Shown here: in pieces, positions 1 through 64,000 of the stretch
Numbering within the stretch: the first letter of the stretch is position 1
How the letters are laid out: every line of letters begins with the position of its first letter
Assembly: GCF_000172555.1 (NCBI RefSeq)
Contig: NZ_ABOX02000003.1
Coordinates: 62,001-126,000 of the forward strand
From: Pedosphaera parvula Ellin514
Lineage (GTDB): Bacteria > Verrucomicrobiota > Verrucomicrobiia > Limisphaerales > Pedosphaeraceae
Length of the DNA stretch: 64,000 nucleotides
Direction of reading: 5' to 3'
Program-made: the position numbers and the translations under genes
The notes under the pieces: model-generated
What the model was told of the DNA's origin: nothing
Database searches by the model: none
The model's input: the letters and a program-made list of their open reading frames with translations, nothing else

Positions 1-107
1 GTAATGGATTGCGCTCCGGTTGTTATCCCCTGGACGATTATTACAAATCTTTTGAAGACGCGCCGAAGCTCAAAGAAGTCAAAAAAGCCACTGGCGCAAG
101 CAGGTAA
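1..107 (+). CDS. C-terminal end of an unidentified protein (partial)
   Basis: The frame beginning at base 3 is open from the window edge and ends in TAA at 105-107. It encodes about 34 residues ending in a lysine-rich, coding-like tail (…[16 protein letters not shown]…). The gene converges with the aldolase gene, whose last base is at 108, so the two stop codons abut. Too little is present to name a family. It might belong to the sugar-acid locus to its right, but nothing in the sequence proves it. A second frame starting at base 4 overlaps the aldolase and was judged to be noise. Confidence 0.55.
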
Positions 108-758
108 TCAATCTTTCCTGAAGGCTTGCACGGCTTTTACAAACTCAGTGGCACGGCGGGTTAATTCAGACCAGTCCGAGTCCTGCAGGATTTGTGCACT
201 GACAAGAGACGATCCCACTCCCAATGCCATACAACCGGCTTTCAGAAAGTCAGTCACATTGTTCACATCCACACCACCCGTGGGCACAATCTTCAGGTGC
301 GGCAGCGGTGCTCGCAGAGCTTTGATATAATTTGGCCCCAGACCATCCGCGGGAAAAATCTTGATGTAATCTGAACCCGCTTCATAAGCGAGTTGCGCTT
401 CCGTGGGGGTATAAGCACCCAGCATAACCGGCCGGTCTGCAGCCCTTGCTTCCCTGGCAATCTCCGGTCGCATGATCGGACTCACCACGAATTCCGCACC
501 AGCTTTAATTGCCTGTCTGCAGGTCTGTGCGTCCAGGACAGTCCCCACACCAATTAAGGCTCTCGAACCAAACGCCTGCGAAGCCTCGCGGATTGCCTGG
601 ATGGCATTCGGTGTGGTCATGGTGACTTCCACTGCAATCACTCCCCCTGCAATCAAAGCTTCTGTCAGAGGAATTATCTGGTCATCACTCGTGGCACGGA
701 CGACAGCAATAATCCCTGGATTGAGGAGCAGGGAAACAATTTCAGTTTTTGAACGCAT
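108..758 (-). CDS. eda: KDPG/KHG-type aldolase (2-dehydro-3-deoxy-phosphogluconate aldolase family)
   Basis: A class I Schiff-base aldolase that cleaves 2-keto-3-deoxy (phospho)sugar acids to pyruvate and an aldehyde in the cytoplasm. The 216-residue protein has normal family length and is a single TIM barrel. The catalytic Glu44 (VEVTMTTP) and the Schiff-base Lys133 (YIKIFPAD) fall almost exactly where E. coli Eda has them. The phosphate-binding loop is seen as VPTGGV. The start is preceded by AGAGGAA. The gene lies 23 bp downstream of the dehydratase gene on the same strand, so the pair is probably one transcript performing dehydration followed by aldol cleavage. Whether the natural substrate is phosphorylated cannot be read from the sequence; beside a xylonate-type dehydratase, a non-phosphorylated 2-keto-3-deoxypentonate is possible. 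Confidence 0.93.
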   Translation of the reverse strand: MRSKTEIVSLLLNPGIIAVVRATSDDQIIPLTEALIAGGVIAVEVTMTTPNAIQAIREASQAFGSRALIGVGTVLDAQTCRQAIKAGAEFVVSPIMRPEIAREARAADRPVMLGAYTPTEAQLAYEAGSDYIKIFPADGLGPNYIKALRAPLPHLKIVPTGGVDVNNVTDFLKAGCMALGVGSSLVSAQILQDSDWSELTRRATEFVKAVQAFRKD

Positions 759-781
759 ATAATTCCTCTTCTAAATAATTT

Positions 782-2779
782 CTAGAATTTATTTACTTCA
801 TTCCCGGTGTGCTTTCCCAAAGCGCGTTGCCCCGCTTGCAAAGTTTCAACGATACGCTCCACGTCGTAAACACAGCCAGCCCACGTCCCTCCGCCAGCCA
901 TCTGCAGCGCGGCCCAAAGCCGGGTATCATCCGGCAAAGCGGGATTGGCTGCCAGGTCCTTGCGCGACGACCGCTTTGACAACACGATCGCTCCTTCTTC
1001 GGGAGTAAAACGCTTTAATCCCTCTCCCACAAGGTTGACGCTTCCCTGCATGTTGTTCCGATCGATTTCAATGCGAATGACATCTCCCTCACACAGCTTG
1101 CCAATTGGACCGCCCGCCAGGCCTTCCGGCCCCACGTGACCAATGCATGCGCCTGTGGACACGCCCGAAAAACGCGCATCCGTAATCAATGCCACGTGCT
1201 TTCCAAACGGTAAATGTTTCAACGCACTGGTCACCTGGTACGTCTCCTCCATGCCCGTGCCCATTGGCCCGATCCCAACCAGGACCATAATGTCTCCGGC
1301 CTGAATGCGGTTTTGCTTGATGGCTGCCATCGCATCCTTCTCGTTCACGAAAATGCGCGCCGGCCCCTCCTTACGATAAACTCCATCGGCATCCACAACT
1401 GAAGGATCAATCGCCGCACTCTTTACAACCGAACCTTCCGGAGCAAGATTCCCTCGCGGGAAAGTCAACGTGCTGGTCATGCCACAAGCTTTGGCCATTT
1501 CGGGAGACATGATGACCTCATCAGGTTCAACTCCATCTGCCCCCTTCAAAATCTCGCGGAACTGTTGCCGCCTCTCTGACTTCTCCCACCAGTTCAGAAC
1601 GTCATCCAAAGTCCTGCCAGCAACCGTTAGCACCTTGGTTTCCAGCAAGCCCAGTCGGCGCAAATGGAGCATGACTTCCGGCACACCTCCGGCTAGAAAA
1701 ACTCGCACAGTCGGATGATGCACTGGACCATTCGGCAAGACGCTCACCAATCGTGGCACACGCCGATTGACTTCAATCCAATCCTCCACAGTCGGAATTC
1801 TCAAACCAGCTGCATGCGCAATCGCCGGGATGTGTAATAACAAATTAGTTGAGCCTCCAAAGGCGGCATGCACCACCATCGCATTCCGAATGCTGGCATC
1901 GGTAAGAATGTGGGCCATGGTCTTCCTGCCCGCTTCCAGCTCGCACAGCGCGCGCGCCGAACGGGTCGCCATATCGAGCCAGACAGGCTGCCCCGATGGA
2001 GCCAGTGCAGAATGAGGCAAAGACATGCCCAACGCTTCGCCAACCACTTGCGAGGTGGCCGCCGTTCCCAAAAACTGGCATCCGCCGCCAGGTGAAGCAC
2101 ACGCCCGGCAACCAAGGTCGGCAGCTTCTTCCAAAGAAATTGTTCCATGTGCAAATCGGGCTCCGATGGTTTGGATGGTGCCTGCATCTTCACCCGTTTC
2201 TGGCGGCAATGTCACTCCTCCTGGAACCAGAATACAGGGAAGGTCTCGCATTCCCGCGAGTGCCATCATCATGGCTGGAAGACCCTTGTCACAGGTGGCC
2301 ACGCCCATCACCCCTGCCCTTTGTGGCAGCGATCGCGCAAGTCTGCGAAAAATAATCGCCGCATCATTGCGATACGGGAGGCTGTCAAACATGCCGGTCG
2401 TACCTTGTGTGCGGCCATCGCAAGGGTCTGAACAATAGGCAGCAAAAGGTATCGCTTTGAGCCTGCGAAACTCTTCTGCTGCTTCCTTCACGAGCAGTCC
2501 GATCTCCCAATGTCCTGTGTGATATCCCAGTGCAATCGGTTGTCCATCAGGCGCGCGCAAACCGCCCTGCGTGCTCAGAATCAGAAACTGCTTTCGTCCC
2601 AATTCGGAAGGATTCCATCCCATGCCTGCATTCTGAGTAAGGCCAAAGAGATCGCCGCTCGGACGATTCAACAGCAAATCTTCCGTCAAGGGTAATTGCC
2701 CAACCGGGCCCTTCGCTTTGGTTTGAATCTGATAAATCGACGGTGAAGCCGATTCCAGAATTTCCACACTCGCGCTCAT
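782..2779 (-). CDS. IlvD/Edd-family sugar-acid dehydratase, YjhG/YagF (D-xylonate dehydratase) type
   Basis: An Fe-S dehydratase expected to convert an aldonic acid such as D-xylonate into its 2-keto-3-deoxy acid. From the chosen ATG at 2779 (MSASVEI) it has 665 residues, the length of the YjhG/YagF subgroup and longer than IlvD or Edd. Candidate cluster cysteines are in YCSDPCDG (about 116 and 120), GVATCDKG (about 163) and SPGGGCQF (about 234). An upstream start at 2818 would add 13 residues that do not look conserved. It is the promoter-proximal gene of a two-gene unit with the aldolase and is transcribed away from the MFS gene. Substrate assignment rests on family resemblance and neighbours; other pentonates or hexonates are possible. 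Confidence 0.87.
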
Positions 2780-2907
2780 ACCCCCATTCAACCACCTGTG
2801 GGAGAAAGTCAAAAGCAAATTTACATGACAACAAATTCATCGTTTGTGTGGGAATATCATAGACGTCAAAGCACCTAATTCCTAAACTGAAGCCAATCAC
2901 CGGCTGT
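2780..2907. promoter_or_regulatory. Divergent promoter region of the sugar-acid locus
   Basis: This 128-bp non-coding stretch separates the oppositely transcribed dehydratase and transporter genes and must carry both promoters if each is transcribed from here. It is AT-rich relative to its flanks (AAAGCAAATTTACATGACAA). I could not identify a clean operator palindrome or convincing -35/-10 pair, and no regulator gene of the GntR or IclR type lies next to it. Confidence 0.5.
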
Positions 2908-4209
2908 ATGACACAGAGACGTTGGCTCCGAATCATTCCAGTGGCACTGATCATGTACACGATTTCGTACGTGGATCGGACGAATATTTCACTGGCTTTG
3001 GATCCTAACATCTCCTCCATGATGAATGACCTGCTCATGGACGACCGGCTAAAGGGAATCGTGGCCGGGATCTTCTTCTTCGGCTACGTTCTGCTCCAAA
3101 TTCCTGGCGGCTATTGGGCTACGCACTGGAGTCCTAAAAAGATCATTAGCATCTTTCTCGTGGCTTGGGGTATCTGCGCTGTCGGGTGCGGTCTTTCCAG
3201 AACCTTCGTGCATTTTGGAGTAATGCGTTTTTTCCTTGGTGTTGCAGAAAGTGGCGTTTTTCCCGCGACTACCGTTCTGCTCGCCAATTGGTTTCCCCGT
3301 TCCGAGCGAGCTCGCGCCAATGCTTATTGGAACCTCTGCCAACCTCTGGCAGTTGCGGCCTCGGCTCCGTTCACAGGCTGGTTGTTAGGGGCTTATGGAT
3401 GGCAAAGAATGATCGTCATCGAAGGTGCGCTTCCATTTATTTGGTTGCCGATCTGGATTTATTTCATCACGGATCATCCGCGAGATGCCAAATGGATCTC
3501 AGAGGAAGAGCGCACTTACCTCGAGACAACCCTCAAACGGGAAATCGCGGAACTGGAACCAGTGAAGTCCGTATCGATGCTCGAGAGGCTTTTGCAGCCC
3601 AGCATCTTTGTGATGATTGCCATCTATTTCCTTCACAATTGCGCTGCTTACGGATGCATGACCTTCTTCACCAGCGGCTTGAAGGAGAGAGGGTTTAGCG
3701 CTACCCAGTATGGAATTCTTTTCGCCATCCCGTATGCAGTGACGGCCGTCATAATGGTCCTGAACTCCTGGCATTCCGATAAAACTCACGAACGGCGCGG
3801 ACATATTGCCTTGGTTTATGCCATGAGTGGCATCAGCCTGATTGCCAGCGTGCTCTTGCGCAATCATTTCTGGGTTTCTTATGCCTTCATGTGTCTGGCA
3901 ATCCCAGGACCGTTTGCCGCCATGGCTCCGTTCTGGGCCATCCCAAGTGAAACCCTTCCGCGTGCTGTTATGGGCCTGGTGGTTGGACTTGTGAATGCAT
4001 TCGGCAACCTGGGCGGTTTCTTCGGCCCTTACATCGTGGGATGGTTGAAGGGCAAGTATCATGACATCTCCGTGCCCTTCAATCTCCTCGGTGTCGGCAT
4101 GCTGCTGGCGGCAGGACTCTCCCTGCTGCTCCCTAAAGTCCCCCGCCAACTTCGGGTTATTGAAGAAGAAGTAAAACAATCAGGATCGGTTCAAGGCTCT
4201 CTCAAATAA
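2908..4209 (+). CDS. MFS transporter, anion:cation symporter family (sugar-acid uptake)
   Basis: A 433-residue inner-membrane permease with about 12 hydrophobic segments. Family features are the first helix with SYVDRTNIS, the loop between helices 2 and 3 (GYWATHWSPKK), and WFPRSERARANA, all typical of the ACS group that includes hexuronate, glucarate and tartrate proton symporters. The stop is 4 bp before the next ORF, so it is probably co-transcribed with the FAH-family gene. Its placement opposite a sugar-acid dehydratase and aldolase suggests uptake of aldonate or aldarate. No strong Shine-Dalgarno sequence is seen before the ATG. The exact substrate is unknown. Confidence 0.9.
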   Translation: MTQRRWLRIIPVALIMYTISYVDRTNISLALDPNISSMMNDLLMDDRLKGIVAGIFFFGYVLLQIPGGYWATHWSPKKIISIFLVAWGICAVGCGLSRTFVHFGVMRFFLGVAESGVFPATTVLLANWFPRSERARANAYWNLCQPLAVAASAPFTGWLLGAYGWQRMIVIEGALPFIWLPIWIYFITDHPRDAKWISEEERTYLETTLKREIAELEPVKSVSMLERLLQPSIFVMIAIYFLHNCAAYGCMTFFTSGLKERGFSATQYGILFAIPYAVTAVIMVLNSWHSDKTHERRGHIALVYAMSGISLIASVLLRNHFWVSYAFMCLAIPGPFAAMAPFWAIPSETLPRAVMGLVVGLVNAFGNLGGFFGPYIVGWLKGKYHDISVPFNLLGVGMLLAAGLSLLLPKVPRQLRVIEEEVKQSGSVQGSLK

Positions 4210-4213
4210 TAAC

Positions 4214-5071
4214 ATGAAACTGTGTCGTTTCAGAACTTCAAACCACGAGCCTCGTGTCGGTCTTGTAGTGGAAGACTCGTTCGTTCTGGATTTGTCATCC
4301 GCTGGCATCTTATCCCTCGAAAGCTTGCTGGAAGCGGAAGACTTGCGGACTCAGCTTGAGAACTTATCAACGAAACCCCTGCCCCGTTTTTCCATTGGCG
4401 ATATCCGGTTCTGCGCTCCAGTCGAACGTCAGGAAGTTTGGGCTGCAGGTGTGACTTATCTTCGAAGCAAAAAAGCCCGGATGGAAGAATCCAACTTCAG
4501 CGCCACTGCCTATGACCGCGTCTACGAAGCGGAGCGACCGGAAATCTTCTTCAAATCCCTGCCGCAAAAGGTGGTTGCAACAGGTGATGCCATTGGTATT
4601 CGCAAGGATGCTCGCTGGAATGTTCCCGAGCCTGAACTGGCCTTGGTCCTCAACTCTCGGGGCAGTCTGGTCGGTTACACCATCGGCAACGACATGAGTT
4701 CACGTGACATCGAGGGCGAAAATCTGCTTTACCTGCCCCAAGCCAAGACCTACAGCCGCTCGTGTGCCCTTGGGCCTTTCATCACCGTGGGAGTGGGTGA
4801 ATCAGAAGCTCGCAGTTGGGAGATTCGAATCCAGGTTCAGCGTTCGGGAGAAATCGTGTTTTCGGGTGACACTTCTGTCAGCAAAATCAAAAGAAGCTTC
4901 AAGGAACTCATCGACTTCCTATTTCGCAGCCAGGAGTTTCCCCACGGAGCAGTGCTGCTGACTGGAACCGGGGTTGTTCCACCGGATCATTTCAGTTTGG
5001 AAGAAAAGGATGCGGTGCGCATCACGATAAGTGGCATAGGCACTTTGGAAAATCCTGTAATCCGGGTCTAA
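4214..5071 (+). CDS. Fumarylacetoacetate hydrolase family protein (possible 2-keto-3-deoxy acid dehydratase or hydrolase)
   Basis: A 285-residue FAH-fold enzyme. The C-terminal catalytic domain carries the metal-binding acidic set (EPELALVL followed by NDMSSRDIEG) and the ERPEIFFK segment typical of the superfamily. Members act on 2-keto acids and include acylpyruvases, decarboxylases and the 2-keto-3-deoxy-pentonate dehydratases of oxidative pentose pathways. The gene begins 4 bp after the transporter stop. In this locus a role in converting the 2-keto-3-deoxy acid made by the neighbouring dehydratase is the most economical reading, giving an alternative branch to the aldolase. Substrate is inferred from context only. 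Confidence 0.85.
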   Translation: MKLCRFRTSNHEPRVGLVVEDSFVLDLSSAGILSLESLLEAEDLRTQLENLSTKPLPRFSIGDIRFCAPVERQEVWAAGVTYLRSKKARMEESNFSATAYDRVYEAERPEIFFKSLPQKVVATGDAIGIRKDARWNVPEPELALVLNSRGSLVGYTIGNDMSSRDIEGENLLYLPQAKTYSRSCALGPFITVGVGESEARSWEIRIQVQRSGEIVFSGDTSVSKIKRSFKELIDFLFRSQEFPHGAVLLTGTGVVPPDHFSLEEKDAVRITISGIGTLENPVIRV

Positions 5072-5082
5072 ATAGCAGCCGT

Positions 5083-5285
5083 TCAAGCCTTCCAACCAGC
5101 CCGGGCTTCGTTTGAATGTCCGCCATCACATTACGCGAATCCACAATGCTGTTAGCCCACTCCGCCAACTCTTTATAATTCAGCACCTTGAGGGCCGTGG
5201 AGATGAGCACGAGATCATGGCGGGATATTGTTTAGTGATTGAGTGTCTAAAGTTTTCGACCAGAAGCCTCGGCGATAGGAATGTG
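5083..5285 (-). pseudogene. Decayed 3' end of a nucleotide-sugar (UDP-sugar) dehydrogenase
   Basis: On the minus strand, bases 5219 down to about 5090 read HDLVLISTALKV, YKELAEW, SIVDSRNVM and KPGLV. This is the signature of the C-terminal NAD-dependent UDP-sugar dehydrogenase domain (D-VLISTAH … VDTRN … kPG). Shifting one base after PGLV gives WKA followed by a stop at 5083-5085, a tail I associate with some members of the family. In the other direction, a one-base shift near 5220 lets a plausible continuation (WSKTLDTQSLNN) run to about 5272. There is an in-frame stop at 5232-5234 and no start codon or N-terminal Rossmann domain. The remnant is therefore truncated and frameshifted. The remainder of the gap to 5439 holds nothing I recognise. 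Confidence 0.6.
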
Positions 5286-5439
5286 ACAGTGCTCGATCCA
5301 TTTCCCAACTGCGCTATTGGCTTTAAATAAATTCTTAAAATAGCTCTTGATTTCTCGTTGGGCGGACTGAAGTTGATTCTGTCAGTTGAGAAACCGTCAG
5401 AAACTCATCCGTTAAAATCAATGGTGTAATCAGTAGCTT

Positions 5440-5982
5440 ATGGATGACGTGGCAAGGAATATAAGGGGTTGGGAGCTCGAAGGGAAACTCCAGCATGATT
5501 GCGAGATAATGGTGGTTTATCAAGACCGCGCAACGCAGCAAGTTGCAAGTGTGTTATGCGATCACCTTGAGCATAGCCTGGAACCTGATCTTGATCTTAC
5601 GTTCACCTGGCTTTCACTCGCCAAGCTGGATGTTCCTCACTGCATGCAAGGTGCAATTCACGCCGCCAGCTCGGCGGATTTGCTTATCTTTTCGCTAAGT
5701 ACCGATCTGCCGAAGTCAGTTGAAGGTTTGGTCCAAGGGAGTTTGCAACACCGGACCAAGCGTAACGGGGCCATCATTGGATTGCTCGGCAAACACCTTC
5801 CCAGTGCAGGCATCAAACCACCTGTTCATCAGAAATTCGAGGCATTGGCCCGGCAAACAGGCTTCCAGTACTGGGCTCCTCAGTCTTGGAATGATCTCGG
5901 CGAAATTCCGGGATCGCTGGACTCCTTCCTGCGGCGTGCCTATGAAGTAACACCCCTCCTTGAAGAAATATTGCACCGTTGA
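5440..5982 (+). CDS. Hypothetical protein next to a response regulator
   Basis: A 180-residue, probably cytoplasmic protein with no signal peptide, membrane segment or motif that I recognise. It has a mixed alpha/beta pattern (EIMVVYQDR, ADLLIFSLSTDLP, GAIIGLLGK), reminiscent of a Rossmann-like or receiver-like fold, but no conserved phospho-acceptor is apparent. The ribosome-binding site is weak. It stands 169 bp upstream of a NarL-type response regulator on the same strand, so a link to that signalling gene is possible. Function unknown. Confidence 0.65.
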   Translation: MDDVARNIRGWELEGKLQHDCEIMVVYQDRATQQVASVLCDHLEHSLEPDLDLTFTWLSLAKLDVPHCMQGAIHAASSADLLIFSLSTDLPKSVEGLVQGSLQHRTKRNGAIIGLLGKHLPSAGIKPPVHQKFEALARQTGFQYWAPQSWNDLGEIPGSLDSFLRRAYEVTPLLEEILHR

Positions 5983-6024
5983 ACTCAATTTACTTTTGGA
6001 CACAAAATTAGCCAACTCACCCGG

Positions 6025-6039
6025 GTTACATAATGTAAC
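6025..6039. promoter_or_regulatory. 15-bp palindrome, candidate operator
   Basis: GTTACATAATGTAAC is a perfect inverted repeat (7-bp arms around a central A). It sits about 110 bp upstream of the response regulator start at 6152, in an otherwise non-coding AT-rich stretch. Size and symmetry fit a binding site for a dimeric regulator, perhaps the adjacent NarL-type protein itself. No experimental support. Confidence 0.4.
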
Positions 6040-6151
6040 AACCAGCAATATACCCCATGAGGATTTTCCCGCCCCGTGCTTGAGGGTTCTTACCCCATAT
6101 CTGACTGCAATTCCGTGGAATACCTTCTGCTCACAACGCGACTGATTTATT

Positions 6152-6829
6152 GTGAAAAAAATACACGTTCTTTTGGCTGACGACCACATGGTAGTTCGAC
6201 AAGGCCTGCGTGCTTTGTTAACAACGGAAGAGGATATTGAAGTTGTTGGCGAAGCAGAAACAGGCCGGCAAGCCGTGGAAATGGCCAGACAACTGAACCC
6301 GGATGTGGTCTTAATGGACATCGTAATGCCATCCCTTAACGGACTGGAGGCAGCACGCCAGATCACGAAGCAAATGCCTGATTGCAAGGTTCTCATTCTG
6401 TCTTCATATGGCGATGACGAATACGTTCAACGCCTTACCGAGGTGGGCGCGACTGGCTACCTCATTAAACAAACGGCTGCAGACGATTTGCTCAAAGCCA
6501 TCCGTGATGTGGAAAGGGGCAAAACTGTTTTCAGTCCTTCCATCGCGAGCAGATTTCAAGATACCCGGAAGGATGCTCTGGGAAAAACCCAAACGCTTCA
6601 ATTACGCACGGAACATCTCACCTCCAGGGAGGCTGAAGTACTGCAGTTGATTGCGGAAGGTCAAACAAACAAGCAAATTGCGTTCGAATTGGGGATCAGC
6701 GCCAAAACAGTTGAGAAACACCGTCAGCAGGTGATGAATAAACTGAAAATCCACGATGTCGCAGGTCTCACCCGATATGCTTTGTCGAAGGGCATTATTA
6801 AGGCGAACGCCGAGTTGAAGCTCAGTTAA
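6152..6829 (+). CDS. NarL/FixJ-type response regulator (receiver + LuxR HTH)
   Basis: A two-domain DNA-binding response regulator of 225 residues. The receiver spans about 1-125, with acidic pair Asp10/Asp11, phospho-acceptor Asp56 (VVLMDIVMP) and Lys106 (GYLIKQ). A LuxR-type helix-turn-helix occupies about 155-222 (LTSREAEVLQLIAEG, NKQIAFELGIS, KTVEKHRQQVMNKL). Translation starts at GTG with no clear Shine-Dalgarno sequence. No histidine kinase lies beside it. A perfect palindrome about 110 bp upstream may be an autoregulatory site. Confidence 0.92.
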   Translation: MKKIHVLLADDHMVVRQGLRALLTTEEDIEVVGEAETGRQAVEMARQLNPDVVLMDIVMPSLNGLEAARQITKQMPDCKVLILSSYGDDEYVQRLTEVGATGYLIKQTAADDLLKAIRDVERGKTVFSPSIASRFQDTRKDALGKTQTLQLRTEHLTSREAEVLQLIAEGQTNKQIAFELGISAKTVEKHRQQVMNKLKIHDVAGLTRYALSKGIIKANAELKLS

Positions 6830-6918
6830 CCGACTAACCTGCTTTGGGTGCACCATTGAGGTTATAATGCCCGGCGGGAACCCTTGCTTTGGAAAGTGTT
6901 CATTTAAAGGCTCTCCGA

Positions 6919-8271
6919 TTACACTCCGAACGGATATGTTTCGTCAGGGTCGTGCGGCTCCCAATGCATTGTTCTTTCCAAAGGTTCGACCGCCCGGGTC
7001 TTATCAAAGTGTATAATGAAATCAAACTGCTCTGATAGCCGGGCATGGAAATAGTGACTCATTCGTTCTGTTTCAGGTCGATAAATCACCCCAATCGCTC
7101 TTTCGAGGCGGGCTTCTTGCAGACTCTCCTTCAACTCCCGTTCCTCCTGCAACGGTAGCAGGAAATTTGATACGCCAGTTTCATGAAAAAGAGTTTCGTA
7201 ACTCCCCCGCAAAGCCGAACGCACACGTTTGAGTTGCGCCGGTTCATCCCATTCAGAAGCAGCCGTTACCGTGCCGTGATAGGTTGTAAAGCCAACCAGT
7301 ACCGCCTGGGAACCATGTCTCTCACGAACCAGTTGTCCCACATTCCACTCTCCTCGATCACCCATTTGGGTCGCACGGGCATCACCCAGATGGGAGTTAT
7401 GCGCCCAGACGACAATTTTTGGACTATGCACCTGCCTTTCGAGGTGTAACGACAGGGCCTCCAAGGTTTCAGCCATATGGCGGTCACGAAGGTTCCAGGA
7501 TTCAATATGGCCCTGGAACATCACCCGATAATATTCCTCAGCATTTTTCACCAGCCGCGCATTCTGCTCCGCGTAAAAGAATTCATCTTCTGCAAGGCGC
7601 CCATCACCTGCAAGATACGCTCCCGCGCGCCGCCGCAGTTCGACCAACTCGCTTACCGCCTCCTGTTGACACGATTCGCTCAAATCAAAGCTCGCGGCAT
7701 AACCATAAGCTTGAGGATTCTCCCCATGCTGCTCAAAACAGGAATAGCGGCCCCTCGCTCGCTTTCCAGCATCAGGATCAATCCTGTCCAAATAGTCCAA
7801 TACGGCCCTGATTGAGGCATGAAGACTGTATAAATCCATGCCGTAAAACCCCACCCTTTTCTCATTGGCATTTACCTGATCGTTATGTTCACGCAACCAC
7901 CCGACGAGGTCGAGAACATCGGCATTCCGCCACATCCATAAGGGAAAGCGCTTGAAATTTCCCAGCGCCTCGCTGGCCTCAACATCTTCACTATCACTTC
8001 GAATGTATCGGTTCACCCGATGTGCATCCGGCCAATCGGCCTCCACCGCCACGGCTGTGAACCCCTTCTCTATTATCAGTCTCTTTGTAATCTCCGCCCG
8101 GGTTCGATAGAATTCATGCGTACCATGGGTGGCTTCTCCCAAAAGTACAAACCGCGCATCTCCGATCGATTCCAATAAAAAGTCGTAGTCACAACTGGAA
8201 CCCGTCAGAGGTATGGCAACTTCACGAATTAAATCGATCAGGGAACTGGAAATGCCTAGGGCCATAACCAT
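6919..8271 (-). CDS. Erythromycin esterase family protein
   Basis: A 450-residue cytoplasmic hydrolase-like protein of the EreA/EreB superfamily. Diagnostic pieces are LLGEATHGTHEFYRTRAEITKRLI near the N terminus (conserved Glu and His residues of the active site), VEADWPDAHRVNRY, and VWAHNSHLGDAR. Most chromosomal members are not antibiotic resistance enzymes and their substrates are unknown. Its ATG at 8271 follows the stop of the phosphoribosyltransferase gene with no gap, so translation is probably coupled; a second in-frame ATG at 8265 is also possible. In other bacteria these two activities occur together or as one fused protein. Confidence 0.88.
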   Translation of the reverse strand: MVMALGISSSLIDLIREVAIPLTGSSCDYDFLLESIGDARFVLLGEATHGTHEFYRTRAEITKRLIIEKGFTAVAVEADWPDAHRVNRYIRSDSEDVEASEALGNFKRFPLWMWRNADVLDLVGWLREHNDQVNANEKRVGFYGMDLYSLHASIRAVLDYLDRIDPDAGKRARGRYSCFEQHGENPQAYGYAASFDLSESCQQEAVSELVELRRRAGAYLAGDGRLAEDEFFYAEQNARLVKNAEEYYRVMFQGHIESWNLRDRHMAETLEALSLHLERQVHSPKIVVWAHNSHLGDARATQMGDRGEWNVGQLVRERHGSQAVLVGFTTYHGTVTAASEWDEPAQLKRVRSALRGSYETLFHETGVSNFLLPLQEERELKESLQEARLERAIGVIYRPETERMSHYFHARLSEQFDFIIHFDKTRAVEPLERTMHWEPHDPDETYPFGV

Positions 8272-8964
8272 TTATATTTCGCCATTTGCTCCATGCGAGT
8301 GCGCTCCCATCGTGGCGACATCTTCGGCGCATTGATTTATCATTTCCCGCACTTCCTCGTCACTTACCTGGGGGAAATGGCGGTAATACAGCCCGACCGC
8401 ATAAAACGGTTCTGGTGTTTCAAGGCAAACGGTTTGTTCAACTTCTGTTTCAAAAGCCGCGCAGGTTTCCGGGGCCGCGACCGGCACCGCCACGATGATG
8501 CCTGCAGGTCGCTGTTGTCTTAACGCAAGCACGGCCGCACGCATGCTGGCGCCGGTGGCCAGCCCGTCATCTATTAAAATGGCAATCTTCCCTTGAATAT
8601 GTGCTGGCGGCTTGCCGTTGCGATAAAGCATTTCCCGTCTTTGCAACTCACTCCATTCCTGCTCAGCTGCCTGCATGATGAGTTGCTCCGAAATGCCGAG
8701 CATATCCACCACTTTTTCGTTCACAACCCGGATTCCACCAGACGCGATTGCTCCCATCGCCAACTCTTCGTGTCCCGGAACACCAAGCTTGCGCACAACA
8801 AAAATATCCAACGGCACATGTAATTCTTCAGCCACCTCGAAACCCACAGGCACACCGCCTCGCGGGAGGGCAAGCACCACCACATCCGGGCGATCAGCCA
8901 GATACCTCAGGCGGGTTGCAAGTATTTGACCTGCTTCGGTTCGGTCGGAAAATAAATCTGCCAT
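8272..8964 (-). CDS. Phosphoribosyltransferase family protein
   Basis: A type I phosphoribosyltransferase fold protein of 230 residues from the chosen ATG (MADLFSDR), which has AGGACA 7 bp upstream; an ORF start at 8997 would add 11 poorly conserved residues. Visible are ALPRGGVPVGFEVA, VRKLGVPGHEELAMGAIA and the PRPP-binding loop ILIDDGLATGASMRAA. Proteins of this type are often annotated as putative phosphoribosyltransferases and the nucleobase substrate is unknown. Its stop is immediately followed by the erythromycin esterase ATG, indicating a two-gene operon. Confidence 0.88.
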   Translation of the reverse strand: MADLFSDRTEAGQILATRLRYLADRPDVVVLALPRGGVPVGFEVAEELHVPLDIFVVRKLGVPGHEELAMGAIASGGIRVVNEKVVDMLGISEQLIMQAAEQEWSELQRREMLYRNGKPPAHIQGKIAILIDDGLATGASMRAAVLALRQQRPAGIIVAVPVAAPETCAAFETEVEQTVCLETPEPFYAVGLYYRHFPQVSDEEVREMINQCAEDVATMGAHSHGANGEI

Positions 8965-9239
8965 CGTATGTCCTGTCTCGTTATATCGCCAATTCATGAA
9001 ATTTTGCTCAAGTAGTTTGAAATCTTAGGCTCTCATGGTTGCCAGCATCGTGCGCCTTTGAATTTGTCTTACGATTTTGACTTAAACCCATGAGTTCTGG
9101 AGTTTTTCGAGGATTACAGTTCCGCTGCACCCGGATATCATCACCTCCATAAACTGATGGCGATGGACTCCCATCGCAAAGTAGGTAAAGACCGTAGTCC
9201 CCAATAATTTAAGTATGAACGCGAGCCAAGCAGGTCGGA

Positions 9240-12200
9240 TTAAGCAGGCAAGCGCTCCGAGGTAGCTCTTAAACAGCTGCGAAGCTCCCCGGCAAGCTGG
9301 CTCACATTTGGTTCCGTAAAGATGCTCCCATGAGAACCGGAAATGATCCTCACATCAACACCACCCAGACTAAATTCATCCCAGCCAAGCGAGCGGTCAA
9401 AGGAACAAAGTAACGGCTGCCTGCGTGTCCTAAACAAGGTTATGCGGCCAACATAAGGTTTTGTGACGTATTCCTGAAAGGCCCGAAGGTGAATCTGCCA
9501 CAGATTTAATTCGTTCTCTGGTATTTGCTCGGTATTAATGACCCCTTCCAGGTCAAAATGCGACCGTCCCATCCGCTTTGGTTTAATTAAATTTAAAATT
9601 CTTCGTCGAATAACCCTGGCCTTCCGTTCGAAGAGATTGCGGCGGATTTCGGGTTTAAGCCTGCAAAAATCTTCCAACCCATAATAAAGATTAAGCAGGA
9701 ATCCCCTGTAAAACTTTGCCCGTCTCCATGGCGCTTTGGTGTATGAAGTATTGATGGGCATACTCTCGAACAGCGCCAGGAACGCAACCTCTTCTCCCAT
9801 CCGGGATAGCTGCCGCGCCATTTCGAAGCTGACATTTCCTCCAAAACAGTAGCCGCCAAGATAATAGGGGCCTCGAGGTTGCAACGTTCGAACCTCCTCC
9901 ACGTACCGGCTGGCCATCACTTCGATACTTTCCAGCTCTGCCATTCCTCTCATACCTGGTGATTCAATCCCATAGATGGGTTGATCATCAGTAAAGCATG
10001 CTCCTAAATTGGCATAGCCCCAAAGAATGCCTCCACCTGCTCCGTGAACCAGGAACAATGGAGGCTTGGAACCACCATCCTTAATTGCCACCAGCAAGGA
10101 TCTGGAGGCGGACAATTCTTTTTCACGAATGGCATTGGCCAACTGCGCGATGGTTGGAGTTTCAAACAGTATGGTAAGCGGAAGCCTCTTTCCGAACACT
10201 TTTTCAATTCTCGCAAATAATCGGACTGCCAGCAACGAGTGGCCTCCCAATTCAAAAAATTTGTCGTGAACTCCGATGGGGCGAATACCCAGGAGCTCCT
10301 CCCAGATACCCGCCAGTTGCTCCTCTGCAGAATCCCTGGGAGCCAGATACTTATGGTCGAGCGCAGGCCTGGTGCCCTCCGGATCAGGCAGGGCCAACCG
10401 ATTTACCTTTCCGCTGGCAGTAAGTGGGAGAGTTTCCAGAAATACGTAAGCGGACGGCATCATATATTCCGGCAACTTATCTTTTAAATGCGACCGAAGC
10501 GCTTCGGAAGTCGGCTTTGATTTCCCTTTTGGCACAACGTAAGCCACCAGCTGCTTCTCCGTGGTCGAGATTTTGCGCGCCACCACCACACAATCCCTTA
10601 CGGAATCATCAGCGGCGATGGCGGCTTCAATTTCTCCCAGTTCAATGCGAAATCCGCGGATTTTGACCATGGAATCAGTCCGGCCAAGGAATTCCAGATT
10701 TCCGTCAGAAAGATATCGGACAGTATCTCCCGTATGATAAAGTTTTGATCCTGTTTGAATTTCAAATGGATTGTCGATGAATCTCTCGGCAGTTAACTCA
10801 TTTCGTTGTAGATACTCCAACGCCAGACCGTCTCCACCTGTGTAGAGCTGTCCGTATACTCCGATTGGGACCGGCCGCAAATTACAATCCAAAACATAAC
10901 AAGTGGTGTTGGAAACTGGTTTTCCAATCGGGATGGAGCGATCTGCCGGCACCCGATGTGGTATGGCATGATAGCAGGTGAACGTCGTATTTTCTGTCGG
11001 GCCATACCCATTGATCAACTGGCAGTCCTCAAGAATTTCAAGGGCCTTTTCAACATGCGGCACAGAAAGGACATCCCCACCCGCCAGCAACTGGCGGACG
11101 TTCTTTAATCTTTCAACCTGCTCCTCCACCATTTGATGAAACAATCCGGCCGTGAGCCACAAAATTGTGATCCGCTGTTTTTCGATAAAACTGCCTAGAT
11201 CAGATAACGAGGAAGGAATGGGAGGAAAAATCACCAGCCGTGCGCCATTCAACAGTGCACCCCAAATCTCGAAAGTGGAAGCATCAAAAGAAACTGGCGC
11301 CAATTGAAGGAAAACATTGTTTCCGGTCAGCGAGGCATAATTTGTCGCCTTCACCAACCGAACTACTCCACGATTGGGAACGCAAACACCTTTGGGACGT
11401 CCAGTCGATCCGGAAGTGAAGCAGACGTAGGCCACACTCTCAGGTCCACAAGAGGAAATTGGACGCTCTCCACTTTGCTCACTGACAGCTTTCCACTCCT
11501 TGTCCAAACAAATGGCTTTGAGGATATCGTGACCTGGTTCGGATTTCTTTGTTTGTCTCGGCAGGGCTTCGCGCAGTCTGGATTCGGTCAGGAGTACCCG
11601 GATCTCTGCATCCTCCATCATCAATGCCAATCTCTCCTTGGGATAAGTAGGATCCAGGGAAACATAACCGCCTCCGGCCTTCAAAATTGCCAGCAAGCCA
11701 ACAATCATTTCAAACGACCGTTCCAAACAGAGTCCAACCAACTCGCCCGACTGCACCCCCGACCTGATCAGGTAATGCGCCAATTGGTTCGATTGTCGAT
11801 TAAGCTGCCGGTATGACAGGCTTTTGCCTTCAAAGACTAATGCCACTGCATCGGGACTTGCAGAGGCTTGCTCCTCAAATAATTCTGCTATGGTTTTATT
11901 CTTTGGATAATCCGTTCGCGTCTGGTTCCATTCCACCAGCAATCGGTAGCGCTCCCCGGCCGTTAATATCGGCAAATCGGAAATGCGCTGATTAGGATTG
12001 GAAATAATGCCTTCCAGCAGAACTCGGTAATGCTCAAGCAGGCGATCAATTGTGGCATCGTCAAAAAGATCCGTTTTGTATTCCACAGCCAAAACCAACC
12101 CCTCCTCCGATTCCGTTATGGATAATGTGAGGTCGCACCTGGCCGCTCCTTCTTCAATCGGCAGGAACTTTAACTCCAGCCCTGAAAGCTTCAGTTTCTG

Positions 12201-13154
12201 CACCGGATCATTTTGAACCTGAAACATGACTTGAAACAAGGGATTATAGGTAAGACTTCGTTCCGGCTTTAGTTCCTCAACCAGTTTCTCGAAAGGAGCC
12301 TCCTTGTGAGCGAGTGCTTCAAAAAATGTTTCTCGAACTCGTGTCAGCAGTTCCCTGAAAGTCGGCGCTCCGGAAACATCGGTCCGCAGGACGAGGGTAT
12401 TTACGAACAAACCAATCAGCCCTTCGATGGCGGTCTGATCGCGATTTGCCACGGGACTTCCCACCACGATATCCTCCAACCCGGTGTACCGCTGCAGCAG
12501 AACCTTATAAGCCGTCAGCAACAGGAGAAACAAAGTTGTTTCCTCAGTTTGCGCCCGCTTGCGTATGGAATCAGAAAACTTCTCCGACCATTGGATTCTG
12601 CGAACCGCTCCAGCATGAGAAAGCATTTTTGGACGTGGACGATCTGTCGGCAGTTCGAGCATCGGCAAAGGGTTTCTCAATTTTGTCCGCCAATAAGCCA
12701 ACTCTTTTTCCAGACGTTCACCCTGCAACCGTCTTCTCTGCCAGCCCGCATAATTGCCATATTGAACTGGCAACTCAGCTAAAGGGGATTCTGCACCTTG
12801 AACCCGGCAGGAATATAATTTTCCCAGTTCAACGTAAAGCAGTTCCATTGACCAGCCATCTGAGATGATGTGGTGCATCATCAGCAGCAGCACATGATCG
12901 GAGGAACTCAAGCCTAGCAGCTTTGCTCGCAACAGCGGATCTTTGGTCAGATCGAATGGAACCTTTGTCTCGGCCCTGCACAGACGATTCAGGGTTTGTT
13001 CCTGATTCGCTGGTTCCACCTCTCCCAAGTCAATTGTTTCCAACTTTGCATAGAAAGGCGCACAGACCAAGGCCTTGGGATGACCGTCCACCGAAACGAA
13101 ATTTGTTCGCAGACTTTCATGCCGGCCCACAATTTCATTCAGACTCCACTCCAA
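9240..13154 (-). CDS. Single-module nonribosomal peptide synthetase (C-A-PCP-TE)
   Basis: A large cytosolic synthetase with one complete module. Numbering from the TTG at 13154: condensation domain about 1-400 with MMHHIISDGW (active His motif 94-100); adenylation domain about 410-900 with FTSGSTGRPKG, GYGPTE and YHTGDTVRY; carrier domain with LGGHSLLAVR (phosphopantetheine Ser973); thioesterase about 1025-1300 with GGYCFGG, so the nucleophile at 1103 is Cys rather than Ser. By alignment to GrsA the specificity residues read DAFWLGGTFK, one residue from the classical valine code. Coding similarity clearly continues upstream of 13154 (see next entry). No phosphopantetheinyl transferase, MbtH protein or second module is nearby. 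The product is unknown; an acylated or peptidyl valine is a guess. Confidence 0.93.
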   Translation of the reverse strand: MEWSLNEIVGRHESLRTNFVSVDGHPKALVCAPFYAKLETIDLGEVEPANQEQTLNRLCRAETKVPFDLTKDPLLRAKLLGLSSSDHVLLLMMHHIISDGWSMELLYVELGKLYSCRVQGAESPLAELPVQYGNYAGWQRRRLQGERLEKELAYWRTKLRNPLPMLELPTDRPRPKMLSHAGAVRRIQWSEKFSDSIRKRAQTEETTLFLLLLTAYKVLLQRYTGLEDIVVGSPVANRDQTAIEGLIGLFVNTLVLRTDVSGAPTFRELLTRVRETFFEALAHKEAPFEKLVEELKPERSLTYNPLFQVMFQVQNDPVQKLKLSGLELKFLPIEEGAARCDLTLSITESEEGLVLAVEYKTDLFDDATIDRLLEHYRVLLEGIISNPNQRISDLPILTAGERYRLLVEWNQTRTDYPKNKTIAELFEEQASASPDAVALVFEGKSLSYRQLNRQSNQLAHYLIRSGVQSGELVGLCLERSFEMIVGLLAILKAGGGYVSLDPTYPKERLALMMEDAEIRVLLTESRLREALPRQTKKSEPGHDILKAICLDKEWKAVSEQSGERPISSCGPESVAYVCFTSGSTGRPKGVCVPNRGVVRLVKATNYASLTGNNVFLQLAPVSFDASTFEIWGALLNGARLVIFPPIPSSLSDLGSFIEKQRITILWLTAGLFHQMVEEQVERLKNVRQLLAGGDVLSVPHVEKALEILEDCQLINGYGPTENTTFTCYHAIPHRVPADRSIPIGKPVSNTTCYVLDCNLRPVPIGVYGQLYTGGDGLALEYLQRNELTAERFIDNPFEIQTGSKLYHTGDTVRYLSDGNLEFLGRTDSMVKIRGFRIELGEIEAAIAADDSVRDCVVVARKISTTEKQLVAYVVPKGKSKPTSEALRSHLKDKLPEYMMPSAYVFLETLPLTASGKVNRLALPDPEGTRPALDHKYLAPRDSAEEQLAGIWEELLGIRPIGVHDKFFELGGHSLLAVRLFARIEKVFGKRLPLTILFETPTIAQLANAIREKELSASRSLLVAIKDGGSKPPLFLVHGAGGGILWGYANLGACFTDDQPIYGIESPGMRGMAELESIEVMASRYVEEVRTLQPRGPYYLGGYCFGGNVSFEMARQLSRMGEEVAFLALFESMPINTSYTKAPWRRAKFYRGFLLNLYYGLEDFCRLKPEIRRNLFERKARVIRRRILNLIKPKRMGRSHFDLEGVINTEQIPENELNLWQIHLRAFQEYVTKPYVGRITLFRTRRQPLLCSFDRSLGWDEFSLGGVDVRIISGSHGSIFTEPNVSQLAGELRSCLRATSERLPA

Positions 13155-13313
13155 AGCCTCAACGTTCAGATTCCCCGTGATTCGGATTGCAGCAGAAACG
13201 CTATAGAGCGGACTGGCTTGCGTTATCTGGTCCAGAAACCATAAGCGTTCCTGCGCATACGAAAGCAGAACCTGTGTGGTGCCACCGTTTTGTGTAATCT
13301 CATTGTAAATTGT
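13155..13313 (-). other. N-terminal coding extension of the NRPS without a standard start codon
   Basis: The NRPS frame continues upstream and encodes the first conserved condensation-domain motif (LSYAQERLWFLDQ, then SPLYSVSAAIRITGNL), so the protein must begin before 13154. The frame is open to a TGA at 13314-13316 but contains no ATG, GTG or TTG in this part. An ATG at 13315-13317, right after a run of seven G, is in another frame and reaches a stop after five codons. Either the start is unusual (for example ATT at 13308-13310) or a base is missing or added at or near the G run. Confidence 0.75.
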
Positions 13314-13423
13314 TCATCCCCCCCTTCTTGTTTAACTGGGATTGCCAGCAACTCCTCCTGATCCTAAGAGAGCTCAGATTCAGCAATTACGACCTTATTT
13401 CCCAATTTCCCATAATGGGGATG

Positions 13424-13639
13424 TCACCCTGACACGCTGCCATGGCCTTTTTGCCCGCAACAACTTGCGCCCGCTCTATAGACATTTGATTTATCTTTTG
13501 CGCGGCTCAGAAGCAGCATTAACTTTTTGGTTTCCAAGGCATCCAATGCCGCAGCTAGTTTTGCAATGGTTTGATGTTGAAAAGATACTCTGGCTTTAAA
13601 TTTAAACCCGCCTGAATGGGTTGAAAGACCTCCATAATG
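13424..13639 (-). other. Intergenic segment with a start-less, protein-like open frame (possible dispersed element or gene relic)
   Basis: The 382-bp gap upstream of the NRPS holds no recognisable gene. The minus strand has a 71-codon open frame between stops, without a usual N-terminal start, that reads like protein (HYGGLSTHSGG, FQHQTIAKLAAALDALETKK, then a Cys/Gly-rich end). Just beyond its end, GTGTCAGGGTGACATCCCC has the look of an element terminus. It could be a relic or a dispersed intergenic repeat. Only one copy is present in the window. The rest of 13314-13695 shows nothing else I can support. Confidence 0.3.
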
Positions 13640-13695
13640 TTATTGATATTTCGCTCTCGCGGAATCTTCGAAAGAGTTATGCATAACCTTTGGTC

Positions 13696-13980
13696 TTATG
13701 GTGTGAGATGACGCGGTAATCGCTTTAATCGGGGCAGCAAAACACTGAGCAGACCTAATTTCGAATTGGAATCCAACTCCTTTTGATTTTCAACCAACAG
13801 GGCTGTAAGTTCCTCAATATCGAGCAGCTTGGCCTTTTCAGGCCGTTTATGGTTCAGTTCAGTGCCAGCCGACACCCTCTGGATTACAACCTCGTCCACT
13901 TTTTCCATTTCAAATCTACAAGAGACGACTGATGATCCTGTGCCAGCTTTGTTTTTTGTATCAGTGTTGCTCTGATCCAT
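13696..13980 (-). CDS. Small hypothetical protein upstream of the NRPS
   Basis: A 94-residue hydrophilic protein with a Lys/Glu-rich middle (HKRPEKAKLLDIEELTALLVENQKEL, probably helical) and a basic Leu/Arg C terminus (LLPRLKRLPRH). It has no signal peptide. It lacks the conserved Asn/Trp pattern of MbtH-like NRPS partners. It is on the same strand as the NRPS, 382 bp upstream, so co-transcription is possible but uncertain. The ribosome-binding site is poor. Function unknown. Confidence 0.45.
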   Translation of the reverse strand: MDQSNTDTKNKAGTGSSVVSCRFEMEKVDEVVIQRVSAGTELNHKRPEKAKLLDIEELTALLVENQKELDSNSKLGLLSVLLPRLKRLPRHLTP

Positions 13981-14246
13981 AGAAAAAATAATAATTCCGT
14001 TCTTTAGCTTCCTCCATGGGGAAAAACCCTGAAAGCCAACGGTTTTCCTTGATGGAACCTGAAAAACTAGTCATCCCCAAATCTTGGGATGAAGTAGCGA
14101 TTCTGTTGACCGTTGTGGTCCAAATTCAGCGCTAATTAATATTCGCACCCGCGGTTGTGTGTGTGCGGTAAACAGGATAGTTTGAATCAGTAAATGTCGT
14201 TTTATGCAACTTCACTACCATCCCGAAGCTTTCTAAAAGGAATATT

Positions 14247-14486
14247 ATGCCCATCTCAGTGCGAATGAAAAAAAGCGGGGTTAAACGAGTCCACCCCAGA
14301 CCACGAAGTCAAAATCCCAACTTGGACGCAGCTGCCCGCGGTCTGTGGCGCACCGAAGGCGCCAACTACACAACTGGTCCGGTCGGTTTGGCAGATCCGG
14401 TTAAACCGCTCCAGTCCAAAAATCCGCTCATAGTATTGGAAAACAACAGAAGACGAAAGTTGGCTTCACTGCACAAGTCGGCATAA
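14247..14486 (+). CDS. Small basic hypothetical protein
   Basis: A 79-residue basic protein rich in Lys, Arg and Pro (MKKSGVKRVHPRPRSQNPN, ENNRRRKLASLHKSA), preceded by a good Shine-Dalgarno sequence (AAAAGGAATATT then ATG). No signal peptide or known domain. The same 15-base string AAAAGGAATATTATG precedes the small membrane protein gene at 38202. The protein converges with lon. It may bind nucleic acid because of its charge, but that is only a guess. Confidence 0.45.
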   Translation: MPISVRMKKSGVKRVHPRPRSQNPNLDAAARGLWRTEGANYTTGPVGLADPVKPLQSKNPLIVLENNRRRKLASLHKSA

Positions 14487-14558
14487 CTCATCCATTCAAT
14501 AATAAATCTGATAGTTGCGGCCTGTAGTTGCAGCCAACCTCAGGTCGAAACGGGAGGG

Positions 14559-17060
14559 TCATTGGCTTCTCGGCCTTGGCTTCGTGCCATCGCCCCCACT
14601 CCCCTTCAGCCGGTTGTGAATTTTTTCTTCCTCTTCGCGCTCCAAGGCGGCCCGTAATACATCATCAACGTTCTCTGCCAAGGTAAACTTCAGTTTGTTC
14701 TTAACCTCTTCGGGCAAATCAAACAAATCTTTCTCGTTAAGCTTGGGAATAATTACCTCTTCGATTCCCGCGCGCAAAGCGGCCAGCGTCTTTTCCTTTA
14801 GTCCGCCAATCGGCAACACCAAACCGCGCAAGGTAACCTCACCCGTCATGGCCACTTCAGATCGTACAGGCGTATCACTAAAAAGTGATGCAATTGCCGT
14901 GAACATCGCCACGCCTGCCGACGGCCCATCCTTGGGAACCGCACCGCTGGGCACGTGCACATGAATATCCATATCCCTGAATGCATCCGCACTGATGCCG
15001 AGTTCCTTCACCCGGCTCCGCACCAGGCTTAAGGCAGCCTGCACCGATTCGCGCATGACATTTCCAATTTGCCCGGTCAAAGTAATATTACCTTTGCCAG
15101 GATACCTGGTTGCTTCAATGAACAACACCTCGCCTCCAATGGGCGTGTACGCCAATCCGGTCACGACCCCGGGCTTGCTGGTCTTCAGCCGTGTCTCGCG
15201 AATATAACGGGGTGGCCCAAGCATTTCTTGAACAATTTGTGGAGTTACTGTCATGGCTTGTATTTCACCTCGAGCCACTCTCGCTGCAATCCCACGGCAC
15301 ACGGCTCCGATTTGCCGTTCCAATTCGCGAACGCCAGCCTCCCGCGTATAATCTTCGATTACCCTGGATAGCGCACTCTTCTCCCACTGGCATTGCTCCG
15401 GCTTTAATCCGTTCTCTTCAAGTTGCCGAACCACGAGATAGTTTTTCGCAATCTCAAGTTTCTCGCGCTCGGTATAGCCTGGTAACTCAATTACTTCCAT
15501 GCGATCACGCAATGGCGCTGGCACTGCATCCATGTAATTCGCCGTCGCAATAAAAATTACCTCCGAGAGATCAAATGGCACGTCAATATACCGGTCAACA
15601 AATGCATTGTTTTGCCTCGGATCCAATACTTCGAGCAATGCACTGGCCGGATCTCCTCTAAAGTCAGCCCCTAACTTGTCAATTTCATCCAGCATGATTA
15701 CCGGATTTTTCGTCCCCACTCTTCGCATCTCCTGGATGATCCGACCCGGCATGGAACCAATGTAAGTTCGCCGATGTCCGCGTATCTCCGCTTCATCCCG
15801 AATTCCCCCCAAACTCATCCGCGCAAACTTGCGACCCAAAGCGTCTGCTATCGATTGCCCAAGGCTCGTTTTTCCCACTCCAGGGGGACCAAGGAAGCAA
15901 AGAATCGGTCCTCGTCCGCGCGGATTCAACTTACGTACGGCTAAAAACTCTATCAACCGGCGCTTAACTTTCTCCAAATCGTAATGATCCCTGTCCAAAA
16001 TTTTCTGCGCCTGATTCAGATCCAGGTTGTCCTCGCTTCGCTTGTTCCAGGGCAAATCGGCCAACGATTCCAGGTAGCCAACAATGACCGAAACCTCCGG
16101 GCTCGCCTGTGGCAACGCCCGCAAGCGTTTAAGTTCCTTCTCCGCCTGCTCCATGACCTCCGGGGGCAGCTGAGCCTCCTCAAGTTCTTTCCTTAACTCC
16201 TCGATCTGCTCATCGGCTCCTTCAGGTTCCTCACCCAATTCGCGTTGAATTGCTTTGATTTGCTCCCGCAAATAAGCCCTCCGCTGTGCATCCGTAAACT
16301 GGGACGCCACATCCTGCTGCAATTTCTGCTGCAATTGAGCAATTTCATACTGGCTCGAAACCCGCAATTGTACAGCGCGCACGCGCTTCGCCACGTCCAA
16401 CTCCTCCAATAGCTGCTGCTTGTCAGGTACCTCCATGTTCAGATTGCTCGCCAGAAAGTCCGCCATTTGTCCGGGATCCTGCATCCCTTCGATAATGGCT
16501 CTGGCCTGCTCCGGCACATCAGGCGTCACTTTGATCAGTCGCAAAGCCGTCTCCCGCAAATTGCGCACCGCTGCTTCAAATTCCTTATCCTCTTTCGGCG
16601 GCATAATCGGCCAGAGCACCTCCACCTCCGCCTTGATGAACGGATGCGTTAGGACCACCTTCCGGATCGCAAACCTCCTCATGGCCTGTACTGCAATGAC
16701 CGCCGAACCATCCGGTTGCCGGATCAGCTTCAAGACATTTGCCGCTACTCCGATTTTATAAAGATCGTCCGGCCCGGGCGATTCCTCATTGGTCTGCTGT
16801 GTGACCAGCCCGATGACCTTGCTCTGGGGCAAAGACTCCTCCAAAAGTTTCAGGGAGGTTGGCCTTCGCACTGTTAATGGCACGACCGTCCCGGGAAAAA
16901 CCACCAACCCTCGAATCGCCAGTATTGGCAAGGTTTCCGGTATGACTGGCTGATCCGGATCGTCCTCCTTGCGCGCCACTCCGATCACGTGAGGATTTTG
17001 TTGGCCTCCTTCACCATCTGCCGGAGTTGGGTCAATCATGAAATTGTCTTTGGCGGTCAT
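14559..17060 (-). CDS. lon: ATP-dependent protease Lon (endopeptidase La)
   Basis: Cytosolic AAA+ protease that degrades damaged and short-lived regulatory proteins. The 833-residue protein has an N-terminal substrate-binding domain (about 40-240), a coiled-coil linker, an AAA+ module with Walker A GPPGVGKTS and Walker B VIMLDEIDK, and a C-terminal peptidase with the Ser-Lys dyad Ser714 (DGPSAG) and Lys757 (GGLKEK). The N-terminal 30 residues form a nonconserved extension. It follows the Hsp20 gene by 42 bp on the same strand, so both are probably one stress-induced transcript. Confidence 0.97.
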   Translation of the reverse strand: MTAKDNFMIDPTPADGEGGQQNPHVIGVARKEDDPDQPVIPETLPILAIRGLVVFPGTVVPLTVRRPTSLKLLEESLPQSKVIGLVTQQTNEESPGPDDLYKIGVAANVLKLIRQPDGSAVIAVQAMRRFAIRKVVLTHPFIKAEVEVLWPIMPPKEDKEFEAAVRNLRETALRLIKVTPDVPEQARAIIEGMQDPGQMADFLASNLNMEVPDKQQLLEELDVAKRVRAVQLRVSSQYEIAQLQQKLQQDVASQFTDAQRRAYLREQIKAIQRELGEEPEGADEQIEELRKELEEAQLPPEVMEQAEKELKRLRALPQASPEVSVIVGYLESLADLPWNKRSEDNLDLNQAQKILDRDHYDLEKVKRRLIEFLAVRKLNPRGRGPILCFLGPPGVGKTSLGQSIADALGRKFARMSLGGIRDEAEIRGHRRTYIGSMPGRIIQEMRRVGTKNPVIMLDEIDKLGADFRGDPASALLEVLDPRQNNAFVDRYIDVPFDLSEVIFIATANYMDAVPAPLRDRMEVIELPGYTEREKLEIAKNYLVVRQLEENGLKPEQCQWEKSALSRVIEDYTREAGVRELERQIGAVCRGIAARVARGEIQAMTVTPQIVQEMLGPPRYIRETRLKTSKPGVVTGLAYTPIGGEVLFIEATRYPGKGNITLTGQIGNVMRESVQAALSLVRSRVKELGISADAFRDMDIHVHVPSGAVPKDGPSAGVAMFTAIASLFSDTPVRSEVAMTGEVTLRGLVLPIGGLKEKTLAALRAGIEEVIIPKLNEKDLFDLPEEVKNKLKFTLAENVDDVLRAALEREEEEKIHNRLKGSGGDGTKPRPRSQ

Positions 17061-17102
17061 GGTAAAATCCTTGCTCCTTCCCGATTGTATATTCGCTCCA
17101 TT

Positions 17103-17513
17103 TCACGCGTGCGATTGCAATGGCAGGTATATCCACAGCATCCCGTTGTGCTGCTCAGCTTTAACCCGTTCTGTGTCCACATCCACAGGAAACTCGATTT
17201 CACGCTGGAACGGGCCATGATCGATCTCCATCGTCAAAACCTGCACCGCCCTGCATTCATGGTCCGATGGCTCTGGTGCCTGCCGATTTCCACTGATGAG
17301 CAACCGCCGGGGTTCAACCTCCAGATCGATGGTTTCCTTATTCACCCCTGCCAGGTCCACGCAGATGGTCATGCACTCCTCGCAACGATAGGCATTGATC
17401 GCGGGTTTCCACGTTTCGCTGGAGGAAAAGAATTGAACCTTCGTCAGCTCGTATACCACCTCTCCCAACTGGCCGTGCAACTGTCTCAATCTCAGGCTGC
17501 GAATGTTCGACAT
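17103..17513 (-). CDS. Hsp20/alpha-crystallin family small heat-shock protein
   Basis: A 136-residue small heat-shock protein that would hold unfolding proteins in the cytoplasm. The alpha-crystallin domain covers about 35-130: WKPAINAYRCEECMTICVDLAGV, the beta strands with LLISGNRQ, and REIEFPVDVDTERVKA. The usual C-terminal I-x-I/V tail is missing, because the protein ends soon after LWIYLPLQ. The CEEC pair near residue 45 is unusual. Upstream 17514-17702 should contain the promoter; no CIRCE-type repeat was seen. Directly followed by lon. Confidence 0.87.
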   Translation of the reverse strand: MSNIRSLRLRQLHGQLGEVVYELTKVQFFSSSETWKPAINAYRCEECMTICVDLAGVNKETIDLEVEPRRLLISGNRQAPEPSDHECRAVQVLTMEIDHGPFQREIEFPVDVDTERVKAEQHNGMLWIYLPLQSHA

Positions 17514-17702
17514 ATTTAATCCCTTTCAATCTGCATACAGACTCAAATTAGCACCTTTCTTCCAATGCTCCAAAATCCCTATAACCCCCTCAACCCAACG
17601 CCGAGCCAATTTCCTGTTTCCACGGGTGGGTTTTAATCTCAGGTACTACCATCGGCCGCCATCTGCTCAGCTTCTCTTGTTTCCGTCCGACTACGCCTGG
17701 TG

Positions 17703-18281
17703 CTATTTTGCCACTCTCCGCTCAATTACAAAATCATGCTCAAACGTCATTCCCTGGCGATCATAGGATAAACTGATTCGTGCACGCCCAGTCTTCCAGT
17801 CCCAATTGTAAGGAGTGATAACCTGGTAGGTTTCGACCAACGGCCCATAATAGAACTCATCATAGAATCCGCCGTAGTAAGGAGTATAGGGATACGGAAA
17901 ACCGGGCCAGGCGCCGAAACCGTAATTTGGAACTACTCGCTGAAATGATTGGGGGGTTTGGGGCAGCAACATTGAAGTGTGACTATGCGGCCCAATTACT
18001 CGTCCTCTGATCGGGTGCGATTCACCTCTGGGATCGACGACGTAGCTTCTATTGTCCAGCAGCGTCATCCGATCATCGGTGGGGTTGATGATTCTCATGG
18101 ACAAATATCCCGCCTGCTTCGTAAAACGATATTCAAAAGGCTCATAATGAACTACTACCGGCTCTTTGTTTATCGTCTGCGCCAGGTTTGGTGGTTCAAT
18201 GATTTGATACTCATAGGTTTTGCAACCCGTGACGATGAAACTCACCAAGAACAAGAGTGATTGTAAATACTTCGCTTTCAT
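17703..18281 (-). CDS. Hypothetical lipoprotein
   Basis: A 192-residue predicted lipoprotein. The chosen ATG at 18281 has GGGAGAAA directly upstream and gives MKAKYLQSLLFLVSFIVTGC, a signal sequence ending in a lipobox with the lipidated Cys at residue 20. The mature part is beta-rich and has a Tyr/Pro/Gly-rich stretch (FPYPYTPYYGGFYDEFYYG). Family unknown. A longer reading from 18356 would place 25 charged residues before the signal and is unlikely. Probably anchored in the outer membrane. Confidence 0.72.
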   Translation of the reverse strand: MKAKYLQSLLFLVSFIVTGCKTYEYQIIEPPNLAQTINKEPVVVHYEPFEYRFTKQAGYLSMRIINPTDDRMTLLDNRSYVVDPRGESHPIRGRVIGPHSHTSMLLPQTPQSFQRVVPNYGFGAWPGFPYPYTPYYGGFYDEFYYGPLVETYQVITPYNWDWKTGRARISLSYDRQGMTFEHDFVIERRVAK

Positions 18282-18622
18282 TTTCTCCCTTTTCGCTGTC
18301 ACTTCCTTAAGTTCCCCCTGCCTTACGGTTTCCTTTTGATTGGAAAATACCAGCACAAGCCGTGAAGCTATTCTTTAGCTCGCCCTGTACGCTTTTGCCG
18401 TCAATGGGATGATGAACTCTCTTCCTCATTATCATGCGCTTATATTTCAAGCAGCGTATTTCTCCCGGGAACACGGTTACAAAAGCTGTCAACCGGGGAC
18501 AATCCCGGCTAAAAAGCAGGTTTCACTCTCATTGACTCTTGTAAGATCGGCATGGACGGTACGCAACAGGTAATAGCCATGCTGTTACGCTTAAGAAACT
18601 TAACTCAAAAAGGAAAAAATAT

Positions 18623-18931
18623 ATGCCTAGAGGTGCCAGTTCAAAACGTGAACGCGAATATAAAGGTTTGGTTCAGAAATTCAGCCGCTCCGGTCGATAT
18701 GGCAGTCGCAAGAAGGAGGTCGCTGCCCGCATCGTAAATAAGCAGCGTGCGGAAAAAGGCGAAACCAAGGCAGCCAAACGTCCGGCTTCCGCCAGGAAAT
18801 CCTCCTCCCAGAAGAGAGCGTCAACCGCACGTGGAGGCTCCTCACGCACGCGTTCTGCCAAGGCTTCTTCCTCACGAAGAAGTACCGCTCGAACAACCAC
18901 AGCACGTAAAACCGCCAGCTCCCGTCGCTAG
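18623..18931 (+). CDS. Small protein with histone-H1-like basic tail
   Basis: A 102-residue, very basic protein. Residues 1-45 are a compact segment (MPRGASSKREREYKGLV, RYGSRKKEVAARIVNKQ) resembling small proteins often annotated as plasmid-stabilisation or Kin17-like. Residues 46-102 are a low-complexity Ala/Ser/Thr/Lys/Arg tail with KAAKR, SARKSS and TTARKTAS units, like bacterial histone-H1 homologues. It starts after AAAAAGGAAAAAAT. DNA binding is a reasonable inference from composition. There is no partner operon. Confidence 0.68.
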   Translation: MPRGASSKREREYKGLVQKFSRSGRYGSRKKEVAARIVNKQRAEKGETKAAKRPASARKSSSQKRASTARGGSSRTRSAKASSSRRSTARTTTARKTASSRR

Positions 18932-18943
18932 CTCGGCCCTGCT

Positions 18944-19111
18944 TTACGACTGCCAGCGGAGATTGAAGTGCTCCGCCAGCAGTCCTCGATAGTCCTTGAT
19001 CCGGCAGGTGTAGGTGGCTTGGCAGCCTGGTTTTTCCACCTCATTAAAACCTTGCTTCCAAGCTGAACGTCCAACTTTTATGGAATAGGGAGCAGCAAAA
19101 CCAATCGCTCT
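18944..19111 (-). pseudogene. Protein-like open frame without start codon (possible gene relic)
   Basis: On the minus strand, 55 codons between stops read AAPYSIKVGRSAWKQGF, VEKPGCQATYTCRIKDYRG and LLAEHFNLRWQS. This is balanced composition and looks like the C terminus of a real protein, but it has no ATG, GTG or TTG near its beginning. A short frame starting ATG CAT CCT at about 19127 joins it only after a frameshift. I do not recognise the family. It converges with the histone-like gene and may be a degraded gene. Confidence 0.3.
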
Positions 19112-19332
19112 TTAAATCCAGGATGCATTAAAAAAAAATTTCACTCCTCTCGTGGGGTACACACCCCATTTTCTCCTCCTTGGGATTCTGAAATTATTCT
19201 CATCGTAATGATCAGGTTCCTCCCCGATCAAACAGGGCGAGAGTGCGCGACTATCCGGAAGCCACCTCGCCCTTTCGTGTCATAAATGTGGGTGGAGGGG
19301 TCGCTCAATTGGTTACATCCATTAAAATCAGA
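19112..19332. promoter_or_regulatory. Upstream region of the outer-membrane beta-barrel gene
   Basis: Non-coding and AT-rich, with a nine-A run near 19131 and a small hairpin TGGGGT-ACAC-ACCCCA at 19153-19168 followed by TTTTC. This may be a weak terminator or an operator-like site. A promoter for the following gene must lie here, but I could not define it. Confidence 0.3.
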
Positions 19333-19878
19333 ATGAAAATAATTCTTATAGCTGGCACAGTTGCAGCAGTCGTATTGACAGGTACTACTGCAAAAGCCCA
19401 AATAGTTGACAATACGACTACATGGTTTAGCGAACATTTTCAGGCATCAGAATCCTCTGGAGCCCTGTTCAATCCCGAGGAAATCGCTCTCGACCTTGGG
19501 CTCAACTGGTACAGCCGGGATCGTGGCAGGAATGAAGGGCAGTTTGGTTTTGGTTTTGGTGGCAAATATTTCTTTACTCGTGAAATCGGGTTAAGTGTTG
19601 ATTCCAACATCGGCTTTAATGGCCATGCATTCTTCGATTTCCTTCACGCCAGTGCCATTTACCGCTTCCCAATCGAAGAATATCGTATTGCTCCCTACGC
19701 CATTGCGGGTACGGGCTGCGAATTTGACCCAAGCACGCAGCTCAGTGGCCATTTCGGTGGCGGCGTGGAATTTCGGTTCAATGCTGTAACCGGAATTTAT
19801 GGTGATGTGACCTATAATCTGGTTCACAGCGCTTCCGACTATTTTCTCCTTCGTGGCGGTATCCGAATCTTATTCTAA
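19333..19878 (+). CDS. Outer-membrane beta-barrel protein (hypothetical)
   Basis: A 181-residue secreted protein. The ATG at 19333 gives a signal peptide (MKIILIAGTVAAVVLTGTTAKA, cleavage after AKA). The mature part alternates aromatic/Gly strands (GQFGFGFGGKYF, FGGGVEFRFNAVTGIYGDVTY) and ends in a terminal Phe (LRGGIRILF), as in outer-membrane barrels of the OmpA/OmpW fold class. It stands alone, followed by a hairpin terminator. Function unknown. A longer frame upstream lacks a sensible start. Confidence 0.72.
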   Translation: MKIILIAGTVAAVVLTGTTAKAQIVDNTTTWFSEHFQASESSGALFNPEEIALDLGLNWYSRDRGRNEGQFGFGFGGKYFFTREIGLSVDSNIGFNGHAFFDFLHASAIYRFPIEEYRIAPYAIAGTGCEFDPSTQLSGHFGGGVEFRFNAVTGIYGDVTYNLVHSASDYFLLRGGIRILF

Positions 19879-19902
19879 CTCTCGTTAGCCTCTTTCAAGC
19901 AG

Positions 19903-19929
19903 AACGGGCGCAACATGATTGCGCCCGTT
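19903..19929 (+). terminator. Hairpin terminator after the beta-barrel gene
   Basis: Perfect 11-bp stem AACGGGCGCAA / TTGCGCCCGTT around a 5-base loop, starting 25 bp after the stop codon. The T tract that follows is short (TTTGC), so it may work in either direction between this gene and the convergent lipoprotein gene. Confidence 0.7.
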
Positions 19930-20008
19930 TGCTTTCACTGTCTGCCCTATACCCCTCTTTCGGAGACCAACTCAACAAAACTCCCTGTTACAAACCGCTG
20001 TTACCGCT

Positions 20009-20260
20009 CTATTTTGGGTTTTCTGAACTTGATCCGCTGGAAGTATTGGTGCCGGTGCTTTTATACGAACCGCCTCCGCTCGAAGTGCTGCTGCTCGTGC
20101 CAGGCCCGCCAGCAGCATTTGTATTCATCTTTTCCATGTTACTGCTGGCATTGTAGCCCCCGCTTGTGCCGGTACTGCTCCCAGTGCCTCCTGTGTCCCT
20201 TTGGCCACATCCTGCGGCAACCAATGCAAGCCCGGTTAAAAGAATCCATAATTTTTTCAT
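20009..20260 (-). CDS. Small Ser/Gly/Thr-rich lipoprotein
   Basis: An 83-residue predicted lipoprotein with signal MKKLWILLTGLALVAAGC (Cys18 lipidated). The remaining 65 residues are low-complexity Gly/Ser/Thr/Asn (GGTGSSTGTSGG, GTSSSTSSGGGS) and likely disordered. No domain. Proteins of this kind are common single genes in PVC bacteria. Function unknown. Confidence 0.6.
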   Translation of the reverse strand: MKKLWILLTGLALVAAGCGQRDTGGTGSSTGTSGGYNASSNMEKMNTNAAGGPGTSSSTSSGGGSYKSTGTNTSSGSSSENPK

Positions 20261-20360
20261 AAGACAATGTGAATTTAAGTTTACCTTATCAAACCTCCTT
20301 TCAATTTTATGGTCTTAAATAGGGAATATCCCACCGGTAGTTTGACCCATGCCAAAAGAA

Positions 20361-20391
20361 AAATCCCGGCCGCTGCACGCAACCGGGATTT
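20361..20391 (-). terminator. Rho-independent terminator of the peroxiredoxin gene
   Basis: Read on the minus strand, a 9-bp stem AAATCCCGG / CCGGGATTT with a 13-base loop is followed by TTCTTTT. It lies 25 bp downstream of the peroxiredoxin stop codon. Confidence 0.75.
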
Positions 20392-20415
20392 CGCGATTCT
20401 ATTTTTAAACCGTTT

Positions 20416-21051
20416 TTACTTGTTGGGTTGTGGTGTGTAGCGCAAGTACGGTTTCACCCGGCGCTGGCCCTTTGGAAAGAGCTTCGGCACATCATCATCC
20501 TTCACCGCTGGCGAGATGATGCAATCTTCCCCATCCACCCAATTCGCCGGTGTTGCCACCTTATGCTTCGCGGTCAATTGCAGTGAATCTATCACGCGCA
20601 GCAATTCCAAAAAGTTACGACCGGTCGAAGCCGGATACGTGAGCGTCAGCTTCACTTTCTTATCCGGCCCGACAATGAACACCGATCTCACAGTCGCCGT
20701 ATCATCGACGTTTGGATGAATCATGTCGTACAAATTGGCGACCTTTTTGTCGGGATCGGCGATGATTGGAAAATTCATCGTGGTCTTTTGCGTCTCATTG
20801 ATGTCGCAGACCCATCCGTGGTGCGAGTCCAAAGGATCGACACTCACAGCAATGGTTTTCACACCGCGTTTATCAAACTCGCTTTTCATTCGGGCCACTG
20901 CGCCGAGCTCAGTTGTGCAAACCGGCGTATAATCCTTGGGATGGGAGAACAAAATCCCCCAACCATTGCCGAGCCATTCGTGAAAGTTGATTGTACCTTC
21001 AGTTGTTTCCGCCGTAAAATTCGGCGCTTCATCGCCTAAACGCAGTGCCAT
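20416..21051 (-). CDS. 1-Cys peroxiredoxin (Prx6 subfamily)
   Basis: A 211-residue thiol peroxidase reducing hydrogen peroxide and organic peroxides in the cytoplasm. The thioredoxin-fold N-terminal half carries the peroxidatic Cys in YTPVCTTELG (about residue 45). No resolving Cys sits at the 2-Cys position. The extended C-terminal part (TPANWVDGEDCIISPAV, KGQRRVKPYLRYT) is diagnostic of the Prx6 group. It is a single gene with its own terminator. No OxyR-type gene is adjacent. Confidence 0.94.
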   Translation of the reverse strand: MALRLGDEAPNFTAETTEGTINFHEWLGNGWGILFSHPKDYTPVCTTELGAVARMKSEFDKRGVKTIAVSVDPLDSHHGWVCDINETQKTTMNFPIIADPDKKVANLYDMIHPNVDDTATVRSVFIVGPDKKVKLTLTYPASTGRNFLELLRVIDSLQLTAKHKVATPANWVDGEDCIISPAVKDDDVPKLFPKGQRRVKPYLRYTPQPNK

Positions 21052-21215
21052 ATGGTATTCGGTTCTTAGATTTAACTTTCTGCCGCTACCGGCAGGATGG
21101 TGAAACTACACTGCTTCACATTTCGTTTCAATACCCGAGTATGTTGGTAAAAATGCTATTCATTAGCAAATTCGTCTGGCAAAATTGTCATTTATATAAG
21201 AAATAAAGCTTAGAC

Positions 21216-22949
<1,734 letters not shown>

Positions 22950-22973
22950 TCATTCCTTGCGAGACAATCTGCC

Positions 22974-22998
22974 AGGACGCCTCCTCACGAGGCGTCCT
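22974..22998 (+). terminator. Rho-independent terminator of glnS
   Basis: A 10-bp perfect stem AGGACGCCTC / GAGGCGTCCT with a 5-base loop followed by TTTTAT, 25 bp after the glnS stop. Confidence 0.9.
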
Positions 22999-23049
22999 TT
23001 TTATCTCTGGTAAAGAACCCTTTAGTCTGTCCTCTCCAGAGAATCCGCC

Positions 23050-23502
23050 CTAACTCTCTACACGCAGACGTAGCGGCCTCATGGGCGAAGCCTGGAAGCC
23101 ATGCTTATGATAAAAACGAATTGCTTCAGCGTTATCCCCATCCGTCAGCAAGGTAATTCTGCTGATCCCATTTTCCTTTGCGAACGCAATGCATGCTTCC
23201 ATCAACATCGTCCCCAACCCCCTCCCCCTATGCTCGCGTCGCACAATCAAGTCTTCCAACAAGATCACCCGCCCGCCTTCCGCCGTGCTAATGGTGAAAA
23301 GAAGATTCACCATTCCCAGAATTTCATCCATCTCTCGCAGCACCAAAATGCATCCCAGCTCCGGCTGCCCAATAATCTGCTTCAACGCCCGCACCTGCCT
23401 CTCGTGATCCGGCATAAAGTCCGCCTCCTGCGTAAACAATTCATGCAAAAGCTCGGCTAACTGTGGAACATCTTGAAGCGTTGCGGATTCGATTTTTATC
23501 AC
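23050..23502 (-). CDS. GNAT family N-acetyltransferase
   Basis: A 150-residue GCN5-related acetyltransferase. Motif A, the acetyl-CoA pyrophosphate loop, is REHRGRGLGTMLM, preceded by the LEDLIVRRE strand. The C terminus (NAEAIRFYHKHGF) contains the usual Tyr. The substrate cannot be inferred. The gene stands alone. The 276 bp upstream show no further gene. Confidence 0.9.
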   Translation of the reverse strand: MIKIESATLQDVPQLAELLHELFTQEADFMPDHERQVRALKQIIGQPELGCILVLREMDEILGMVNLLFTISTAEGGRVILLEDLIVRREHRGRGLGTMLMEACIAFAKENGISRITLLTDGDNAEAIRFYHKHGFQASPMRPLRLRVES

Positions 23503-23778
23503 AATTCGATTCGTATTGGACAGCCAGGGAAATTGGGATTGTCCAGGCCGAGGTTAAAGCTGCGCCCGTCTGATTGGAACTGTAAAGTAGGATGATTGCA
23601 GGTACTCCAGGCAATGGTAATTCAAATCAAGATCGCCATGTGCTGAGGGCTGGAATCAATTTTTCGTCTGCGAAGTAAATTCTTCGGCCTGTCACTTTCT
23701 GCACCGCTTGATGTTACAAGCCCGGATGATAGCCCGTCTGTGGTGAGATTCCACAGGGTGCAGATAGTAAAATCTCAA

Positions 23779-24630
23779 TCATGACGCATGAGCCGGCTGT
23801 AAATCGGGAGCAGCGATTTCTTGTTCTCTTTTACGCACATAACGCCCATGCCTCGGCACCGCCACCTGATTGAAACTCCTGGCCAACTCTTGCAATTGGT
23901 TCAACATATGAGGCCCGCTCATCGGGATGCCGTGCCCTGTGCAGGCATTGTACGGCTCCAATCTGGCCAGTTCCTGCACCGAACGACGCGCCGCATCCCA
24001 ATCCGGCGTAAAATAAGCCGGCGGCCGATGCACTTGTTGCTTCCGCGAAATGATGGCGCTCAAGGATTCCTGTTTTACCGTGACAAAGGCATCCCCTGCA
24101 ATCAACGCCTTGTCTTTATCGTGGAAAAAGGAAACGTGCCCTCGAGTGTGTCCGGGTGTGTGTATCCAGCGCCACTCCTTCATGCCCGGCACGGAACCAT
24201 TTGCCGGCAAAGGTTGCACGCGGCCTGAAATGTCAATCGCCCGGCGCGGAAACATCCACGACATCAGCGTCATCAACCCGCCACCCGCGGTGGGATCGGG
24301 TGCTGGATAATCTTCCTTGCCTGTCAAAAACGGCATTTCCTCCTCATGTGCATAAACTGGCGCATCCCAGTGGGCCGCCAGTTTTTTCAAGGCTCCCCTA
24401 TGATCAAAATGCCCATGTGTAAGCACAATCGCCGAAGGTTTTGTCCCCCTGAACCAGTGGTCGGCTGCTCGCAAAATCTTGGCCGTCGAATAAAACAGCC
24501 CTGCATCCACCAACACCCAACTCCCATCCCTGTTTGCCACCATATAGGTGTTTACCAATGAAAATGGAATGCAGACAACATTCGTTGCCACCACTCTGCC
24601 TGGACCAGGCTGTTTTAATTTGGCACTCAT
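23779..24630 (-). CDS. MBL-fold metallo-hydrolase
   Basis: A 283-residue metallo-beta-lactamase-fold hydrolase. The zinc motif is THGHFDHRG (HxHxDH), with further ligands in HTPGHTRGHVSFF, IAGDAFV and CTGHGIPM. No signal peptide, so probably cytoplasmic. The family is wide (glyoxalase II-like, lactonases, thioesterases), and nothing here narrows the substrate. Monocistronic in appearance, between GNAT and polA genes. Confidence 0.88.
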   Translation of the reverse strand: MSAKLKQPGPGRVVATNVVCIPFSLVNTYMVANRDGSWVLVDAGLFYSTAKILRAADHWFRGTKPSAIVLTHGHFDHRGALKKLAAHWDAPVYAHEEEMPFLTGKEDYPAPDPTAGGGLMTLMSWMFPRRAIDISGRVQPLPANGSVPGMKEWRWIHTPGHTRGHVSFFHDKDKALIAGDAFVTVKQESLSAIISRKQQVHRPPAYFTPDWDAARRSVQELARLEPYNACTGHGIPMSGPHMLNQLQELARSFNQVAVPRHGRYVRKREQEIAAPDLQPAHAS

Positions 24631-24828
24631 CCTTTTCCTTCAAAGTTTGCCGCCTGCGCGGGCTTTTGTTTGATGAATTTTGCAAAACAAGAAGTTTTAC
24701 ATTCTCTCCTGCTCCATCAAGTTAGGTTTGAATTCGTGCCTGCGCAACAGATTGGAAAGTATTTTACTCATGGAGTATCAACCCTATTGAGAACGCTCAA
24801 TCCCATCATCGCTGCCCTAAACCACAAA

Positions 24829-27672
24829 TCAATGCGCCTCGAGCCAGGTCTTCCCCGAGCCAATCTCCACTTCAATTGGCACCTCCAACTGAATTGCCGT
24901 TCTCATCTTCTCTTCCACAATCTGACGCACCTCATTTTCTTCAGTCTGGTGAACATCGAAGACCAATTCGTCATGCACTTGCAGCAACATCCGACTCTTC
25001 AACTTCCGCTTCGTTAGTTCACCGTGGATGTTGATCATCGCAATTTTGATCATGTCCGCCGCTGTCCCCTGAATGGGTGCGTTAATCGCATTGCGCTCCG
25101 CGCCTCCTCGCACGGCCGCATTGGCAGAACGAATATCCCGCATGTAGCGTCTTCGCCCGGTCACCGTTTCGACGTATCCATGTTGCTTCGCAAAATCAAT
25201 CGTGTCCCGCATGTATTTGGCGATTCCTGGATACTGCGCAAAATATTGTTCAATGATCGTCGCGGCCTCCTTGCGCGGAATCCTGAGTCTCTGCGCCAGC
25301 CCGAACGCCGAAATCCCGTACGCAATCCCATAATTCACCATCTTGGCCTTGCGCCGCATCTCCGGCGTCACCTGGTCCAGCGGCACTCCATACACACGCG
25401 CTGCCGTGGCCGTATGAATGTCCAGCTTCCTGCCAAAATCTTCCAACATCCCTTGCTCATGACTCAGCGCCGCAATGATCCGCAGTTCAATTTGGGAATA
25501 ATCCGCCGACAGCAATACATAGTCCTCGTTCCTCGGCACGAACGCCTTGCGAATCTCCTTCCCCTGCTCGGTCCGAATCGGAATGTTCTGCAAATTGGGA
25601 TTCTGCGAATTCAATCGTCCCGTGGTGGTCACTGCCTGATTGAATGTCGTGTGCACTCGCCCCGTTGGCTTCCAAATCGTTCCCGGCAATGCATCGGCAT
25701 ACGTCGACTTCAGCTTTGTTGCCCCGCGATAATCCAACAGTCGCTGCACGATCTCATGATCTGCTGCCAAATCCATCAAGGTCTGCTCGTTCGTCGCATA
25801 CTGCCCGGTCTTGGTCTTCTTCGCATTCTCGGAAATTTTGAGTTTATCAAAAAGTATCTCCCCCAGTTGGCGCGGTGAGTTCAAGTTAAACTCCTGCCCG
25901 GCCAGCCGATAAATCGTTTGCTCATGATTGGCCATTTCCTTTGATAGTTGCGTCGAAAATTCCGCGAGTGCCGAAGCATCCACCTTGATTCCTTCATATT
26001 CCATGGCTGTCAGCACCGGAATCAGTGGCGCCTCAACCTCGTAAAAGACCCGTTCCTGCCCCTTTTCCTTCAAGAGAGGCTCCAACTTCTCCCACAACTG
26101 CCACGTCACATCTGCATCTTCTGCCGCATATTCCGCAACTTTGGCCACCGGCACGTCAGCCATGTTCAACTGCTTCGACTTCTCGTCGCCTATCAGTTTC
26201 GTAATCGAAATGGGGCTGTAACCCAAATAAACTTCCGACATGTAATCCATCCCATGACGCATCTCCGGCTCAATCAAGCTATGCGCCAACATCGTGTCAA
26301 ACAGCTTTCCGTGCACCCCCACTCCATGCCATTTCAATACCGCGAGGTCATACTTCAGATTGTGCCCCACCTTCTGAATCTGCTCGTTCTCAAACACCGC
26401 TCGAAATTCTTGCAAAATCTCCCTCGCCTCTTCCGGATCGGCCGGCACCGCCACGTAAAATCCCTTCTGCTTCTCGAACGCAAACGCCAACCCGATCAAG
26501 CGTGCCTCCTTCGTGTCCAGGCTTGTGGTCTCGGTATCAAAACAAAATGTTTTCAACCCCGCCAGTTGCTTGATCAGCTTGGACCGTCCTTCTCCATCCG
26601 TGATCAACCGGTAGTCGTGCGCGACGTCGTTAATGGTTTTTAAGTTTGATGCGATTGGCGCCTCCTCCGCCTGATTTGGCTCTTCGGTTTCCGAAAAAAG
26701 AGCAAATTCTTCTGTCACCTGATTATCCCGCGCAGCCGAAGCCTTCTTTGCACTTTGAGGCTGGGCCGTGGTCTCATCGAAACCCCTGCCTGCCTTGTAG
26801 TCGTCGCCAAACAACCGCCGCCCGATGGAGTTGAATTCAAATTCAACGAAGAGATTCTTCAACGCCTCCTCGTTACACTTTTTAACCTCCAACCCCTCCA
26901 AAGTCACCGAACATGGCGCTTCGCAGTTAATCGTCGCCAGGCGTTTCGACAACAAGGCCTGTTCACGATGCGCTTCCAGATTCTCCTTCAGCTTTCCCTT
27001 CAACTCCGCAGTGTGCGCCAATAAATTTTCCACCGACCCATATTGCGCGATCAACTTTGCGGCGGTCTTTTCTCCAATGCCTGGCACACCGGGAATATTG
27101 TCCGAGACATCGCCCCATAACCCGAGCACGTCAATCACCTGTTCCGGCCTTTGCACACCCCACTTCTGCAAAATCTCCGGCAATCCTAGAATTTCAATTC
27201 CTTCGCCCATGCGCGATGGCTTATATAGAAAGGTATTCTGGTCCACTAATTGTCCGAAGTCCTTATCAGGGGTCACCATATAGGAAACGAAACCCTCCTT
27301 TTCCGCCTTGCGAACCAAGGTCCCGATAAGATCATCCGCCTCATAACCGTCACAGATGATAAGGGGTATGTTAAAAGCCTCCACCATCCGGCGTACATGA
27401 GGTAACGCCTTGCTCAAATCCTCCGGCATCTCCTCCCGCTGTGCCTTGTATTCCGGAAATTCAACGTGCCTTGCCGTCGGTGCAGCCGTATCAAAGGCCA
27501 CCGCAAAATGCGTCGGTTGCTGATTCTTTATAATTTCCAGCAACGTTTGCGTAAACCCATACAGCGCAGACGTATTTACACCTTTCGAAGTAAAAATCGG
27601 ACGGGCGACCAGTGCGAAGTGAGCCCGGTAAACCAACGCCATCCCGTCCAACAAAAACAGTTTCTTTCCCAT
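24829..27672 (-). CDS. polA: DNA polymerase I
   Basis: Repair and Okazaki-fragment-processing polymerase of 947 residues from MGKKLFLLDG; an in-frame start at 27696 would add 8 nonconserved residues. Domains: 5'-3' exonuclease about 1-300 (GYEADDLIGT, WGDVSDNIPGVPGIG); 3'-5' exonuclease about 350-540 with an intact acidic pair (CFDTETTSLD) and YAAEDADVT, so proofreading is likely active; polymerase about 570-947 with motif A SADYSQIELR, motif B KMVNYGIAYG and motif C QVHDELVFD. Single gene. Confidence 0.97.
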   Translation of the reverse strand: MGKKLFLLDGMALVYRAHFALVARPIFTSKGVNTSALYGFTQTLLEIIKNQQPTHFAVAFDTAAPTARHVEFPEYKAQREEMPEDLSKALPHVRRMVEAFNIPLIICDGYEADDLIGTLVRKAEKEGFVSYMVTPDKDFGQLVDQNTFLYKPSRMGEGIEILGLPEILQKWGVQRPEQVIDVLGLWGDVSDNIPGVPGIGEKTAAKLIAQYGSVENLLAHTAELKGKLKENLEAHREQALLSKRLATINCEAPCSVTLEGLEVKKCNEEALKNLFVEFEFNSIGRRLFGDDYKAGRGFDETTAQPQSAKKASAARDNQVTEEFALFSETEEPNQAEEAPIASNLKTINDVAHDYRLITDGEGRSKLIKQLAGLKTFCFDTETTSLDTKEARLIGLAFAFEKQKGFYVAVPADPEEAREILQEFRAVFENEQIQKVGHNLKYDLAVLKWHGVGVHGKLFDTMLAHSLIEPEMRHGMDYMSEVYLGYSPISITKLIGDEKSKQLNMADVPVAKVAEYAAEDADVTWQLWEKLEPLLKEKGQERVFYEVEAPLIPVLTAMEYEGIKVDASALAEFSTQLSKEMANHEQTIYRLAGQEFNLNSPRQLGEILFDKLKISENAKKTKTGQYATNEQTLMDLAADHEIVQRLLDYRGATKLKSTYADALPGTIWKPTGRVHTTFNQAVTTTGRLNSQNPNLQNIPIRTEQGKEIRKAFVPRNEDYVLLSADYSQIELRIIAALSHEQGMLEDFGRKLDIHTATAARVYGVPLDQVTPEMRRKAKMVNYGIAYGISAFGLAQRLRIPRKEAATIIEQYFAQYPGIAKYMRDTIDFAKQHGYVETVTGRRRYMRDIRSANAAVRGGAERNAINAPIQGTAADMIKIAMINIHGELTKRKLKSRMLLQVHDELVFDVHQTEENEVRQIVEEKMRTAIQLEVPIEVEIGSGKTWLEAH

Positions 27673-27912
27673 GCTGGAAAAATAAACCAATTCCACCCAA
27701 CCTGCCCATTCAATTCCTTTCTTCGGAATTCAGTACCGGCCCTTGGCGCAAAACATCGGCGTTATCATGCATATCAATGATCCAGCACCAGTTTGGATTC
27801 CGGAGGCAAATACCCCACTACCACCATTGCCTTTCCTCACTGAAATTTTCTTCAGGGCGTTTGGCTGGTGCCGAATTCCTCAGTTGTAAAATGAGACACA
27901 AAGGAAACTAGT

Positions 27913-28200
27913 ATGCACATTCTAGGAACCATAATCATCGGTTTTATTGTAGGTGTGATCGCAAAGTTATTGATGCCGGGACGTGATCCGGGTGGCTTTG
28001 TTATTACCACGTTATTGGGTATTGCTGGCGCTTTCATCGCTAAATACATCGGTCAGGCCTTGGGTTGGTATCGTGAGGGACAAAACGCGGGCTTCATCGC
28101 GTCTGTAATAGGTGCAATCATCCTTCTGGCTATTTATCACCTTGTTCGCCGCGGTGTTAGACACGACAATGTCCACGGTGACTCACCTAAAATCAGGTAA
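27913..28200 (+). CDS. GlsB/YeaQ/YmgE family stress-response membrane protein
   Basis: A 95-residue small inner-membrane protein with three hydrophobic segments. The family pattern is clear: IIIGFIVGVIAKLLMPGRDPGG, then TTLLGIAGAFIAKYIG and GFIASVIGAIILLAIY. This family (formerly transglycosylase-associated) is induced by general stress. Single gene, followed by a long palindromic element. Confidence 0.88.
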   Translation: MHILGTIIIGFIVGVIAKLLMPGRDPGGFVITTLLGIAGAFIAKYIGQALGWYREGQNAGFIASVIGAIILLAIYHLVRRGVRHDNVHGDSPKIR

Positions 28201-28283
28201 ATGGACGGTTTTGAGCTGAACCTGGGAATGTTGAGTTCCAACTATACCGATTGCCGAAAGAAATTTCCGGATGGCAGGAGGGA

Positions 28284-28363
28284 TTTTGGTTTGAGGCAAG
28301 GCGGAGGCTGCAGGCGCTATCCTTAGATAGCGACCAGGCCGACAACGCCGCCTCAAATCAAAA
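28284..28363. repeat. 80-bp imperfect palindromic intergenic element
   Basis: Outer arms TTTTGGTTTGAGGC and GCCTCAAATCAAAA pair with one mismatch. An inner hairpin CGCTATC-CTTA-GATAGCG (28315-28332) sits at the centre. Between them the purine-rich GGCGGAGGC and GGCCGACAACGCC parts pair partly. The layout resembles REP/MITE-like or long bidirectional terminator elements. It sits between the GlsB-type gene and the convergent STAS-like gene. The remaining bases of 28201-28559 show no gene. Confidence 0.55.
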
Positions 28364-28559
28364 GCACCTGTACCCAACGACTAACAAAGTCCTCATGGCT
28401 TTTCAGTCCCACTTTCATCAGGCTTATCGCCTCCTTTCATTCCCGGTTCCTTTCCCCATTCCGGAAATTAATTTTGGCATTCGGTATATAACCACACAGG
28501 GTGGAGTCCGTGAGTTCTGGTCAATTTGCCGGAATACATTGTTGAAAATCTCAGCGGGC

Positions 28560-28943
28560 TTATTCATGAGCTGCAAGCCATGCAACGGCTTCCTCTTCCG
28601 TCACAAAAACGTCAGTCGTAAGGCCGCGGTTGGCGCCTACGACTTCGTGGAATTGCTGGGCGTCCATACGTTCCGGTTTCGTAACCAGGGCAACGTGAAC
28701 AGCGCCCATCGCAACTGGAGCACAGCGTGTCACAGCTTCATAGCGCTCAGTAATGCTTGGAGGTGAATAACCGAAAAGCGAAGTGGTATTGAACACAAGT
28801 TTTGAAATCTTACGCTCCCGCGCATAGATAATTCCTACAATGGCCAATTCCGTAACCTTCCCTATGGTCACGTTGCCCCTTGGCCGAAAAAACACGCAGT
28901 CTCCCACAGTCTCGAACTCTTCGGCTTTGCTCGTCTCTGTCAT
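28560..28943 (-). CDS. STAS/SpoIIAA-like domain protein (hypothetical)
   Basis: A 127-residue cytoplasmic protein from MTETSKAEEF; a longer 137-residue form would start at 28973. It has a STAS/SEC14-like strand-helix pattern (CVFFRPRGNVTIGKVTELA, ISKLVFNTTSLFGYSPPSITERYEAV) and a C terminus ending in TEEEAVAWLAAHE, as in SpoIIAA-like proteins. An AAGGAGG sequence is upstream. It is the gene nearest the receiver array and lies on the same strand, so a signalling role is possible. No anti-sigma factor is nearby. Confidence 0.6.
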   Translation of the reverse strand: MTETSKAEEFETVGDCVFFRPRGNVTIGKVTELAIVGIIYARERKISKLVFNTTSLFGYSPPSITERYEAVTRCAPVAMGAVHVALVTKPERMDAQQFHEVVGANRGLTTDVFVTEEEAVAWLAAHE

Positions 28944-29054
28944 ACCACTCCACTCTTCCTCCTTCTGGTGCAAAGTGCAATGCCACTCCAGCTACATAAA
29001 CCAAGTCAGAGGAAGCGACCAGATTTCAGTTCGAACCATTTAAGCAAAGACACT

Positions 29055-29519
29055 TCAAGTTACGCAATTCTCCAAAATCTCAGGCTTTGCACAGATTCTC
29101 CAGTAATCGATGGTGAGACGCATCATTCCGGTAAATTCCTCAATCGCAGTTGGTTTGACCATGTACGCGTTCGCTCCCAACCGATAAGCCCGCTTGATGT
29201 CATCCGGTTCTGAAGAGCAAGTCATGACAATGGTGGGAATAACAGCGCAATCAGGATGCTTCTTCAACCACTCAAGCACGCCGAAGCCGTCGCGCAACGG
29301 CATTTTGAGGTCAAGAAAGATGGTGGCTGGAAAGGGGTAAGTCTTGCGATCATTGTAAGGACTATCGGCGCGCAAGTATTTAATGACCTCTTCACCATTC
29401 GGCACTATGTGAATTGGGCCTTCAATGCCATTTTTGCGTAACGCCATCTTCAGCAAAACCACTTCCTGCGGATTATCCTCCGCTATCAAAATAGGCTCAG
29501 TCTGAATTGTTCCAACCAT
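29055..29519 (-). CDS. Stand-alone response regulator receiver (array member 1)
   Basis: A single receiver domain of 154 residues without output domain, of the Rcp1/CheY-like group usually driven by phytochrome or PAS-type kinases. Intact phosphorylation site: Glu14/Asp15, Asp70 (IFLDLKMP), Thr100 (VMTCSS), Lys122 (YMVKPT). It shares with its neighbours the inserted segment before beta-3 (DSPYNDRKTYPFPA) and the C-terminal helix with DYW. Last gene of five on the same strand, though 342 bp separates it from the previous one. Confidence 0.93.
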   Translation of the reverse strand: MVGTIQTEPILIAEDNPQEVVLLKMALRKNGIEGPIHIVPNGEEVIKYLRADSPYNDRKTYPFPATIFLDLKMPLRDGFGVLEWLKKHPDCAVIPTIVMTCSSEPDDIKRAYRLGANAYMVKPTAIEEFTGMMRLTIDYWRICAKPEILENCVT

Positions 29520-29861
29520 CAGTATTATAATTCATCCATCGCACACTATACGCAATTGGCAACCATTCGGATTCATTGGACTGTTCCCGACGAAAGTGAT
29601 GCCTCGGGCCGTGAGGTATGGGTGAGACGTGGCAGGTTGCGCTCCAAACCGGGTTGGCCATGGTCAAAAGAGAGCGGTTGAACGCATGCATGGCCGGTTG
29701 GAGATGAAGCAGAAACTAATTAAGGGAGCTGATTCTGGATTGAGCTTCCCGCTCCTGTTCACACCAAACCACTGATTCTGGCTTTTCCGCACGATATGGA
29801 GAATTTCAATTGGAATCATCCCCACGTGGTCGCTGCGCTCCATCTGCATGTGCCGAAAAAG
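29520..29861. other. 342-bp gap inside the receiver array
   Basis: No gene supported. The stretch at 29690-29735 (GGTTGGAGATG … AACTAATTAAG … CTGATTCT) weakly resembles the short 3' region of the fourth receiver gene around 31262-31300. This could reflect duplication of gene-plus-flank units, but the match is too short to be sure. The promoter of receiver 1 probably lies in the part near 29520. Confidence 0.25.
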
Positions 29862-30407
29862 TTACGGCGTCGCTGGGGGCTCGAAGTCCGGCCAATCCGG
29901 CTTGATGTAAAAGAAGGATGCTCCGCGAGTATCAGCGGACGGTTTGCCAGGATTGGGTACAGAAGCTGAGAAATCAGCGATCAGGTTGTGTGCGACCCAG
30001 AAGCTGTTCATGTCGCGAAGCGTCTTGGCCATTTCCTCAACATCGCCGCTCTTGCTGATAAAGGAGTTGGCCCCCAGTCGATAGAGCTCGGCAATATCCT
30101 TGCCATCTCGCGATCCGGTCAGAACCACAATCAGCAGCTTTTTGAACTCCTTTTGCTCTCGAATCCATTTTACCAGCGCCTTGCCGGGAATGGCCGGGAG
30201 AGTAAGGTCTACAAACACGCAGCTAGGAAAAGGAAAGAGCTCGCGATCACGGTAGGGCCCGCTGCCATAAAGATAATGCAAGGCAGTAGGGAAATCGGGT
30301 GCCAAATGCAAACCGGCTTGGGGATAGACCCTGGCTATTGCCTGCTTGAAGAGCAAATAGTCTTCAGCATTGTCTTCAACGAGCAATATTGTAGGCTGCA
30401 TCTGCAT
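29862..30407 (-). CDS. Stand-alone response regulator receiver (array member 2)
   Basis: A 181-residue receiver-only protein. Active-site residues are present: Glu11/Asp12 (LLVEDNAED), Asp67 (VFVDLTLP), Thr97 (VVLTGSR) and Lys119 (FISKSGD). Compared with its neighbours it has a longer C-terminal tail of about 40 residues after the receiver (SVPNPGKPSADTRG … DWPDFEPP), probably flexible. Same family-specific insertion (GPYRDRELFPFPS). No kinase, HPt or output partner lies in the window next to it. Confidence 0.92.
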   Translation of the reverse strand: MQMQPTILLVEDNAEDYLLFKQAIARVYPQAGLHLAPDFPTALHYLYGSGPYRDRELFPFPSCVFVDLTLPAIPGKALVKWIREQKEFKKLLIVVLTGSRDGKDIAELYRLGANSFISKSGDVEEMAKTLRDMNSFWVAHNLIADFSASVPNPGKPSADTRGASFFYIKPDWPDFEPPATP

Positions 30408-30579
30408 CGAATCAGGAACTGCCTTTCTGTAATGTGTTCGTTGGGTTCAGCAACAACATCAGGAAAACTACGTCCGCTTAATGCTTAATAGCAAGGTTAA
30501 CTTACTCAGGCTTGGCACGGTCGTTTTGAGATTCATGGGTGCACTACTGTCCTTGGAATAAAAACATCCCTCCGAAAGG

Positions 30580-31152
30580 TCATATGCCGGAAGGTTGGAA
30601 ACCAGTGACCTCTAAGGACTTCTGCGCCAGGACCAAAAGGCTCTTCGCCAGCGGAATAACTTGCCGACGAGAAGGCTCATCATGGTTTGAACCTCCCCGC
30701 TCATCGCTTTGCGGCGCCTGAAGCTGTTGATTCAAGCTCAACCAGTATTTAGCGGTTGTCCCAAGAACATTATCCAGATCCTCACCGTTTGAGGGTTTGA
30801 TCAGGTACGCATTCGCACCGAGTTTGTAGGCGTGGTTCAGATCGAATTCCATGCGCGAGCCACTTAGGATCACGACTGGCAATGCCAACATTGAATGTTG
30901 CTTTCGGATCCATTGCAGCACACCAAAGCCGGTAACGACCGGAAGGGTCAGATCTAAAAAGATAAGCGAAGGAAAGGGATACTTGCGCCGATCGGCATAC
31001 TTGCCCTTGCCGTCGAGATAGGCAATTGCCTCGTCACCATCGGAAACAACCTGGAGTGCTTTCGAAAGGCCGATTTTCTTCATCGCCTGATGCATGAAGA
31101 GCACGTCCGACTCATTGTCTTCTACATAAAGAATGATTTGAGATAATTGCAT
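30580..31152 (-). CDS. Stand-alone response regulator receiver (array member 3)
   Basis: A 190-residue receiver-only protein with Glu11/Asp12 (LYVEDNESD), Asp67 (IFLDLTLP), Ser97 in the Thr/Ser switch position and Lys119 (LIKPSNG). The conserved insertion KGKYADRRKYPFPS is nearly identical to that of member 4, which suggests these two arose by recent duplication. The 60-residue C-terminal tail (PQSDERGGSN … SLLVLAQKSLEVTGFQPS) is not similar to those of the neighbours. Separated from member 2 by 172 bp. Confidence 0.92.
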   Translation of the reverse strand: MQLSQIILYVEDNESDVLFMHQAMKKIGLSKALQVVSDGDEAIAYLDGKGKYADRRKYPFPSLIFLDLTLPVVTGFGVLQWIRKQHSMLALPVVILSGSRMEFDLNHAYKLGANAYLIKPSNGEDLDNVLGTTAKYWLSLNQQLQAPQSDERGGSNHDEPSRRQVIPLAKSLLVLAQKSLEVTGFQPSGI

Positions 31153-31281
31153 ATCGAAGTATTAAACAGAACCAGCTAATCGCTAAGTGTCAAGTCCAGA
31201 TGCTGCTCTTTGAGTTGGTTTTAAGGAAAAGTTTGTGGATTTTTCCGCACTTGGGGAATATGCAAGGCGGCTGGAGATGGA

Positions 31282-31794
31282 TTAGTTTCTCTGATTCTTT
31301 TCAAGCCCGGGCGGAGGAACTTCGAGGCCGGCCGGGATCTTTCCCTCAGTGACATTAAACCTCAACCAGAAGTCAATCACGCGGCGAACTTGGGACTCGA
31401 AGGCTTTCGGGTCGCTGGCTTTCACAATGTAGGAGTTTACTCCAATGTTATAAGCCTCCTGAATGTCCGACGACATTTCCCAACTGGAAAAGATAACGAT
31501 GGGTATCTTGCGTAAATTTTTTTGAAAACGAATCCACTGCACCAGGTCGCGCGCAACGCGTCCTCCCAGCCTGGTTTCCAGCACAATAAGTGCTGGCAAA
31601 GGAAACAGGTCCCGGTCGGCGTATTTGCCTCTGCCTGACAGATAAGCAATAACCGCATCGCCATCACCAACCGTTATCAGGTTTTGGGTGAAGCCGTAGC
31701 GCTCGAAAGCACGACGAACGAGAACTTGATCCGATTCTTTTGAATCAGCGTATAATACTAAACGCATAACCCTCAGTCTGTGTGTGGCTTCCAT
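31282..31794 (-). CDS. Degenerate receiver protein with Glu at the phospho-acceptor site (array member 4)
   Basis: A 170-residue receiver-like protein. At the phospho-acceptor position the neighbours have LDLTLP or LDVKLP, but this protein has VLETRLGG, so Asp is replaced by Glu73. The acidic pair is reduced to Asp17-Ser18 (LYADSKESD against LYVEDNESD in member 3), and the switch position is Ser103/104. Lys125 is kept (YIVKASD). Such proteins cannot be phosphorylated normally; Glu often mimics the phosphorylated state. The fold otherwise looks intact and the reading frame is undamaged, so it is probably functional. A start at 31767 would shorten it by 9 residues. Confidence 0.88.
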   Translation of the reverse strand: MEATHRLRVMRLVLYADSKESDQVLVRRAFERYGFTQNLITVGDGDAVIAYLSGRGKYADRDLFPLPALIVLETRLGGRVARDLVQWIRFQKNLRKIPIVIFSSWEMSSDIQEAYNIGVNSYIVKASDPKAFESQVRRVIDFWLRFNVTEGKIPAGLEVPPPGLEKNQRN

Positions 31795-31891
31795 TTATTC
31801 ACTCAAAAATCAAACAATGTCAAGCTCGCAACCAAACCGCATGTCTCGACACATATAATGCCTGCTGAACACATTATCTTCACTTGTCCGC

Positions 31892-32326
31892 CTATCTTTC
31901 AGGAAGTTTTTGGTTCACGTCGAACCAGTATTTTAACAGGAGTTGCAGCGATTCCCGGAATTTCCCCATGTCGCCCGTTTTCACCAGATACGAGTTAGCC
32001 CCCAAACTTAGGGCTCTCAAAATATCATCCCGTCGGTCTGAGGATGTAAGCATGATAACAGGCATGGCGGTAAACTGCATTTGCTGCCGTATCCATTTGA
32101 CGACCTCATGGCCATCCACTCTCGGCAACTTAACATCAAGCAAAACGAGGTCGGGGACCTGGGAATCCTTGGTATTAGCCGTGGGCAGAACTTTCGTAAG
32201 GTGGTGAAGGGCTTGTTCACCATCCGACACTATCTCCATCGCAACTGGTTGAGGTGTGTCTTTGATTGCCATCTGCAGCAACAGCACATCATCTTCCCTA
32301 TCCTCAACCAACAAAATTCTTTTCAT
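31892..32326 (-). CDS. Stand-alone response regulator receiver (array member 5)
   Basis: A 144-residue receiver-only protein and the first gene of the array in transcription order. Active site is complete: Glu8/Asp9 (LLVEDREDD), Asp64 (VLLDVKLP), Thr94 (IMLTSSD) and Lys116 (YLVKTGD). It is the shortest member, lacks a C-terminal tail, and its pre-beta-3 insertion (TANTKDSQVPD) differs from the aromatic-rich one of members 1-4. It ends 97 bp before member 4. The divergent ankyrin gene begins 213 bp away. Confidence 0.93.
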   Translation of the reverse strand: MKRILLVEDREDDVLLLQMAIKDTPQPVAMEIVSDGEQALHHLTKVLPTANTKDSQVPDLVLLDVKLPRVDGHEVVKWIRQQMQFTAMPVIMLTSSDRRDDILRALSLGANSYLVKTGDMGKFRESLQLLLKYWFDVNQKLPER

Positions 32327-32539
32327 TGAATTTTATAAAATAGATATCCGCCACAGGTCTTCAATCGGGCAGATACAGAATTAATATAACCTGCAGTTTC
32401 AACCCATGGCCAGTCAATAGCGCTGTGATGTAATAGGTTGTACGCATATTTACTTTTTGCAACGCATCGCATTACCATTGCAACCAGTGCGCGAGGAAAT
32501 TAAACTCCTGTCAGATCACCTGTGACACCTGAGCATCGC

Positions 32540-33700
32540 ATGAAAGAATTTACGAAATTCCTCACGACGACGGTTTGTTCATCATTGATTGCCCTCTCAT
32601 TCTTCGGCTGCAGCAAGCCGGTTCAGCCGAACCAATCAATCTTCGAGGCAGCCAGGAGTGGTAACGCGGAAGAAATTAAACTGAACATCAGCGCGGGAGT
32701 GAATCCCAACCAACCCGACGATAAAGGCGAAACCCCGCTGGTCATCGCCGCCGAAAACGATAAAAAGGACGCCGTGGCCAAGCTTCTGGATAAGGGCGCT
32801 ACGATCGATCTGGGAGACAGCGTGGGCAACACGCCCCTGCATCACGCAATTGGCAACAATCATCCGGAAGTCGCCAGATACCTGATCAGCCGGGGGGCCA
32901 ATGTGAACACTGGCAATAAAGGCAAAATCACCCCCTTTCATATGGCGGTGGCCTTTGGTGTCAGGGATCTCGTGAACTTCATGTTGGAAAAAGGTGCGGA
33001 CGTAAACGCGAAGGATGAGGCCAATGAGACTCCTCTTTCACTTGCACTGGGCGACGAAGGCCATAAGGAGCTGGCTGAGACCCTCATCGCCAAGGGGGCG
33101 GACACAAATGCCAAAGGCAATCACGGTCAGACTCTTCTTAACACCACGATGCTTCAAGGGCTGACGAATCTCAGTCTCCTCTTAATCTCGAAAGGGGCGG
33201 ACATAAATGCCAAAGGCTCCTCAGCCGATCCCCCCATCCTCATGGCCACTAAGCGCGGGTACACGGATATTGTAAAAGCTCTGCTCGATAAGAATGTCGA
33301 TCTGAAAGCCAAAGACAGCGCAGGAGACACTTCACTGCACGTTGCCGTTAAAACCGGATCGTTGCCAATCGTCGAACTTCTCATCAGCAAAGGCTCAGAC
33401 ATAAATGCCAAAGGTTTCTTTTCGTTTACTCCTCTGCATACAGCGGCTCTCAACAATAGAAGAGAAATTGCCGAACTTATTATTTCCAAAGGGGCGGATC
33501 TTAATGCCAGGGATGATTGGAATCAGACGCCGTTGCACCGGGCCGTGGAGAAGAATCACAAAAGCGTGGTGGAACTACTCATTTCCAAAGGGGCGGATAT
33601 CAATGCCAGGGAAAGAATGGGTAAAACCCCTTTGCAATTGGCTCTCGCATCCAGCAACTCCGATTCGGCTGATCTTCTAAAAAAGGCTGGAGCTAACTAG
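32540..33700 (+). CDS. Ankyrin-repeat lipoprotein
   Basis: A 386-residue protein with an N-terminal lipoprotein signal (MKEFTKFLTTTVC … ALSFFGC, Cys about 24) and roughly ten ankyrin repeats over residues 35-386. Each repeat has the TPLH-AA … VVELLISKGADINA pattern. Several units (ELLISKGADINA) are almost identical at residue level, pointing to internal duplication. A protein-binding role in the periplasm or at the outer membrane is likely, with unknown partner. The ATG at 32540 was preferred over a GTG at 32522 because the signal starts there. Confidence 0.87.
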   Translation: MKEFTKFLTTTVCSSLIALSFFGCSKPVQPNQSIFEAARSGNAEEIKLNISAGVNPNQPDDKGETPLVIAAENDKKDAVAKLLDKGATIDLGDSVGNTPLHHAIGNNHPEVARYLISRGANVNTGNKGKITPFHMAVAFGVRDLVNFMLEKGADVNAKDEANETPLSLALGDEGHKELAETLIAKGADTNAKGNHGQTLLNTTMLQGLTNLSLLLISKGADINAKGSSADPPILMATKRGYTDIVKALLDKNVDLKAKDSAGDTSLHVAVKTGSLPIVELLISKGSDINAKGFFSFTPLHTAALNNRREIAELIISKGADLNARDDWNQTPLHRAVEKNHKSVVELLISKGADINARERMGKTPLQLALASSNSDSADLLKKAGAN

Positions 33701-33787
33701 ATTATTTGCATCTGCTCTGAACGGAATACCCCAAAACCTGACAATTACTGACACACCTGCGAGTTTGGTTTGGTGTCCCGCTATTCC

Positions 33788-34555
33788 ATGATCGATCTAA
33801 CTGGTAAAGTTGTGCTAATCACGGGCGCGGGTTCCGGGATCGGAGCTGCCATGGCCGAAGCCTTCGCAGTAGCTGGCGCCACACTTCTGATCGCCGATAT
33901 AAATGTCCCTGCTGGCGAACAGATCGTTACAACCCTGAACTCATCGGGAGGAACAGCCTCATTTATCCCGCTCGATGTGGCCAACGAAGAGGTGTGCAAC
34001 CAAGTCTCCAAAAAGGTGCTTGAGACACATGGCCAGCTTGACGTGCTCATCAACAATGCGGGCGTCGGTTCCGTTGGCACCATTTTACAAACAACCGGCG
34101 TCGAGCTTGATCGCCTCTATTCAGTCAACGTTCGCGGCGTCTTCAATCTCACCAAAGCTTTTCTGCCGTCCATGTTGGACCGGAAGTATGGCGTGATCAT
34201 AAACATGGCTTCGATTGGCGGCATCGTCGGCATTCGTGACCGTCTTGCCTACTGCACAACCAAGTTCGCCGTGGTGGGTATGACCAAAAGTATGGCCATG
34301 GACCATTCACATCAGGGCATTCGCATAAATTGTATCTGCCCGGGTCGGGTCGAAACTCCCTTCGTCAAAGCCCGCATCGCGGAGTACCCCAACCCGGAAA
34401 AAGCCTACCAGGAGATGTCTTCCACTCAACTCACGGGCAAAATGTTGCGCCCGGACGAAGTTGCCAGTGCCGCTGTTTATCTGGCGAGTGATTCCGCTGC
34501 CAGCGTCACCGGCACTGCATTTATTATCGATGGCGGTTGGAGCGCTGGTAAATAA
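33788..34555 (+). CDS. SDR family oxidoreductase
   Basis: A 255-residue classical short-chain dehydrogenase/reductase. It has the NAD(P)-binding TGAGSGIG at residues about 12-19, LINNAGVG, catalytic Ser (INMASIGG) and YCTTK (Tyr/Lys pair), and ends with FIIDGGWSAGK. The acidic residue after beta-2 (IADIN) suggests NAD(H) preference. Substrate unknown; relatives oxidise sugars or reduce 3-oxo compounds. ATG at 33788 chosen because the conserved part begins MIDLTGKVVLITG; an upstream GTG adds six residues. Confidence 0.92.
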   Translation: MIDLTGKVVLITGAGSGIGAAMAEAFAVAGATLLIADINVPAGEQIVTTLNSSGGTASFIPLDVANEEVCNQVSKKVLETHGQLDVLINNAGVGSVGTILQTTGVELDRLYSVNVRGVFNLTKAFLPSMLDRKYGVIINMASIGGIVGIRDRLAYCTTKFAVVGMTKSMAMDHSHQGIRINCICPGRVETPFVKARIAEYPNPEKAYQEMSSTQLTGKMLRPDEVASAAVYLASDSAASVTGTAFIIDGGWSAGK

Positions 34556-34693
34556 ATGCTCTTCCAAATTCAATAAAATCTCATTCTCAGGCGTCGGAGC
34601 CTGTATTCGAGAATTTGAAATGAAACAGGGTTGGTTTTTGACAAAATAAGTGCAGCGCTCAGACCAGGATTTGGTAGAATAACACAGCTTTTT

Positions 34694-35989
34694 ATGATGT
34701 GGTTTGCACAACGTCCCCTGGGACAGGTTCTTTCAAGGTTTTTGATCGCAGGCATTTTGTTTGTCAGTTGCTTAACTGGCAGAGCCGACTTCCAGGGCTC
34801 CACGCATATGATGCCTTTCGATGAGGGGACAATTAATTATAATAAGGTTCAACCCTCTGGACCGGTCTTTCGGCTGCAACAAAGTTTGGACAAAGGAGAG
34901 GCAAAACTAAAATATGATCCTGAGTTTGGCTATCTTCCTGCCGTTCTTGATGCCTTGAAAATCCCCCGTTCCTCGCAAATGTTGGTCTTTTCAAAAACTT
35001 CGTTTCAGCGTGAACGTATTTCCCCCAAAACTCCGCGCGCACTGTTCTTCAATGATGATGTCTACGTCGGATTCATCCCCGGATCTCCCATGCTGGAAAT
35101 CTCCATGGCGGACTCAAAACTGGGCGGTGTCTTTTTCACCTTGAATCAAAGCGAGGCTGGCAAGCCCAGATTCGTGCGCAACGATCAATGCCTTGAATGC
35201 CATGCCTCCTCAAAAAGCATGGGTGTGCCGGGCCACCTGCTCCGCTCCTTTGCCACCGATGAATCGGGTGTTGTCGATTTAAGCAATGGCACCTCGGAAG
35301 TGGATGACACAACTCCCTTTTCTGAACGCTGGGGCGGTTGGTACGTCACTGGCACGCATGGCAAACAAATTCATCGCGGCAACCTCATCGGCAAGGAAGC
35401 ATTTGAGCGCCAGGCGAAAGAACCTAATTATCTGGGCAACTTAACCAGTCTCGCGCAATTCATCGAGACCACCAGCTATCCAAAACCCACCAGCGATATT
35501 GTCGCCTTGATGGTGTTGGAGCATCAGGTTCACATGCATAATTTCATCACCCGCCTCAATTTCGAAGCCACCATCGCCCTCCAAACTTATGGTCACCTGC
35601 GGTATCTGAAGACCATTGAAAAGGCGTTTCTGAAAACACTCCTGTTTACGGAGGAAGTTCCCCTTAAGGATGCAGTCAAAGGCAGTTCCGACTTTAGCAA
35701 GGATTTTGAAAACCTTGGCCCCAAAGATCATCAAGGACGTTCATTGCGTCAGTTCGACTTGCAAACAAGGTTGTTCAAGTATCCGTGCAGTTTCCTGATT
35801 TACTCCGAATCCTTTGAAAATCTTCCTGACAAGATGAAACAGGAGCTTTATTTGCAGCTCCACGACATCCTGACCGGTAAGGATCCAGACCCGGATTTTC
35901 AAACTCTGTCCGCCCCAACCCGCCAGGCGATTCTGGAGATCCTGATCGAAACCAAACCAGGACTGCCGGATTATTGGAAAAAGAGCTGA
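34694..35989 (+). CDS. Secreted CxxCH (c-type haem) protein of unknown function
   Basis: A 431-residue exported protein. The N terminus has a hydrophobic signal (FLIAGILFVSCLTGRA). A single haem-binding motif, CLECH, occurs near residue 165 (NDQCLECHASS). The region around it (TPRALFFNDDVYVGFIPGSP, GGVFFTLNQ) is well structured, and a helical C-terminal half follows (EHQVHMHNFITRLNFEATIAL). This looks like a periplasmic monohaem protein, perhaps an electron-transfer or redox-sensing subunit. I cannot assign a pathway. Followed after 75 bp by the PhoPQ-related gene. Confidence 0.82.
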   Translation: MMWFAQRPLGQVLSRFLIAGILFVSCLTGRADFQGSTHMMPFDEGTINYNKVQPSGPVFRLQQSLDKGEAKLKYDPEFGYLPAVLDALKIPRSSQMLVFSKTSFQRERISPKTPRALFFNDDVYVGFIPGSPMLEISMADSKLGGVFFTLNQSEAGKPRFVRNDQCLECHASSKSMGVPGHLLRSFATDESGVVDLSNGTSEVDDTTPFSERWGGWYVTGTHGKQIHRGNLIGKEAFERQAKEPNYLGNLTSLAQFIETTSYPKPTSDIVALMVLEHQVHMHNFITRLNFEATIALQTYGHLRYLKTIEKAFLKTLLFTEEVPLKDAVKGSSDFSKDFENLGPKDHQGRSLRQFDLQTRLFKYPCSFLIYSESFENLPDKMKQELYLQLHDILTGKDPDPDFQTLSAPTRQAILEILIETKPGLPDYWKKS

Positions 35990-36064
35990 TTTTCATCAAA
36001 GGCCTTGTTTCTTTCGCCTGCTCGCTGTCTTGCTTTTTCATGCTCGATGTTCGACGCTCATGAT

Positions 36065-37402
36065 ATGCCATTATCAATCCAACGTTTTCCTTATCGGCTG
36101 CTGCTTCTGGTCGCCCTGCTCCATTCCTCCTTTTTGGCACCTGTGCGCGGAGGTGCTTTGGAGGACTATGTCGGCCAGGCGGACGATTCTTACTCATGGA
36201 AATTGATCAACAAGCAGGAAAAGGATGGGGTCACAATTGCGCACATCGACCTCGTTTCGCAAAAGTGGCGGGATACAGTTTGGACTCACAAATTGGTGGT
36301 GGTACGCCCAAAAACTGTTAAGTCCCCTGACATTGGACTGTTGTTCATTACCGGTAATGGCAATGGAGATCGCCAAATACCAGTTCTGCAGATGCTCGCT
36401 GAAAGAGCCGGAGCCATCACCGCCGTGATTACCTCCGTTCCCAATCAACCTCTTTATGGCGGCAAGAGTGAGGATGCCTTGATTGCTTACTCCTTTTCCA
36501 AGTATCTGGAAACGGGAGATAAAAGCTGGCCGCTGCTCTTCCCAATGGTGAAAAGCGCCGCCCGTGGAATGGATGCTGTCCAGGCTTTTTCGAAACAGGA
36601 ATTCAACCAGAAAATGGAACGCTTCGTCGTCACCGGCGCCAGCAAACGTGGTTGGACCACCTGGTTGACGGCTGCAGTGGATAAACGAGTCGTTGCCATC
36701 GCTCCCATGGTCATTGATATGCTAAACATGAAAGCCCAGACCGAATGGCAAAGACAGGTCTACGGAACCGAGAGCGAGCAAATTAATGATTATAAAGATG
36801 CCGATCTCCTCTCTCACATGAATGAACCGCCAATGCGCGAACTGGCCAAATGGGTCGATCCCTACAGTTACCGCTCTCGTTACAACATGCCAAAACTGCT
36901 TTTGCTTGGCACGAATGATCCTTACTGGACAGTGGATTCATTGAGACATTATTGGAATGACCTGCCCGGCCCAAAACTGATCTACCAAACACCTAACGCC
37001 GGGCATGATCTCAATGGCGGTAAGGAAGCCATGCAAACCCTGGCAGCATTTTATCAAATGATTGCCGACCATCAAACTCTCCCGCAAATGAACTGGAATA
37101 TTTCCTATCGAACCAATGATACGGCCAGCATCACCGTGACGGTGGATCAACCGGTTAAATCCGTCCAACTCTGGACGGCGGTTTCAACCAATCGGGATTT
37201 TCGGAAAGATCGATGGTCCAACCATCAGTTGAAAACAGTCACAACCAGTGGCGGGACTGAGGCAACCATTGAGCGCCCGAAGACTGGTTATGAAGCTTTT
37301 CTGGTGGAAGCGGAACTGACTTCATCCAGCGGCCAGACCTATAAACTTTCCACCGAAGCGCGCGTATTGCCGGACACGCAACCAAAAACATCAGCCCCTT
37401 AA
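36065..37402 (+). CDS. PhoPQ-activated pathogenicity-related (PqaA-type) alpha/beta-hydrolase
   Basis: A 445-residue secreted protein of the PhoPQ_related family. Signal peptide from MPLSIQRFPYRLLLLVALL, cleaved before GGALEDYV. The alpha/beta-hydrolase core shows the nucleophile motif VTGASKRGWTTW (Ser), a downstream Asp (LLLLGTNDPYWTVDS) and His (PNAGHDLNGG), consistent with a serine hydrolase. The C-terminal ~110 residues form a beta domain. In Salmonella a relative is linked to peptide resistance, but in this environment the role and substrate are unknown. Confidence 0.87.
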   Translation: MPLSIQRFPYRLLLLVALLHSSFLAPVRGGALEDYVGQADDSYSWKLINKQEKDGVTIAHIDLVSQKWRDTVWTHKLVVVRPKTVKSPDIGLLFITGNGNGDRQIPVLQMLAERAGAITAVITSVPNQPLYGGKSEDALIAYSFSKYLETGDKSWPLLFPMVKSAARGMDAVQAFSKQEFNQKMERFVVTGASKRGWTTWLTAAVDKRVVAIAPMVIDMLNMKAQTEWQRQVYGTESEQINDYKDADLLSHMNEPPMRELAKWVDPYSYRSRYNMPKLLLLGTNDPYWTVDSLRHYWNDLPGPKLIYQTPNAGHDLNGGKEAMQTLAAFYQMIADHQTLPQMNWNISYRTNDTASITVTVDQPVKSVQLWTAVSTNRDFRKDRWSNHQLKTVTTSGGTEATIERPKTGYEAFLVEAELTSSSGQTYKLSTEARVLPDTQPKTSAP

Positions 37403-37466
37403 ACTTCCACCCTTCCCAAGGCGGGACATTGAGCGAACGGTCGAAACCCATTCAAGCTGTTTAGCT

Positions 37467-38060
37467 TCATTGTCTCCAACAATAAAAGAACCACACCGGC
37501 AGGACACGCGAAAGCATAAAACTCCGCTGCACTTTGCCGAAAATCCTTTCCAAACTCGATAGCACTCGTCGCGAATACTGGTAAACCAGAAACGCGCCCT
37601 TCGGTTGCAACACCGAATATGTTCTCTGCACGATTTCATCCCTCATGGAAGGAGGCATTGTGCTGAAAGGAATTCCCGAGATGACATAATCTGCCTGCGG
37701 GTGTCCCAACTCTTCGAGCACGGATTGCACCTCTGCGGCAGAACCTTCCACCACCCGCAAACGCGCATCCTTGAAGCTCTCTTTAAGATATTCAACAAAA
37801 TCATGATTCATCTCTATCACCACCAGAGTTGCTTCAGGATGCATTCGCAGGAGTATCTCCCTGGTAATGGTTCCCACACCGGGTCCATACTCGACGATCA
37901 CCCGTGCCGAATTCCAGTCCACCCTTTTTAATAGTTGCTCAATGAGCGAACGCGGACTCGGTATGGGGGAACCCAACATTTTGGGATGTTTAAAAAAATT
38001 GCTGGCAAACAACAGCACCTGATCACCTGGCGATTTAACTTCTCTCACACTTTTCTCCAC
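37467..38060 (-). CDS. Class I SAM-dependent methyltransferase, phospholipid/rRNA adenine methylase-like
   Basis: A 197-residue methyltransferase related to the KsgA/PmtA group. Motif I is VEYGPGVGTITREIL, the acidic loop is VVIEMNHDFVEYL, and motif IV is ISGIPFSTMP, in the place of NIPY in rRNA dimethylases. The N-terminal part (FASNFFKHPKMLGSPIPSP) matches proteins annotated as phospholipid N-methyltransferase. Methylation of phosphatidylethanolamine is a fair guess; rRNA methylation is less likely because the C-terminal RNA-binding domain is missing. Confidence 0.78.
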   Translation of the reverse strand: MEKSVREVKSPGDQVLLFASNFFKHPKMLGSPIPSPRSLIEQLLKRVDWNSARVIVEYGPGVGTITREILLRMHPEATLVVIEMNHDFVEYLKESFKDARLRVVEGSAAEVQSVLEELGHPQADYVISGIPFSTMPPSMRDEIVQRTYSVLQPKGAFLVYQYSRRVLSSLERIFGKVQRSFMLSRVLPVWFFYCWRQ

Positions 38061-38201
38061 TTTGTTTCGAATTAAGACTTAGTCAACCTGCTGGAAAGTC
38101 TTATAAATGCAAGGCAGGTCAAATCCTTAGGCCAATTGGGGGACTTTGGCGCATATTCTAAACTGGTGTAGTTTAATGTATCGGCAACGAAAAGGAATAT
38201 T

Positions 38202-38390
38202 ATGGAAGACGAACCTGCAGATACACGGAGTTATTTGGCTGAATTTGAGATGGTGCTCGCCTGCCTCGGATTCATGATTGCAGTCAGTGGCATGATCGTC
38301 ACCTCAATCCCATGGGCAATCTTCGGAGTGGTGCTCATGGTCATTGGCTTGCTCTATTTTTACCTCAAGCCCGACAAGGAGACGGACTAA
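38202..38390 (+). CDS. Small hypothetical membrane protein
   Basis: A 62-residue protein with acidic N terminus (MEDEPADTRSYLAEFEM), two closely spaced hydrophobic segments (VLACLGFMIAVSGMIV and IFGVVLMVIGLLYFYL) and a charged tail. A strong AAAAGGAATATT precedes the ATG, identical to that at 14247. It converges with the sensor kinase gene, 17 bp apart. Function unknown. Confidence 0.6.
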   Translation: MEDEPADTRSYLAEFEMVLACLGFMIAVSGMIVTSIPWAIFGVVLMVIGLLYFYLKPDKETD

Positions 38391-38407
38391 TTTACAAACT
38401 GGCTCCA

Positions 38408-39943
38408 TCAGGCTGCTTTTAACCGGACGAGCACTTCAAAACCAGAGGGTTTCCGGTTACGACAACTTACCTGCCCGCCACAGGATTCAACACAGGTTTT
38501 CACGATCGCGAGCCCCAGGCCAACGCCCCCGGTTTCACGCGCCCGGGAAACATCGATCCTGTAAAATGGATCAAATAACTGGGCTATTGCAGCCTCAGGA
38601 ACGCCGCTTCCACTATCGGCGATTGAAATCAAAACTTCATTCGCACCTTCCTTACTTGCTGAGATTACAATTGGCCCGGCCTCACTGGCATATCTGACTG
38701 CGTTCCTCAGCACGTTCGCCAATGCGCGATGCAATAAATCGGGTTCAGCCATTATCTGAAGGTGTTCAGCTATTTCTGTTTGGATATTTACTTCAGTGTT
38801 TCCTTCACGATGAATGACTTGATCGATTATTGGTTTCAGATCAACTGCTTTAAGCTTGATCCTGGCTGGCTCCAATGAGGCTTTCGAGAAGGAGAGCAGT
38901 TCGTTCACCAAACTGGACATATGCTGCACTTCTTCGCGAACATCTTCCACATAGCTGGATTGTTCTGAATTGGCGCGTTGCTCCAGAACTCCCAGCGCCA
39001 TTTGCACGCGCGCGATCGGAGTACAAAGCTCGTGGGCGATGTCCCCCAGAAACCGCTTTTGTCCAGAAACGAACCCGGCCAGCCGTTCGGTCATCCGATT
39101 GATCGACCCGCCAAGCCTTCCAAGTTCATCATTGCGTCCATCCTTCACTCTTACCTCAAAATTACCAGCCGCTACCTCTTCGCTGGCTCGGGTAATCTCC
39201 CTAATGGATCTCGTTATGCCACGGACGAGAGGAAACCACAGCAGCGCGGAAACGACAAGCACCCCCAGCCCAACCCCAATCCATGGCACAAAATCAAAAA
39301 ACAGACCACCACCCTGAAGCGACCTCGACATGATCAGGAGTGTCATCGGCGGCGATGGTCCGGGCCTGCCTGGGACATCGACTTTCATCCTCACACCCAC
39401 CCAGTACTGGCTGGGATCAGAGGTATGCACAATAAAACGTGAATGGGGGCCAGTCAGGAGCGGATCAGGCACGACAGGGCGCCTCAACGGGCCTTGAGGC
39501 CCTGCTTCTGGAGGACCAAAATCATCCTCCGGACGTGGAGGCCGACCTGGTTCGCCAACACCGACCTGTTCCGGAGGTTGGGGCAACCGGCGATTCTCCA
39601 TGACATTGTTTAGAACTGCCTTTGGAACGCTGGTACTTTCATCCCCCGCCAGTTGTTCCCCATCATTTCTGTAGAGGAGGAACTGCACGTGATAAGAGCT
39701 GCCCAACCTCTGCAAAATTTCATTCCATCTGGTTCGGGGAGCTTCGCTCAGGGAGGAGCTGACGACCTCCGACACAGATTGTATCCGCTCGCCCGCTTTA
39801 CCAGCGATCAGGAAATCCAATCCCAAGTGTAACTGGCCGCTTACAAACACGAAAAAGATCAGGGCAAGGATAACGAAATTCAGGACCAGCCAGAGCAGTA
39901 TCTTCGAGTAAAGTGGAAATCTGACCTTCATTCGATCAATCAT
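38408..39943 (-). CDS. Sensor histidine kinase (CpxA/OmpB-type)
   Basis: A 511-residue membrane kinase. Segments: TM1 about 12-35; periplasmic domain about 36-220 with a very proline-rich loop (GEPGRPPRPEDDFGPPEAGP); TM2 about 225-245; HAMP; HisKA with H-box DIAHELCTP (His about 304); HATPase_c with N box (ALANVLRNAVRY), DSGSGVP and GVGLGLAIV. The H box has Cys at the common Arg position. The gene overlaps the response regulator by 8 bp, so translation is coupled; a second ATG at 39931 is possible. The periplasmic proline-rich segment is striking because the divergent gene product is also proline-rich. Confidence 0.92.
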   Translation of the reverse strand: MIDRMKVRFPLYSKILLWLVLNFVILALIFFVFVSGQLHLGLDFLIAGKAGERIQSVSEVVSSSLSEAPRTRWNEILQRLGSSYHVQFLLYRNDGEQLAGDESTSVPKAVLNNVMENRRLPQPPEQVGVGEPGRPPRPEDDFGPPEAGPQGPLRRPVVPDPLLTGPHSRFIVHTSDPSQYWVGVRMKVDVPGRPGPSPPMTLLIMSRSLQGGGLFFDFVPWIGVGLGVLVVSALLWFPLVRGITRSIREITRASEEVAAGNFEVRVKDGRNDELGRLGGSINRMTERLAGFVSGQKRFLGDIAHELCTPIARVQMALGVLEQRANSEQSSYVEDVREEVQHMSSLVNELLSFSKASLEPARIKLKAVDLKPIIDQVIHREGNTEVNIQTEIAEHLQIMAEPDLLHRALANVLRNAVRYASEAGPIVISASKEGANEVLISIADSGSGVPEAAIAQLFDPFYRIDVSRARETGGVGLGLAIVKTCVESCGGQVSCRNRKPSGFEVLVRLKAA

Positions 39944-40700
39944 ATCTCTCTGCTGGATTCATCAGCATATAACCCGCCGTGCGGACGGTTCTGATGAACC
40001 GCGGGCTTTTAGGGTCGTCTCCCAGCTTTTTGCGCAAGGCTGAGATATGCACGTCGATTGACCGGTCAAAGACGTCGTAATTTCTTTCCGCAATTTCATC
40101 CAGTAATTGCTCACGACTTTTTATCCTTCCCTTGGCACGCGCAAGTGAAGCCAGCAAATCGTATTCAACCGGGGTGAGATCCAGCGGCTTATCTCCCAGA
40201 ACAGCAGTCCTCGAGCCTTCATTGACCCTTAGATCCTGGATAACAATTTCTTGAGCGTCCGGCGTTTCAGTCGCTTTCGTTGTCTGATTACTCCTGCGGG
40301 TAACGGCTCGCAACCTTGCCAACAATTCACGAGTGGAAAAGGTTTTTGGCAGATAATCGTCAGCGCCAATCTCCAGTCCAACAATCCGATCCGATTCGTC
40401 ACCACGCGCCGTCAGCATCAGCACCGGAACATTCGACGCGCGACGTATCTGCTTCAACACTTCAAACCCATCCATGCCTGGCAGCATGACGTCGAGAATC
40501 ACGGCAGCAAAAGTTTCGCTCACCGCCTTCTCTGCCCCCTCAGGTCCGGTATGGGCAAGGGCGATCTCATAACCCATCGGTTCCAGGTAATCCTTGATCA
40601 ACCGACAGAGCTTCCTGTCGTCATCGATGACCAACAAACGCGTTTTGATAAAACCTTGTTTGTCTGAACTCTTGCCTTGGTTCGATTCGATGTGTGCCAT
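39936..40700 (-). CDS. OmpR/CpxR-type response regulator
   Basis: A 254-residue DNA-binding regulator paired with the overlapping kinase gene. A receiver (about 20-140) with acidic pair IDDDRK, phospho-acceptor in VILDVMLPG and Lys in DDYLPKTFS; a winged-helix trans_reg_C domain (about 155-250) with LTPVEYDLLASLARAKG, SIDVHISALRKKLG and RTVRTAGYML. The first 20 residues are a polar extension. Transcription starts opposite the EF-hand gene across a shared upstream region (40701-40885). Confidence 0.93.
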   Translation of the reverse strand: MAHIESNQGKSSDKQGFIKTRLLVIDDDRKLCRLIKDYLEPMGYEIALAHTGPEGAEKAVSETFAAVILDVMLPGMDGFEVLKQIRRASNVPVLMLTARGDESDRIVGLEIGADDYLPKTFSTRELLARLRAVTRRSNQTTKATETPDAQEIVIQDLRVNEGSRTAVLGDKPLDLTPVEYDLLASLARAKGRIKSREQLLDEIAERNYDVFDRSIDVHISALRKKLGDDPKSPRFIRTVRTAGYMLMNPAERYD

Positions 40701-40885
40701 GGGTCAGGTAGTTGCTGTTATGTTGGCAGTTTAGCCAGGGTTCTCACGAAAAGCCGCAACTTTTACAATTGCTTAACAATTTTTCAGTTCTTTACACATA
40801 CACGCTTTACACCACTGGAGTTTATTTAAAGTGCATCGTATGTGAACCGATTAAGAACATGAATAACAAATCGAAGGCGTTATAT

Positions 40886-41302
40886 ATGAAAATGAACAAA
40901 CTCGTCCTGCTTTCCACGCTTGCCCTCGGAATGACTGTCCTGTCGACCAGTGCTGAGGACAATCAACCACCTGCCGGGCAACCGCCACAGTCAGGAACTC
41001 CAGGCCCTGAACATAGAGGACCGCGTCCGCCAAAGCCGCCAATCGAAGTCGTACTGGATGCGAATGGTGACGGCATCATTTCCGCTGAAGAAATTGCCAA
41101 TGCCTCCGTGGCCTTGAAAAAGCTTGATAGGAATGGCGATGGTCAATTGACTCCCGACGAATATCGCCCTCCCCACCCCCATCCTCGTCAAGGCGGTCCC
41201 GATGGCCAAACTGGTCCCGGAACTCCGGACCAACAACCGCCTCAGGATGGCACCGGTCGGCAGTCCCAAAACGGGCAGAGGCCGCCACCTCCAAACCAGT
41301 GA
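40886..41302 (+). CDS. Secreted proline-rich EF-hand protein
   Basis: A 138-residue periplasmic protein. The ATG at 40886 has GAAGGCG upstream; it opens a signal peptide (MNKLVLLSTLALGMTVLSTSAE). The mature protein has a Pro/Gly-rich arm (GTPGPEHRGPRPPKPP), two EF-hand loops (DANGDGIISAEE and DRNGDGQLTPDE) likely to bind Ca2+, and a second Pro/Gln-rich tail. It is divergent from a CpxRA-like pair, an arrangement like cpxP-cpxRA, so it may be a regulated accessory or inhibitor of the kinase. This is inference. Upstream starts at 40712 and 40859 do not precede a signal. Confidence 0.78.
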   Translation: MKMNKLVLLSTLALGMTVLSTSAEDNQPPAGQPPQSGTPGPEHRGPRPPKPPIEVVLDANGDGIISAEEIANASVALKKLDRNGDGQLTPDEYRPPHPHPRQGGPDGQTGPGTPDQQPPQDGTGRQSQNGQRPPPPNQ

Positions 41303-41457
41303 CTATCAAATAGTATCGAAAATATTCACTCCGCTCGAAGACTATCTGAGCTACCTTCGGCGGAGAGTTTCATCATCTGGATGGTTGTAGCTTTCAAATA
41401 AATCTGGTTGCCTAAATGACCCAGCGGCACGCAATCGTTGTCTGACAATATCCCCAA

Positions 41458-42927
41458 TTAGTGCGAACTGGAGAGTTGCTTTGGTGCTTCCCATCCGCCA
41501 CCAAGCGATTTGATTAAGGAAACCGTAGAAAGCAATCTCTCGCCCCGCAAACGCACATTTTCCCGCTCACGATCCAAGGCAGCATTCTGGGCGGTGGCTA
41601 CTTCCAGATAGGTGACGAGCCCCGCGCGATAGCGATTATTGGCAATCTCCAATGTCTTCTCTGCGGCTTTCAATGCCGCATTCTCTGCTTCCTGCTGGCT
41701 CCACAATAAATGTTGGGCTGCCAGATTATCTTCAACTTCAGAAAATGCCACCAACACACTCTGGCGATAACGCGCCACGTTTTCCCGATAGGCCGCTTGA
41801 GCATGAGTCAGATTTGCGCGGTTCTCCCCACCTTCGAAAATCGGCAGTTTGATCGAGGGACCCACTGCCCAAAACCTGCTGGGCCAGTCAAAAAGAGTTC
41901 CAGCACTCACGCTCTCAAACCCTGCCAGTCCATTGATTTTTATGGTTGGGTAGAATGCGGCTTTAGCCACGCCGATGCCCGCATTGGCTGCAGCCATAAG
42001 ACGCTCCGCGGTTGCGATGTCGGGACGGCGCTCCAGCAAGTCTGAGGGCAAACCCGACGGCACATTCGGCGGTTGGGCCAGGAATGGCATCTCGGGCACG
42101 CTAAAGCTCGAAGCAGGTTTTCCAGTCAACACCGCCAAGGCATGTTCCGCCTTCGCGCGCTGCAAGGCGATTGCGGGCAATTGGGCCTCGGTGGTCTTCA
42201 GGATGGTCTCCGCCTGGGACACGTCCAGGTCCGAGGCCACGCCCCCGGCGCGCCTGTTTCGCGTCAACTCAAGCGATTTCCCAAACACCACCACGTTCGA
42301 CCTGAGCAATGAAATCTCACTGTCCAGCGCGCGCAAATTAAAATAATCGTTCGCGACTTCGGCCTGGATGGATAGTTTAACGGTGGCCAGATCATCAGCG
42401 CTCGCCTGCATGGTGGCTTTTGCCGACTCAACACTCCGCCGCACACGGCCCCAAACGTCCAGTTCATAACTTAAATCCAACGGAAACGAAAACGTGTTGA
42501 AGGTGTCGGCCCGCCCGATGGAAACGCCATTGATCGGCCGGTTTGCAGAATCGCGCTCACGAGTAACCGACGGAATTGCTTCGATATGGGGATAATAGCC
42601 ACTCCGTGCCACGCTTAACAGTGCGCGCGCCTGTTCAAAACTCTCCAGTGCCACCTGTAGCTCCTGATTCGCCTTGGCGGCCTCAGTTTCTAATGCATTC
42701 AACGATGAGTCCTGGAAAATCTCCCACCATGCACCTCTTGGAATATGCGCCTGAGGCTCAGCCAGTTTCCAACCATTCGTCCCTTCCTTATAAGCCGGGG
42801 GGATGACGGTGGCCTCCGGCCTCTTGTAATCCGGCCCCACCGCGCACCCTGCCACGAACAGGGTTACGAGTCCTGAACTCCAAACACACGCGACTGGGAA
42901 CAGTTTTGAAAGCAAAGCTGGTTTCAT
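41458..42927 (-). CDS. RND efflux outer-membrane factor (NodT/OprM-type lipoprotein)
   Basis: A 489-residue TolC-like channel. Lipoprotein signal with lipobox LFVAGC (MKPALLSKLF start at 42927, supported by the signal). The remainder carries the typical OEP duplicated helical/barrel halves (VGPDYKRP at the start, the internal ARALLSVARSGYYPHIEA and ASGYATV-like helices, ending with VSLIKSLGGGW). It is the distal gene of a three-gene unit with the adaptor (20 bp gap) and permease. Confidence 0.9.
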   Translation of the reverse strand: MKPALLSKLFPVACVWSSGLVTLFVAGCAVGPDYKRPEATVIPPAYKEGTNGWKLAEPQAHIPRGAWWEIFQDSSLNALETEAAKANQELQVALESFEQARALLSVARSGYYPHIEAIPSVTRERDSANRPINGVSIGRADTFNTFSFPLDLSYELDVWGRVRRSVESAKATMQASADDLATVKLSIQAEVANDYFNLRALDSEISLLRSNVVVFGKSLELTRNRRAGGVASDLDVSQAETILKTTEAQLPAIALQRAKAEHALAVLTGKPASSFSVPEMPFLAQPPNVPSGLPSDLLERRPDIATAERLMAAANAGIGVAKAAFYPTIKINGLAGFESVSAGTLFDWPSRFWAVGPSIKLPIFEGGENRANLTHAQAAYRENVARYRQSVLVAFSEVEDNLAAQHLLWSQQEAENAALKAAEKTLEIANNRYRAGLVTYLEVATAQNAALDRERENVRLRGERLLSTVSLIKSLGGGWEAPKQLSSSH

Positions 42928-42947
42928 CTCTTGCCCGGGTAGCAATT

Positions 42948-44174
42948 TTATTTGTTTGTATCTGCCAGCTTGGTTTCGGGGAGACGAACCGTGGCACCGG
43001 AAGTAAGAGAATCGGAAGGATTCACGATCACCTTGTCAGTGACGCTGATTCCGGAAAGGATCTCCAATGACCGGCCATAATCGCGTCCCAAAACAATATT
43101 CCGCAATTCCACTTTTCCGTCCGGTTTAACAACACCCACCTGCGGTCCATCTGAACGGAAAATCAATGTATTTGAAGGCAGTACCAGCGCGGGATCCTGC
43201 TTAATATCATTGAAGGCGACCTGCGCATAACTTCCGGCCAGCACTTCGTCGTTTGTGTTGTCCACTTCAAGCTCCACCAGCAACGTTCTGGAATTCGCAT
43301 CAATCGCTCCGGAAGTGCGCACCACTCTCGCTTGAAATTTCTTTGCGGGCCACTCCGGCACCATCATCACGGCCTGGAGTCCTTTTTCAATATTCGGTGT
43401 GGCGGATTGAGGCACACGGACAAAGACACGCAAGGTATGCACATCAGCCAGTCGAAACAGCTCTCTGCCGCTGGTTGCATTAATCAAATCCCCTACGTCG
43501 ATGCTGCGTGAGGTGACCGTCCCGGCAAACGGCGCTGTCACATGAGCGAAGGATTGGAGATCGGTCAACCGTTGCATATTGGCTTTGGAGGCATCCACGG
43601 TTGCTGCCTTGAGCTTTAAGTCAGCCTGTTTCTCAGCCGCCTCCTGCTCGCTGACACTGGAGGTTTTAAGCAGTTCAGTCCAGCGTTCCGAGGTGGTCCT
43701 GGCCAGCGCCAGATCTGCTTCCGCTCGCACCAGGGCGGCACGCGCCGCTTCCAATTCCTGGTTCAATTCCGGAGTATCGATGTCAGCCAGGACTTCTCCG
43801 GCCTTCACCTGTGCACCGATGTCGACATACCATTTCTTGATAAATCCACTGGCCCGGGCATAAATGGGTGCTTCCACGACCGGTTTGACCTCCGCGGGCA
43901 ACGTCAACGCAGCGGTGGCTTTCCCTCGAACTGCTGATGTCACTTCAACGGTCGGAACCCCCATTTCCAAGGTATCCTTGGCCAATTGCTCACGATGCCG
44001 CAATCTCGGCACCAATCCTGCCACCACGCCGACGATTACCAGCACCACAACCAGCAAGGCCCACCAGCCAAGTTTTGGACGGTGAGTCGGAGTTTCTTCA
44101 TCGTGGCGCTCTGAATGTGCGTTCAATTCAGGCTTCTTTTCCACTGGTGCAACATTAGGTTCCAAGGTTTTCAT
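42948..44174 (-). CDS. RND efflux periplasmic adaptor (membrane-fusion protein)
   Basis: A 408-residue HlyD/MdtA-type adaptor. One N-terminal membrane anchor (LLVVVLVIVGVVAGL, about 40-55) follows a polar cytoplasmic N terminus. Then lipoyl halves (VYVDIGAQVKAGEVLADID-like segment and HVTAPFAGTVTSR), a long helical hairpin, a beta barrel and a membrane-proximal domain (IVLGRDYGRSLEILSG). It bridges permease and channel. Located 11 bp after the permease gene and 20 bp before the channel gene. Confidence 0.93.
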   Translation of the reverse strand: MKTLEPNVAPVEKKPELNAHSERHDEETPTHRPKLGWWALLVVVLVIVGVVAGLVPRLRHREQLAKDTLEMGVPTVEVTSAVRGKATAALTLPAEVKPVVEAPIYARASGFIKKWYVDIGAQVKAGEVLADIDTPELNQELEAARAALVRAEADLALARTTSERWTELLKTSSVSEQEAAEKQADLKLKAATVDASKANMQRLTDLQSFAHVTAPFAGTVTSRSIDVGDLINATSGRELFRLADVHTLRVFVRVPQSATPNIEKGLQAVMMVPEWPAKKFQARVVRTSGAIDANSRTLLVELEVDNTNDEVLAGSYAQVAFNDIKQDPALVLPSNTLIFRSDGPQVGVVKPDGKVELRNIVLGRDYGRSLEILSGISVTDKVIVNPSDSLTSGATVRLPETKLADTNK

Positions 44175-44185
44175 GAAAAATAGAC

Positions 44186-47100
44186 TTAGGCTGAAACCGC
44201 TTCCAAATTTAATTCATCCTTCCCGGGGTTTTCGGTCACTGGCTTGCCTGCTCGGCGGTGCATCAAGCTGAATACCACCGGCACAAAGAACAGTGTCGCC
44301 ACGGTCGCAAACACCAACCCGCCAATCACGGCCCTGCCAAGCGGGGCGTTCTGTTCGCCGCCTTCTCCCAGTCCCAAACTCATGGGCAACATGCCGATGA
44401 CCATCGCCAGCGCGGTCATCAACACGGGACGCAACCTTCCGGCTCCTGCTGTCAAAGCTGCTTTGATCGGGTCCATGCCGCTCTGTAAATTGCTTCGTGC
44501 GAAGCTCACCACCAACACGGCATTCGCCGTGGCGACGCCCATACTCATGATGGCCCCCATCAAAGCAGGCACACTCAAGGTTGTGAATGTCAGGTAGAGA
44601 CCCCAGGTAACTCCGGCCAGCGCACCAGGTAATGCGGTAATAATGATGAACGGATCCAGCCAGCTCTGGAAATTAACCACAAGCAACAGGTAGATTAGCA
44701 CAATCGCTCCGCACAAGCCGATGCCCAAACCAATAAAACTGGATTGCATGGTTTCAGCCTGGCCACGCAAAATAATATGACTACCGCGAGGAAGTGTTTT
44801 TTCAGCCTCCTTCAGAATTGGTTTAAGTTCGTTCAAAACCCCGCCCAAATCACGTCCGCTCACGCCGCCGAAGACATCAATAACCGGCAACACATTGTAA
44901 TGCGTAATGATTGGACTCCCCATGGTGCGGGTCATGGTTGCAACGTTTGCAAAAATCTGGCCATTTCCTTCCCCCGGTCTGCCGGCACTGATCGGCAGGG
45001 AATTCAGTGCCGCGACAGAATCCAGCACATGCTCCGGTGCCCTGGCATTCACCAGATATTGAATGCCGTAAGTGGGATTAAGCCAGTAGGAGGGTTGCAC
45101 TTGACCGCTGCCGCTCAGGCTCAAAAGCACGGAATTAGCCACATCTTTTTCCGAAAGGCCGATCTCGGCAGCCTTGGTGCGATCAACGGAAAACTTAAGC
45201 TTGGGCAGGTCACCGGGTTGCTGTACTCGCACATCCACTGCACCATCTATGCTCCGCATCTTTTCAACTAGCCTGGCTGCGACTTCCCGGTTTTGCGCGA
45301 GATTGCGGCCAGTGATCTGCACGTTGAGCGGCGCCGGAATGCCAAAGTTCAACGTCTGGCTCACGATGTCCGCCGGCAGGAAGTAGAACATGTTTCCCGG
45401 AAATTGCCGGTTCAACATTTTCCGGAGGCGCCTTACATACATATCCGTTGGATGATGCCCCTCCTTGAGGGAAACCAGGATATCTGCATCACCTGCCCCG
45501 ATCAAACCGTTATTACTATAACTCAAGCTGATTCCTGAATTAGGAATGCCAATATTATCAAGGATTCCTTCAAGCTCATCCCTTGGAATATCCTGGCGAA
45601 TGGCCTGCTCGATTTGATCGACCAAATTCGCGGTTTCCTCCACTCGGGTTCCGCTTCGGGCACGCATATGCAAACGAAATTGACCGGCGTCGACGTTCGG
45701 GAAGAAGTCCTGGCCCAATTGTGGAATCAAAAACCAGGAACCAATACAGAGCACGAGAAACAAAATCGCGAAGGTAATACGATACTCCAGAATAGCGCAA
45801 AGGAGATTGCGATAGCCCGCGCGAAGCTTGTCGAACCCTCGCTCAAAACGATCCTGGATCATCAGAAAAGGCCGTAGCCAGGCTGAACTGTTTTTGTAAT
45901 CAACCGGTCCGTGAAAATGTGCGAAATTAACGTCCTTGTAAAACCACTTCACCATGGTCGGAATCAATGTCCGTGATAACACATAACTGGCCAACATCGC
46001 GAACACCACGGCTTCGGCAAGCGGCACAAATAGATAGCGGCCCACCCCGGTCAGGAAGAACATAGGCACAAACACAATGCAAATACAGAGTGTGGAGACG
46101 AATGCCGGCAGCGCGATCTCCTGTGCTCCATCGAGTATCGCCTGCTCCAACGGTTTGCCCAGGCCCATTTGTCGATGGACGTTCTCAATCTCCACCGTGG
46201 CATCATCAACGAGGATACCAACCGCGAGCGCCAACCCGCCCAGAGTCATCAGGTTGATCGTTTCGCCCAGCGCACTCAAAGTTGCGAGCGAAGCCAACAC
46301 CGATAGCGGTATTGAAATGGCAATGATGAACGTGCTCCGCCATGAGCCGATGAACAACAAGATCATCACAGCTGTCAGAGCCGCCGCCACCAAACCTTCC
46401 TTCACCACCCCGCTGATTGCCGCGCGGACGAAGAGCGATTGGTCGGCGAATTCCCTGACTTCGAGTTCCGGAGGCAACGTTGTTAACAATGGAGGCAGTG
46501 CCTTCTTGATGCCTTTTACCACTTCGAGCGTCGATGCCGAACCGGTCTTCAACACGGTCAACAAGGCCCCGCGTACTCCATCTTTGCGCACGATATTCTG
46601 TTGGGGTTGAAACCCATCTCGCACCTGCGCCACATCACGCACGTAAATGGTCGCGCCATTCACCTGTTTGATCGGCAAATCGTTCAATTCCTCCAGCAGC
46701 TTCGGGCTGGTATTCAATTCAATATTGAATTCGGTTGAACCGATCTTCGCCGTTCCGCTCGGCAGAATCACGTTCTGCGAACTAATTGCATCGACGACCT
46801 GCTGCGGCGTCAAATTCTTCGCCTTCAAGGCAGGAAGATCGAGGTCAACCGAGACAACGCGAGTCTTGCCACCATAGGGCCAAGGCAAGGCAGCTCCTTG
46901 TACCGTGGACAGTCCAACGCGCACGGCGTTTTGTGTCAGATCGTAGAGTTCCTGCTCTGCCAGTTTCTTGCTGGTAACACTGTACTGCAAAATCGGAACA
47001 GTCGAAGCATTGTATCGAATGATCAGTGGCGGCGTTTGCCCCGGCGGCATCTGGCGAAGAATGGTCTGCGCGACGGCTGTAATCTGCGCCACGCCGGCAT

Positions 47101-47407
47101 CAACCGATGCTCCTTGTTGCAGGAACACCTTGATGATTCCCACGCCATTGTAGGAATTGGATTCAATATGCTCAATGTCGTTGACCGTGGCGCTCAGGGA
47201 GCGTTCGTGGTTATAGAGGATGCGCTGTTCGATTTCCTGGGCATCCAGCCCGGCGTATTGCCAGATGATGCTGACGACGGGGATGTTGATATTGGGAAAA
47301 ATATCCGTGGGCGTGCGCAACAGAATGAAAGGTGTCAACAACACCAGGACAATCGCCGCGACAACGAACGTATAGGGCCTTCTAAGAGCTAAACGGACAA
47401 TCCACAT
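44186..47407 (-). CDS. RND efflux permease (AcrB/HAE1-like)
   Basis: A 1073-residue inner-membrane proton antiporter with 12 predicted helices and two large periplasmic loops. Signature features are TDIFPNINIPVVS, the TM4 proton-relay pair in ILVDDATVEIENVHRQM, and a TM10-12 block with FARSNLQSGM and GAGRLRPVLMTALAMVIGM. Together with the adaptor and channel it forms a complete tripartite pump. Substrate unknown. Divergent from a LysR regulator that probably controls it. Confidence 0.95.
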   Translation of the reverse strand: MWIVRLALRRPYTFVVAAIVLVLLTPFILLRTPTDIFPNINIPVVSIIWQYAGLDAQEIEQRILYNHERSLSATVNDIEHIESNSYNGVGIIKVFLQQGASVDAGVAQITAVAQTILRQMPPGQTPPLIIRYNASTVPILQYSVTSKKLAEQELYDLTQNAVRVGLSTVQGAALPWPYGGKTRVVSVDLDLPALKAKNLTPQQVVDAISSQNVILPSGTAKIGSTEFNIELNTSPKLLEELNDLPIKQVNGATIYVRDVAQVRDGFQPQQNIVRKDGVRGALLTVLKTGSASTLEVVKGIKKALPPLLTTLPPELEVREFADQSLFVRAAISGVVKEGLVAAALTAVMILLFIGSWRSTFIIAISIPLSVLASLATLSALGETINLMTLGGLALAVGILVDDATVEIENVHRQMGLGKPLEQAILDGAQEIALPAFVSTLCICIVFVPMFFLTGVGRYLFVPLAEAVVFAMLASYVLSRTLIPTMVKWFYKDVNFAHFHGPVDYKNSSAWLRPFLMIQDRFERGFDKLRAGYRNLLCAILEYRITFAILFLVLCIGSWFLIPQLGQDFFPNVDAGQFRLHMRARSGTRVEETANLVDQIEQAIRQDIPRDELEGILDNIGIPNSGISLSYSNNGLIGAGDADILVSLKEGHHPTDMYVRRLRKMLNRQFPGNMFYFLPADIVSQTLNFGIPAPLNVQITGRNLAQNREVAARLVEKMRSIDGAVDVRVQQPGDLPKLKFSVDRTKAAEIGLSEKDVANSVLLSLSGSGQVQPSYWLNPTYGIQYLVNARAPEHVLDSVAALNSLPISAGRPGEGNGQIFANVATMTRTMGSPIITHYNVLPVIDVFGGVSGRDLGGVLNELKPILKEAEKTLPRGSHIILRGQAETMQSSFIGLGIGLCGAIVLIYLLLVVNFQSWLDPFIIITALPGALAGVTWGLYLTFTTLSVPALMGAIMSMGVATANAVLVVSFARSNLQSGMDPIKAALTAGAGRLRPVLMTALAMVIGMLPMSLGLGEGGEQNAPLGRAVIGGLVFATVATLFFVPVVFSLMHRRAGKPVTENPGKDELNLEAVSA

Positions 47408-47573
47408 GTTCGACTTTCAGGTTAGGTCATGACACCAAAACAGGTTTTGAGCTCGGAATCAGCAGTTCCAGCCAAAGTCTTTTTCTTTTTTCAGCTTCTC
47501 ACGTTATGCTCTTGAACAATGATATTTACAAATACATGTTTACTCCACTATTGATATGTTATAAGTATTAATC
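47408..47573. promoter_or_regulatory. Divergent promoter region of the RND operon and lysR gene
   Basis: A 166-bp non-coding interval between the permease and the LysR gene. It is AT-rich near the regulator and contains ACATGT at 47534-47539 and overlapping T-N11-A candidates (for example TATGTTATAAGTA). A LysR-type operator is expected here by gene arrangement, but no single site can be picked with confidence. Confidence 0.4.
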
Positions 47574-48473
47574 ATGGAATTGCGCCATATTCGTTATTTT
47601 GTCGCTGTTGCCGAGGAACTTAGCTTTCGCCGAGCCGCCGAACGTCTCCACCTTGCGCAACCCCCTTTGAGCGCGCAAATCAAGGACTTGGAAGGTGAAC
47701 TGGGGACGAAACTTTTCGAACGCACAACCCGCTCGGTTAGACTTACCGCCTCTGGCCGGGTTTTTCTTGATGAAGCCCGCGCGGTTCTGGCCGCCGCTGA
47801 AAAAGCAGAACAACGCGTGCGAAAAGCGGAACATGGTTTGGTGGGAACTCTTCGCATCGGTGTTCTAGCTCCTACTGCCACTTCGCGCCTGGCGACCATC
47901 CTGCGCAGTTATCGCAACCAGTTTCCCGGAGTTCAATTCTCGCTGCATGAAATGACCTCCGTCGAACAGCTCCAGAGCTTGCGACTGGACCAATTGGATG
48001 TCGGCCTGCTTCGTCCTCCCGTGGCTTTTCCTGAATTGGATTTTCACTTTCTGGAGGAATCTCCCATGGTGCTCGCCGTGCCAGCCGGACACCGTCTGGC
48101 CAAACAACGCCTTATCGAATGGAAGGATTTCCATAACGAACCGATGGTGATGATCCATCCTTCGCTGCAGCATGGCTACTACGATACCTTTCTCAACCTT
48201 TGTGCCAAAGCTGGCTCAACGCCAATCGTCGGACAATACGCCAACGATGTTCATTCCAAGATGTGGCTGATTTCTGCTGGTTTCGGCGTGGCTCCTACCA
48301 CCAAGACGATTGCCGAAGTCAAACGGCCCGGCCTTGTTTTTCGCGAATTGCCTCCCGGCCTTCCACTTGTCCAAACACTCATCGTCTGGAAACGCACCAA
48401 CAACTCGCCGATGGTTGGCAACTTCATTGAATGCTTTTCCAAACTGGATAAGTTGACTCCATCGAAACCTTAA
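47574..48473 (+). CDS. LysR family transcriptional regulator
   Basis: A 299-residue DNA-binding regulator. The N-terminal winged HTH is textbook (ELRHIRYFVAVAEELSFRRAAE, LHLAQPPLSAQIKDLE, LFERTTRSVRLTASG). The effector-binding domain starts near residue 90 (GTLRIGVLAP). The gene is divergent from the RND pump operon and so likely its regulator. Effector unknown. Confidence 0.93.
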   Translation: MELRHIRYFVAVAEELSFRRAAERLHLAQPPLSAQIKDLEGELGTKLFERTTRSVRLTASGRVFLDEARAVLAAAEKAEQRVRKAEHGLVGTLRIGVLAPTATSRLATILRSYRNQFPGVQFSLHEMTSVEQLQSLRLDQLDVGLLRPPVAFPELDFHFLEESPMVLAVPAGHRLAKQRLIEWKDFHNEPMVMIHPSLQHGYYDTFLNLCAKAGSTPIVGQYANDVHSKMWLISAGFGVAPTTKTIAEVKRPGLVFRELPPGLPLVQTLIVWKRTNNSPMVGNFIECFSKLDKLTPSKP

Positions 48474-48551
48474 AATTAGTGCAGCCTCTCGACGGCGCCA
48501 GCTTAACTCAACCACTCTGGGCCATTGGGATATGGGTGCCAGTGAAAGCGC

Positions 48552-49619
<1,068 letters not shown>

Positions 49620-49655
49620 TTAAAACCCGACCGAGCGTTTTGCGCGGTCTTTCAA

Positions 49656-51248
49656 TTATTGCAAATTCGCCGCTTGGGGTGTGATGCGCAAGGAGTTAAA
49701 TTCGGCCGTCGCATTCGGACTGCCTCCGACTGTCAGTGCCACCCGCACACTCCGATCCCAAGGAGGCAGGAAACTGCCTTGCAGTTTCTCTCCGACTGGA
49801 ATCCACTTCTTACCGTCCGCACTTGCGGCAAACTGAAACTCCGCTCCGTTTTTTGCGCTATAACGTAGATACAGCTTCGAGCACGATGGCGGGTCCATGA
49901 TAGCCAGCGACTGAGTCTTTCCTCGCATGCTTCTCCACAACACCAGCTTGCCGTTCATTGCTGACAATCCAATCGCATTGGCCATATCACCAAATGCTGA
50001 CAATCCTGCCATCGCTCCCCGGTTCAAATCTCCGAGGTCCAATACAGTCTCCGCGACATAATCCGCAGCTGTGGTGGAACGGGCTAATACCGAACCGACC
50101 ACGTTCGTTCCGCGCGCGGGGTTGGCAACCAAGATCAGTTCTCCGCTCCTTACTTTATAAGTCGGCTCGTTATCTTGAGGCCATTGATAACCTGTGTTCA
50201 GTTTGTAACCTTTAAAATCATCCGCAAAACTCACCTCGGTCCTCTGCTGGACAACCTCATAGGGAGACACCGCCCTGGCACTGGGTCCCTTGCCGTTATT
50301 TATGGTCGGCCAATCGTTCGTGCCAAATTTCACTTCATCCAACAACGCTTCACGACCGGTGAAAACAGAGCCGATCGTGGAATACCCGTGATACAGCAGC
50401 CAATAACGACCACGTTCATCAGCAACGATGCTTCCGTGTCCGGGACACTTCCAAGTCACATTGCCAGCCAGGATGGGATTTGCAGGATTCTTTTCCCACG
50501 GTCCCAACAACGAATGAGACCTGGCCACCCCTAAAGCATAATCGCATCCGGTTCCGCAGCAGCCGCTCCCGGAATAAAACAAGTAAAACCAATCACCACG
50601 GCGCAGAATAAATGGCCCTTCGACTAACGCCCCTTCCCAGGGAGAAGTGTTCCTGATCAGCTCCTTCTTTTCGCCTTCCAACCTGGTGCCATCCGCATTT
50701 AGCTTCTGCGCCCAGATGACAGTGCTGACATGACGGCTATTCCCGTCCTCCTTCCAAACCAAATACCGCTCTCCATGCTCATCAGTGACGGGCACTGGAT
50801 CAATCGAACCGTCCTCCTGTGCCACCATGGGACCATGATCTGTGTAAGGTCCGGAAGGTTTGTCAGCCGTTGCAACCGCAATCGCGAGCGGTCCACCCTT
50901 CTGACGGCCAACATAGTAGACGTAATATTTGCCCTTGTACTCCGAAATTTCCGGAGCCCAGAAATTGCCCACGGCCCACTCGGGTCGATGCGCGAACACT
51001 GGCCCGGCATCATTCCAGTTCACCAGGTCGGTTGAATGCAATAGTGGAAATTGCGGTCCCCACTCGGAGGAAGTAGCTGTCGCCCAATATTCCTTGCCGA
51101 CGCGAATTACCGATGGATCTGGATGATCTCCCGCAATCACGGGGTTCTGGTAAAGAACCTCGGCATTTACCTGTGAAACCATTCCAATCCAGGCCGAGAG
51201 GAGAATAATGACGCCAAATGACCACCGGTGAAGCGCGCTCAATTTCAT
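49656..51248 (-). CDS. Secreted glycoside hydrolase family 43 protein
   Basis: A 530-residue exported enzyme with N-terminal signal (IILLSAWIGMVSQVNAE). The five-bladed propeller begins NPVIAGDHPDPSVI, the catalytic base Asp motif of GH43. Later parts (EGPFILRRGDWFYLFYSG, CPGHGSIVADE) carry the expected Glu and His. Residues about 340-530 form a beta-sandwich accessory domain, resembling DUF1349/laminin-like modules. GH43 enzymes cleave arabinose, xylose or galactose side chains; galactofuranose or arabinofuranose fits the adjacent transporter. Within the operon, 21 bp after the binding-protein gene. Confidence 0.9.
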   Translation of the reverse strand: MKLSALHRWSFGVIILLSAWIGMVSQVNAEVLYQNPVIAGDHPDPSVIRVGKEYWATATSSEWGPQFPLLHSTDLVNWNDAGPVFAHRPEWAVGNFWAPEISEYKGKYYVYYVGRQKGGPLAIAVATADKPSGPYTDHGPMVAQEDGSIDPVPVTDEHGERYLVWKEDGNSRHVSTVIWAQKLNADGTRLEGEKKELIRNTSPWEGALVEGPFILRRGDWFYLFYSGSGCCGTGCDYALGVARSHSLLGPWEKNPANPILAGNVTWKCPGHGSIVADERGRYWLLYHGYSTIGSVFTGREALLDEVKFGTNDWPTINNGKGPSARAVSPYEVVQQRTEVSFADDFKGYKLNTGYQWPQDNEPTYKVRSGELILVANPARGTNVVGSVLARSTTAADYVAETVLDLGDLNRGAMAGLSAFGDMANAIGLSAMNGKLVLWRSMRGKTQSLAIMDPPSCSKLYLRYSAKNGAEFQFAASADGKKWIPVGEKLQGSFLPPWDRSVRVALTVGGSPNATAEFNSLRITPQAANLQ

Positions 51249-51269
51249 GCAGGAAAAAGAAAGTAAATT

Positions 51270-52238
51270 TTAATACTGGCGCGAAGCAATCACATCCTTG
51301 GCACCGGATTGATCGTAGGTCTTGTCCGGAACGATGGTCTTCTTCGGCAATTTCTCACCTTGCTTGGCTTTCTCCACCGCATCAAAAGCGAGCGGCCCGA
51401 GCAATGGATTGCATTCCACGGTGCAGTTTAACTTGCTATTCACCATCGCTTCGAAAGCGCCTTTCACACCGTCCACCGACACCACCACCACGTCCGTGCC
51501 TGGCTTCTTGCCTGCTTCTTCAAGAGCCTGGATGGCTCCCAATGCCATGTCATCGTTATGCGCGTAAACGGCGGTCACCTCGTTGCCATACTTTTTCAGC
51601 AACGCTTCCATTACTTCCTTCCCGCCGGAACGACGAAAGTCCCCGCTTTGGGAAGCGATGATTTTCATTTCAGGATGCTCCTTGATTCCCTCTTCGAAAC
51701 CTTTCTTCCGGTCAATCGCTGGAGCCGCACCAGGCGTGCCTTGGAGTTCGACAATGTTGGCTTTGCCATTCACTTTCTTGGCGAGCCATTCCGCCGCCAT
51801 CCTGCCTTCACTCACAAAGTCCGATGCAATCAATGTTGCATAGAGCGAGTCATCGGAAACCTTGATTCCACGATCAACCAGCACCACCGGAATCTTGGAT
51901 CGCTTTGCTTCACGCAAAACCGGTTCCCATCCTGTTTCCACAACGGGTGCAATGATGATGGCATCCACTCCTTGAGCAATAAAACCGCGAACCGCCTTGA
52001 TTTGGTTCTCCTGCTTTCCTTGTGCGTCAGAGAACTTCAGGTTCACGTTGCGCTTGGCCGCTTCGTTCTTGATGGAATCGGTTTCTGCAGTGCGCCAGGC
52101 GCTCTCCGCGCCGACCTGCGCAAATCCGACCGTTAATTGTTTGGCGATGACAGCCGACTGAAAACCCGCGGTCAACATGAGCGAAAAAGCCGCCACGCCG
52201 ATCGAGCGAAGCCCTGATTTTATGAATGAATTCTTCAT
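51270..52238 (-). CDS. ytfQ: Sugar ABC transporter substrate-binding protein (YtfQ-like)
   Basis: A 322-residue periplasmic binding protein with signal peptide (ending SAVIA before KQLTVGF). It follows E. coli YtfQ, the galactofuranose binder, closely: TVGFAQVGAESAWRTAE, QENQIKAVRGFIAQGVDAI, PVVETGWEPVLREAK, ELQGTPGAAPAIDRKKGF and VYAHNDDMALGAIQAL. The residues around these motifs contact sugar in the family, so galactofuranose or a related furanose is a good prediction. Genes for the permeases and ATPase precede it. Confidence 0.92.
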   Translation of the reverse strand: MKNSFIKSGLRSIGVAAFSLMLTAGFQSAVIAKQLTVGFAQVGAESAWRTAETDSIKNEAAKRNVNLKFSDAQGKQENQIKAVRGFIAQGVDAIIIAPVVETGWEPVLREAKRSKIPVVLVDRGIKVSDDSLYATLIASDFVSEGRMAAEWLAKKVNGKANIVELQGTPGAAPAIDRKKGFEEGIKEHPEMKIIASQSGDFRRSGGKEVMEALLKKYGNEVTAVYAHNDDMALGAIQALEEAGKKPGTDVVVVSVDGVKGAFEAMVNSKLNCTVECNPLLGPLAFDAVEKAKQGEKLPKKTIVPDKTYDQSGAKDVIASRQY

Positions 52239-52266
52239 GAATTATTTGATTTTGATTGGTGATAGT

Positions 52267-53238
52267 TTACCTGGCCAGCGCCGAGGTGCGAGTCAGAAAT
52301 CGTTGAAAAAGAATGAACGCCAACAGCAACCCACCGATGGCAATGCGCAGCCAGTAGGAATTCAAACGTCCGTCAAAAGTCAGTGCCGTATTAATAGTGC
52401 CAAAGATAAGCACACCCGCCAGCGTGCCAAGTTGCGACCCCACTCCCCCGGTCAGCAGCGTGCCGCCAATGACCACCGAGGCAATCACATCAAGCTCGAA
52501 CCCCACACCGAGAGTCGGATTTCCGGAACCCGTGAAGATGGTCATCACCGCTCCGGCCAATGCTGAACAAAACCCGCTGATTGCATAAACCGCGACTTTG
52601 GTCGTTCCAATCGGCACACCCATGAGTCGGGCTGAGGGCTCACTGCCTCCCAAGGCATAAACATTTCTTCCGTAAGGGGTGTAATGAGTCACCAAAATCC
52701 CAACAAGGAAAATGGCGAGAAAAATAAGCGCCGGCACAGATAAACTGGCCTTTCCACCGAGCGGCACCAGGAAGTCGGTCAGTTTATTGTAAAGCGGATT
52801 CTCTATTCCCAAGGATTCCTTGCTGATAACAAATCCCATTCCGCGCGCCAAAAACATTCCTCCCAATGTAACCAAAAACGGCGGCAGATCGTAGCGGTTG
52901 ATCAGAAATCCCATGAACGCTCCCAATGCAGTTCCGACCATCAACGCCAGCCCAATCGCTATCATGGGATTCACACCCTTCTGTTGTACCAGGGTCGCGA
53001 TAAAAACTGTTGAGAACGCCAGGACGGACCCGACGGACAAATCGATCCCTCCCGATAAAATCACCAAGGTCATCCCCACAGCCGCAATCCCGAGTGATGC
53101 ATTGTCTCCGAACAAATTTCCGACTACCCGCCCTGAAAAGAACCCTTCATACATTACGGAAGCGGTCGCGAACAAAACGACGAGTATCAGAATCGTCGCC
53201 GCCAGCGGCAGGTGTGGTGATTGCCAAAGTTTTCTCAA
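52267..53238 (-). CDS. yjfF: Sugar ABC transporter permease (YjfF-like)
   Basis: A 323-residue integral membrane protein of the BPD_transp_2 group with 8-10 hydrophobic segments. The family signature SGGIDLSVGSVLAFS lies near 60-75, and the C-terminal VIGGTLLTGGVGSQLGTLAGVLI motif contacts the ATPase. Its start overlaps the stop of the second permease gene by 4 bp (ATGA). Corresponds in order to yjfF of the E. coli galactofuranose importer. Confidence 0.9.
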   Translation of the reverse strand: MRKLWQSPHLPLAATILILVVLFATASVMYEGFFSGRVVGNLFGDNASLGIAAVGMTLVILSGGIDLSVGSVLAFSTVFIATLVQQKGVNPMIAIGLALMVGTALGAFMGFLINRYDLPPFLVTLGGMFLARGMGFVISKESLGIENPLYNKLTDFLVPLGGKASLSVPALIFLAIFLVGILVTHYTPYGRNVYALGGSEPSARLMGVPIGTTKVAVYAISGFCSALAGAVMTIFTGSGNPTLGVGFELDVIASVVIGGTLLTGGVGSQLGTLAGVLIFGTINTALTFDGRLNSYWLRIAIGGLLLAFILFQRFLTRTSALAR

Positions 53239-54251
53239 GTGGCCACCCTCCTTTTCCCGAAGAAACTCAGCATATGGGTTCTAAATCGTCCGGATTGCAT
53301 GAGGCACACCGCCACAATAACGATCGCTTTTGGAACGGGTGCCACCGAAGGCTCCACACCCAAATTATACATGGTCACTGTAAGCGTCTGAATCAGCAAG
53401 GCTCCAATCACGGATCCAACCAGCGAAAATCTTCCTCCCGTCAACGGCGTTCCGCCCACCACCACCGCAAAGATGGCATCCAACTCCATGAACTCTCCAA
53501 CCCGGCTTGAATCGGCCGCCTTGATGTTCGACGTTGCGATCAATCCTGCCACTCCAGCGCATAATCCCGAGTAGGCATAAACCATGACTTTGACGAGTGA
53601 GGCATTGATTCCGCAAAACCGCGCCGCTTTCTCGTTATCTCCAACCGATTCAAGAAAGAGTCCAATTGCAGTCTTCCGCGTGGCCAGCAACGTGAAGCAC
53701 AGGACGAAAAGCACAATGGTGACAGTGAACGGCAGACCGAGAAAATGTCCATTGCCTATAAAAACAAAAGCTGGATGTTCAAAAGTGATGATCTGCCCCC
53801 CGGTAAGCAGCATGGCCAACCCACGTCCCGCTACCATAAGAATGAGCGTTGCTATGATCGGCTGTATGCCCCCGTAGCCAATGAGTATCCCATTGCAGAC
53901 ACCTGCCACGGTTGCGAGGCCGAGACTAAGAGCTACAGCGGCAGCGAACGAAATTTTGGTTACCATGAGCGCCGCCACTGCTCCCGCAATCGCCATCAAC
54001 GACCCCACCGATAGATCGACGCCGCCGGTCGCGATTATCAAAGTCATGCCGATGGCCAGCAGCATTACTTTTGATCCCTGGTTCAAAATATCGACCAAGG
54101 TTCCATAGAGATGCCCATCGCGAACTTCCAGGTGGAAAAAGCTCGGCGAGAAAACCGCATTGAAGCCAAATAAAAGTGTCAGTCCCACCACTGGCCAGAG
54201 CAGTGAGCCACCTTGAAAGAGTGATTTTAATTTTGCGAGTGGATCATTCAT
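53235..54251 (-). CDS. ytfT: Sugar ABC transporter permease (YtfT-like)
   Basis: A 338-residue permease partner with signature ATGGVDLSVGSLMAIAG and C-terminal VVGGTPLTGGRFSLVGSVIGALL. The ATG at 54251 overlaps the ATPase stop in ATGAATGA and was preferred; a start at 54269 would overlap more and add six residues. It forms the membrane channel together with the YjfF-like protein. Tight spacing means translational coupling across ATPase and both permeases. Confidence 0.9.
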   Translation of the reverse strand: MNDPLAKLKSLFQGGSLLWPVVGLTLLFGFNAVFSPSFFHLEVRDGHLYGTLVDILNQGSKVMLLAIGMTLIIATGGVDLSVGSLMAIAGAVAALMVTKISFAAAVALSLGLATVAGVCNGILIGYGGIQPIIATLILMVAGRGLAMLLTGGQIITFEHPAFVFIGNGHFLGLPFTVTIVLFVLCFTLLATRKTAIGLFLESVGDNEKAARFCGINASLVKVMVYAYSGLCAGVAGLIATSNIKAADSSRVGEFMELDAIFAVVVGGTPLTGGRFSLVGSVIGALLIQTLTVTMYNLGVEPSVAPVPKAIVIVAVCLMQSGRFRTHMLSFFGKRRVAT

Positions 54252-55749
54252 CGTGCTGGGCAATAACATTCATGATCCGGTTCACCTGAATATCCGCGCC
54301 GGAGAGTTCACCAATTTTCTTGCGATCTCGCAACACCGCCACTCGTTGACAGGTGCGCACGATTTCTTCCATGTCCGAAGAAATAAACAATACCGACATC
54401 CCTTGCGCTCTCAATGAATGCACGAGCTTTTCAATCTCCGCCTTCGCACCAACATCGATGCCACGCGTCGGCTCATCCAGAATTATCAATTTCGGCTGCA
54501 TCGAAAGCCACCGCGCCAACAGAACTTTTTGCTGGTTTCCTCCGGAGAGATTTTGAATCAGCGCCTCGGCATTCGGGGTCTTGATGTTTAACGCACGGAT
54601 GTAATGTTCCGCCAATCGATCCTGCTCTTTGCGTGGTAACAGCCGAAGCGGACCGCGACTTGCCTGCATGGCCAGGATCAAATTCTCGCGCACGGAGAGG
54701 TGTGGGATTAACCCTTCGGATTTTCTATCCTCTGAACAAAAGGCCAGGCCATGTTGCACCGCCTGACGCGCTGACTTGATGGTGGCCTGTTTCCCCTGAA
54801 TCCGAATCTCGCCTTTATCCGGAACCGCAATTCCAAAAAGCATCTTCGCAATCTCAGTGCGTCCCGAGCCTAACAGACCAGCCAACCCCAGAACCTCACC
54901 TTCAGCAATGCTCAGACTGACCGGATTCATTAAACCCCGCTTGCTGAGATTAACGGTTTCAAGGAAAACTTTTCTGGCCGGAGCGCTATGCGCGGTTTCC
55001 TCTTTTAAATGTTCCATCTCCTCAAACTCGCGGCCAAGCATCGCACCAATGAGCTTCAATCTTGGCAAGTCTGCCGCCAAATATTCGCCCACCAACTTCC
55101 CGTTCCGCAGCACCGTAATGCGATCGGACACTGCGTACACCTGGTCCAGAAAATGGGTCACAAACAAAATTGCCATCCCCTCATCCCGCAGCTTGCGCAT
55201 GATTCCGAACAGAAATTCCACTTCCCGTTCATCAAGGCTCGAAGTCGGTTCGTCGAGAATAAGCACCTTCGCTTGAATGTCCAAGGCGCGCGCGATCGCC
55301 ACCATCTGCTGCACGGCCATCGAACACGAACCTACCGTCTGTCCCACATCCAGCTTCAGCCCGAGCCGCGCCAAAGCAGCTTCCGCCCTCTTCTTCAACG
55401 CCTTCTTCCGTAACAGACCAAAAGTCCTCGGCTGTCGCCCAAGCAAAATATTATCAGCAATCGAAAGCGTGGGTATGAGATTCACCTCCTGATAAACCGT
55501 GCTGATCCCCGCAGCCTCAGCTTCGCGGGTGGAACCTGGTGAAATCGCGCGGCCTGCCATTTCAATTCCACCGGCGTCAGGCTTGTGGACGCCGGTAAGC
55601 ACTTTGATAAGTGTGGATTTGCCCGCTCCGTTCTCGCCCATGAGCGCATGGATTTCCGCTTCGCGCAAATCAAGCCCGGCCCCATCCAGGGCTTTAACAC
55701 CTTGGAAGGCCTTCACTACATTCTGGGCGCGCAGGACAGAGGCACTCAT
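54244..55749 (-). CDS. ytfR: Sugar ABC transporter ATP-binding protein (YtfR-like)
   Basis: A 501-residue protein with two ATPase halves, typical of ribose/galactofuranose importers. First half: GENGAGKSTLIKVL (Walker A), SMAVQQMVAIARAL (signature position, degenerate), ILDEPTSSL (Walker B). Second half: a degenerate Walker A (GLLGSGRTEIAKML), LSGGNQQKVLLARWL and IILDEPTRGIDVG. The ATG at 55749 begins MSASVLRAQNV with GAGAG upstream; a start at 55791 would add an unusual 14-residue N terminus. 109 bp after the GH2 gene. Confidence 0.92.
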   Translation of the reverse strand: MSASVLRAQNVVKAFQGVKALDGAGLDLREAEIHALMGENGAGKSTLIKVLTGVHKPDAGGIEMAGRAISPGSTREAEAAGISTVYQEVNLIPTLSIADNILLGRQPRTFGLLRKKALKKRAEAALARLGLKLDVGQTVGSCSMAVQQMVAIARALDIQAKVLILDEPTSSLDEREVEFLFGIMRKLRDEGMAILFVTHFLDQVYAVSDRITVLRNGKLVGEYLAADLPRLKLIGAMLGREFEEMEHLKEETAHSAPARKVFLETVNLSKRGLMNPVSLSIAEGEVLGLAGLLGSGRTEIAKMLFGIAVPDKGEIRIQGKQATIKSARQAVQHGLAFCSEDRKSEGLIPHLSVRENLILAMQASRGPLRLLPRKEQDRLAEHYIRALNIKTPNAEALIQNLSGGNQQKVLLARWLSMQPKLIILDEPTRGIDVGAKAEIEKLVHSLRAQGMSVLFISSDMEEIVRTCQRVAVLRDRKKIGELSGADIQVNRIMNVIAQHDE

Positions 55750-55858
55750 GGAACTCTCAACACGATACTCAGCACGGGCATTGCTTGACAAGATTTGAAG
55801 ACAATCATCGGGCTTAGCTTAGTGCTGACCTGTAAATTCGGCAAAATTCAACCTGCGG

Positions 55859-58105
55859 CTAAGGTGCCTTTGCCGTTGTTGTTGTTTGAACTGGCGTCGC
55901 GAGTATCCCGACGTCTATATACTGGCCTCCGCTGGTTTGATGGCAATGCACCGCCAGGATATTCGTGCCCGATCTGAAAGCCGTCATCGCCTCTGGACTG
56001 ATCTCCGAATCTTCATAATCCGAGGTAAATCCCGGCAACCTCGCCGCCAGCACACCATTGATATAAATCTCAGCATCCTCATCGTGATGAACCTGTAGCA
56101 CCGCATTCTTCAGTTTTCCATCTTTCAGGGTGAACTGTCGGCGCATCCAGATGTCAGCGGATTTCCACTCGGTCTTGACAATCGCTCCGGGCGTTCCCTT
56201 CGTGCCAAAACCCGCACGACCTTCTTTCCAGCTGGTATCGACGAATTCAGATTTTGCCCAATCCGCACTCGGCTGCTCGAAGGTGTATTTCCAACTCACC
56301 TTGTCCTGCTGCGCATCAGGAACCACAACCTTGACTTGTGCTTCCTTCGTTTCGCCTTTGTTGGCAGCCAAAGCCTGCTCCGCGTCGAGCTTCATCACCG
56401 CCCGATCATAAGTCATCAGGCCATTACATTCGGTTTCCACATCCGTGGTTTGGGTATAGACATAGGCGCACAACCCCGCGTCCTCCTTCAACGCCCACGC
56501 CCTGCTGATCAGCGACACATATTTTTGCGTCAGCTTTTTCGAATCCGCCATGCCTTGGTAACCCCACGACTCCTTCGACCACGTATGCCCTTTCATCGCC
56601 AGTCCCAAACCACCAAATTCTCCCAACACCGCTGCCCGGTTCGTCTCCGTTTCCGGACAACCCGGTCCCGGATATTTGTGCATATCGACCAGGTCCCCCA
56701 CGTTTTTATCGGTCCAACCACTGGCATTATCCACCAACCGCGTTGGGTCGGCTTTCTTCACCCATGCCGTCAACCGCTCTGTATCATACTGCCCCCACCC
56801 TTCATTGAACACGACCCATGTAACAATGCATGGATGATTATGCCGCCCCGGCAACATGCGCGCCAATTCCGATTCAAACTCCGTCCTCGACTCCGGTGTT
56901 TTGTTATCGCCGCTCGGCATATCCTGCCAGACCAACAACCCCAGCTTGTCGCACCAGTAATACCAACGCTCCGGTTCCACCTTGATATGCTTGCGTGTCA
57001 TGTTGAAACCGAGCTTCTTCAAAATCTCAATATCATATCGCAATGCCTCATCGGAAGGCGCCGTGTAAAGTCCATCCGGCCAAAAGCCTTGATCGAGCGT
57101 GCCCATCTGGAAAATCACTTTGCCATTAAGCGCGATGCGATTGATCCCCTTCTCATCTTTTTGCAGCGCAATCTTGCGCATCCCAAAATAACTGCCCACC
57201 TCATCCACGGCGCTCTTACCGTGCAGGATTCTCACCTTCAAATCGTAAAGGAAAGGCTGCTCCGGCGTCCAAACTTTCGGCGACTTAATCGCCAGATTCA
57301 TCTCCTGATTCAACGCTCCCGTGATCCGCACAACCTCTTTGTCATTTTCAAATGCCACCACCTCCACCTGCACATCCGCCACTTTCGAACTGGAGATAAC
57401 TTTCACTTTCAACGCCCCCGCATCCAGGTCAGGAGTGATCTTCAAATCCTCAATCGCCACCTCGGGCACGGGCTCCAGCCAAACGGTCTGCCAGATCCCA
57501 GATGTCGGTGTATAAAAAATTCCTTTCGGAGTCCTGGTCTGCTTGCCCCGCACCTGGTTGCCATCGGTCGGATCGTAAACCTTCACCACCAACTCCTGCT
57601 TCCCATCCTTTTTCAAAGCCTCGGTAACATCATAGCTGAAGCCATCATAGCCGCCCTTGTGTGTGCCCAACTCTCTGCCATTTACAAAAACGGTTGTTTT
57701 CCAATCCACCGCGCCAAAATGAATCAACACCCGCTCACCCTGCCAATTCCTGGGCACTTCAAACGTCCGCCGATACCACAGCACACTCTTTTCATCCAAA
57801 CCCTTCATCACGCCCGAAAGCGCCGATTCCACCGGGAACGGCACCAATATTTCTCCGTCAAATTTTTCCGGTTGCGCACTGTCCATCGGCGCGATCGCAT
57901 AATCCCACAACCCATTCAGATTCTGCCATTCCTTACGCACCATCTGTGGACGCGGATATTCCGGCAGCACGCTCTGCGGTGACACCTGCTTGCCCCACCT
58001 GGTCATCAAGGGCCCTTCCGCCGCCTTCCATTCCGCCTGCGCCAGGTCACAACTCAATCCACCGAATAGAACGGTTAGACCAACTGCCTTCAATAAGATT
58101 TTCAT
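55859..58105 (-). CDS. Secreted glycoside hydrolase family 2 enzyme (beta-galactosidase-like)
   Basis: A 748-residue exported enzyme. Signal peptide (ILLKAVGLTVLFGGLSCDLAQA). GH2 architecture: sugar-binding jelly roll (NGLWDYAIAP, VLIHFGAVDWKTTVFVNGRELGTHKGGY), immunoglobulin-like domain, then TIM barrel with acid/base Glu in WVVFNEGWGQYD and nucleophile Glu in AVLGEFGGLG. The C-terminal ~140 residues are an additional beta sandwich (VHHDEDAEIYINGVLA). Beta-galactosidase is likely from context with GalT, but mannosidase or glucuronidase cannot be excluded. First gene of the operon. Confidence 0.88.
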   Translation of the reverse strand: MKILLKAVGLTVLFGGLSCDLAQAEWKAAEGPLMTRWGKQVSPQSVLPEYPRPQMVRKEWQNLNGLWDYAIAPMDSAQPEKFDGEILVPFPVESALSGVMKGLDEKSVLWYRRTFEVPRNWQGERVLIHFGAVDWKTTVFVNGRELGTHKGGYDGFSYDVTEALKKDGKQELVVKVYDPTDGNQVRGKQTRTPKGIFYTPTSGIWQTVWLEPVPEVAIEDLKITPDLDAGALKVKVISSSKVADVQVEVVAFENDKEVVRITGALNQEMNLAIKSPKVWTPEQPFLYDLKVRILHGKSAVDEVGSYFGMRKIALQKDEKGINRIALNGKVIFQMGTLDQGFWPDGLYTAPSDEALRYDIEILKKLGFNMTRKHIKVEPERWYYWCDKLGLLVWQDMPSGDNKTPESRTEFESELARMLPGRHNHPCIVTWVVFNEGWGQYDTERLTAWVKKADPTRLVDNASGWTDKNVGDLVDMHKYPGPGCPETETNRAAVLGEFGGLGLAMKGHTWSKESWGYQGMADSKKLTQKYVSLISRAWALKEDAGLCAYVYTQTTDVETECNGLMTYDRAVMKLDAEQALAANKGETKEAQVKVVVPDAQQDKVSWKYTFEQPSADWAKSEFVDTSWKEGRAGFGTKGTPGAIVKTEWKSADIWMRRQFTLKDGKLKNAVLQVHHDEDAEIYINGVLAARLPGFTSDYEDSEISPEAMTAFRSGTNILAVHCHQTSGGQYIDVGILATPVQTTTTAKAP

Positions 58106-58427
58106 CGTCATTGCGTTAATGCTTTTTCTGATGGTGCTCCATTAGAATGAACATTCCCCCGCCTTATTCAAGTATGAGAACACCTCCCCGCATGGCATGA
58201 ACATGCCACAGAAGCTCCAGCTGCTTTCCGCCCTTATTATATTTTAGGAATGCGATGGCTGCCGGACTCCGCCCAAATCGGCTCTGCTTCCCTCCAGCCC
58301 TTCACGGGCCAATTCACCTCGACTTGGCCGTGTGCCTGCCTGAAACAACGCAGGAGTTATCCACTGTCCGCGACCTTCTTTCCCTTTTCTCCTTGCCCGG
58401 AAAGCCCCGCCTGCACAACATCCATCC
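58106..58427. promoter_or_regulatory. Divergent intergenic region upstream of the glycan operon and DUF1080 gene
   Basis: A 322-bp non-coding stretch that should contain promoters for the minus-strand glycan operon and the plus-strand DUF1080 gene. An AT-rich box (TTATTATATTTTAGG, about 58233-58247) is the best core-promoter candidate. Bases 58250-58400 have an open minus-strand frame with a reading (QWITPALFQAGTRPSRGEL) that may be a dispersed intergenic sequence; no gene is called. Confidence 0.4.
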
Positions 58428-59165
58428 ATGAAACGCTCCATTTTAATCACTCTCGCCTGTCTGCCTCTGGCCCTGACTTCCTGTGCCACGAGCGAAAAAC
58501 AAGCCGCCGCCCCCAACACCCTCACCGCCCAGGAAAAGTCTGCCGGATGGCAACTTCTGTTCGATGGTAAAGACCTCGAAGGCTGGCACAATTTCAAACA
58601 CGAAGGCATCCGCCCCGGTTGGCAGGTTAAGGACGGCACTGTCGCCTGCATCGATCCGCACAACGCTGGCGATATCGTCACCGCCAATAAATACGACTGG
58701 TTCGAACTCCAACTCGATTACAACATCTCCGAAGGCGGCAACAGCGGCATCATGTATCACGTCACCGAGGATGGTGGCGCTGCCTGGGCCACCGGCCCCG
58801 AGTTCCAACTCGAGGATAACGCGAAGGCGGCCGACAAAATCCGTTGCGGCTGGCTCTATGCTCTCTACCAACCCCCGACCGATCCAAAGACTGACAAGCC
58901 TCTGGATGCCACCAAGCCTGCTGGTGAATGGAATCATGTTCGCCTGCTCATCTCCCCGGAGAAATGCGAACACGAAATCAACGGCGTGAAATATTTTGAT
59001 TACAAGCTCCACAGCGACGACTTCAACGACCGTGTTGCCAAGAGCAAGTTCGGCAAAATGCCTCACTTCGCGAAGTACGACCTCGGTTTCATCGCCCTGC
59101 AAGGCGATCACGGCCAGGTCTCCTTCCGCAACATCAAGATCCGTCCGATCGCAGTGACAAAGTAA
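58428..59165 (+). CDS. DUF1080 (3-keto-disaccharide hydrolase-like) lipoprotein
   Basis: A 245-residue predicted lipoprotein with lipobox ALTSC (Cys about 19). The DUF1080 concanavalin-like jelly roll starts at WQLLFDGKDLEGWHNF and includes WQVKDGTVACID, GGNSGIMYHV and the WNHVRLL strand. The family is very abundant in planctomycetes and verrucomicrobia and binds or hydrolyses sugars; some members hydrolyse 3-keto-glycosides. A secreted sugar-active role fits the neighbouring glycan genes. Ends at a strong terminator. Confidence 0.9.
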   Translation: MKRSILITLACLPLALTSCATSEKQAAAPNTLTAQEKSAGWQLLFDGKDLEGWHNFKHEGIRPGWQVKDGTVACIDPHNAGDIVTANKYDWFELQLDYNISEGGNSGIMYHVTEDGGAAWATGPEFQLEDNAKAADKIRCGWLYALYQPPTDPKTDKPLDATKPAGEWNHVRLLISPEKCEHEINGVKYFDYKLHSDDFNDRVAKSKFGKMPHFAKYDLGFIALQGDHGQVSFRNIKIRPIAVTK

Positions 59166-59197
59166 TTGCCTCGACCGCGACTCTTGGTGGTAATTTA

Positions 59198-59232
59198 AAA
59201 GGCGCCATTCTCACACCGGGAATGGCGCCTTT
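59198..59232. terminator. Bidirectional rho-independent terminator
   Basis: A 13-bp perfect stem AAAGGCGCCATTC / GAATGGCGCCTTT with a 9-base loop. On the plus strand CCTTTTTT follows; on the minus strand a TTTTAAATTA tract follows. It lies between two convergent genes, ending 33 bp after the DUF1080 stop and 26 bp after the opposite gene. Confidence 0.88.
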
Positions 59233-59258
59233 CCTTTTTTAACTGGCCGATGCCAGAC

Positions 59259-60170
59259 TCAAGGCAGAGCCTTATTATGATAGGTATCTTCGAAGTGAAT
59301 AATGTCCGTATCAGAAACGAGCATCTGGTTAAACTCCCAGGCAAAGCTCACGAACCCGGCAAATCCGATATTGTGAGCGGCCGTGCTGCGCGCGTTGATC
59401 GCATTGTCCCAACCTGCATACGACACGCCGGAACGTCCGCGTCCCGTACCCGTCGTGGTTTGGGAGAAACTCTCCACCAGGTACAGCTTGCTCAGCGGCA
59501 CGCCCACGTTGGCATAGCTGTTCACCGAACTCTGGTATTGAGTCTGGCACCAGCTTACCGAGTTCCCGCTGGCATTGATATCCTGCCCGCTCAGGTAAGT
59601 CTCCGTCGCGATGTAGCACTCGTTGGCAAGCCCCTGCCAGTCGGCTGAATTATTTCCCGGATTGGGGAATGGTGAGCACACGATTACGGTATGTCCATAG
59701 TAGCCATGCAAACGTGTGACCACGGCTCGCACCCACGCACGGTAATTGGCATCGGATGGCCATGACCCGGCCGACAACTCATTCAAGATGACCCAACTAG
59801 GCCTGACACCTGTAACCGTAAAGTTGGGGAGGATATAATTGTTCTCAATATCATCCGCCTTGGCTGCGCCGGTCATGGAACCATAACCCGAATTCAACGT
59901 GTTGTAGTAAACGGACAGGAAATTGCCGTTTCCGTTCACTTCTGAACGATGCACATCGCTGCCCATCGCGAGGAAGTGTCCATTCGCACTGGTAAAGTTT
60001 AGATGATCAAACTGGCTTTGGCATAAATGCTGGTCTGGTGAACAGGGACAGCAAAACGTCACGATGTCGAATCGCCGGTCTGCGACTGCATGGACACTGG
60101 TGCAGAGGGTCGACGTGAGTACAACTGTGATGAGGGAACCAATTAGTTTTTTTAGGATTGAGGATTTCAT
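59259..60170 (-). CDS. Secreted protein of unknown function (glycosidase-like barrel?)
   Basis: A 303-residue exported protein with signal peptide (LIGSLITVVLTSTLCTSVHA). Near the mature N terminus is a Cys cluster (TFCCPCSPDQHLC). The body has beta/alpha repeats with conserved-looking polar motifs (RPSWVILNELSAG, HTVIVCSPFPNPG, LYLVESFSQTT, SFAWEFNQML) and resembles a TIM-barrel hydrolase in pattern, with candidate acids in LNELSAG and LVESFS. No family assigned. Confidence 0.62.
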   Translation of the reverse strand: MKSSILKKLIGSLITVVLTSTLCTSVHAVADRRFDIVTFCCPCSPDQHLCQSQFDHLNFTSANGHFLAMGSDVHRSEVNGNGNFLSVYYNTLNSGYGSMTGAAKADDIENNYILPNFTVTGVRPSWVILNELSAGSWPSDANYRAWVRAVVTRLHGYYGHTVIVCSPFPNPGNNSADWQGLANECYIATETYLSGQDINASGNSVSWCQTQYQSSVNSYANVGVPLSKLYLVESFSQTTTGTGRGRSGVSYAGWDNAINARSTAAHNIGFAGFVSFAWEFNQMLVSDTDIIHFEDTYHNKALP

Positions 60171-60322
60171 ATGACTAACATGGGTTGTTCGTCAGTTCTT
60201 TTTGAGGACTCAATTGCTATAGACAAAGCCCTATCCTAAGTCAACTATTGGACCAGCTTTTTAGCGAAGAAAATTTTAAACAACTTGCGCAAGCTACTTC
60301 GAATTAAAGCGCCCGCAAACAG

Positions 60323-61303
60323 CTATTCCATCGGATATTTCAATCCCCACTGCGCGCGTAAAGCATCCATTGTCTTCATGATGGCAAGTGTTTCGTCCAG
60401 CGACATGACCGCACACTCCGTCTTGCCATTACGCATACAGTCCATGAACGCCTCCGCTTCAAATTGGTAGCCATTGCCAGTGTATGGAAATTCCAGAAGT
60501 TCCTCCCCGCCATTGTCCAGCGCCACCGTCATGTCTGAACCTTTCCACCATGATTTGTGCAAGGTGATTTTGCCTTCGGTCCCCACGAGTGAAGCTTCAT
60601 GAAAAGTATTGGCTGTGATCAAGGTCTGTAACAGGGCGAGTTGCCCTTTCGCATGCTTGAAAATCATTGCCGCCTTTTCATCGACTCCCGTCGTCCCGAT
60701 CTCAACCAGTCCGGTCACCTGGACAGGTGGCCCAAAAATCATATAGGCCAGCGACACCGGGTAAACCCCCAAATCCAGCAACGCACCGCCGCCCAGCGCC
60801 GGATCAAACAATCGACCTCCCCGCCGATCTGCCTTGAAACCAAAGTCCGCCGTCAACACCTCCACCTCACCGATAACTCCTTCGGCCAGCAATTCCCGCA
60901 ACCGCACCATCAACGGCAAAAAACGCGTCCACATCGCTTCCATCAATAGAATCTTTTTCTCCCGGGCAAAGTGAATCACTTGCTCTGCTTGAACCGCGTT
61001 AATCGTAAACGGCTTCTCACACAGGACTGGCTTTCCCGCCTCCAATGCCAGCAAAATGTTTTCAGCGTGCAGCGAATGGGGAGTAGCCACATAAACCGCA
61101 TCCACCTTGGAATCGCTCACCAGGCTTTCATAGCTTGCGTGGCGATAGGGGACATTGGATTCCACCGCAAAAGCATCCGCCCTCGCCTGCGTGCGGGAGC
61201 CGATCGCGACCAACTCCGCATCCGGCAGTGTGTGTAATCCTGCCGCAAACTTTTTGGCGATGGCTCCAGTCCCGAGAATTCCCCAACGAATCTTGTCTCC
61301 CAT
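60323..61303 (-). CDS. Gfo/Idh/MocA family oxidoreductase
   Basis: A 326-residue NAD(P)-dependent dehydrogenase. Rossmann motif GILGTGAIAKKFAAGL at the N terminus, VYVATPHSLH in the middle, and the family EKP motif (VLCEKPFTIN), whose Lys takes part in catalysis. The C-terminal alpha/beta domain follows (FDPALGGGALLDLGVYPVS). These enzymes oxidise or reduce sugars and inositols; the exact substrate is unknown. Plausibly associated with the sugar utilisation genes to its left, but not part of the same operon. Confidence 0.92.
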   Translation of the reverse strand: MGDKIRWGILGTGAIAKKFAAGLHTLPDAELVAIGSRTQARADAFAVESNVPYRHASYESLVSDSKVDAVYVATPHSLHAENILLALEAGKPVLCEKPFTINAVQAEQVIHFAREKKILLMEAMWTRFLPLMVRLRELLAEGVIGEVEVLTADFGFKADRRGGRLFDPALGGGALLDLGVYPVSLAYMIFGPPVQVTGLVEIGTTGVDEKAAMIFKHAKGQLALLQTLITANTFHEASLVGTEGKITLHKSWWKGSDMTVALDNGGEELLEFPYTGNGYQFEAEAFMDCMRNGKTECAVMSLDETLAIMKTMDALRAQWGLKYPME

Positions 61304-61430
61304 AATATCCGAACTGCCAAACGGAATGTGCCGCAGCAGTTCCTAAATAAAATTATCACAATTCAGGCGGTTGACCAAGCCGATCAACCACTCTCAAGCA
61401 TTCCAAACCGGACCGTCCTTTGCCGAAAAC

Positions 61431-63521
61431 TTACTTTTTCGCTTCGGCAGCCGGACCCGCATCCGCGGTGGAAATATATTCCAACAGGTTGGCAAAATCC
61501 TGTGGTGTCAATCCTTGCTCCAAACCTTCCGGCATGAGGGATTGTCCCTGACTCTGCATGCTCTTGATCTTCGAGCGCATCAGATTGTCCTCTTTTCCGA
61601 ATGCCTGTCTTACCGTAATACTTGACGTCGTTTCGCTCGCGATTATGCCCACCAGGCTCTCATCGTCCTTGGTTTCAATCTGGAAGGCAATATACGCCGG
61701 GGCAATCTCACGGTTGGGATCGAGAATATTTACCAGCATCTTTTCTTTGCCGGTATTTTTCACGGTCACCAGGTCTGGCCCCAGTTGATAACCATTGCCG
61801 CCCAAGCGATGGCAGGAAGAACAGCGCTGAAGATATATCTCCTTCCCTTTCGCCGCCTCGCCGTTGAGGTTCAAGGCGCTCTGATAAGCATCAATCACAT
61901 CCTGCCGCTTCTTTTCCTTGAAGTTCGCAAACACTTTGGCAGCGAGCTTATGCACTTCCGCATCATGATGATTGCGCAGGAACTTGATTTGAGCGGTCGT
62001 AAGATCAGTGGGCTGCATCGTCCCGCCCGCAATCGTGTTCAACAGCGCCGTCGCTCGTTCCGGCCGTCCCAGCAACACCGACATGATCTCGCTCTTCACG
62101 CGAGGGGCAGACTTGGGCCATTGCTTGATCAGTTCGTTGGCAACTTCAGCATCATTGAACCTGGCCAGAGTCGTCACGGCTGCCATCTGAATCATTTGCG
62201 GCTGGCTTTTATCAAGCAATGATACCAGCGTGGCACCCGATACCTTGTACTCAGTAAAGGCGAGCAACTGGATCGCCTGTGCACGTGTCGCTTCGTCAGC
62301 CTTGCTGTCTGCCGCCACCTTGGAAGCTTGCGCAAAGATGCCTTTCAAAGCTCCTTGAGTATCACTCTTCACCAAAGAACCACCAGACTTCTGCAAACCA
62401 TCTCCCAGCGAGCGCACGAGGGAAAACGTGAGCGCATCGTCATGCGATTTGCTGATGAACGCCAACACCTGCGCCACTTCCTGCTGGTTATTCTTCGCCC
62501 CGACGAGGGAAACCAATTGCAGGAGAAATTCCTGACCCGACTTATTCTTAGTGAAAGCTTCATCCCTGGCCACTGTGCCGAACATTTCACTCGCTCCCTC
62601 AGTGAGTGAACTCAGCACCGCTGCCTGAACCCATGAGCTTTGAGCATCCTGTTTTACGATCACACTCAAAACCTGAATTCGGCCTTCGTTTTTCAATTCT
62701 CCGAGAGTGAAAGCGAGTTGATAGCGAACGTTGATCGAAGGATCAGATGCCAGATTCTGAAGCCTGCTCCACAGTTTCTTTGATGCCATCGACTTCTTGA
62801 CGAATTTTTCCGACAACTTGATGGCGTGCTCACGCACATGTGCTTCGGTGTCATTCAAGCCAATCAAGACTTGCTCCTCCTTCAGTGAGTTCAACCCATC
62901 CAATGTGCAGAGAGCTTGTAATCGTCCGAGAGCAGATTTGGAGTTCTTCAACAACTTCACCAAGTCCGGCACCGCCGACTTATCCTGTCTCTCATTCAAC
63001 AAACGCGAGGCCGTATCACGATACCAGCCATTGGGACTTTCCAATGTCGCCACCAGTTCCTTCGTTGAAGTCTTGTCGAGATGGGGCAATGCGGGCTGCT
63101 TGTAACCATCCGGCACCACCCGATAAATGCGTCCGCGATCATTGCCGCTATTCAAATCGAGAAATTGCTTGATGCTCGACGGGAGGGACCAGGGATGCTC
63201 AATCGTCTCGCGATACATATCGATAACATACAACGTGCCATCGGGAGCATTCGCAAACTGCACCGGACGAAACCACGTGTCCTTCGAAGCCATGAACTCC
63301 ACATTCTCCTCACCCGGACCGCGCTGGGCTTTCAAACCGACATCGTCTGGCAAGAGCACCTTGCGATGAACGAGATTACCACCCGCATCCCCCACGAAAG
63401 CATTGTCCAAGTATTCCTTCGGAAACGCATTGCCTCGATAAATCGTCGTGCCTGTAGCCCCGGTAAAATAACCAGCCGAACGGCCGCCGCCCTCCACTGG
63501 CCCACTGACCAGACCGGCCAC
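61431..63521 (-). CDS. PVC-type haem-binding domain protein, C-terminal part
   Basis: A large exported protein of the kind found in planctomycetes and verrucomicrobia. This 696-residue frame holds the end of the beta-propeller (RPVQFANAPDGTLYVIDMYRETIEHP, GRIYRVVPDG), about 400 residues of HEAT-like repeats (helical pairs such as AVPDLVKLLKNSKSALGRLQAL) and a C-terminal haem domain with a single CSSCH motif (QRCSSCHRLGG), then PGREIAPAYI-like and QDFANLLEYI segments. The start at 63521 is only an internal codon: coding continues in another frame to the right. Function thought to be periplasmic electron transfer or sugar oxidation; unproven. Confidence 0.85.
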   Translation of the reverse strand: MAGLVSGPVEGGGRSAGYFTGATGTTIYRGNAFPKEYLDNAFVGDAGGNLVHRKVLLPDDVGLKAQRGPGEENVEFMASKDTWFRPVQFANAPDGTLYVIDMYRETIEHPWSLPSSIKQFLDLNSGNDRGRIYRVVPDGYKQPALPHLDKTSTKELVATLESPNGWYRDTASRLLNERQDKSAVPDLVKLLKNSKSALGRLQALCTLDGLNSLKEEQVLIGLNDTEAHVREHAIKLSEKFVKKSMASKKLWSRLQNLASDPSINVRYQLAFTLGELKNEGRIQVLSVIVKQDAQSSWVQAAVLSSLTEGASEMFGTVARDEAFTKNKSGQEFLLQLVSLVGAKNNQQEVAQVLAFISKSHDDALTFSLVRSLGDGLQKSGGSLVKSDTQGALKGIFAQASKVAADSKADEATRAQAIQLLAFTEYKVSGATLVSLLDKSQPQMIQMAAVTTLARFNDAEVANELIKQWPKSAPRVKSEIMSVLLGRPERATALLNTIAGGTMQPTDLTTAQIKFLRNHHDAEVHKLAAKVFANFKEKKRQDVIDAYQSALNLNGEAAKGKEIYLQRCSSCHRLGGNGYQLGPDLVTVKNTGKEKMLVNILDPNREIAPAYIAFQIETKDDESLVGIIASETTSSITVRQAFGKEDNLMRSKIKSMQSQGQSLMPEGLEQGLTPQDFANLLEYISTADAGPAAEAKK

Positions 63522-64000
63522 ACGCCAGTGGGGTACGAATCACGCGCCACGGTTCCTCCGGGCTAATACGAAACACCTCCGCTGCCGGGCCATCCACCGC
63601 GATGCTCGCCAGCGGCGCTGGCATTGCATAATACGGATTGCGAGCCGCGTATTTGTCATCATACATGAACAAGCGGATGTGGTCGCTGTTGTTGCAGGCG
63701 AAACGATGTCCCCAATCGTCAAAGCTCAACCCATGCTGTCCCCCGCCCGATTCCGAAGTCATAGTCATCGTGCGCGGATCGATGACGAAGTCGCGTCCAT
63801 GCAAATCAAGCGGCTTGGCTTCAGGATGTCTAAGTGATTTGATCCAACCACCGTTACCGCTGGTGGCGCCATGGATTTTGTTATCCAAGCCCCAGTTGAA
63901 GCTGTTCAACATCGCCTGCACATTGATGCGTTTCACCCCTTCGGCAAAACCGGTAAAAACCACTTCGCGCACATCCGCCTTGCCATCGCCATTGGTATCC
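63376..64000 (-). CDS. PVC-type haem-binding protein, N-terminal part (frameshifted, partial)
   Basis: The propeller part of the same protein, in a different frame and open to the right edge. Bases 64000 to about 63534 read DTNGDGKADVREVVFTGF, HGLSFDDWGHRF, NNSDHIRLFMYD and EVFRISPEEPWRVIRT, typical of the dehydrogenase-like propeller (TIGR02604-type). Past 63533 the frame becomes noise, while the frame of the C-terminal part takes over as WRVAGLVSGPVEGG. The original gene therefore spans 61431 to beyond 64000. Its beginning is outside the window. Confidence 0.8.
   Translation of the reverse strand, partial: DTNGDGKADVREVVFTGFAEGVKRINVQAMLNSFNWGLDNKIHGATSGNGGWIKSLRHPEAKPLDLHGRDFVIDPRTMTMTSESGGGQHGLSFDDWGHRFACNNSDHIRLFMYDDKYAARNPYYAMPAPLASIAVDGPAAEVFRISPEEPWRVIRTPLACGRSGQWASGGRRPFGWLFYRGYRHDDLSRQCVSEGILGQCFRGGCGW
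63530..63533 (-). other. Apparent one-base frameshift at a G/C run
   Basis: The plus strand has GGGG (CCCC on the coding strand). With three instead of four, the coding strand reads CGT ACC CAC TGG CGT GTG GCC, restoring RTHWRVAGL and joining the two frames with no other change. It may be a sequencing error, a recent mutation or, less likely, a programmed shift. Confidence 0.8.

Follow-up and report, generated by a model that had tools for sequence, protein, structure and literature searches.

A cluster of five Rcp1-type single-domain response regulators in Pedosphaera, with a conserved core that includes an aspartate-less receiver

Five consecutive receiver-only genes (R1–R5; Table 1) lie within the 64,000-nucleotide stretch of the genome of Pedosphaera parvula Ellin514, a verrucomicrobium from soil, analyzed here, referred to below as the window. 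Our main reading, to which we give a probability of roughly 60%, is that they encode orphan single-domain Rcp1-type regulators of several lineages, which would be phosphorylated in trans and act by protein contact, with R2-R3-R4 forming a conserved unit that contains one locked receiver. Each protein belongs to a known family, either the Rcp1-type regulators or the aspartate-less receivers. Kinase-free clusters of 3–10 mixed-lineage Rcp1-type receivers, with a conserved core holding a pseudo-receiver, are apparently undescribed in the open-licence literature, where we found no account of arrays of receiver-only genes.

Layout of the cluster and its protein family

All five minus-strand reading frames of the original prediction were confirmed, each with PF00072 as its sole domain match and with no output domain. 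The spacers, given there as 97–342 bp, measure 342 bp (R1-R2), 172 bp (R2-R3), 129 bp (R3-R4) and 97 bp (R4-R5). Pairwise identities among the five proteins are approximately 25–40%, and R4 scores 30.0 bits against PF00072, 0.2 bits under the curated cut-off of 30.2. An insertion between α2 and β3 (YxxRxxxPxP), described earlier as an Rcp1-like feature of the first four members, is clear in R1–R4 and altered in R5. Sequence searches of the PDB with R3 and R4 returned Rcp1-type proteins as the closest solved structures (RphyB 4zyl, Rcp1 1i3c, RcpA 1k68 and RcpB 1k66), and R1, R2 and R5 match the same family profile. Judged from their sequences, R1–R5 are Rcp1-type single-domain response regulators, in agreement with the family originally proposed.

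The phosphoacceptor aspartate and the acidic pocket are complete in R1, R2, R3 and R5. In R4, the phosphoacceptor aspartate is replaced by Glu73 and the second acidic-pocket acid by Ser18, a feature that the original prediction had missed.

Table 1. Features of the receiver cluster and of the nearest kinase locus, in window coordinates
Feature	Position	Strand	Remarks
R1, receiver-only protein	29055..29519	-	154 aa; active site complete; outside conserved core
R2, receiver-only protein	29862..30407	-	181 aa; active site complete; orthologue on sister-genome contig C121 80% identical
R2 C-terminal tail, residues 152-178, NPGKPSADTRGASFFYIKPDWPDFEPP	29874..29954	-	same in two Pedosphaera species; unique among receivers collected
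R3, receiver-only protein	30580..31152	-	190 aa; active site complete; C121 orthologue 76% identical; possible R4 sister
R4, predicted pseudo-receiver	31282..31794	-	170 aa; C121 orthologue 57% identical, phosphate site likewise lost
R4 codon 73, GAA, Glu, phosphoacceptor Asp position	31576..31578	-	orthologue also Glu
R4 codon 18, Ser, second acidic-pocket position	31741..31743	-	orthologue has Gln
R5, receiver-only protein	31892..32326	-	144 aa; active site complete; outside conserved core
HAMP-HisKA-HATPase kinase, nearest to array	38408-39943		overlaps own OmpR-type regulator
OmpR-type regulator	39936-40700		partner of HAMP-HisKA kinase 38408-39943

Several features of the surroundings were also considered. 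Positions 24000–38000 contain no Rfam match, and promoter and terminator signals at the array do not rise above those of shuffled sequence. A foreign origin of the array was rejected, the G+C content of the five genes being 0.48–0.53 against 0.52 for the window, as was a mobile element or repeat in the R1-R2 spacer, which is single copy in the genome. A SpoIIAA-like reading frame downstream of R1 (28560–28973) was considered as its output partner and set aside; the four other homologues of this frame in the genome do not stand beside Rcp1-like receivers, the nearest being approximately 5 kb away.

Kinase proximity and the mixed origin of the cluster

No kinase lies inside the array, as the original prediction stated; the closest HATPase domain, 6,088 bp from R5, belongs to a kinase with its own regulator (Table 1). 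In the source genome (7.41 Mb, 102 contigs), HATPase_c has 123 matches, and receiver domains number at least 150. A genome-wide search with a profile built from R1–R5 gave 53 matches, 51 of which were used; the two lowest-scoring matches were omitted, of which one falls within a frame of 1,116 aa. Ten of these 51 stand-alone receivers adjoin a HATPase domain (≤300 bp, same strand), and 8 of 69 do so (≤400 bp) in a sister Pedosphaera genome, a fragmented metagenome-assembled genome (MAG). One-to-one pairing with a kinase, which had been taken as normal for Rcp1-type receivers, is not the norm here. The family is greatly expanded in Pedosphaera, with 51–69 stand-alone and mostly kinase-less receivers per genome; when the same search was run outside the genus, three genomes of the same taxonomic family and one from a different family in the order yielded 14–39 each.

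The source genome has no cluster of at least three Rcp1-like receivers other than R1–R5. Such a run lies beyond chance placement, as none of five arose in 20,000 random placements of 53 genes on 7.41 Mb. The array is not singular or exceptional in size; the sister genome has clusters of 10, 5, 4, 3 and 3 members, including kinase-free clusters of 10, 5, 4 and 3. The sister-genome contigs that carry the 10-, 5- and 4-member clusters and the R2-R4 block have no HATPase match, although two of these contigs span no more than 7.8 and 8.7 kb and may have a kinase just past the contig end. Among the four genomes of other genera, in lists inspected by eye, no cluster exceeded three members except one, in genome G005, that is interleaved with kinases.

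The phylogeny of the family, inferred with IQ-TREE for 81 receivers drawn from both Pedosphaera genomes, places the members of the array apart. R1 groups with members of the sister-genome clusters C184 and C265 and a gene on source contig C26 (a set of four, support 99/94), R2 with members of sister cluster C40 (100/84), and R5 with a lone gene on source contig C8, its nearest relative, and a C40 member (100/99). Only R3 and R4 stand side by side, with support of 80/61, and they may be sisters. Tandem duplication of all five genes was rejected, since a single clade of R1–R5 and the three orthologues described below has a p-AU of 2.6e-5; a single clade of R2–R4 was likewise rejected (AU test, p 0.0025). 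The original prediction had attributed the array to duplication and had named membership of different deep clades as the result that would speak against it, and this is largely the result obtained.

Measures of similarity agree with the tree. Identity over the receiver domain is 0.308 among R1–R5, compared with 0.308 ± 0.034 in random quintets of Rcp1-like receivers from the same genome. At columns of helix α1 and the β5-α5 loop, chosen as putative kinase contacts, the value is 0.209 for R1–R5 and 0.187 ± 0.054 for random sets, a likeness no greater than random, so that the putative contact residues carry no signal of one shared kinase. Kinase adjacency changes state 5 times on the tree, compared with a mean of 15.5 and a minimum of 11 in shuffles, a restriction to few lineages. 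Cluster membership changes 16 times (shuffled mean 22.1, minimum 16) and is only mildly grouped. Together, these results indicate that the clusters were assembled from several, mostly kinase-less, lineages.

These results bear directly on the function first proposed, in which an array born of tandem duplication would either pass phosphate received from one or a few kinases on to several outputs or serve as a sink for it. Four of the five active sites are complete, the proteins have neither an output domain nor an adjoining kinase, and precedents exist for single-domain receivers that serve as hubs or sinks, for example MrrA (PMC5964349). However, three expectations of such a system fail, namely a common origin, shared kinase-contact residues and phosphorylatability of every member. 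R4 should be unable to take phosphate in the normal way, and the replacement of its phosphoacceptor aspartate by glutamate, with loss of the second acid, makes an ordinary phosphate-sink role impossible for it. With no positive support found, we regard a distributor or sink as unlikely.

The conserved core R2-R3-R4

Contig C121 of the sister genome carries orthologues of R2, R3 and R4 (Table 1) in the same order and on the same strand, separated by spacers of 124 and 91 bp. When the other reading frames of this 14-kb locus were compared with the window, the only match was partial (27%), and R1 and R5 are absent from the locus. R2-R3-R4 is therefore kept as a block between unrelated flanks in the two Pedosphaera genomes compared, of which the sister genome is a fragmented MAG. 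Conservation of the array across related genomes, a point raised by the original prediction, holds in the sister genome for R2-R3-R4 and fails at this locus for R1 and R5. Beyond the genus, no orthologue was found of R2 (196 genomes of the order), R3 (30 relatives) or R4 (58 relatives, with a scan of genome contigs also empty). Between the two species, dN is 0.14 for R2, 0.16 for R3 and 0.37 for R4, with dS saturated; third codon positions are the most diverged in all three genes, which indicates purifying selection on each, R4 included.

A neutral origin has to be weighed at this point, in which chance and rearrangement bring together copies of the many orphan receivers of the genome and the members of a cluster share no joint function. 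The several mixed-lineage clusters of the sister genome, the missing R1 and R5 at its R2-R4 locus and the random-level identity of R1–R5 are all compatible with such accumulation. It does not readily account for an order kept while both flanks changed, for the strong conservation of R2 and R3 (80% and 76% identity, with the low dN given above) and the invariant tail of R2, or for a run of five that is unexpected under random placement. Taken together, these observations leave neutral accumulation doubtful.

The tail of R2 is invariant, with 27 of 27 residues identical between the two species, compared with 80% identity over the whole protein. It accords with the earlier suggestion that the differing C-terminal tails of the array reflect specialization. 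The motif was absent from all other receivers collected; within the two Pedosphaera genomes only R2 and its orthologue matched at a meaningful E-value, and a pattern scan of approximately 85,000 genomes returned the sister Pedosphaera MAG alone. With one arginine in 27 residues, the tail differs from the Arg-rich peptide that marks Cle-type c-di-GMP receivers. Most probably this invariant segment serves to bind one particular target. Structure prediction of R2 without an alignment gave a pLDDT of 44 and was unusable.

R4 departs from its family in the active site. In an alignment of 161 Rcp1-like receivers, glutamate occupies the phosphoacceptor position in R4 and its orthologue alone, and the second acidic-pocket residue is lost in both, as serine and glutamine, respectively. 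Both retain the Ser/Thr and the lysine of the active site and, in the alignment, lack the proline at D+4 and carry a tryptophan at T+2. Identity between the two proteins falls to 42% in the β3-α3 loop and 50% in the β4-α4 loop of the active site, with strands β1, β3, β4 and β5 (75–80%) and helix α5 (61%) better kept. An AlphaFold model of R4 built on a five-sequence alignment (mean pLDDT 79) is predicted to adopt a receiver fold, with 1i3c and 4zyl as its best fold matches. By these criteria R4 is an aspartate-less pseudo-receiver in both species, with its predicted fold kept. A further pseudo-receiver, with lysine in place of the aspartate, occurs in sister-genome cluster C265.

In the main reading, kinases encoded at other loci would most likely phosphorylate R1, R2, R3 and R5 in trans, with separate partners for each receiver, and the output of these receivers would pass through protein-protein contact by the receiver face and the differing tails, with the invariant tail of R2 contacting its target. 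R2-R3-R4 would be an old functional unit, held together while the flanks differ, and R1 and R5 would be additions. Since R4 is not normally phosphorylatable and has glutamate in the aspartate site, it most likely acts as a binding partner or competitor, for example of its possible sister R3, that is constitutively active or blind to phosphate.

A more specific form of this reading is a three-part switch, in which the Glu-locked R4 pairs with or competes against R3, R2 or both, or inhibits their kinase, and the output is set by the balance of receiver complexes. Retention of the block in two species despite changed flanks, the possible sisterhood of R3 and R4, and the preservation of the strands and α5 of R4 while its active-site loops diverge are consistent with this arrangement, and Osp, a receiver-like inhibitor of CckA, offers a precedent (PMC9430884). 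The R3-R4 grouping is weakly supported, however, and the evolution of R4 outpaces that of R2 and R3, as would also be the case for a protein under relaxed constraint; the switch is a tentative and rather unlikely reading. A broader and improbable extension of the main reading would make kinase-free clusters modular hubs, in which mixed-lineage phosphorylatable receivers beside a locked pseudo-receiver give their output by receiver-receiver heterodimerization and not by DNA binding. R2-R3-R4 would then be the conserved example and the 10-gene cluster of the sister genome the extreme.

Single-domain response regulators are common, yet little is known of how they find their kinases and targets. 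Here two species keep together a pseudo-receiver, a phosphorylatable receiver that may be its sister, and a third receiver whose tail is invariant, so that partner binding and the role of glutamate at the phosphoacceptor site could be tested on small proteins. The 51–69 receivers per genome could also serve as a natural set for studying the insulation of signaling pathways.

Comparison with known systems

Rcp1, RcpA, RcpB and the bacteriophytochrome regulators (PDB 1i3c, 1k68, 1k66, 4zyl, 5ic5 and 6xvu) resemble R1–R5 in being receiver-only proteins with an insertion before β3, and this set supplies both the best sequence matches of R3 and R4 and the best fold matches of the R4 model. These proteins have been studied as partners of a phytochrome kinase, whereas the receivers described here have no adjacent kinase, stand five together and include one, R4, whose phosphate site is lost.

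A survey of aspartate-less receivers found glutamate to be the commonest replacement (26%), with the second acid mostly lost, and counted the Verrucomicrobia as one of the groups in which such proteins abound (PMC4395418). A 2025 review also reports glutamate as the commonest replacement and terms the switching of bacterial pseudo-receivers a mystery (PMC12632262). R4 resembles the receivers of both accounts in its glutamate, its lost second acid and its retained lysine. It differs from those surveyed in being a stand-alone Rcp1-type protein that is kept beside two phosphorylatable receivers.

The Cle proteins of Caulobacter likewise form a receiver-only family within one genome, and some are controlled by a C-terminal peptide instead of phosphate (PMC5677366). 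The Cle peptide, rich in arginine, binds c-di-GMP, whereas the R2 tail is not Arg-rich and the active site of R2 is kept. For R4, a possible model is Osp of Rhodobacter sphaeroides, a receiver-like protein that has no output domain and binds another signaling protein (PMC9430884). Osp is alphaproteobacterial and R4 verrucomicrobial, and the likeness between them is one of description.

Genes flanking the array and the NRPS region

Downstream of R1, after a gap of 81 bp, comes an ORF of the same orientation with a weak SpoIIAA-like match; the genome has four other homologues of it. R5, at the opposite end of the five-receiver array (R1–R5), is arranged divergently with a gene for an ankyrin-repeat protein, whose N-terminus looks lipoprotein-like by eye. 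The window also carries an NRPS region.

Features of the array flanks and the NRPS region
Feature	Window position	Strand	Remark
LuxR-type response regulator	6152-6829		near NRPS
Erythromycin-esterase family protein	6919-8271		near NRPS
NRPS	9240-13154	(-)	single-module: condensation, AMP-binding, PP-binding, thioesterase
SpoIIAA-like ORF	28560-28973	(-)	E 0.011
Ankyrin-repeat protein	32522-33700	(+)	392 aa

Receivers in the Pedosphaera genomes

In the sister Pedosphaera genome (G001), ten Rcp1-type receivers cluster on both strands of contig C184 (L072, about 6017-13388), with an eleventh at 15237-15824, 2 kb beyond. No kinase domain was found on this whole 55-kb contig, and the kinase-free cluster exceeds the R1–R5 array in size.

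Each Pedosphaera genome also holds a lone Rcp1-like receiver (L124, G000:C12; L116, G001:C216) in which the phosphoacceptor Asp is replaced by Asn; the pair is likely a second conserved pseudo-receiver. Within receiver clusters, a second pseudo-receiver besides R4 has Asp to Lys at the phosphoacceptor and the conserved Lys changed to Asn (L085, G001:C265; minus-strand ORF, start at 6673).

A kinase-linked counterpart

In another genus (G005:C177), locus L073 (3080-16039) comprises, with domain names assigned by eye, a KaiC-like ATPase gene and kinases interspersed among Rcp1-type receivers. One of the kinases is a PAS kinase that shares 4 bp with the receiver following it; another is a CheB/CheR-PAS-kinase of 1,508 aa. 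This locus is a counterpart of the R1–R5 array with linked kinases.

Follow-up and report, generated by a model that had tools for sequence, protein, structure and literature searches.

A conserved Glu-type pseudo-receiver in a retained trio of single-domain receiver genes of Pedosphaera parvula

Overview

Member 4 of an array of five receiver genes in the window (the whole 64,000-nucleotide stretch analysed) is best read as a conserved Glu-type pseudo-receiver, or aspartate-less receiver (ALR), on an Rcp1-like single-domain fold. What is new is that it is retained as a trio with two true receivers, members 3 and 2, in the sister genome, the only other genome of the genus among those examined; the trio is the part worth following, a Glu-type pseudo-receiver in itself being ordinary in kind. 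The accessible sections of a 2025 review (PMC12632262) describe the on/off switching of bacterial pseudo-receivers as a major unknown. Member 4 offers a clean test case, as it is small and has no DNA-binding output domain to complicate assays, and its Asp-bearing neighbours, members 3 and 2, provide natural built-in controls. A literature search found no paper on the member 4 gene.

The receiver array and the active site of member 4

The five single-domain receivers are arranged head to tail on the minus strand, from 29055 to 32326. The features are listed by window position.

29055..29519, minus strand: member 1, true receiver that belongs to the array but lies outside the conserved trio
29862..30407, minus strand: member 2, third trio gene, a true receiver whose C-terminal tail is conserved; orthologue 80% identical
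30580..31152, minus strand: member 3, second trio gene, a true receiver whose active site is intact; orthologue 76% identical
31188..31193, minus strand: TTGACA upstream of member 3, at -41 in both genomes
31282..31794, minus strand: member 4, single-domain Glu-type pseudo-receiver of 170 aa with an intact ORF, as read from ORF, alignment, orthologue and model
31420..31422, minus strand: codon of the conserved Lys125, from the alignment
31480..31482, minus strand: codon of Trp105 (T+2), a Trp present in both orthologues and in 0/139 other collected receivers
31576..31578, minus strand: GAA codon of Glu73 at the phospho-Asp position, from the alignment; GAA in both genomes
31741..31746, minus strand: codons for Asp17 and Ser18, once the acidic (metal-binding) pair; Asp-Gln in the orthologue
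31818..31823, minus strand: TTGACA upstream of member 4, a candidate -35 element; also upstream of the orthologue
31892..32326, minus strand: member 5, true receiver that belongs to the array but lies outside the conserved trio

In the five-member alignment, the phospho-Asp site of member 4 is occupied by Glu73 and its acidic pair is Asp17-Ser18, where the other four members carry Asp and Glu-Asp, respectively, while Lys125 is invariant throughout. The original prediction had named all three features together with an intact frame, and each was borne out, the last as a 170-aa ORF on the minus strand. Member 4 also departs, at positions that the prediction did not mention, at D+1, D+4, D+8 and T+2, which are occupied by Thr, Gly77 (normally Pro), Ala81 (normally Gly) and Trp105. 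Response_reg was the sole Pfam match in each array member, with 30.0 bits for member 4 (E 6.3e-7), just below the 30.2 cut-off, and 42-70 bits for the four neighbours. Translation of member 4 may in reality start at Met10 (31765-31767), just downstream of an AGGG stretch present in both genomes, which would give a protein of 161 aa in which Glu73 is renumbered Glu64.

Since members 4 and 3 each have a TTGACA of their own, they may not form one transcript. No convincing -10 element common to both genomes was found by either TTGACA, so the promoter reading was kept as a candidate only. Over both genomes, TTGACA occurs at most 110 bases upstream of 15 of 113 receivers, whereas the density of this motif in the window itself predicts approximately 1.7%. 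The C-terminal tail of member 2 is identical between the genomes at 19 of 23 positions over the columns compared.

Predicted fold

The AlphaFold model of member 4, obtained with nine sequences (pLDDT 81.6), points to a receiver fold of the Rcp1-like single-domain type. Its closest structures are Rcp1, RcpA, RcpB and related phytochrome regulators (Z 19-21), the best matches being 1i3c, 1jlk and 1k68 (Z 21.4 for Rcp1), and the sequence search likewise placed member 4 nearest the Rcp1-type phytochrome regulators. The matches to this group (Rcp1, RcpA and RphyB; 1i3c, 1jlk, 1k68 and 4zyl) span the alpha2-beta3 segment and the C-terminal Trp. Member 4 shares with them the single-domain fold. These proteins are, however, phospho-receivers, and the RphyB Asp aligns to Glu73, whereas the intact phosphosite is missing from member 4, which has neither the phospho-Asp nor the second acid (Ser18). 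The model contains neither helix nor strand past residue 147; together with Response_reg as the only domain matched, this leaves member 4 without an OmpR-family DNA-binding domain.

Receiver survey and tree

A set of 141 distinct receivers with at least 105 aligned residues (51 from the window genome, 63 from the sister and 27 from other genomes) was drawn from 246 aligned rows after overlapping duplicates and shorter fragments were left out. The phosphosite residue was Asp in 133, Glu in three, Asn in three, Ser in one and Lys in one, and two of the three Glu-bearing receivers were member 4 and its orthologue. Within the window and sister genomes, 7 of 114 receivers (6.1%) had a non-Asp phosphosite, Glu accounting for two of the seven. 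This share is near those given in the accessible text of two publications, namely 4% for aspartate-less receivers (quoted in PMC12548384 and PMC12632262) and 6% for pseudo-receivers (PMC12632262), so owning a non-Asp receiver is ordinary. Nor was there any sign in the two genomes that pseudo-receivers are enriched in arrays: three of the seven non-Asp receivers were clustered, two of them being the orthologue pair, against 39 of 118 of all matches.

A tree of the 141 receivers was built without the phosphosite column; it rests on few columns and has many unresolved forks. Member 4 and its orthologue formed one clade (SH-aLRT 100), and the nearest rows by path all carried Asp. The Asp-to-Glu change is thus most simply placed once, before the two species parted. 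As the five array members sit in different parts of the tree, recent tandem duplication was rejected as the origin of the array.

Rcp1-like receivers are much expanded, with 52 matches in the window genome (E ≤ 0.001) and 66 in the sister (E ≤ 1e-10), and clusters of up to five occur in both. A second conserved pseudo-receiver, present as one copy per genome (L093 877-1314 and L123 871-1305; clade SH-aLRT 99), has Asn at the phosphosite and an intact acidic pair. The receiver at L137 6676-7311, in a sister-genome cluster, keeps the acidic pair in a largely replaced active site: its phosphosite is occupied by Lys, position T by Val and the Lys position by Asn.

Conservation in the orthologue

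The sister orthologue of member 4 is 57% identical, with an intact frame. The check proposed originally, conservation of Glu73, came out in favour, with Glu at the same site in this one orthologue. With 57% of all positions identical and a single comparison, Glu conservation by itself is weak evidence, and the pattern over the whole site says more. Both proteins keep Asp at DD1, Glu, Tyr122 (K-3), Lys125, Ala at D+8 and Trp at T+2, and position T (103) is Ser in member 4 and Thr in the orthologue. The second acid, an Asp in 133 of 139 other receivers, is lost in both, and this metal-binding position, DD2, drifts (Ser18 and Gln), as does D+4 in the loop (Gly and Val). Positions of metal and phosphate chemistry thus drift while switch positions (Glu, Ser/Thr, Tyr and Lys) stay, a suggestive pattern. 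Random loss of active-site residues, also looked for, is not what this one orthologue displays.

By region, identity between the orthologues is 11/16 over helix 1 and the following loop, against 57% overall, and 4/10 over helix 4, which is poorly conserved. The beta3-alpha3 loop of member 4 is remodelled, and this raises a reading in which a ligand, a redox change or a modification acts on the altered pocket (Trp105, Ala81 and Gly/Val77), with Glu73 in a structural role. In its favour, Trp105 at T+2 is unique to the orthologue pair among the 141 receivers, and the review, in its accessible sections, singles out this loop region for pseudo-receivers (PMC12632262). We nevertheless consider such an input improbable, as no ligand or partner was seen and the loop itself is only 3/7 identical between the orthologues.

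In the other six of the eight family genomes, the pair-profile search (E ≤ 1e-27) found no orthologue of member 4, the matches there being at paralogue level and far weaker than that of the orthologue. Nor was one found beyond the genus in 293 order genomes at 1e-35, with at most 12 candidates scored per genome; the sole extra-genus match (G171) carries Asp. Among 384 class genomes at 1e-36, with at most nine candidates scored per genome, the window's own genome was the sole match, so the sister evidently lay outside that sample. A search of genome contigs returned the sister locus and one distant receiver. Orthologues were likewise confined to the genus for member 2 among the 293 order genomes and for member 3 among the eight family genomes.

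Retention of the trio in changed surroundings

On one sister contig, members 4, 3 and 2 occur in the same order and on the same strand as in the window, in different surroundings: apart from an antisense shadow, only one other ORF there matches anything else in the window, with 27% identity to the gene at 60323-61303. The flanks of the window array are found on one other sister contig, with polA (80-81%), the 23779-24630 gene (77%) and the ankyrin gene (60%), and a second contig carries homologues of the four genes at 33770-38060 and of four further out (48552-53238). At this homologous locus, from polA to the ankyrin gene, the sister lacks the array and carries instead a single large gene and a lone receiver from outside the trio. 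With the trio elsewhere in the sister and the array missing here, the trio has moved in one lineage yet stayed together, leaving members 1 and 5 behind. The conserved unit is therefore probably one of three genes, not five, and the original setting of a "cluster of five" was too wide, as only members 4, 3 and 2 stay together in the sister genome.

The neighbours of the sister trio, a PilC-like (70%) and a sigma-like gene (51%), both labelled from their translations and not by family search, are matched by homologues that share a single contig in the window genome. An exact source site for the moved block is not claimed, because the genes between these homologues differ. The lone receiver that lies directly upstream of the sister polA, where the window has the array (L144 10883-11395), has Asn as the second acid and Ala at K-3. 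Elsewhere in the window, 9240-13154 encodes a single-module nonribosomal peptide synthetase with condensation, AMP-binding, carrier and thioesterase domains.

Constraint on member 4

Synonymous sites are saturated between the genomes and the NG86 estimate is undefined for member 4, so dN, codon-position identity and simulation were used and no dN/dS value is given. Maximum-likelihood dN between orthologues is 0.37 for member 4, 0.15 for member 3 and 0.12 for member 2, i.e. the member 4 protein has evolved more than twice as fast as the other two. Its identities at the three codon positions are 0.67, 0.70 and 0.40, and neutral simulation left it free of stops in 0/500 runs at 40% identity and 1/500 at 59%. 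Member 4 is under purifying selection, though less constrained than its neighbours.

This evidence bears on whether member 4 might be a relaxed paralogue, a redundant copy losing function in which Glu was kept by chance. It is the fastest-evolving gene of the trio, and at 57% identity the odds that a given residue is unchanged are roughly even. Against this, there are no stops or frameshifts despite saturated synonymous divergence, the gene has been retained with the trio in different surroundings, and switch residues are kept while catalytic ones drift; we regard relaxation as highly improbable. Decay, which the original prediction had named as an outcome that would count against it, appears unlikely given the open frames in both genomes, the codon-position bias and the near-total lack of stop-free simulations. 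That the sister keeps a Glu protein beside the same two normal partners also makes the gene look maintained.

Proposed mechanism and comparison with known systems

Loss of the Asp and of the second acid abolishes phosphotransfer in receivers in general, so the missing phospho-Asp and second metal-binding acid would remove it in member 4. Glu73 would probably contact Lys125 and Ser/Thr103 and fix an active-like shape, as proposed for CmrT of Clostridioides difficile (2QZJ); by this analogy a single active-like state is probable for member 4. Lacking an output domain, member 4 has to work through contact, presumably constant and with the true receivers encoded alongside; members 3 and 2, as retained neighbours, are the likeliest partners. 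Its most likely role would be that of a signal-independent partner in heterodimers, the effect of which, with constant contact, would be set by amount and not by signal. We infer the lack of phosphorylation, the active-like lock, the contact with members 3 and 2 and the regulation by amount. A non-phosphorylatable Rcp1-type pseudo-receiver that combines all of these is a reading to which we give about an even chance. A broader version, in which the three genes form a kinase-less tuning module of receivers, kept intact on changing genome place, and an on-like member 4 pairs with members 3 and 2 and sets their working point, seems unlikely.

Member 4 has the predicted receiver fold, a non-Asp phosphosite and loss of the second metal-pair acid, the last a common, not obligatory, pseudo-receiver trait. 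Bacterial pseudo-receivers likewise keep the first acid and the Lys, and Glu is the commonest phospho-Asp replacement in ALRs, at 26% in the accessible text of PMC4395418 and PMC12632262. Member 4 differs from them in being single-domain, Rcp1-like and retained as a block with two true receivers; the portion of the pseudo-receiver review available (PMC12632262) mentions neither Rcp1 nor the phrase "single domain". CmrT resembles it residue by residue, with Asp at DD1, a non-acidic DD2, Glu at D, Thr/Ser at T and Lys (D17, E73, S103, which is Thr in the orthologue, and K125 in member 4), no Pro at D+4 and a true receiver, CmrR, encoded alongside. In the CmrT crystal, Asp9, Glu53, Thr80 and Lys102 are hydrogen-bonded without metal or phosphate, according to the accessible part of PMC12548384. 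Differences are the extra Asp after the CmrT acidic pair (DGD) and that CmrT is an OmpR-family DNA-binding regulator in a kinase operon, whereas member 4 lacks both an output domain and a nearby kinase. A model for the proposed mechanism is the WhiI-BldM heterodimer of Streptomyces, in which an atypical receiver works by pairing, as outlined in the accessible sections of PMC12632262; WhiI and BldM, though, both directly regulate transcription, and pairing of member 4 is a proposal only.

Several findings weigh against this explanation. It draws on one orthologue, member 4 has the fastest dN, and its poorly kept helix 4 is not what one would expect of a surface that may bind conserved partners. 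Residue K+2 of the pair is Ser/Thr, unlike the CheY-activating Ala, Ile, Leu or Val listed in the accessible text of the review (PMC12632262), which counts against the active-like reading. In CmrT, E53A alone had little effect, as reported in the part of PMC12548384 available; the original term "phosphomimetic" may thus credit the wrong residue, and Glu need not be what makes the protein active. What stands of the original interpretation is that member 4 is non-canonical in a conserved way and not decaying, with Glu73, Asp17, Lys125, Tyr122 and Ser/Thr103 kept in the orthologue.

The signal-independent partner of members 3 and 2 is favoured, and its main rival is a decoy with a preserved kinase-binding face that would sequester a kinase also used by member 3 or member 2, raising the response threshold. 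Helix 1 and the following loop are the kinase docking region of receivers, and this region is comparatively well kept in member 4, although its 11/16 is not clearly above average. Phosphorylatable receivers are encoded next door, and there is a real precedent in mycobacterial systems, where a threshold is set when other receivers sequester the kinase, according to the accessible part of PMC10368727. We hold the decoy to be possible but doubtful, because the Glu, Lys, Tyr and Ser/Thr, which it does not need, are kept, and the array has no HATPase_c match closer than 6 kb. Of the 123 HATPase_c matches in the window genome, the nearest is at a distance of 6.1-8.9 kb from the individual members, and 11 of the 52 receivers of this kind in the window genome sit within 600 bases of one.
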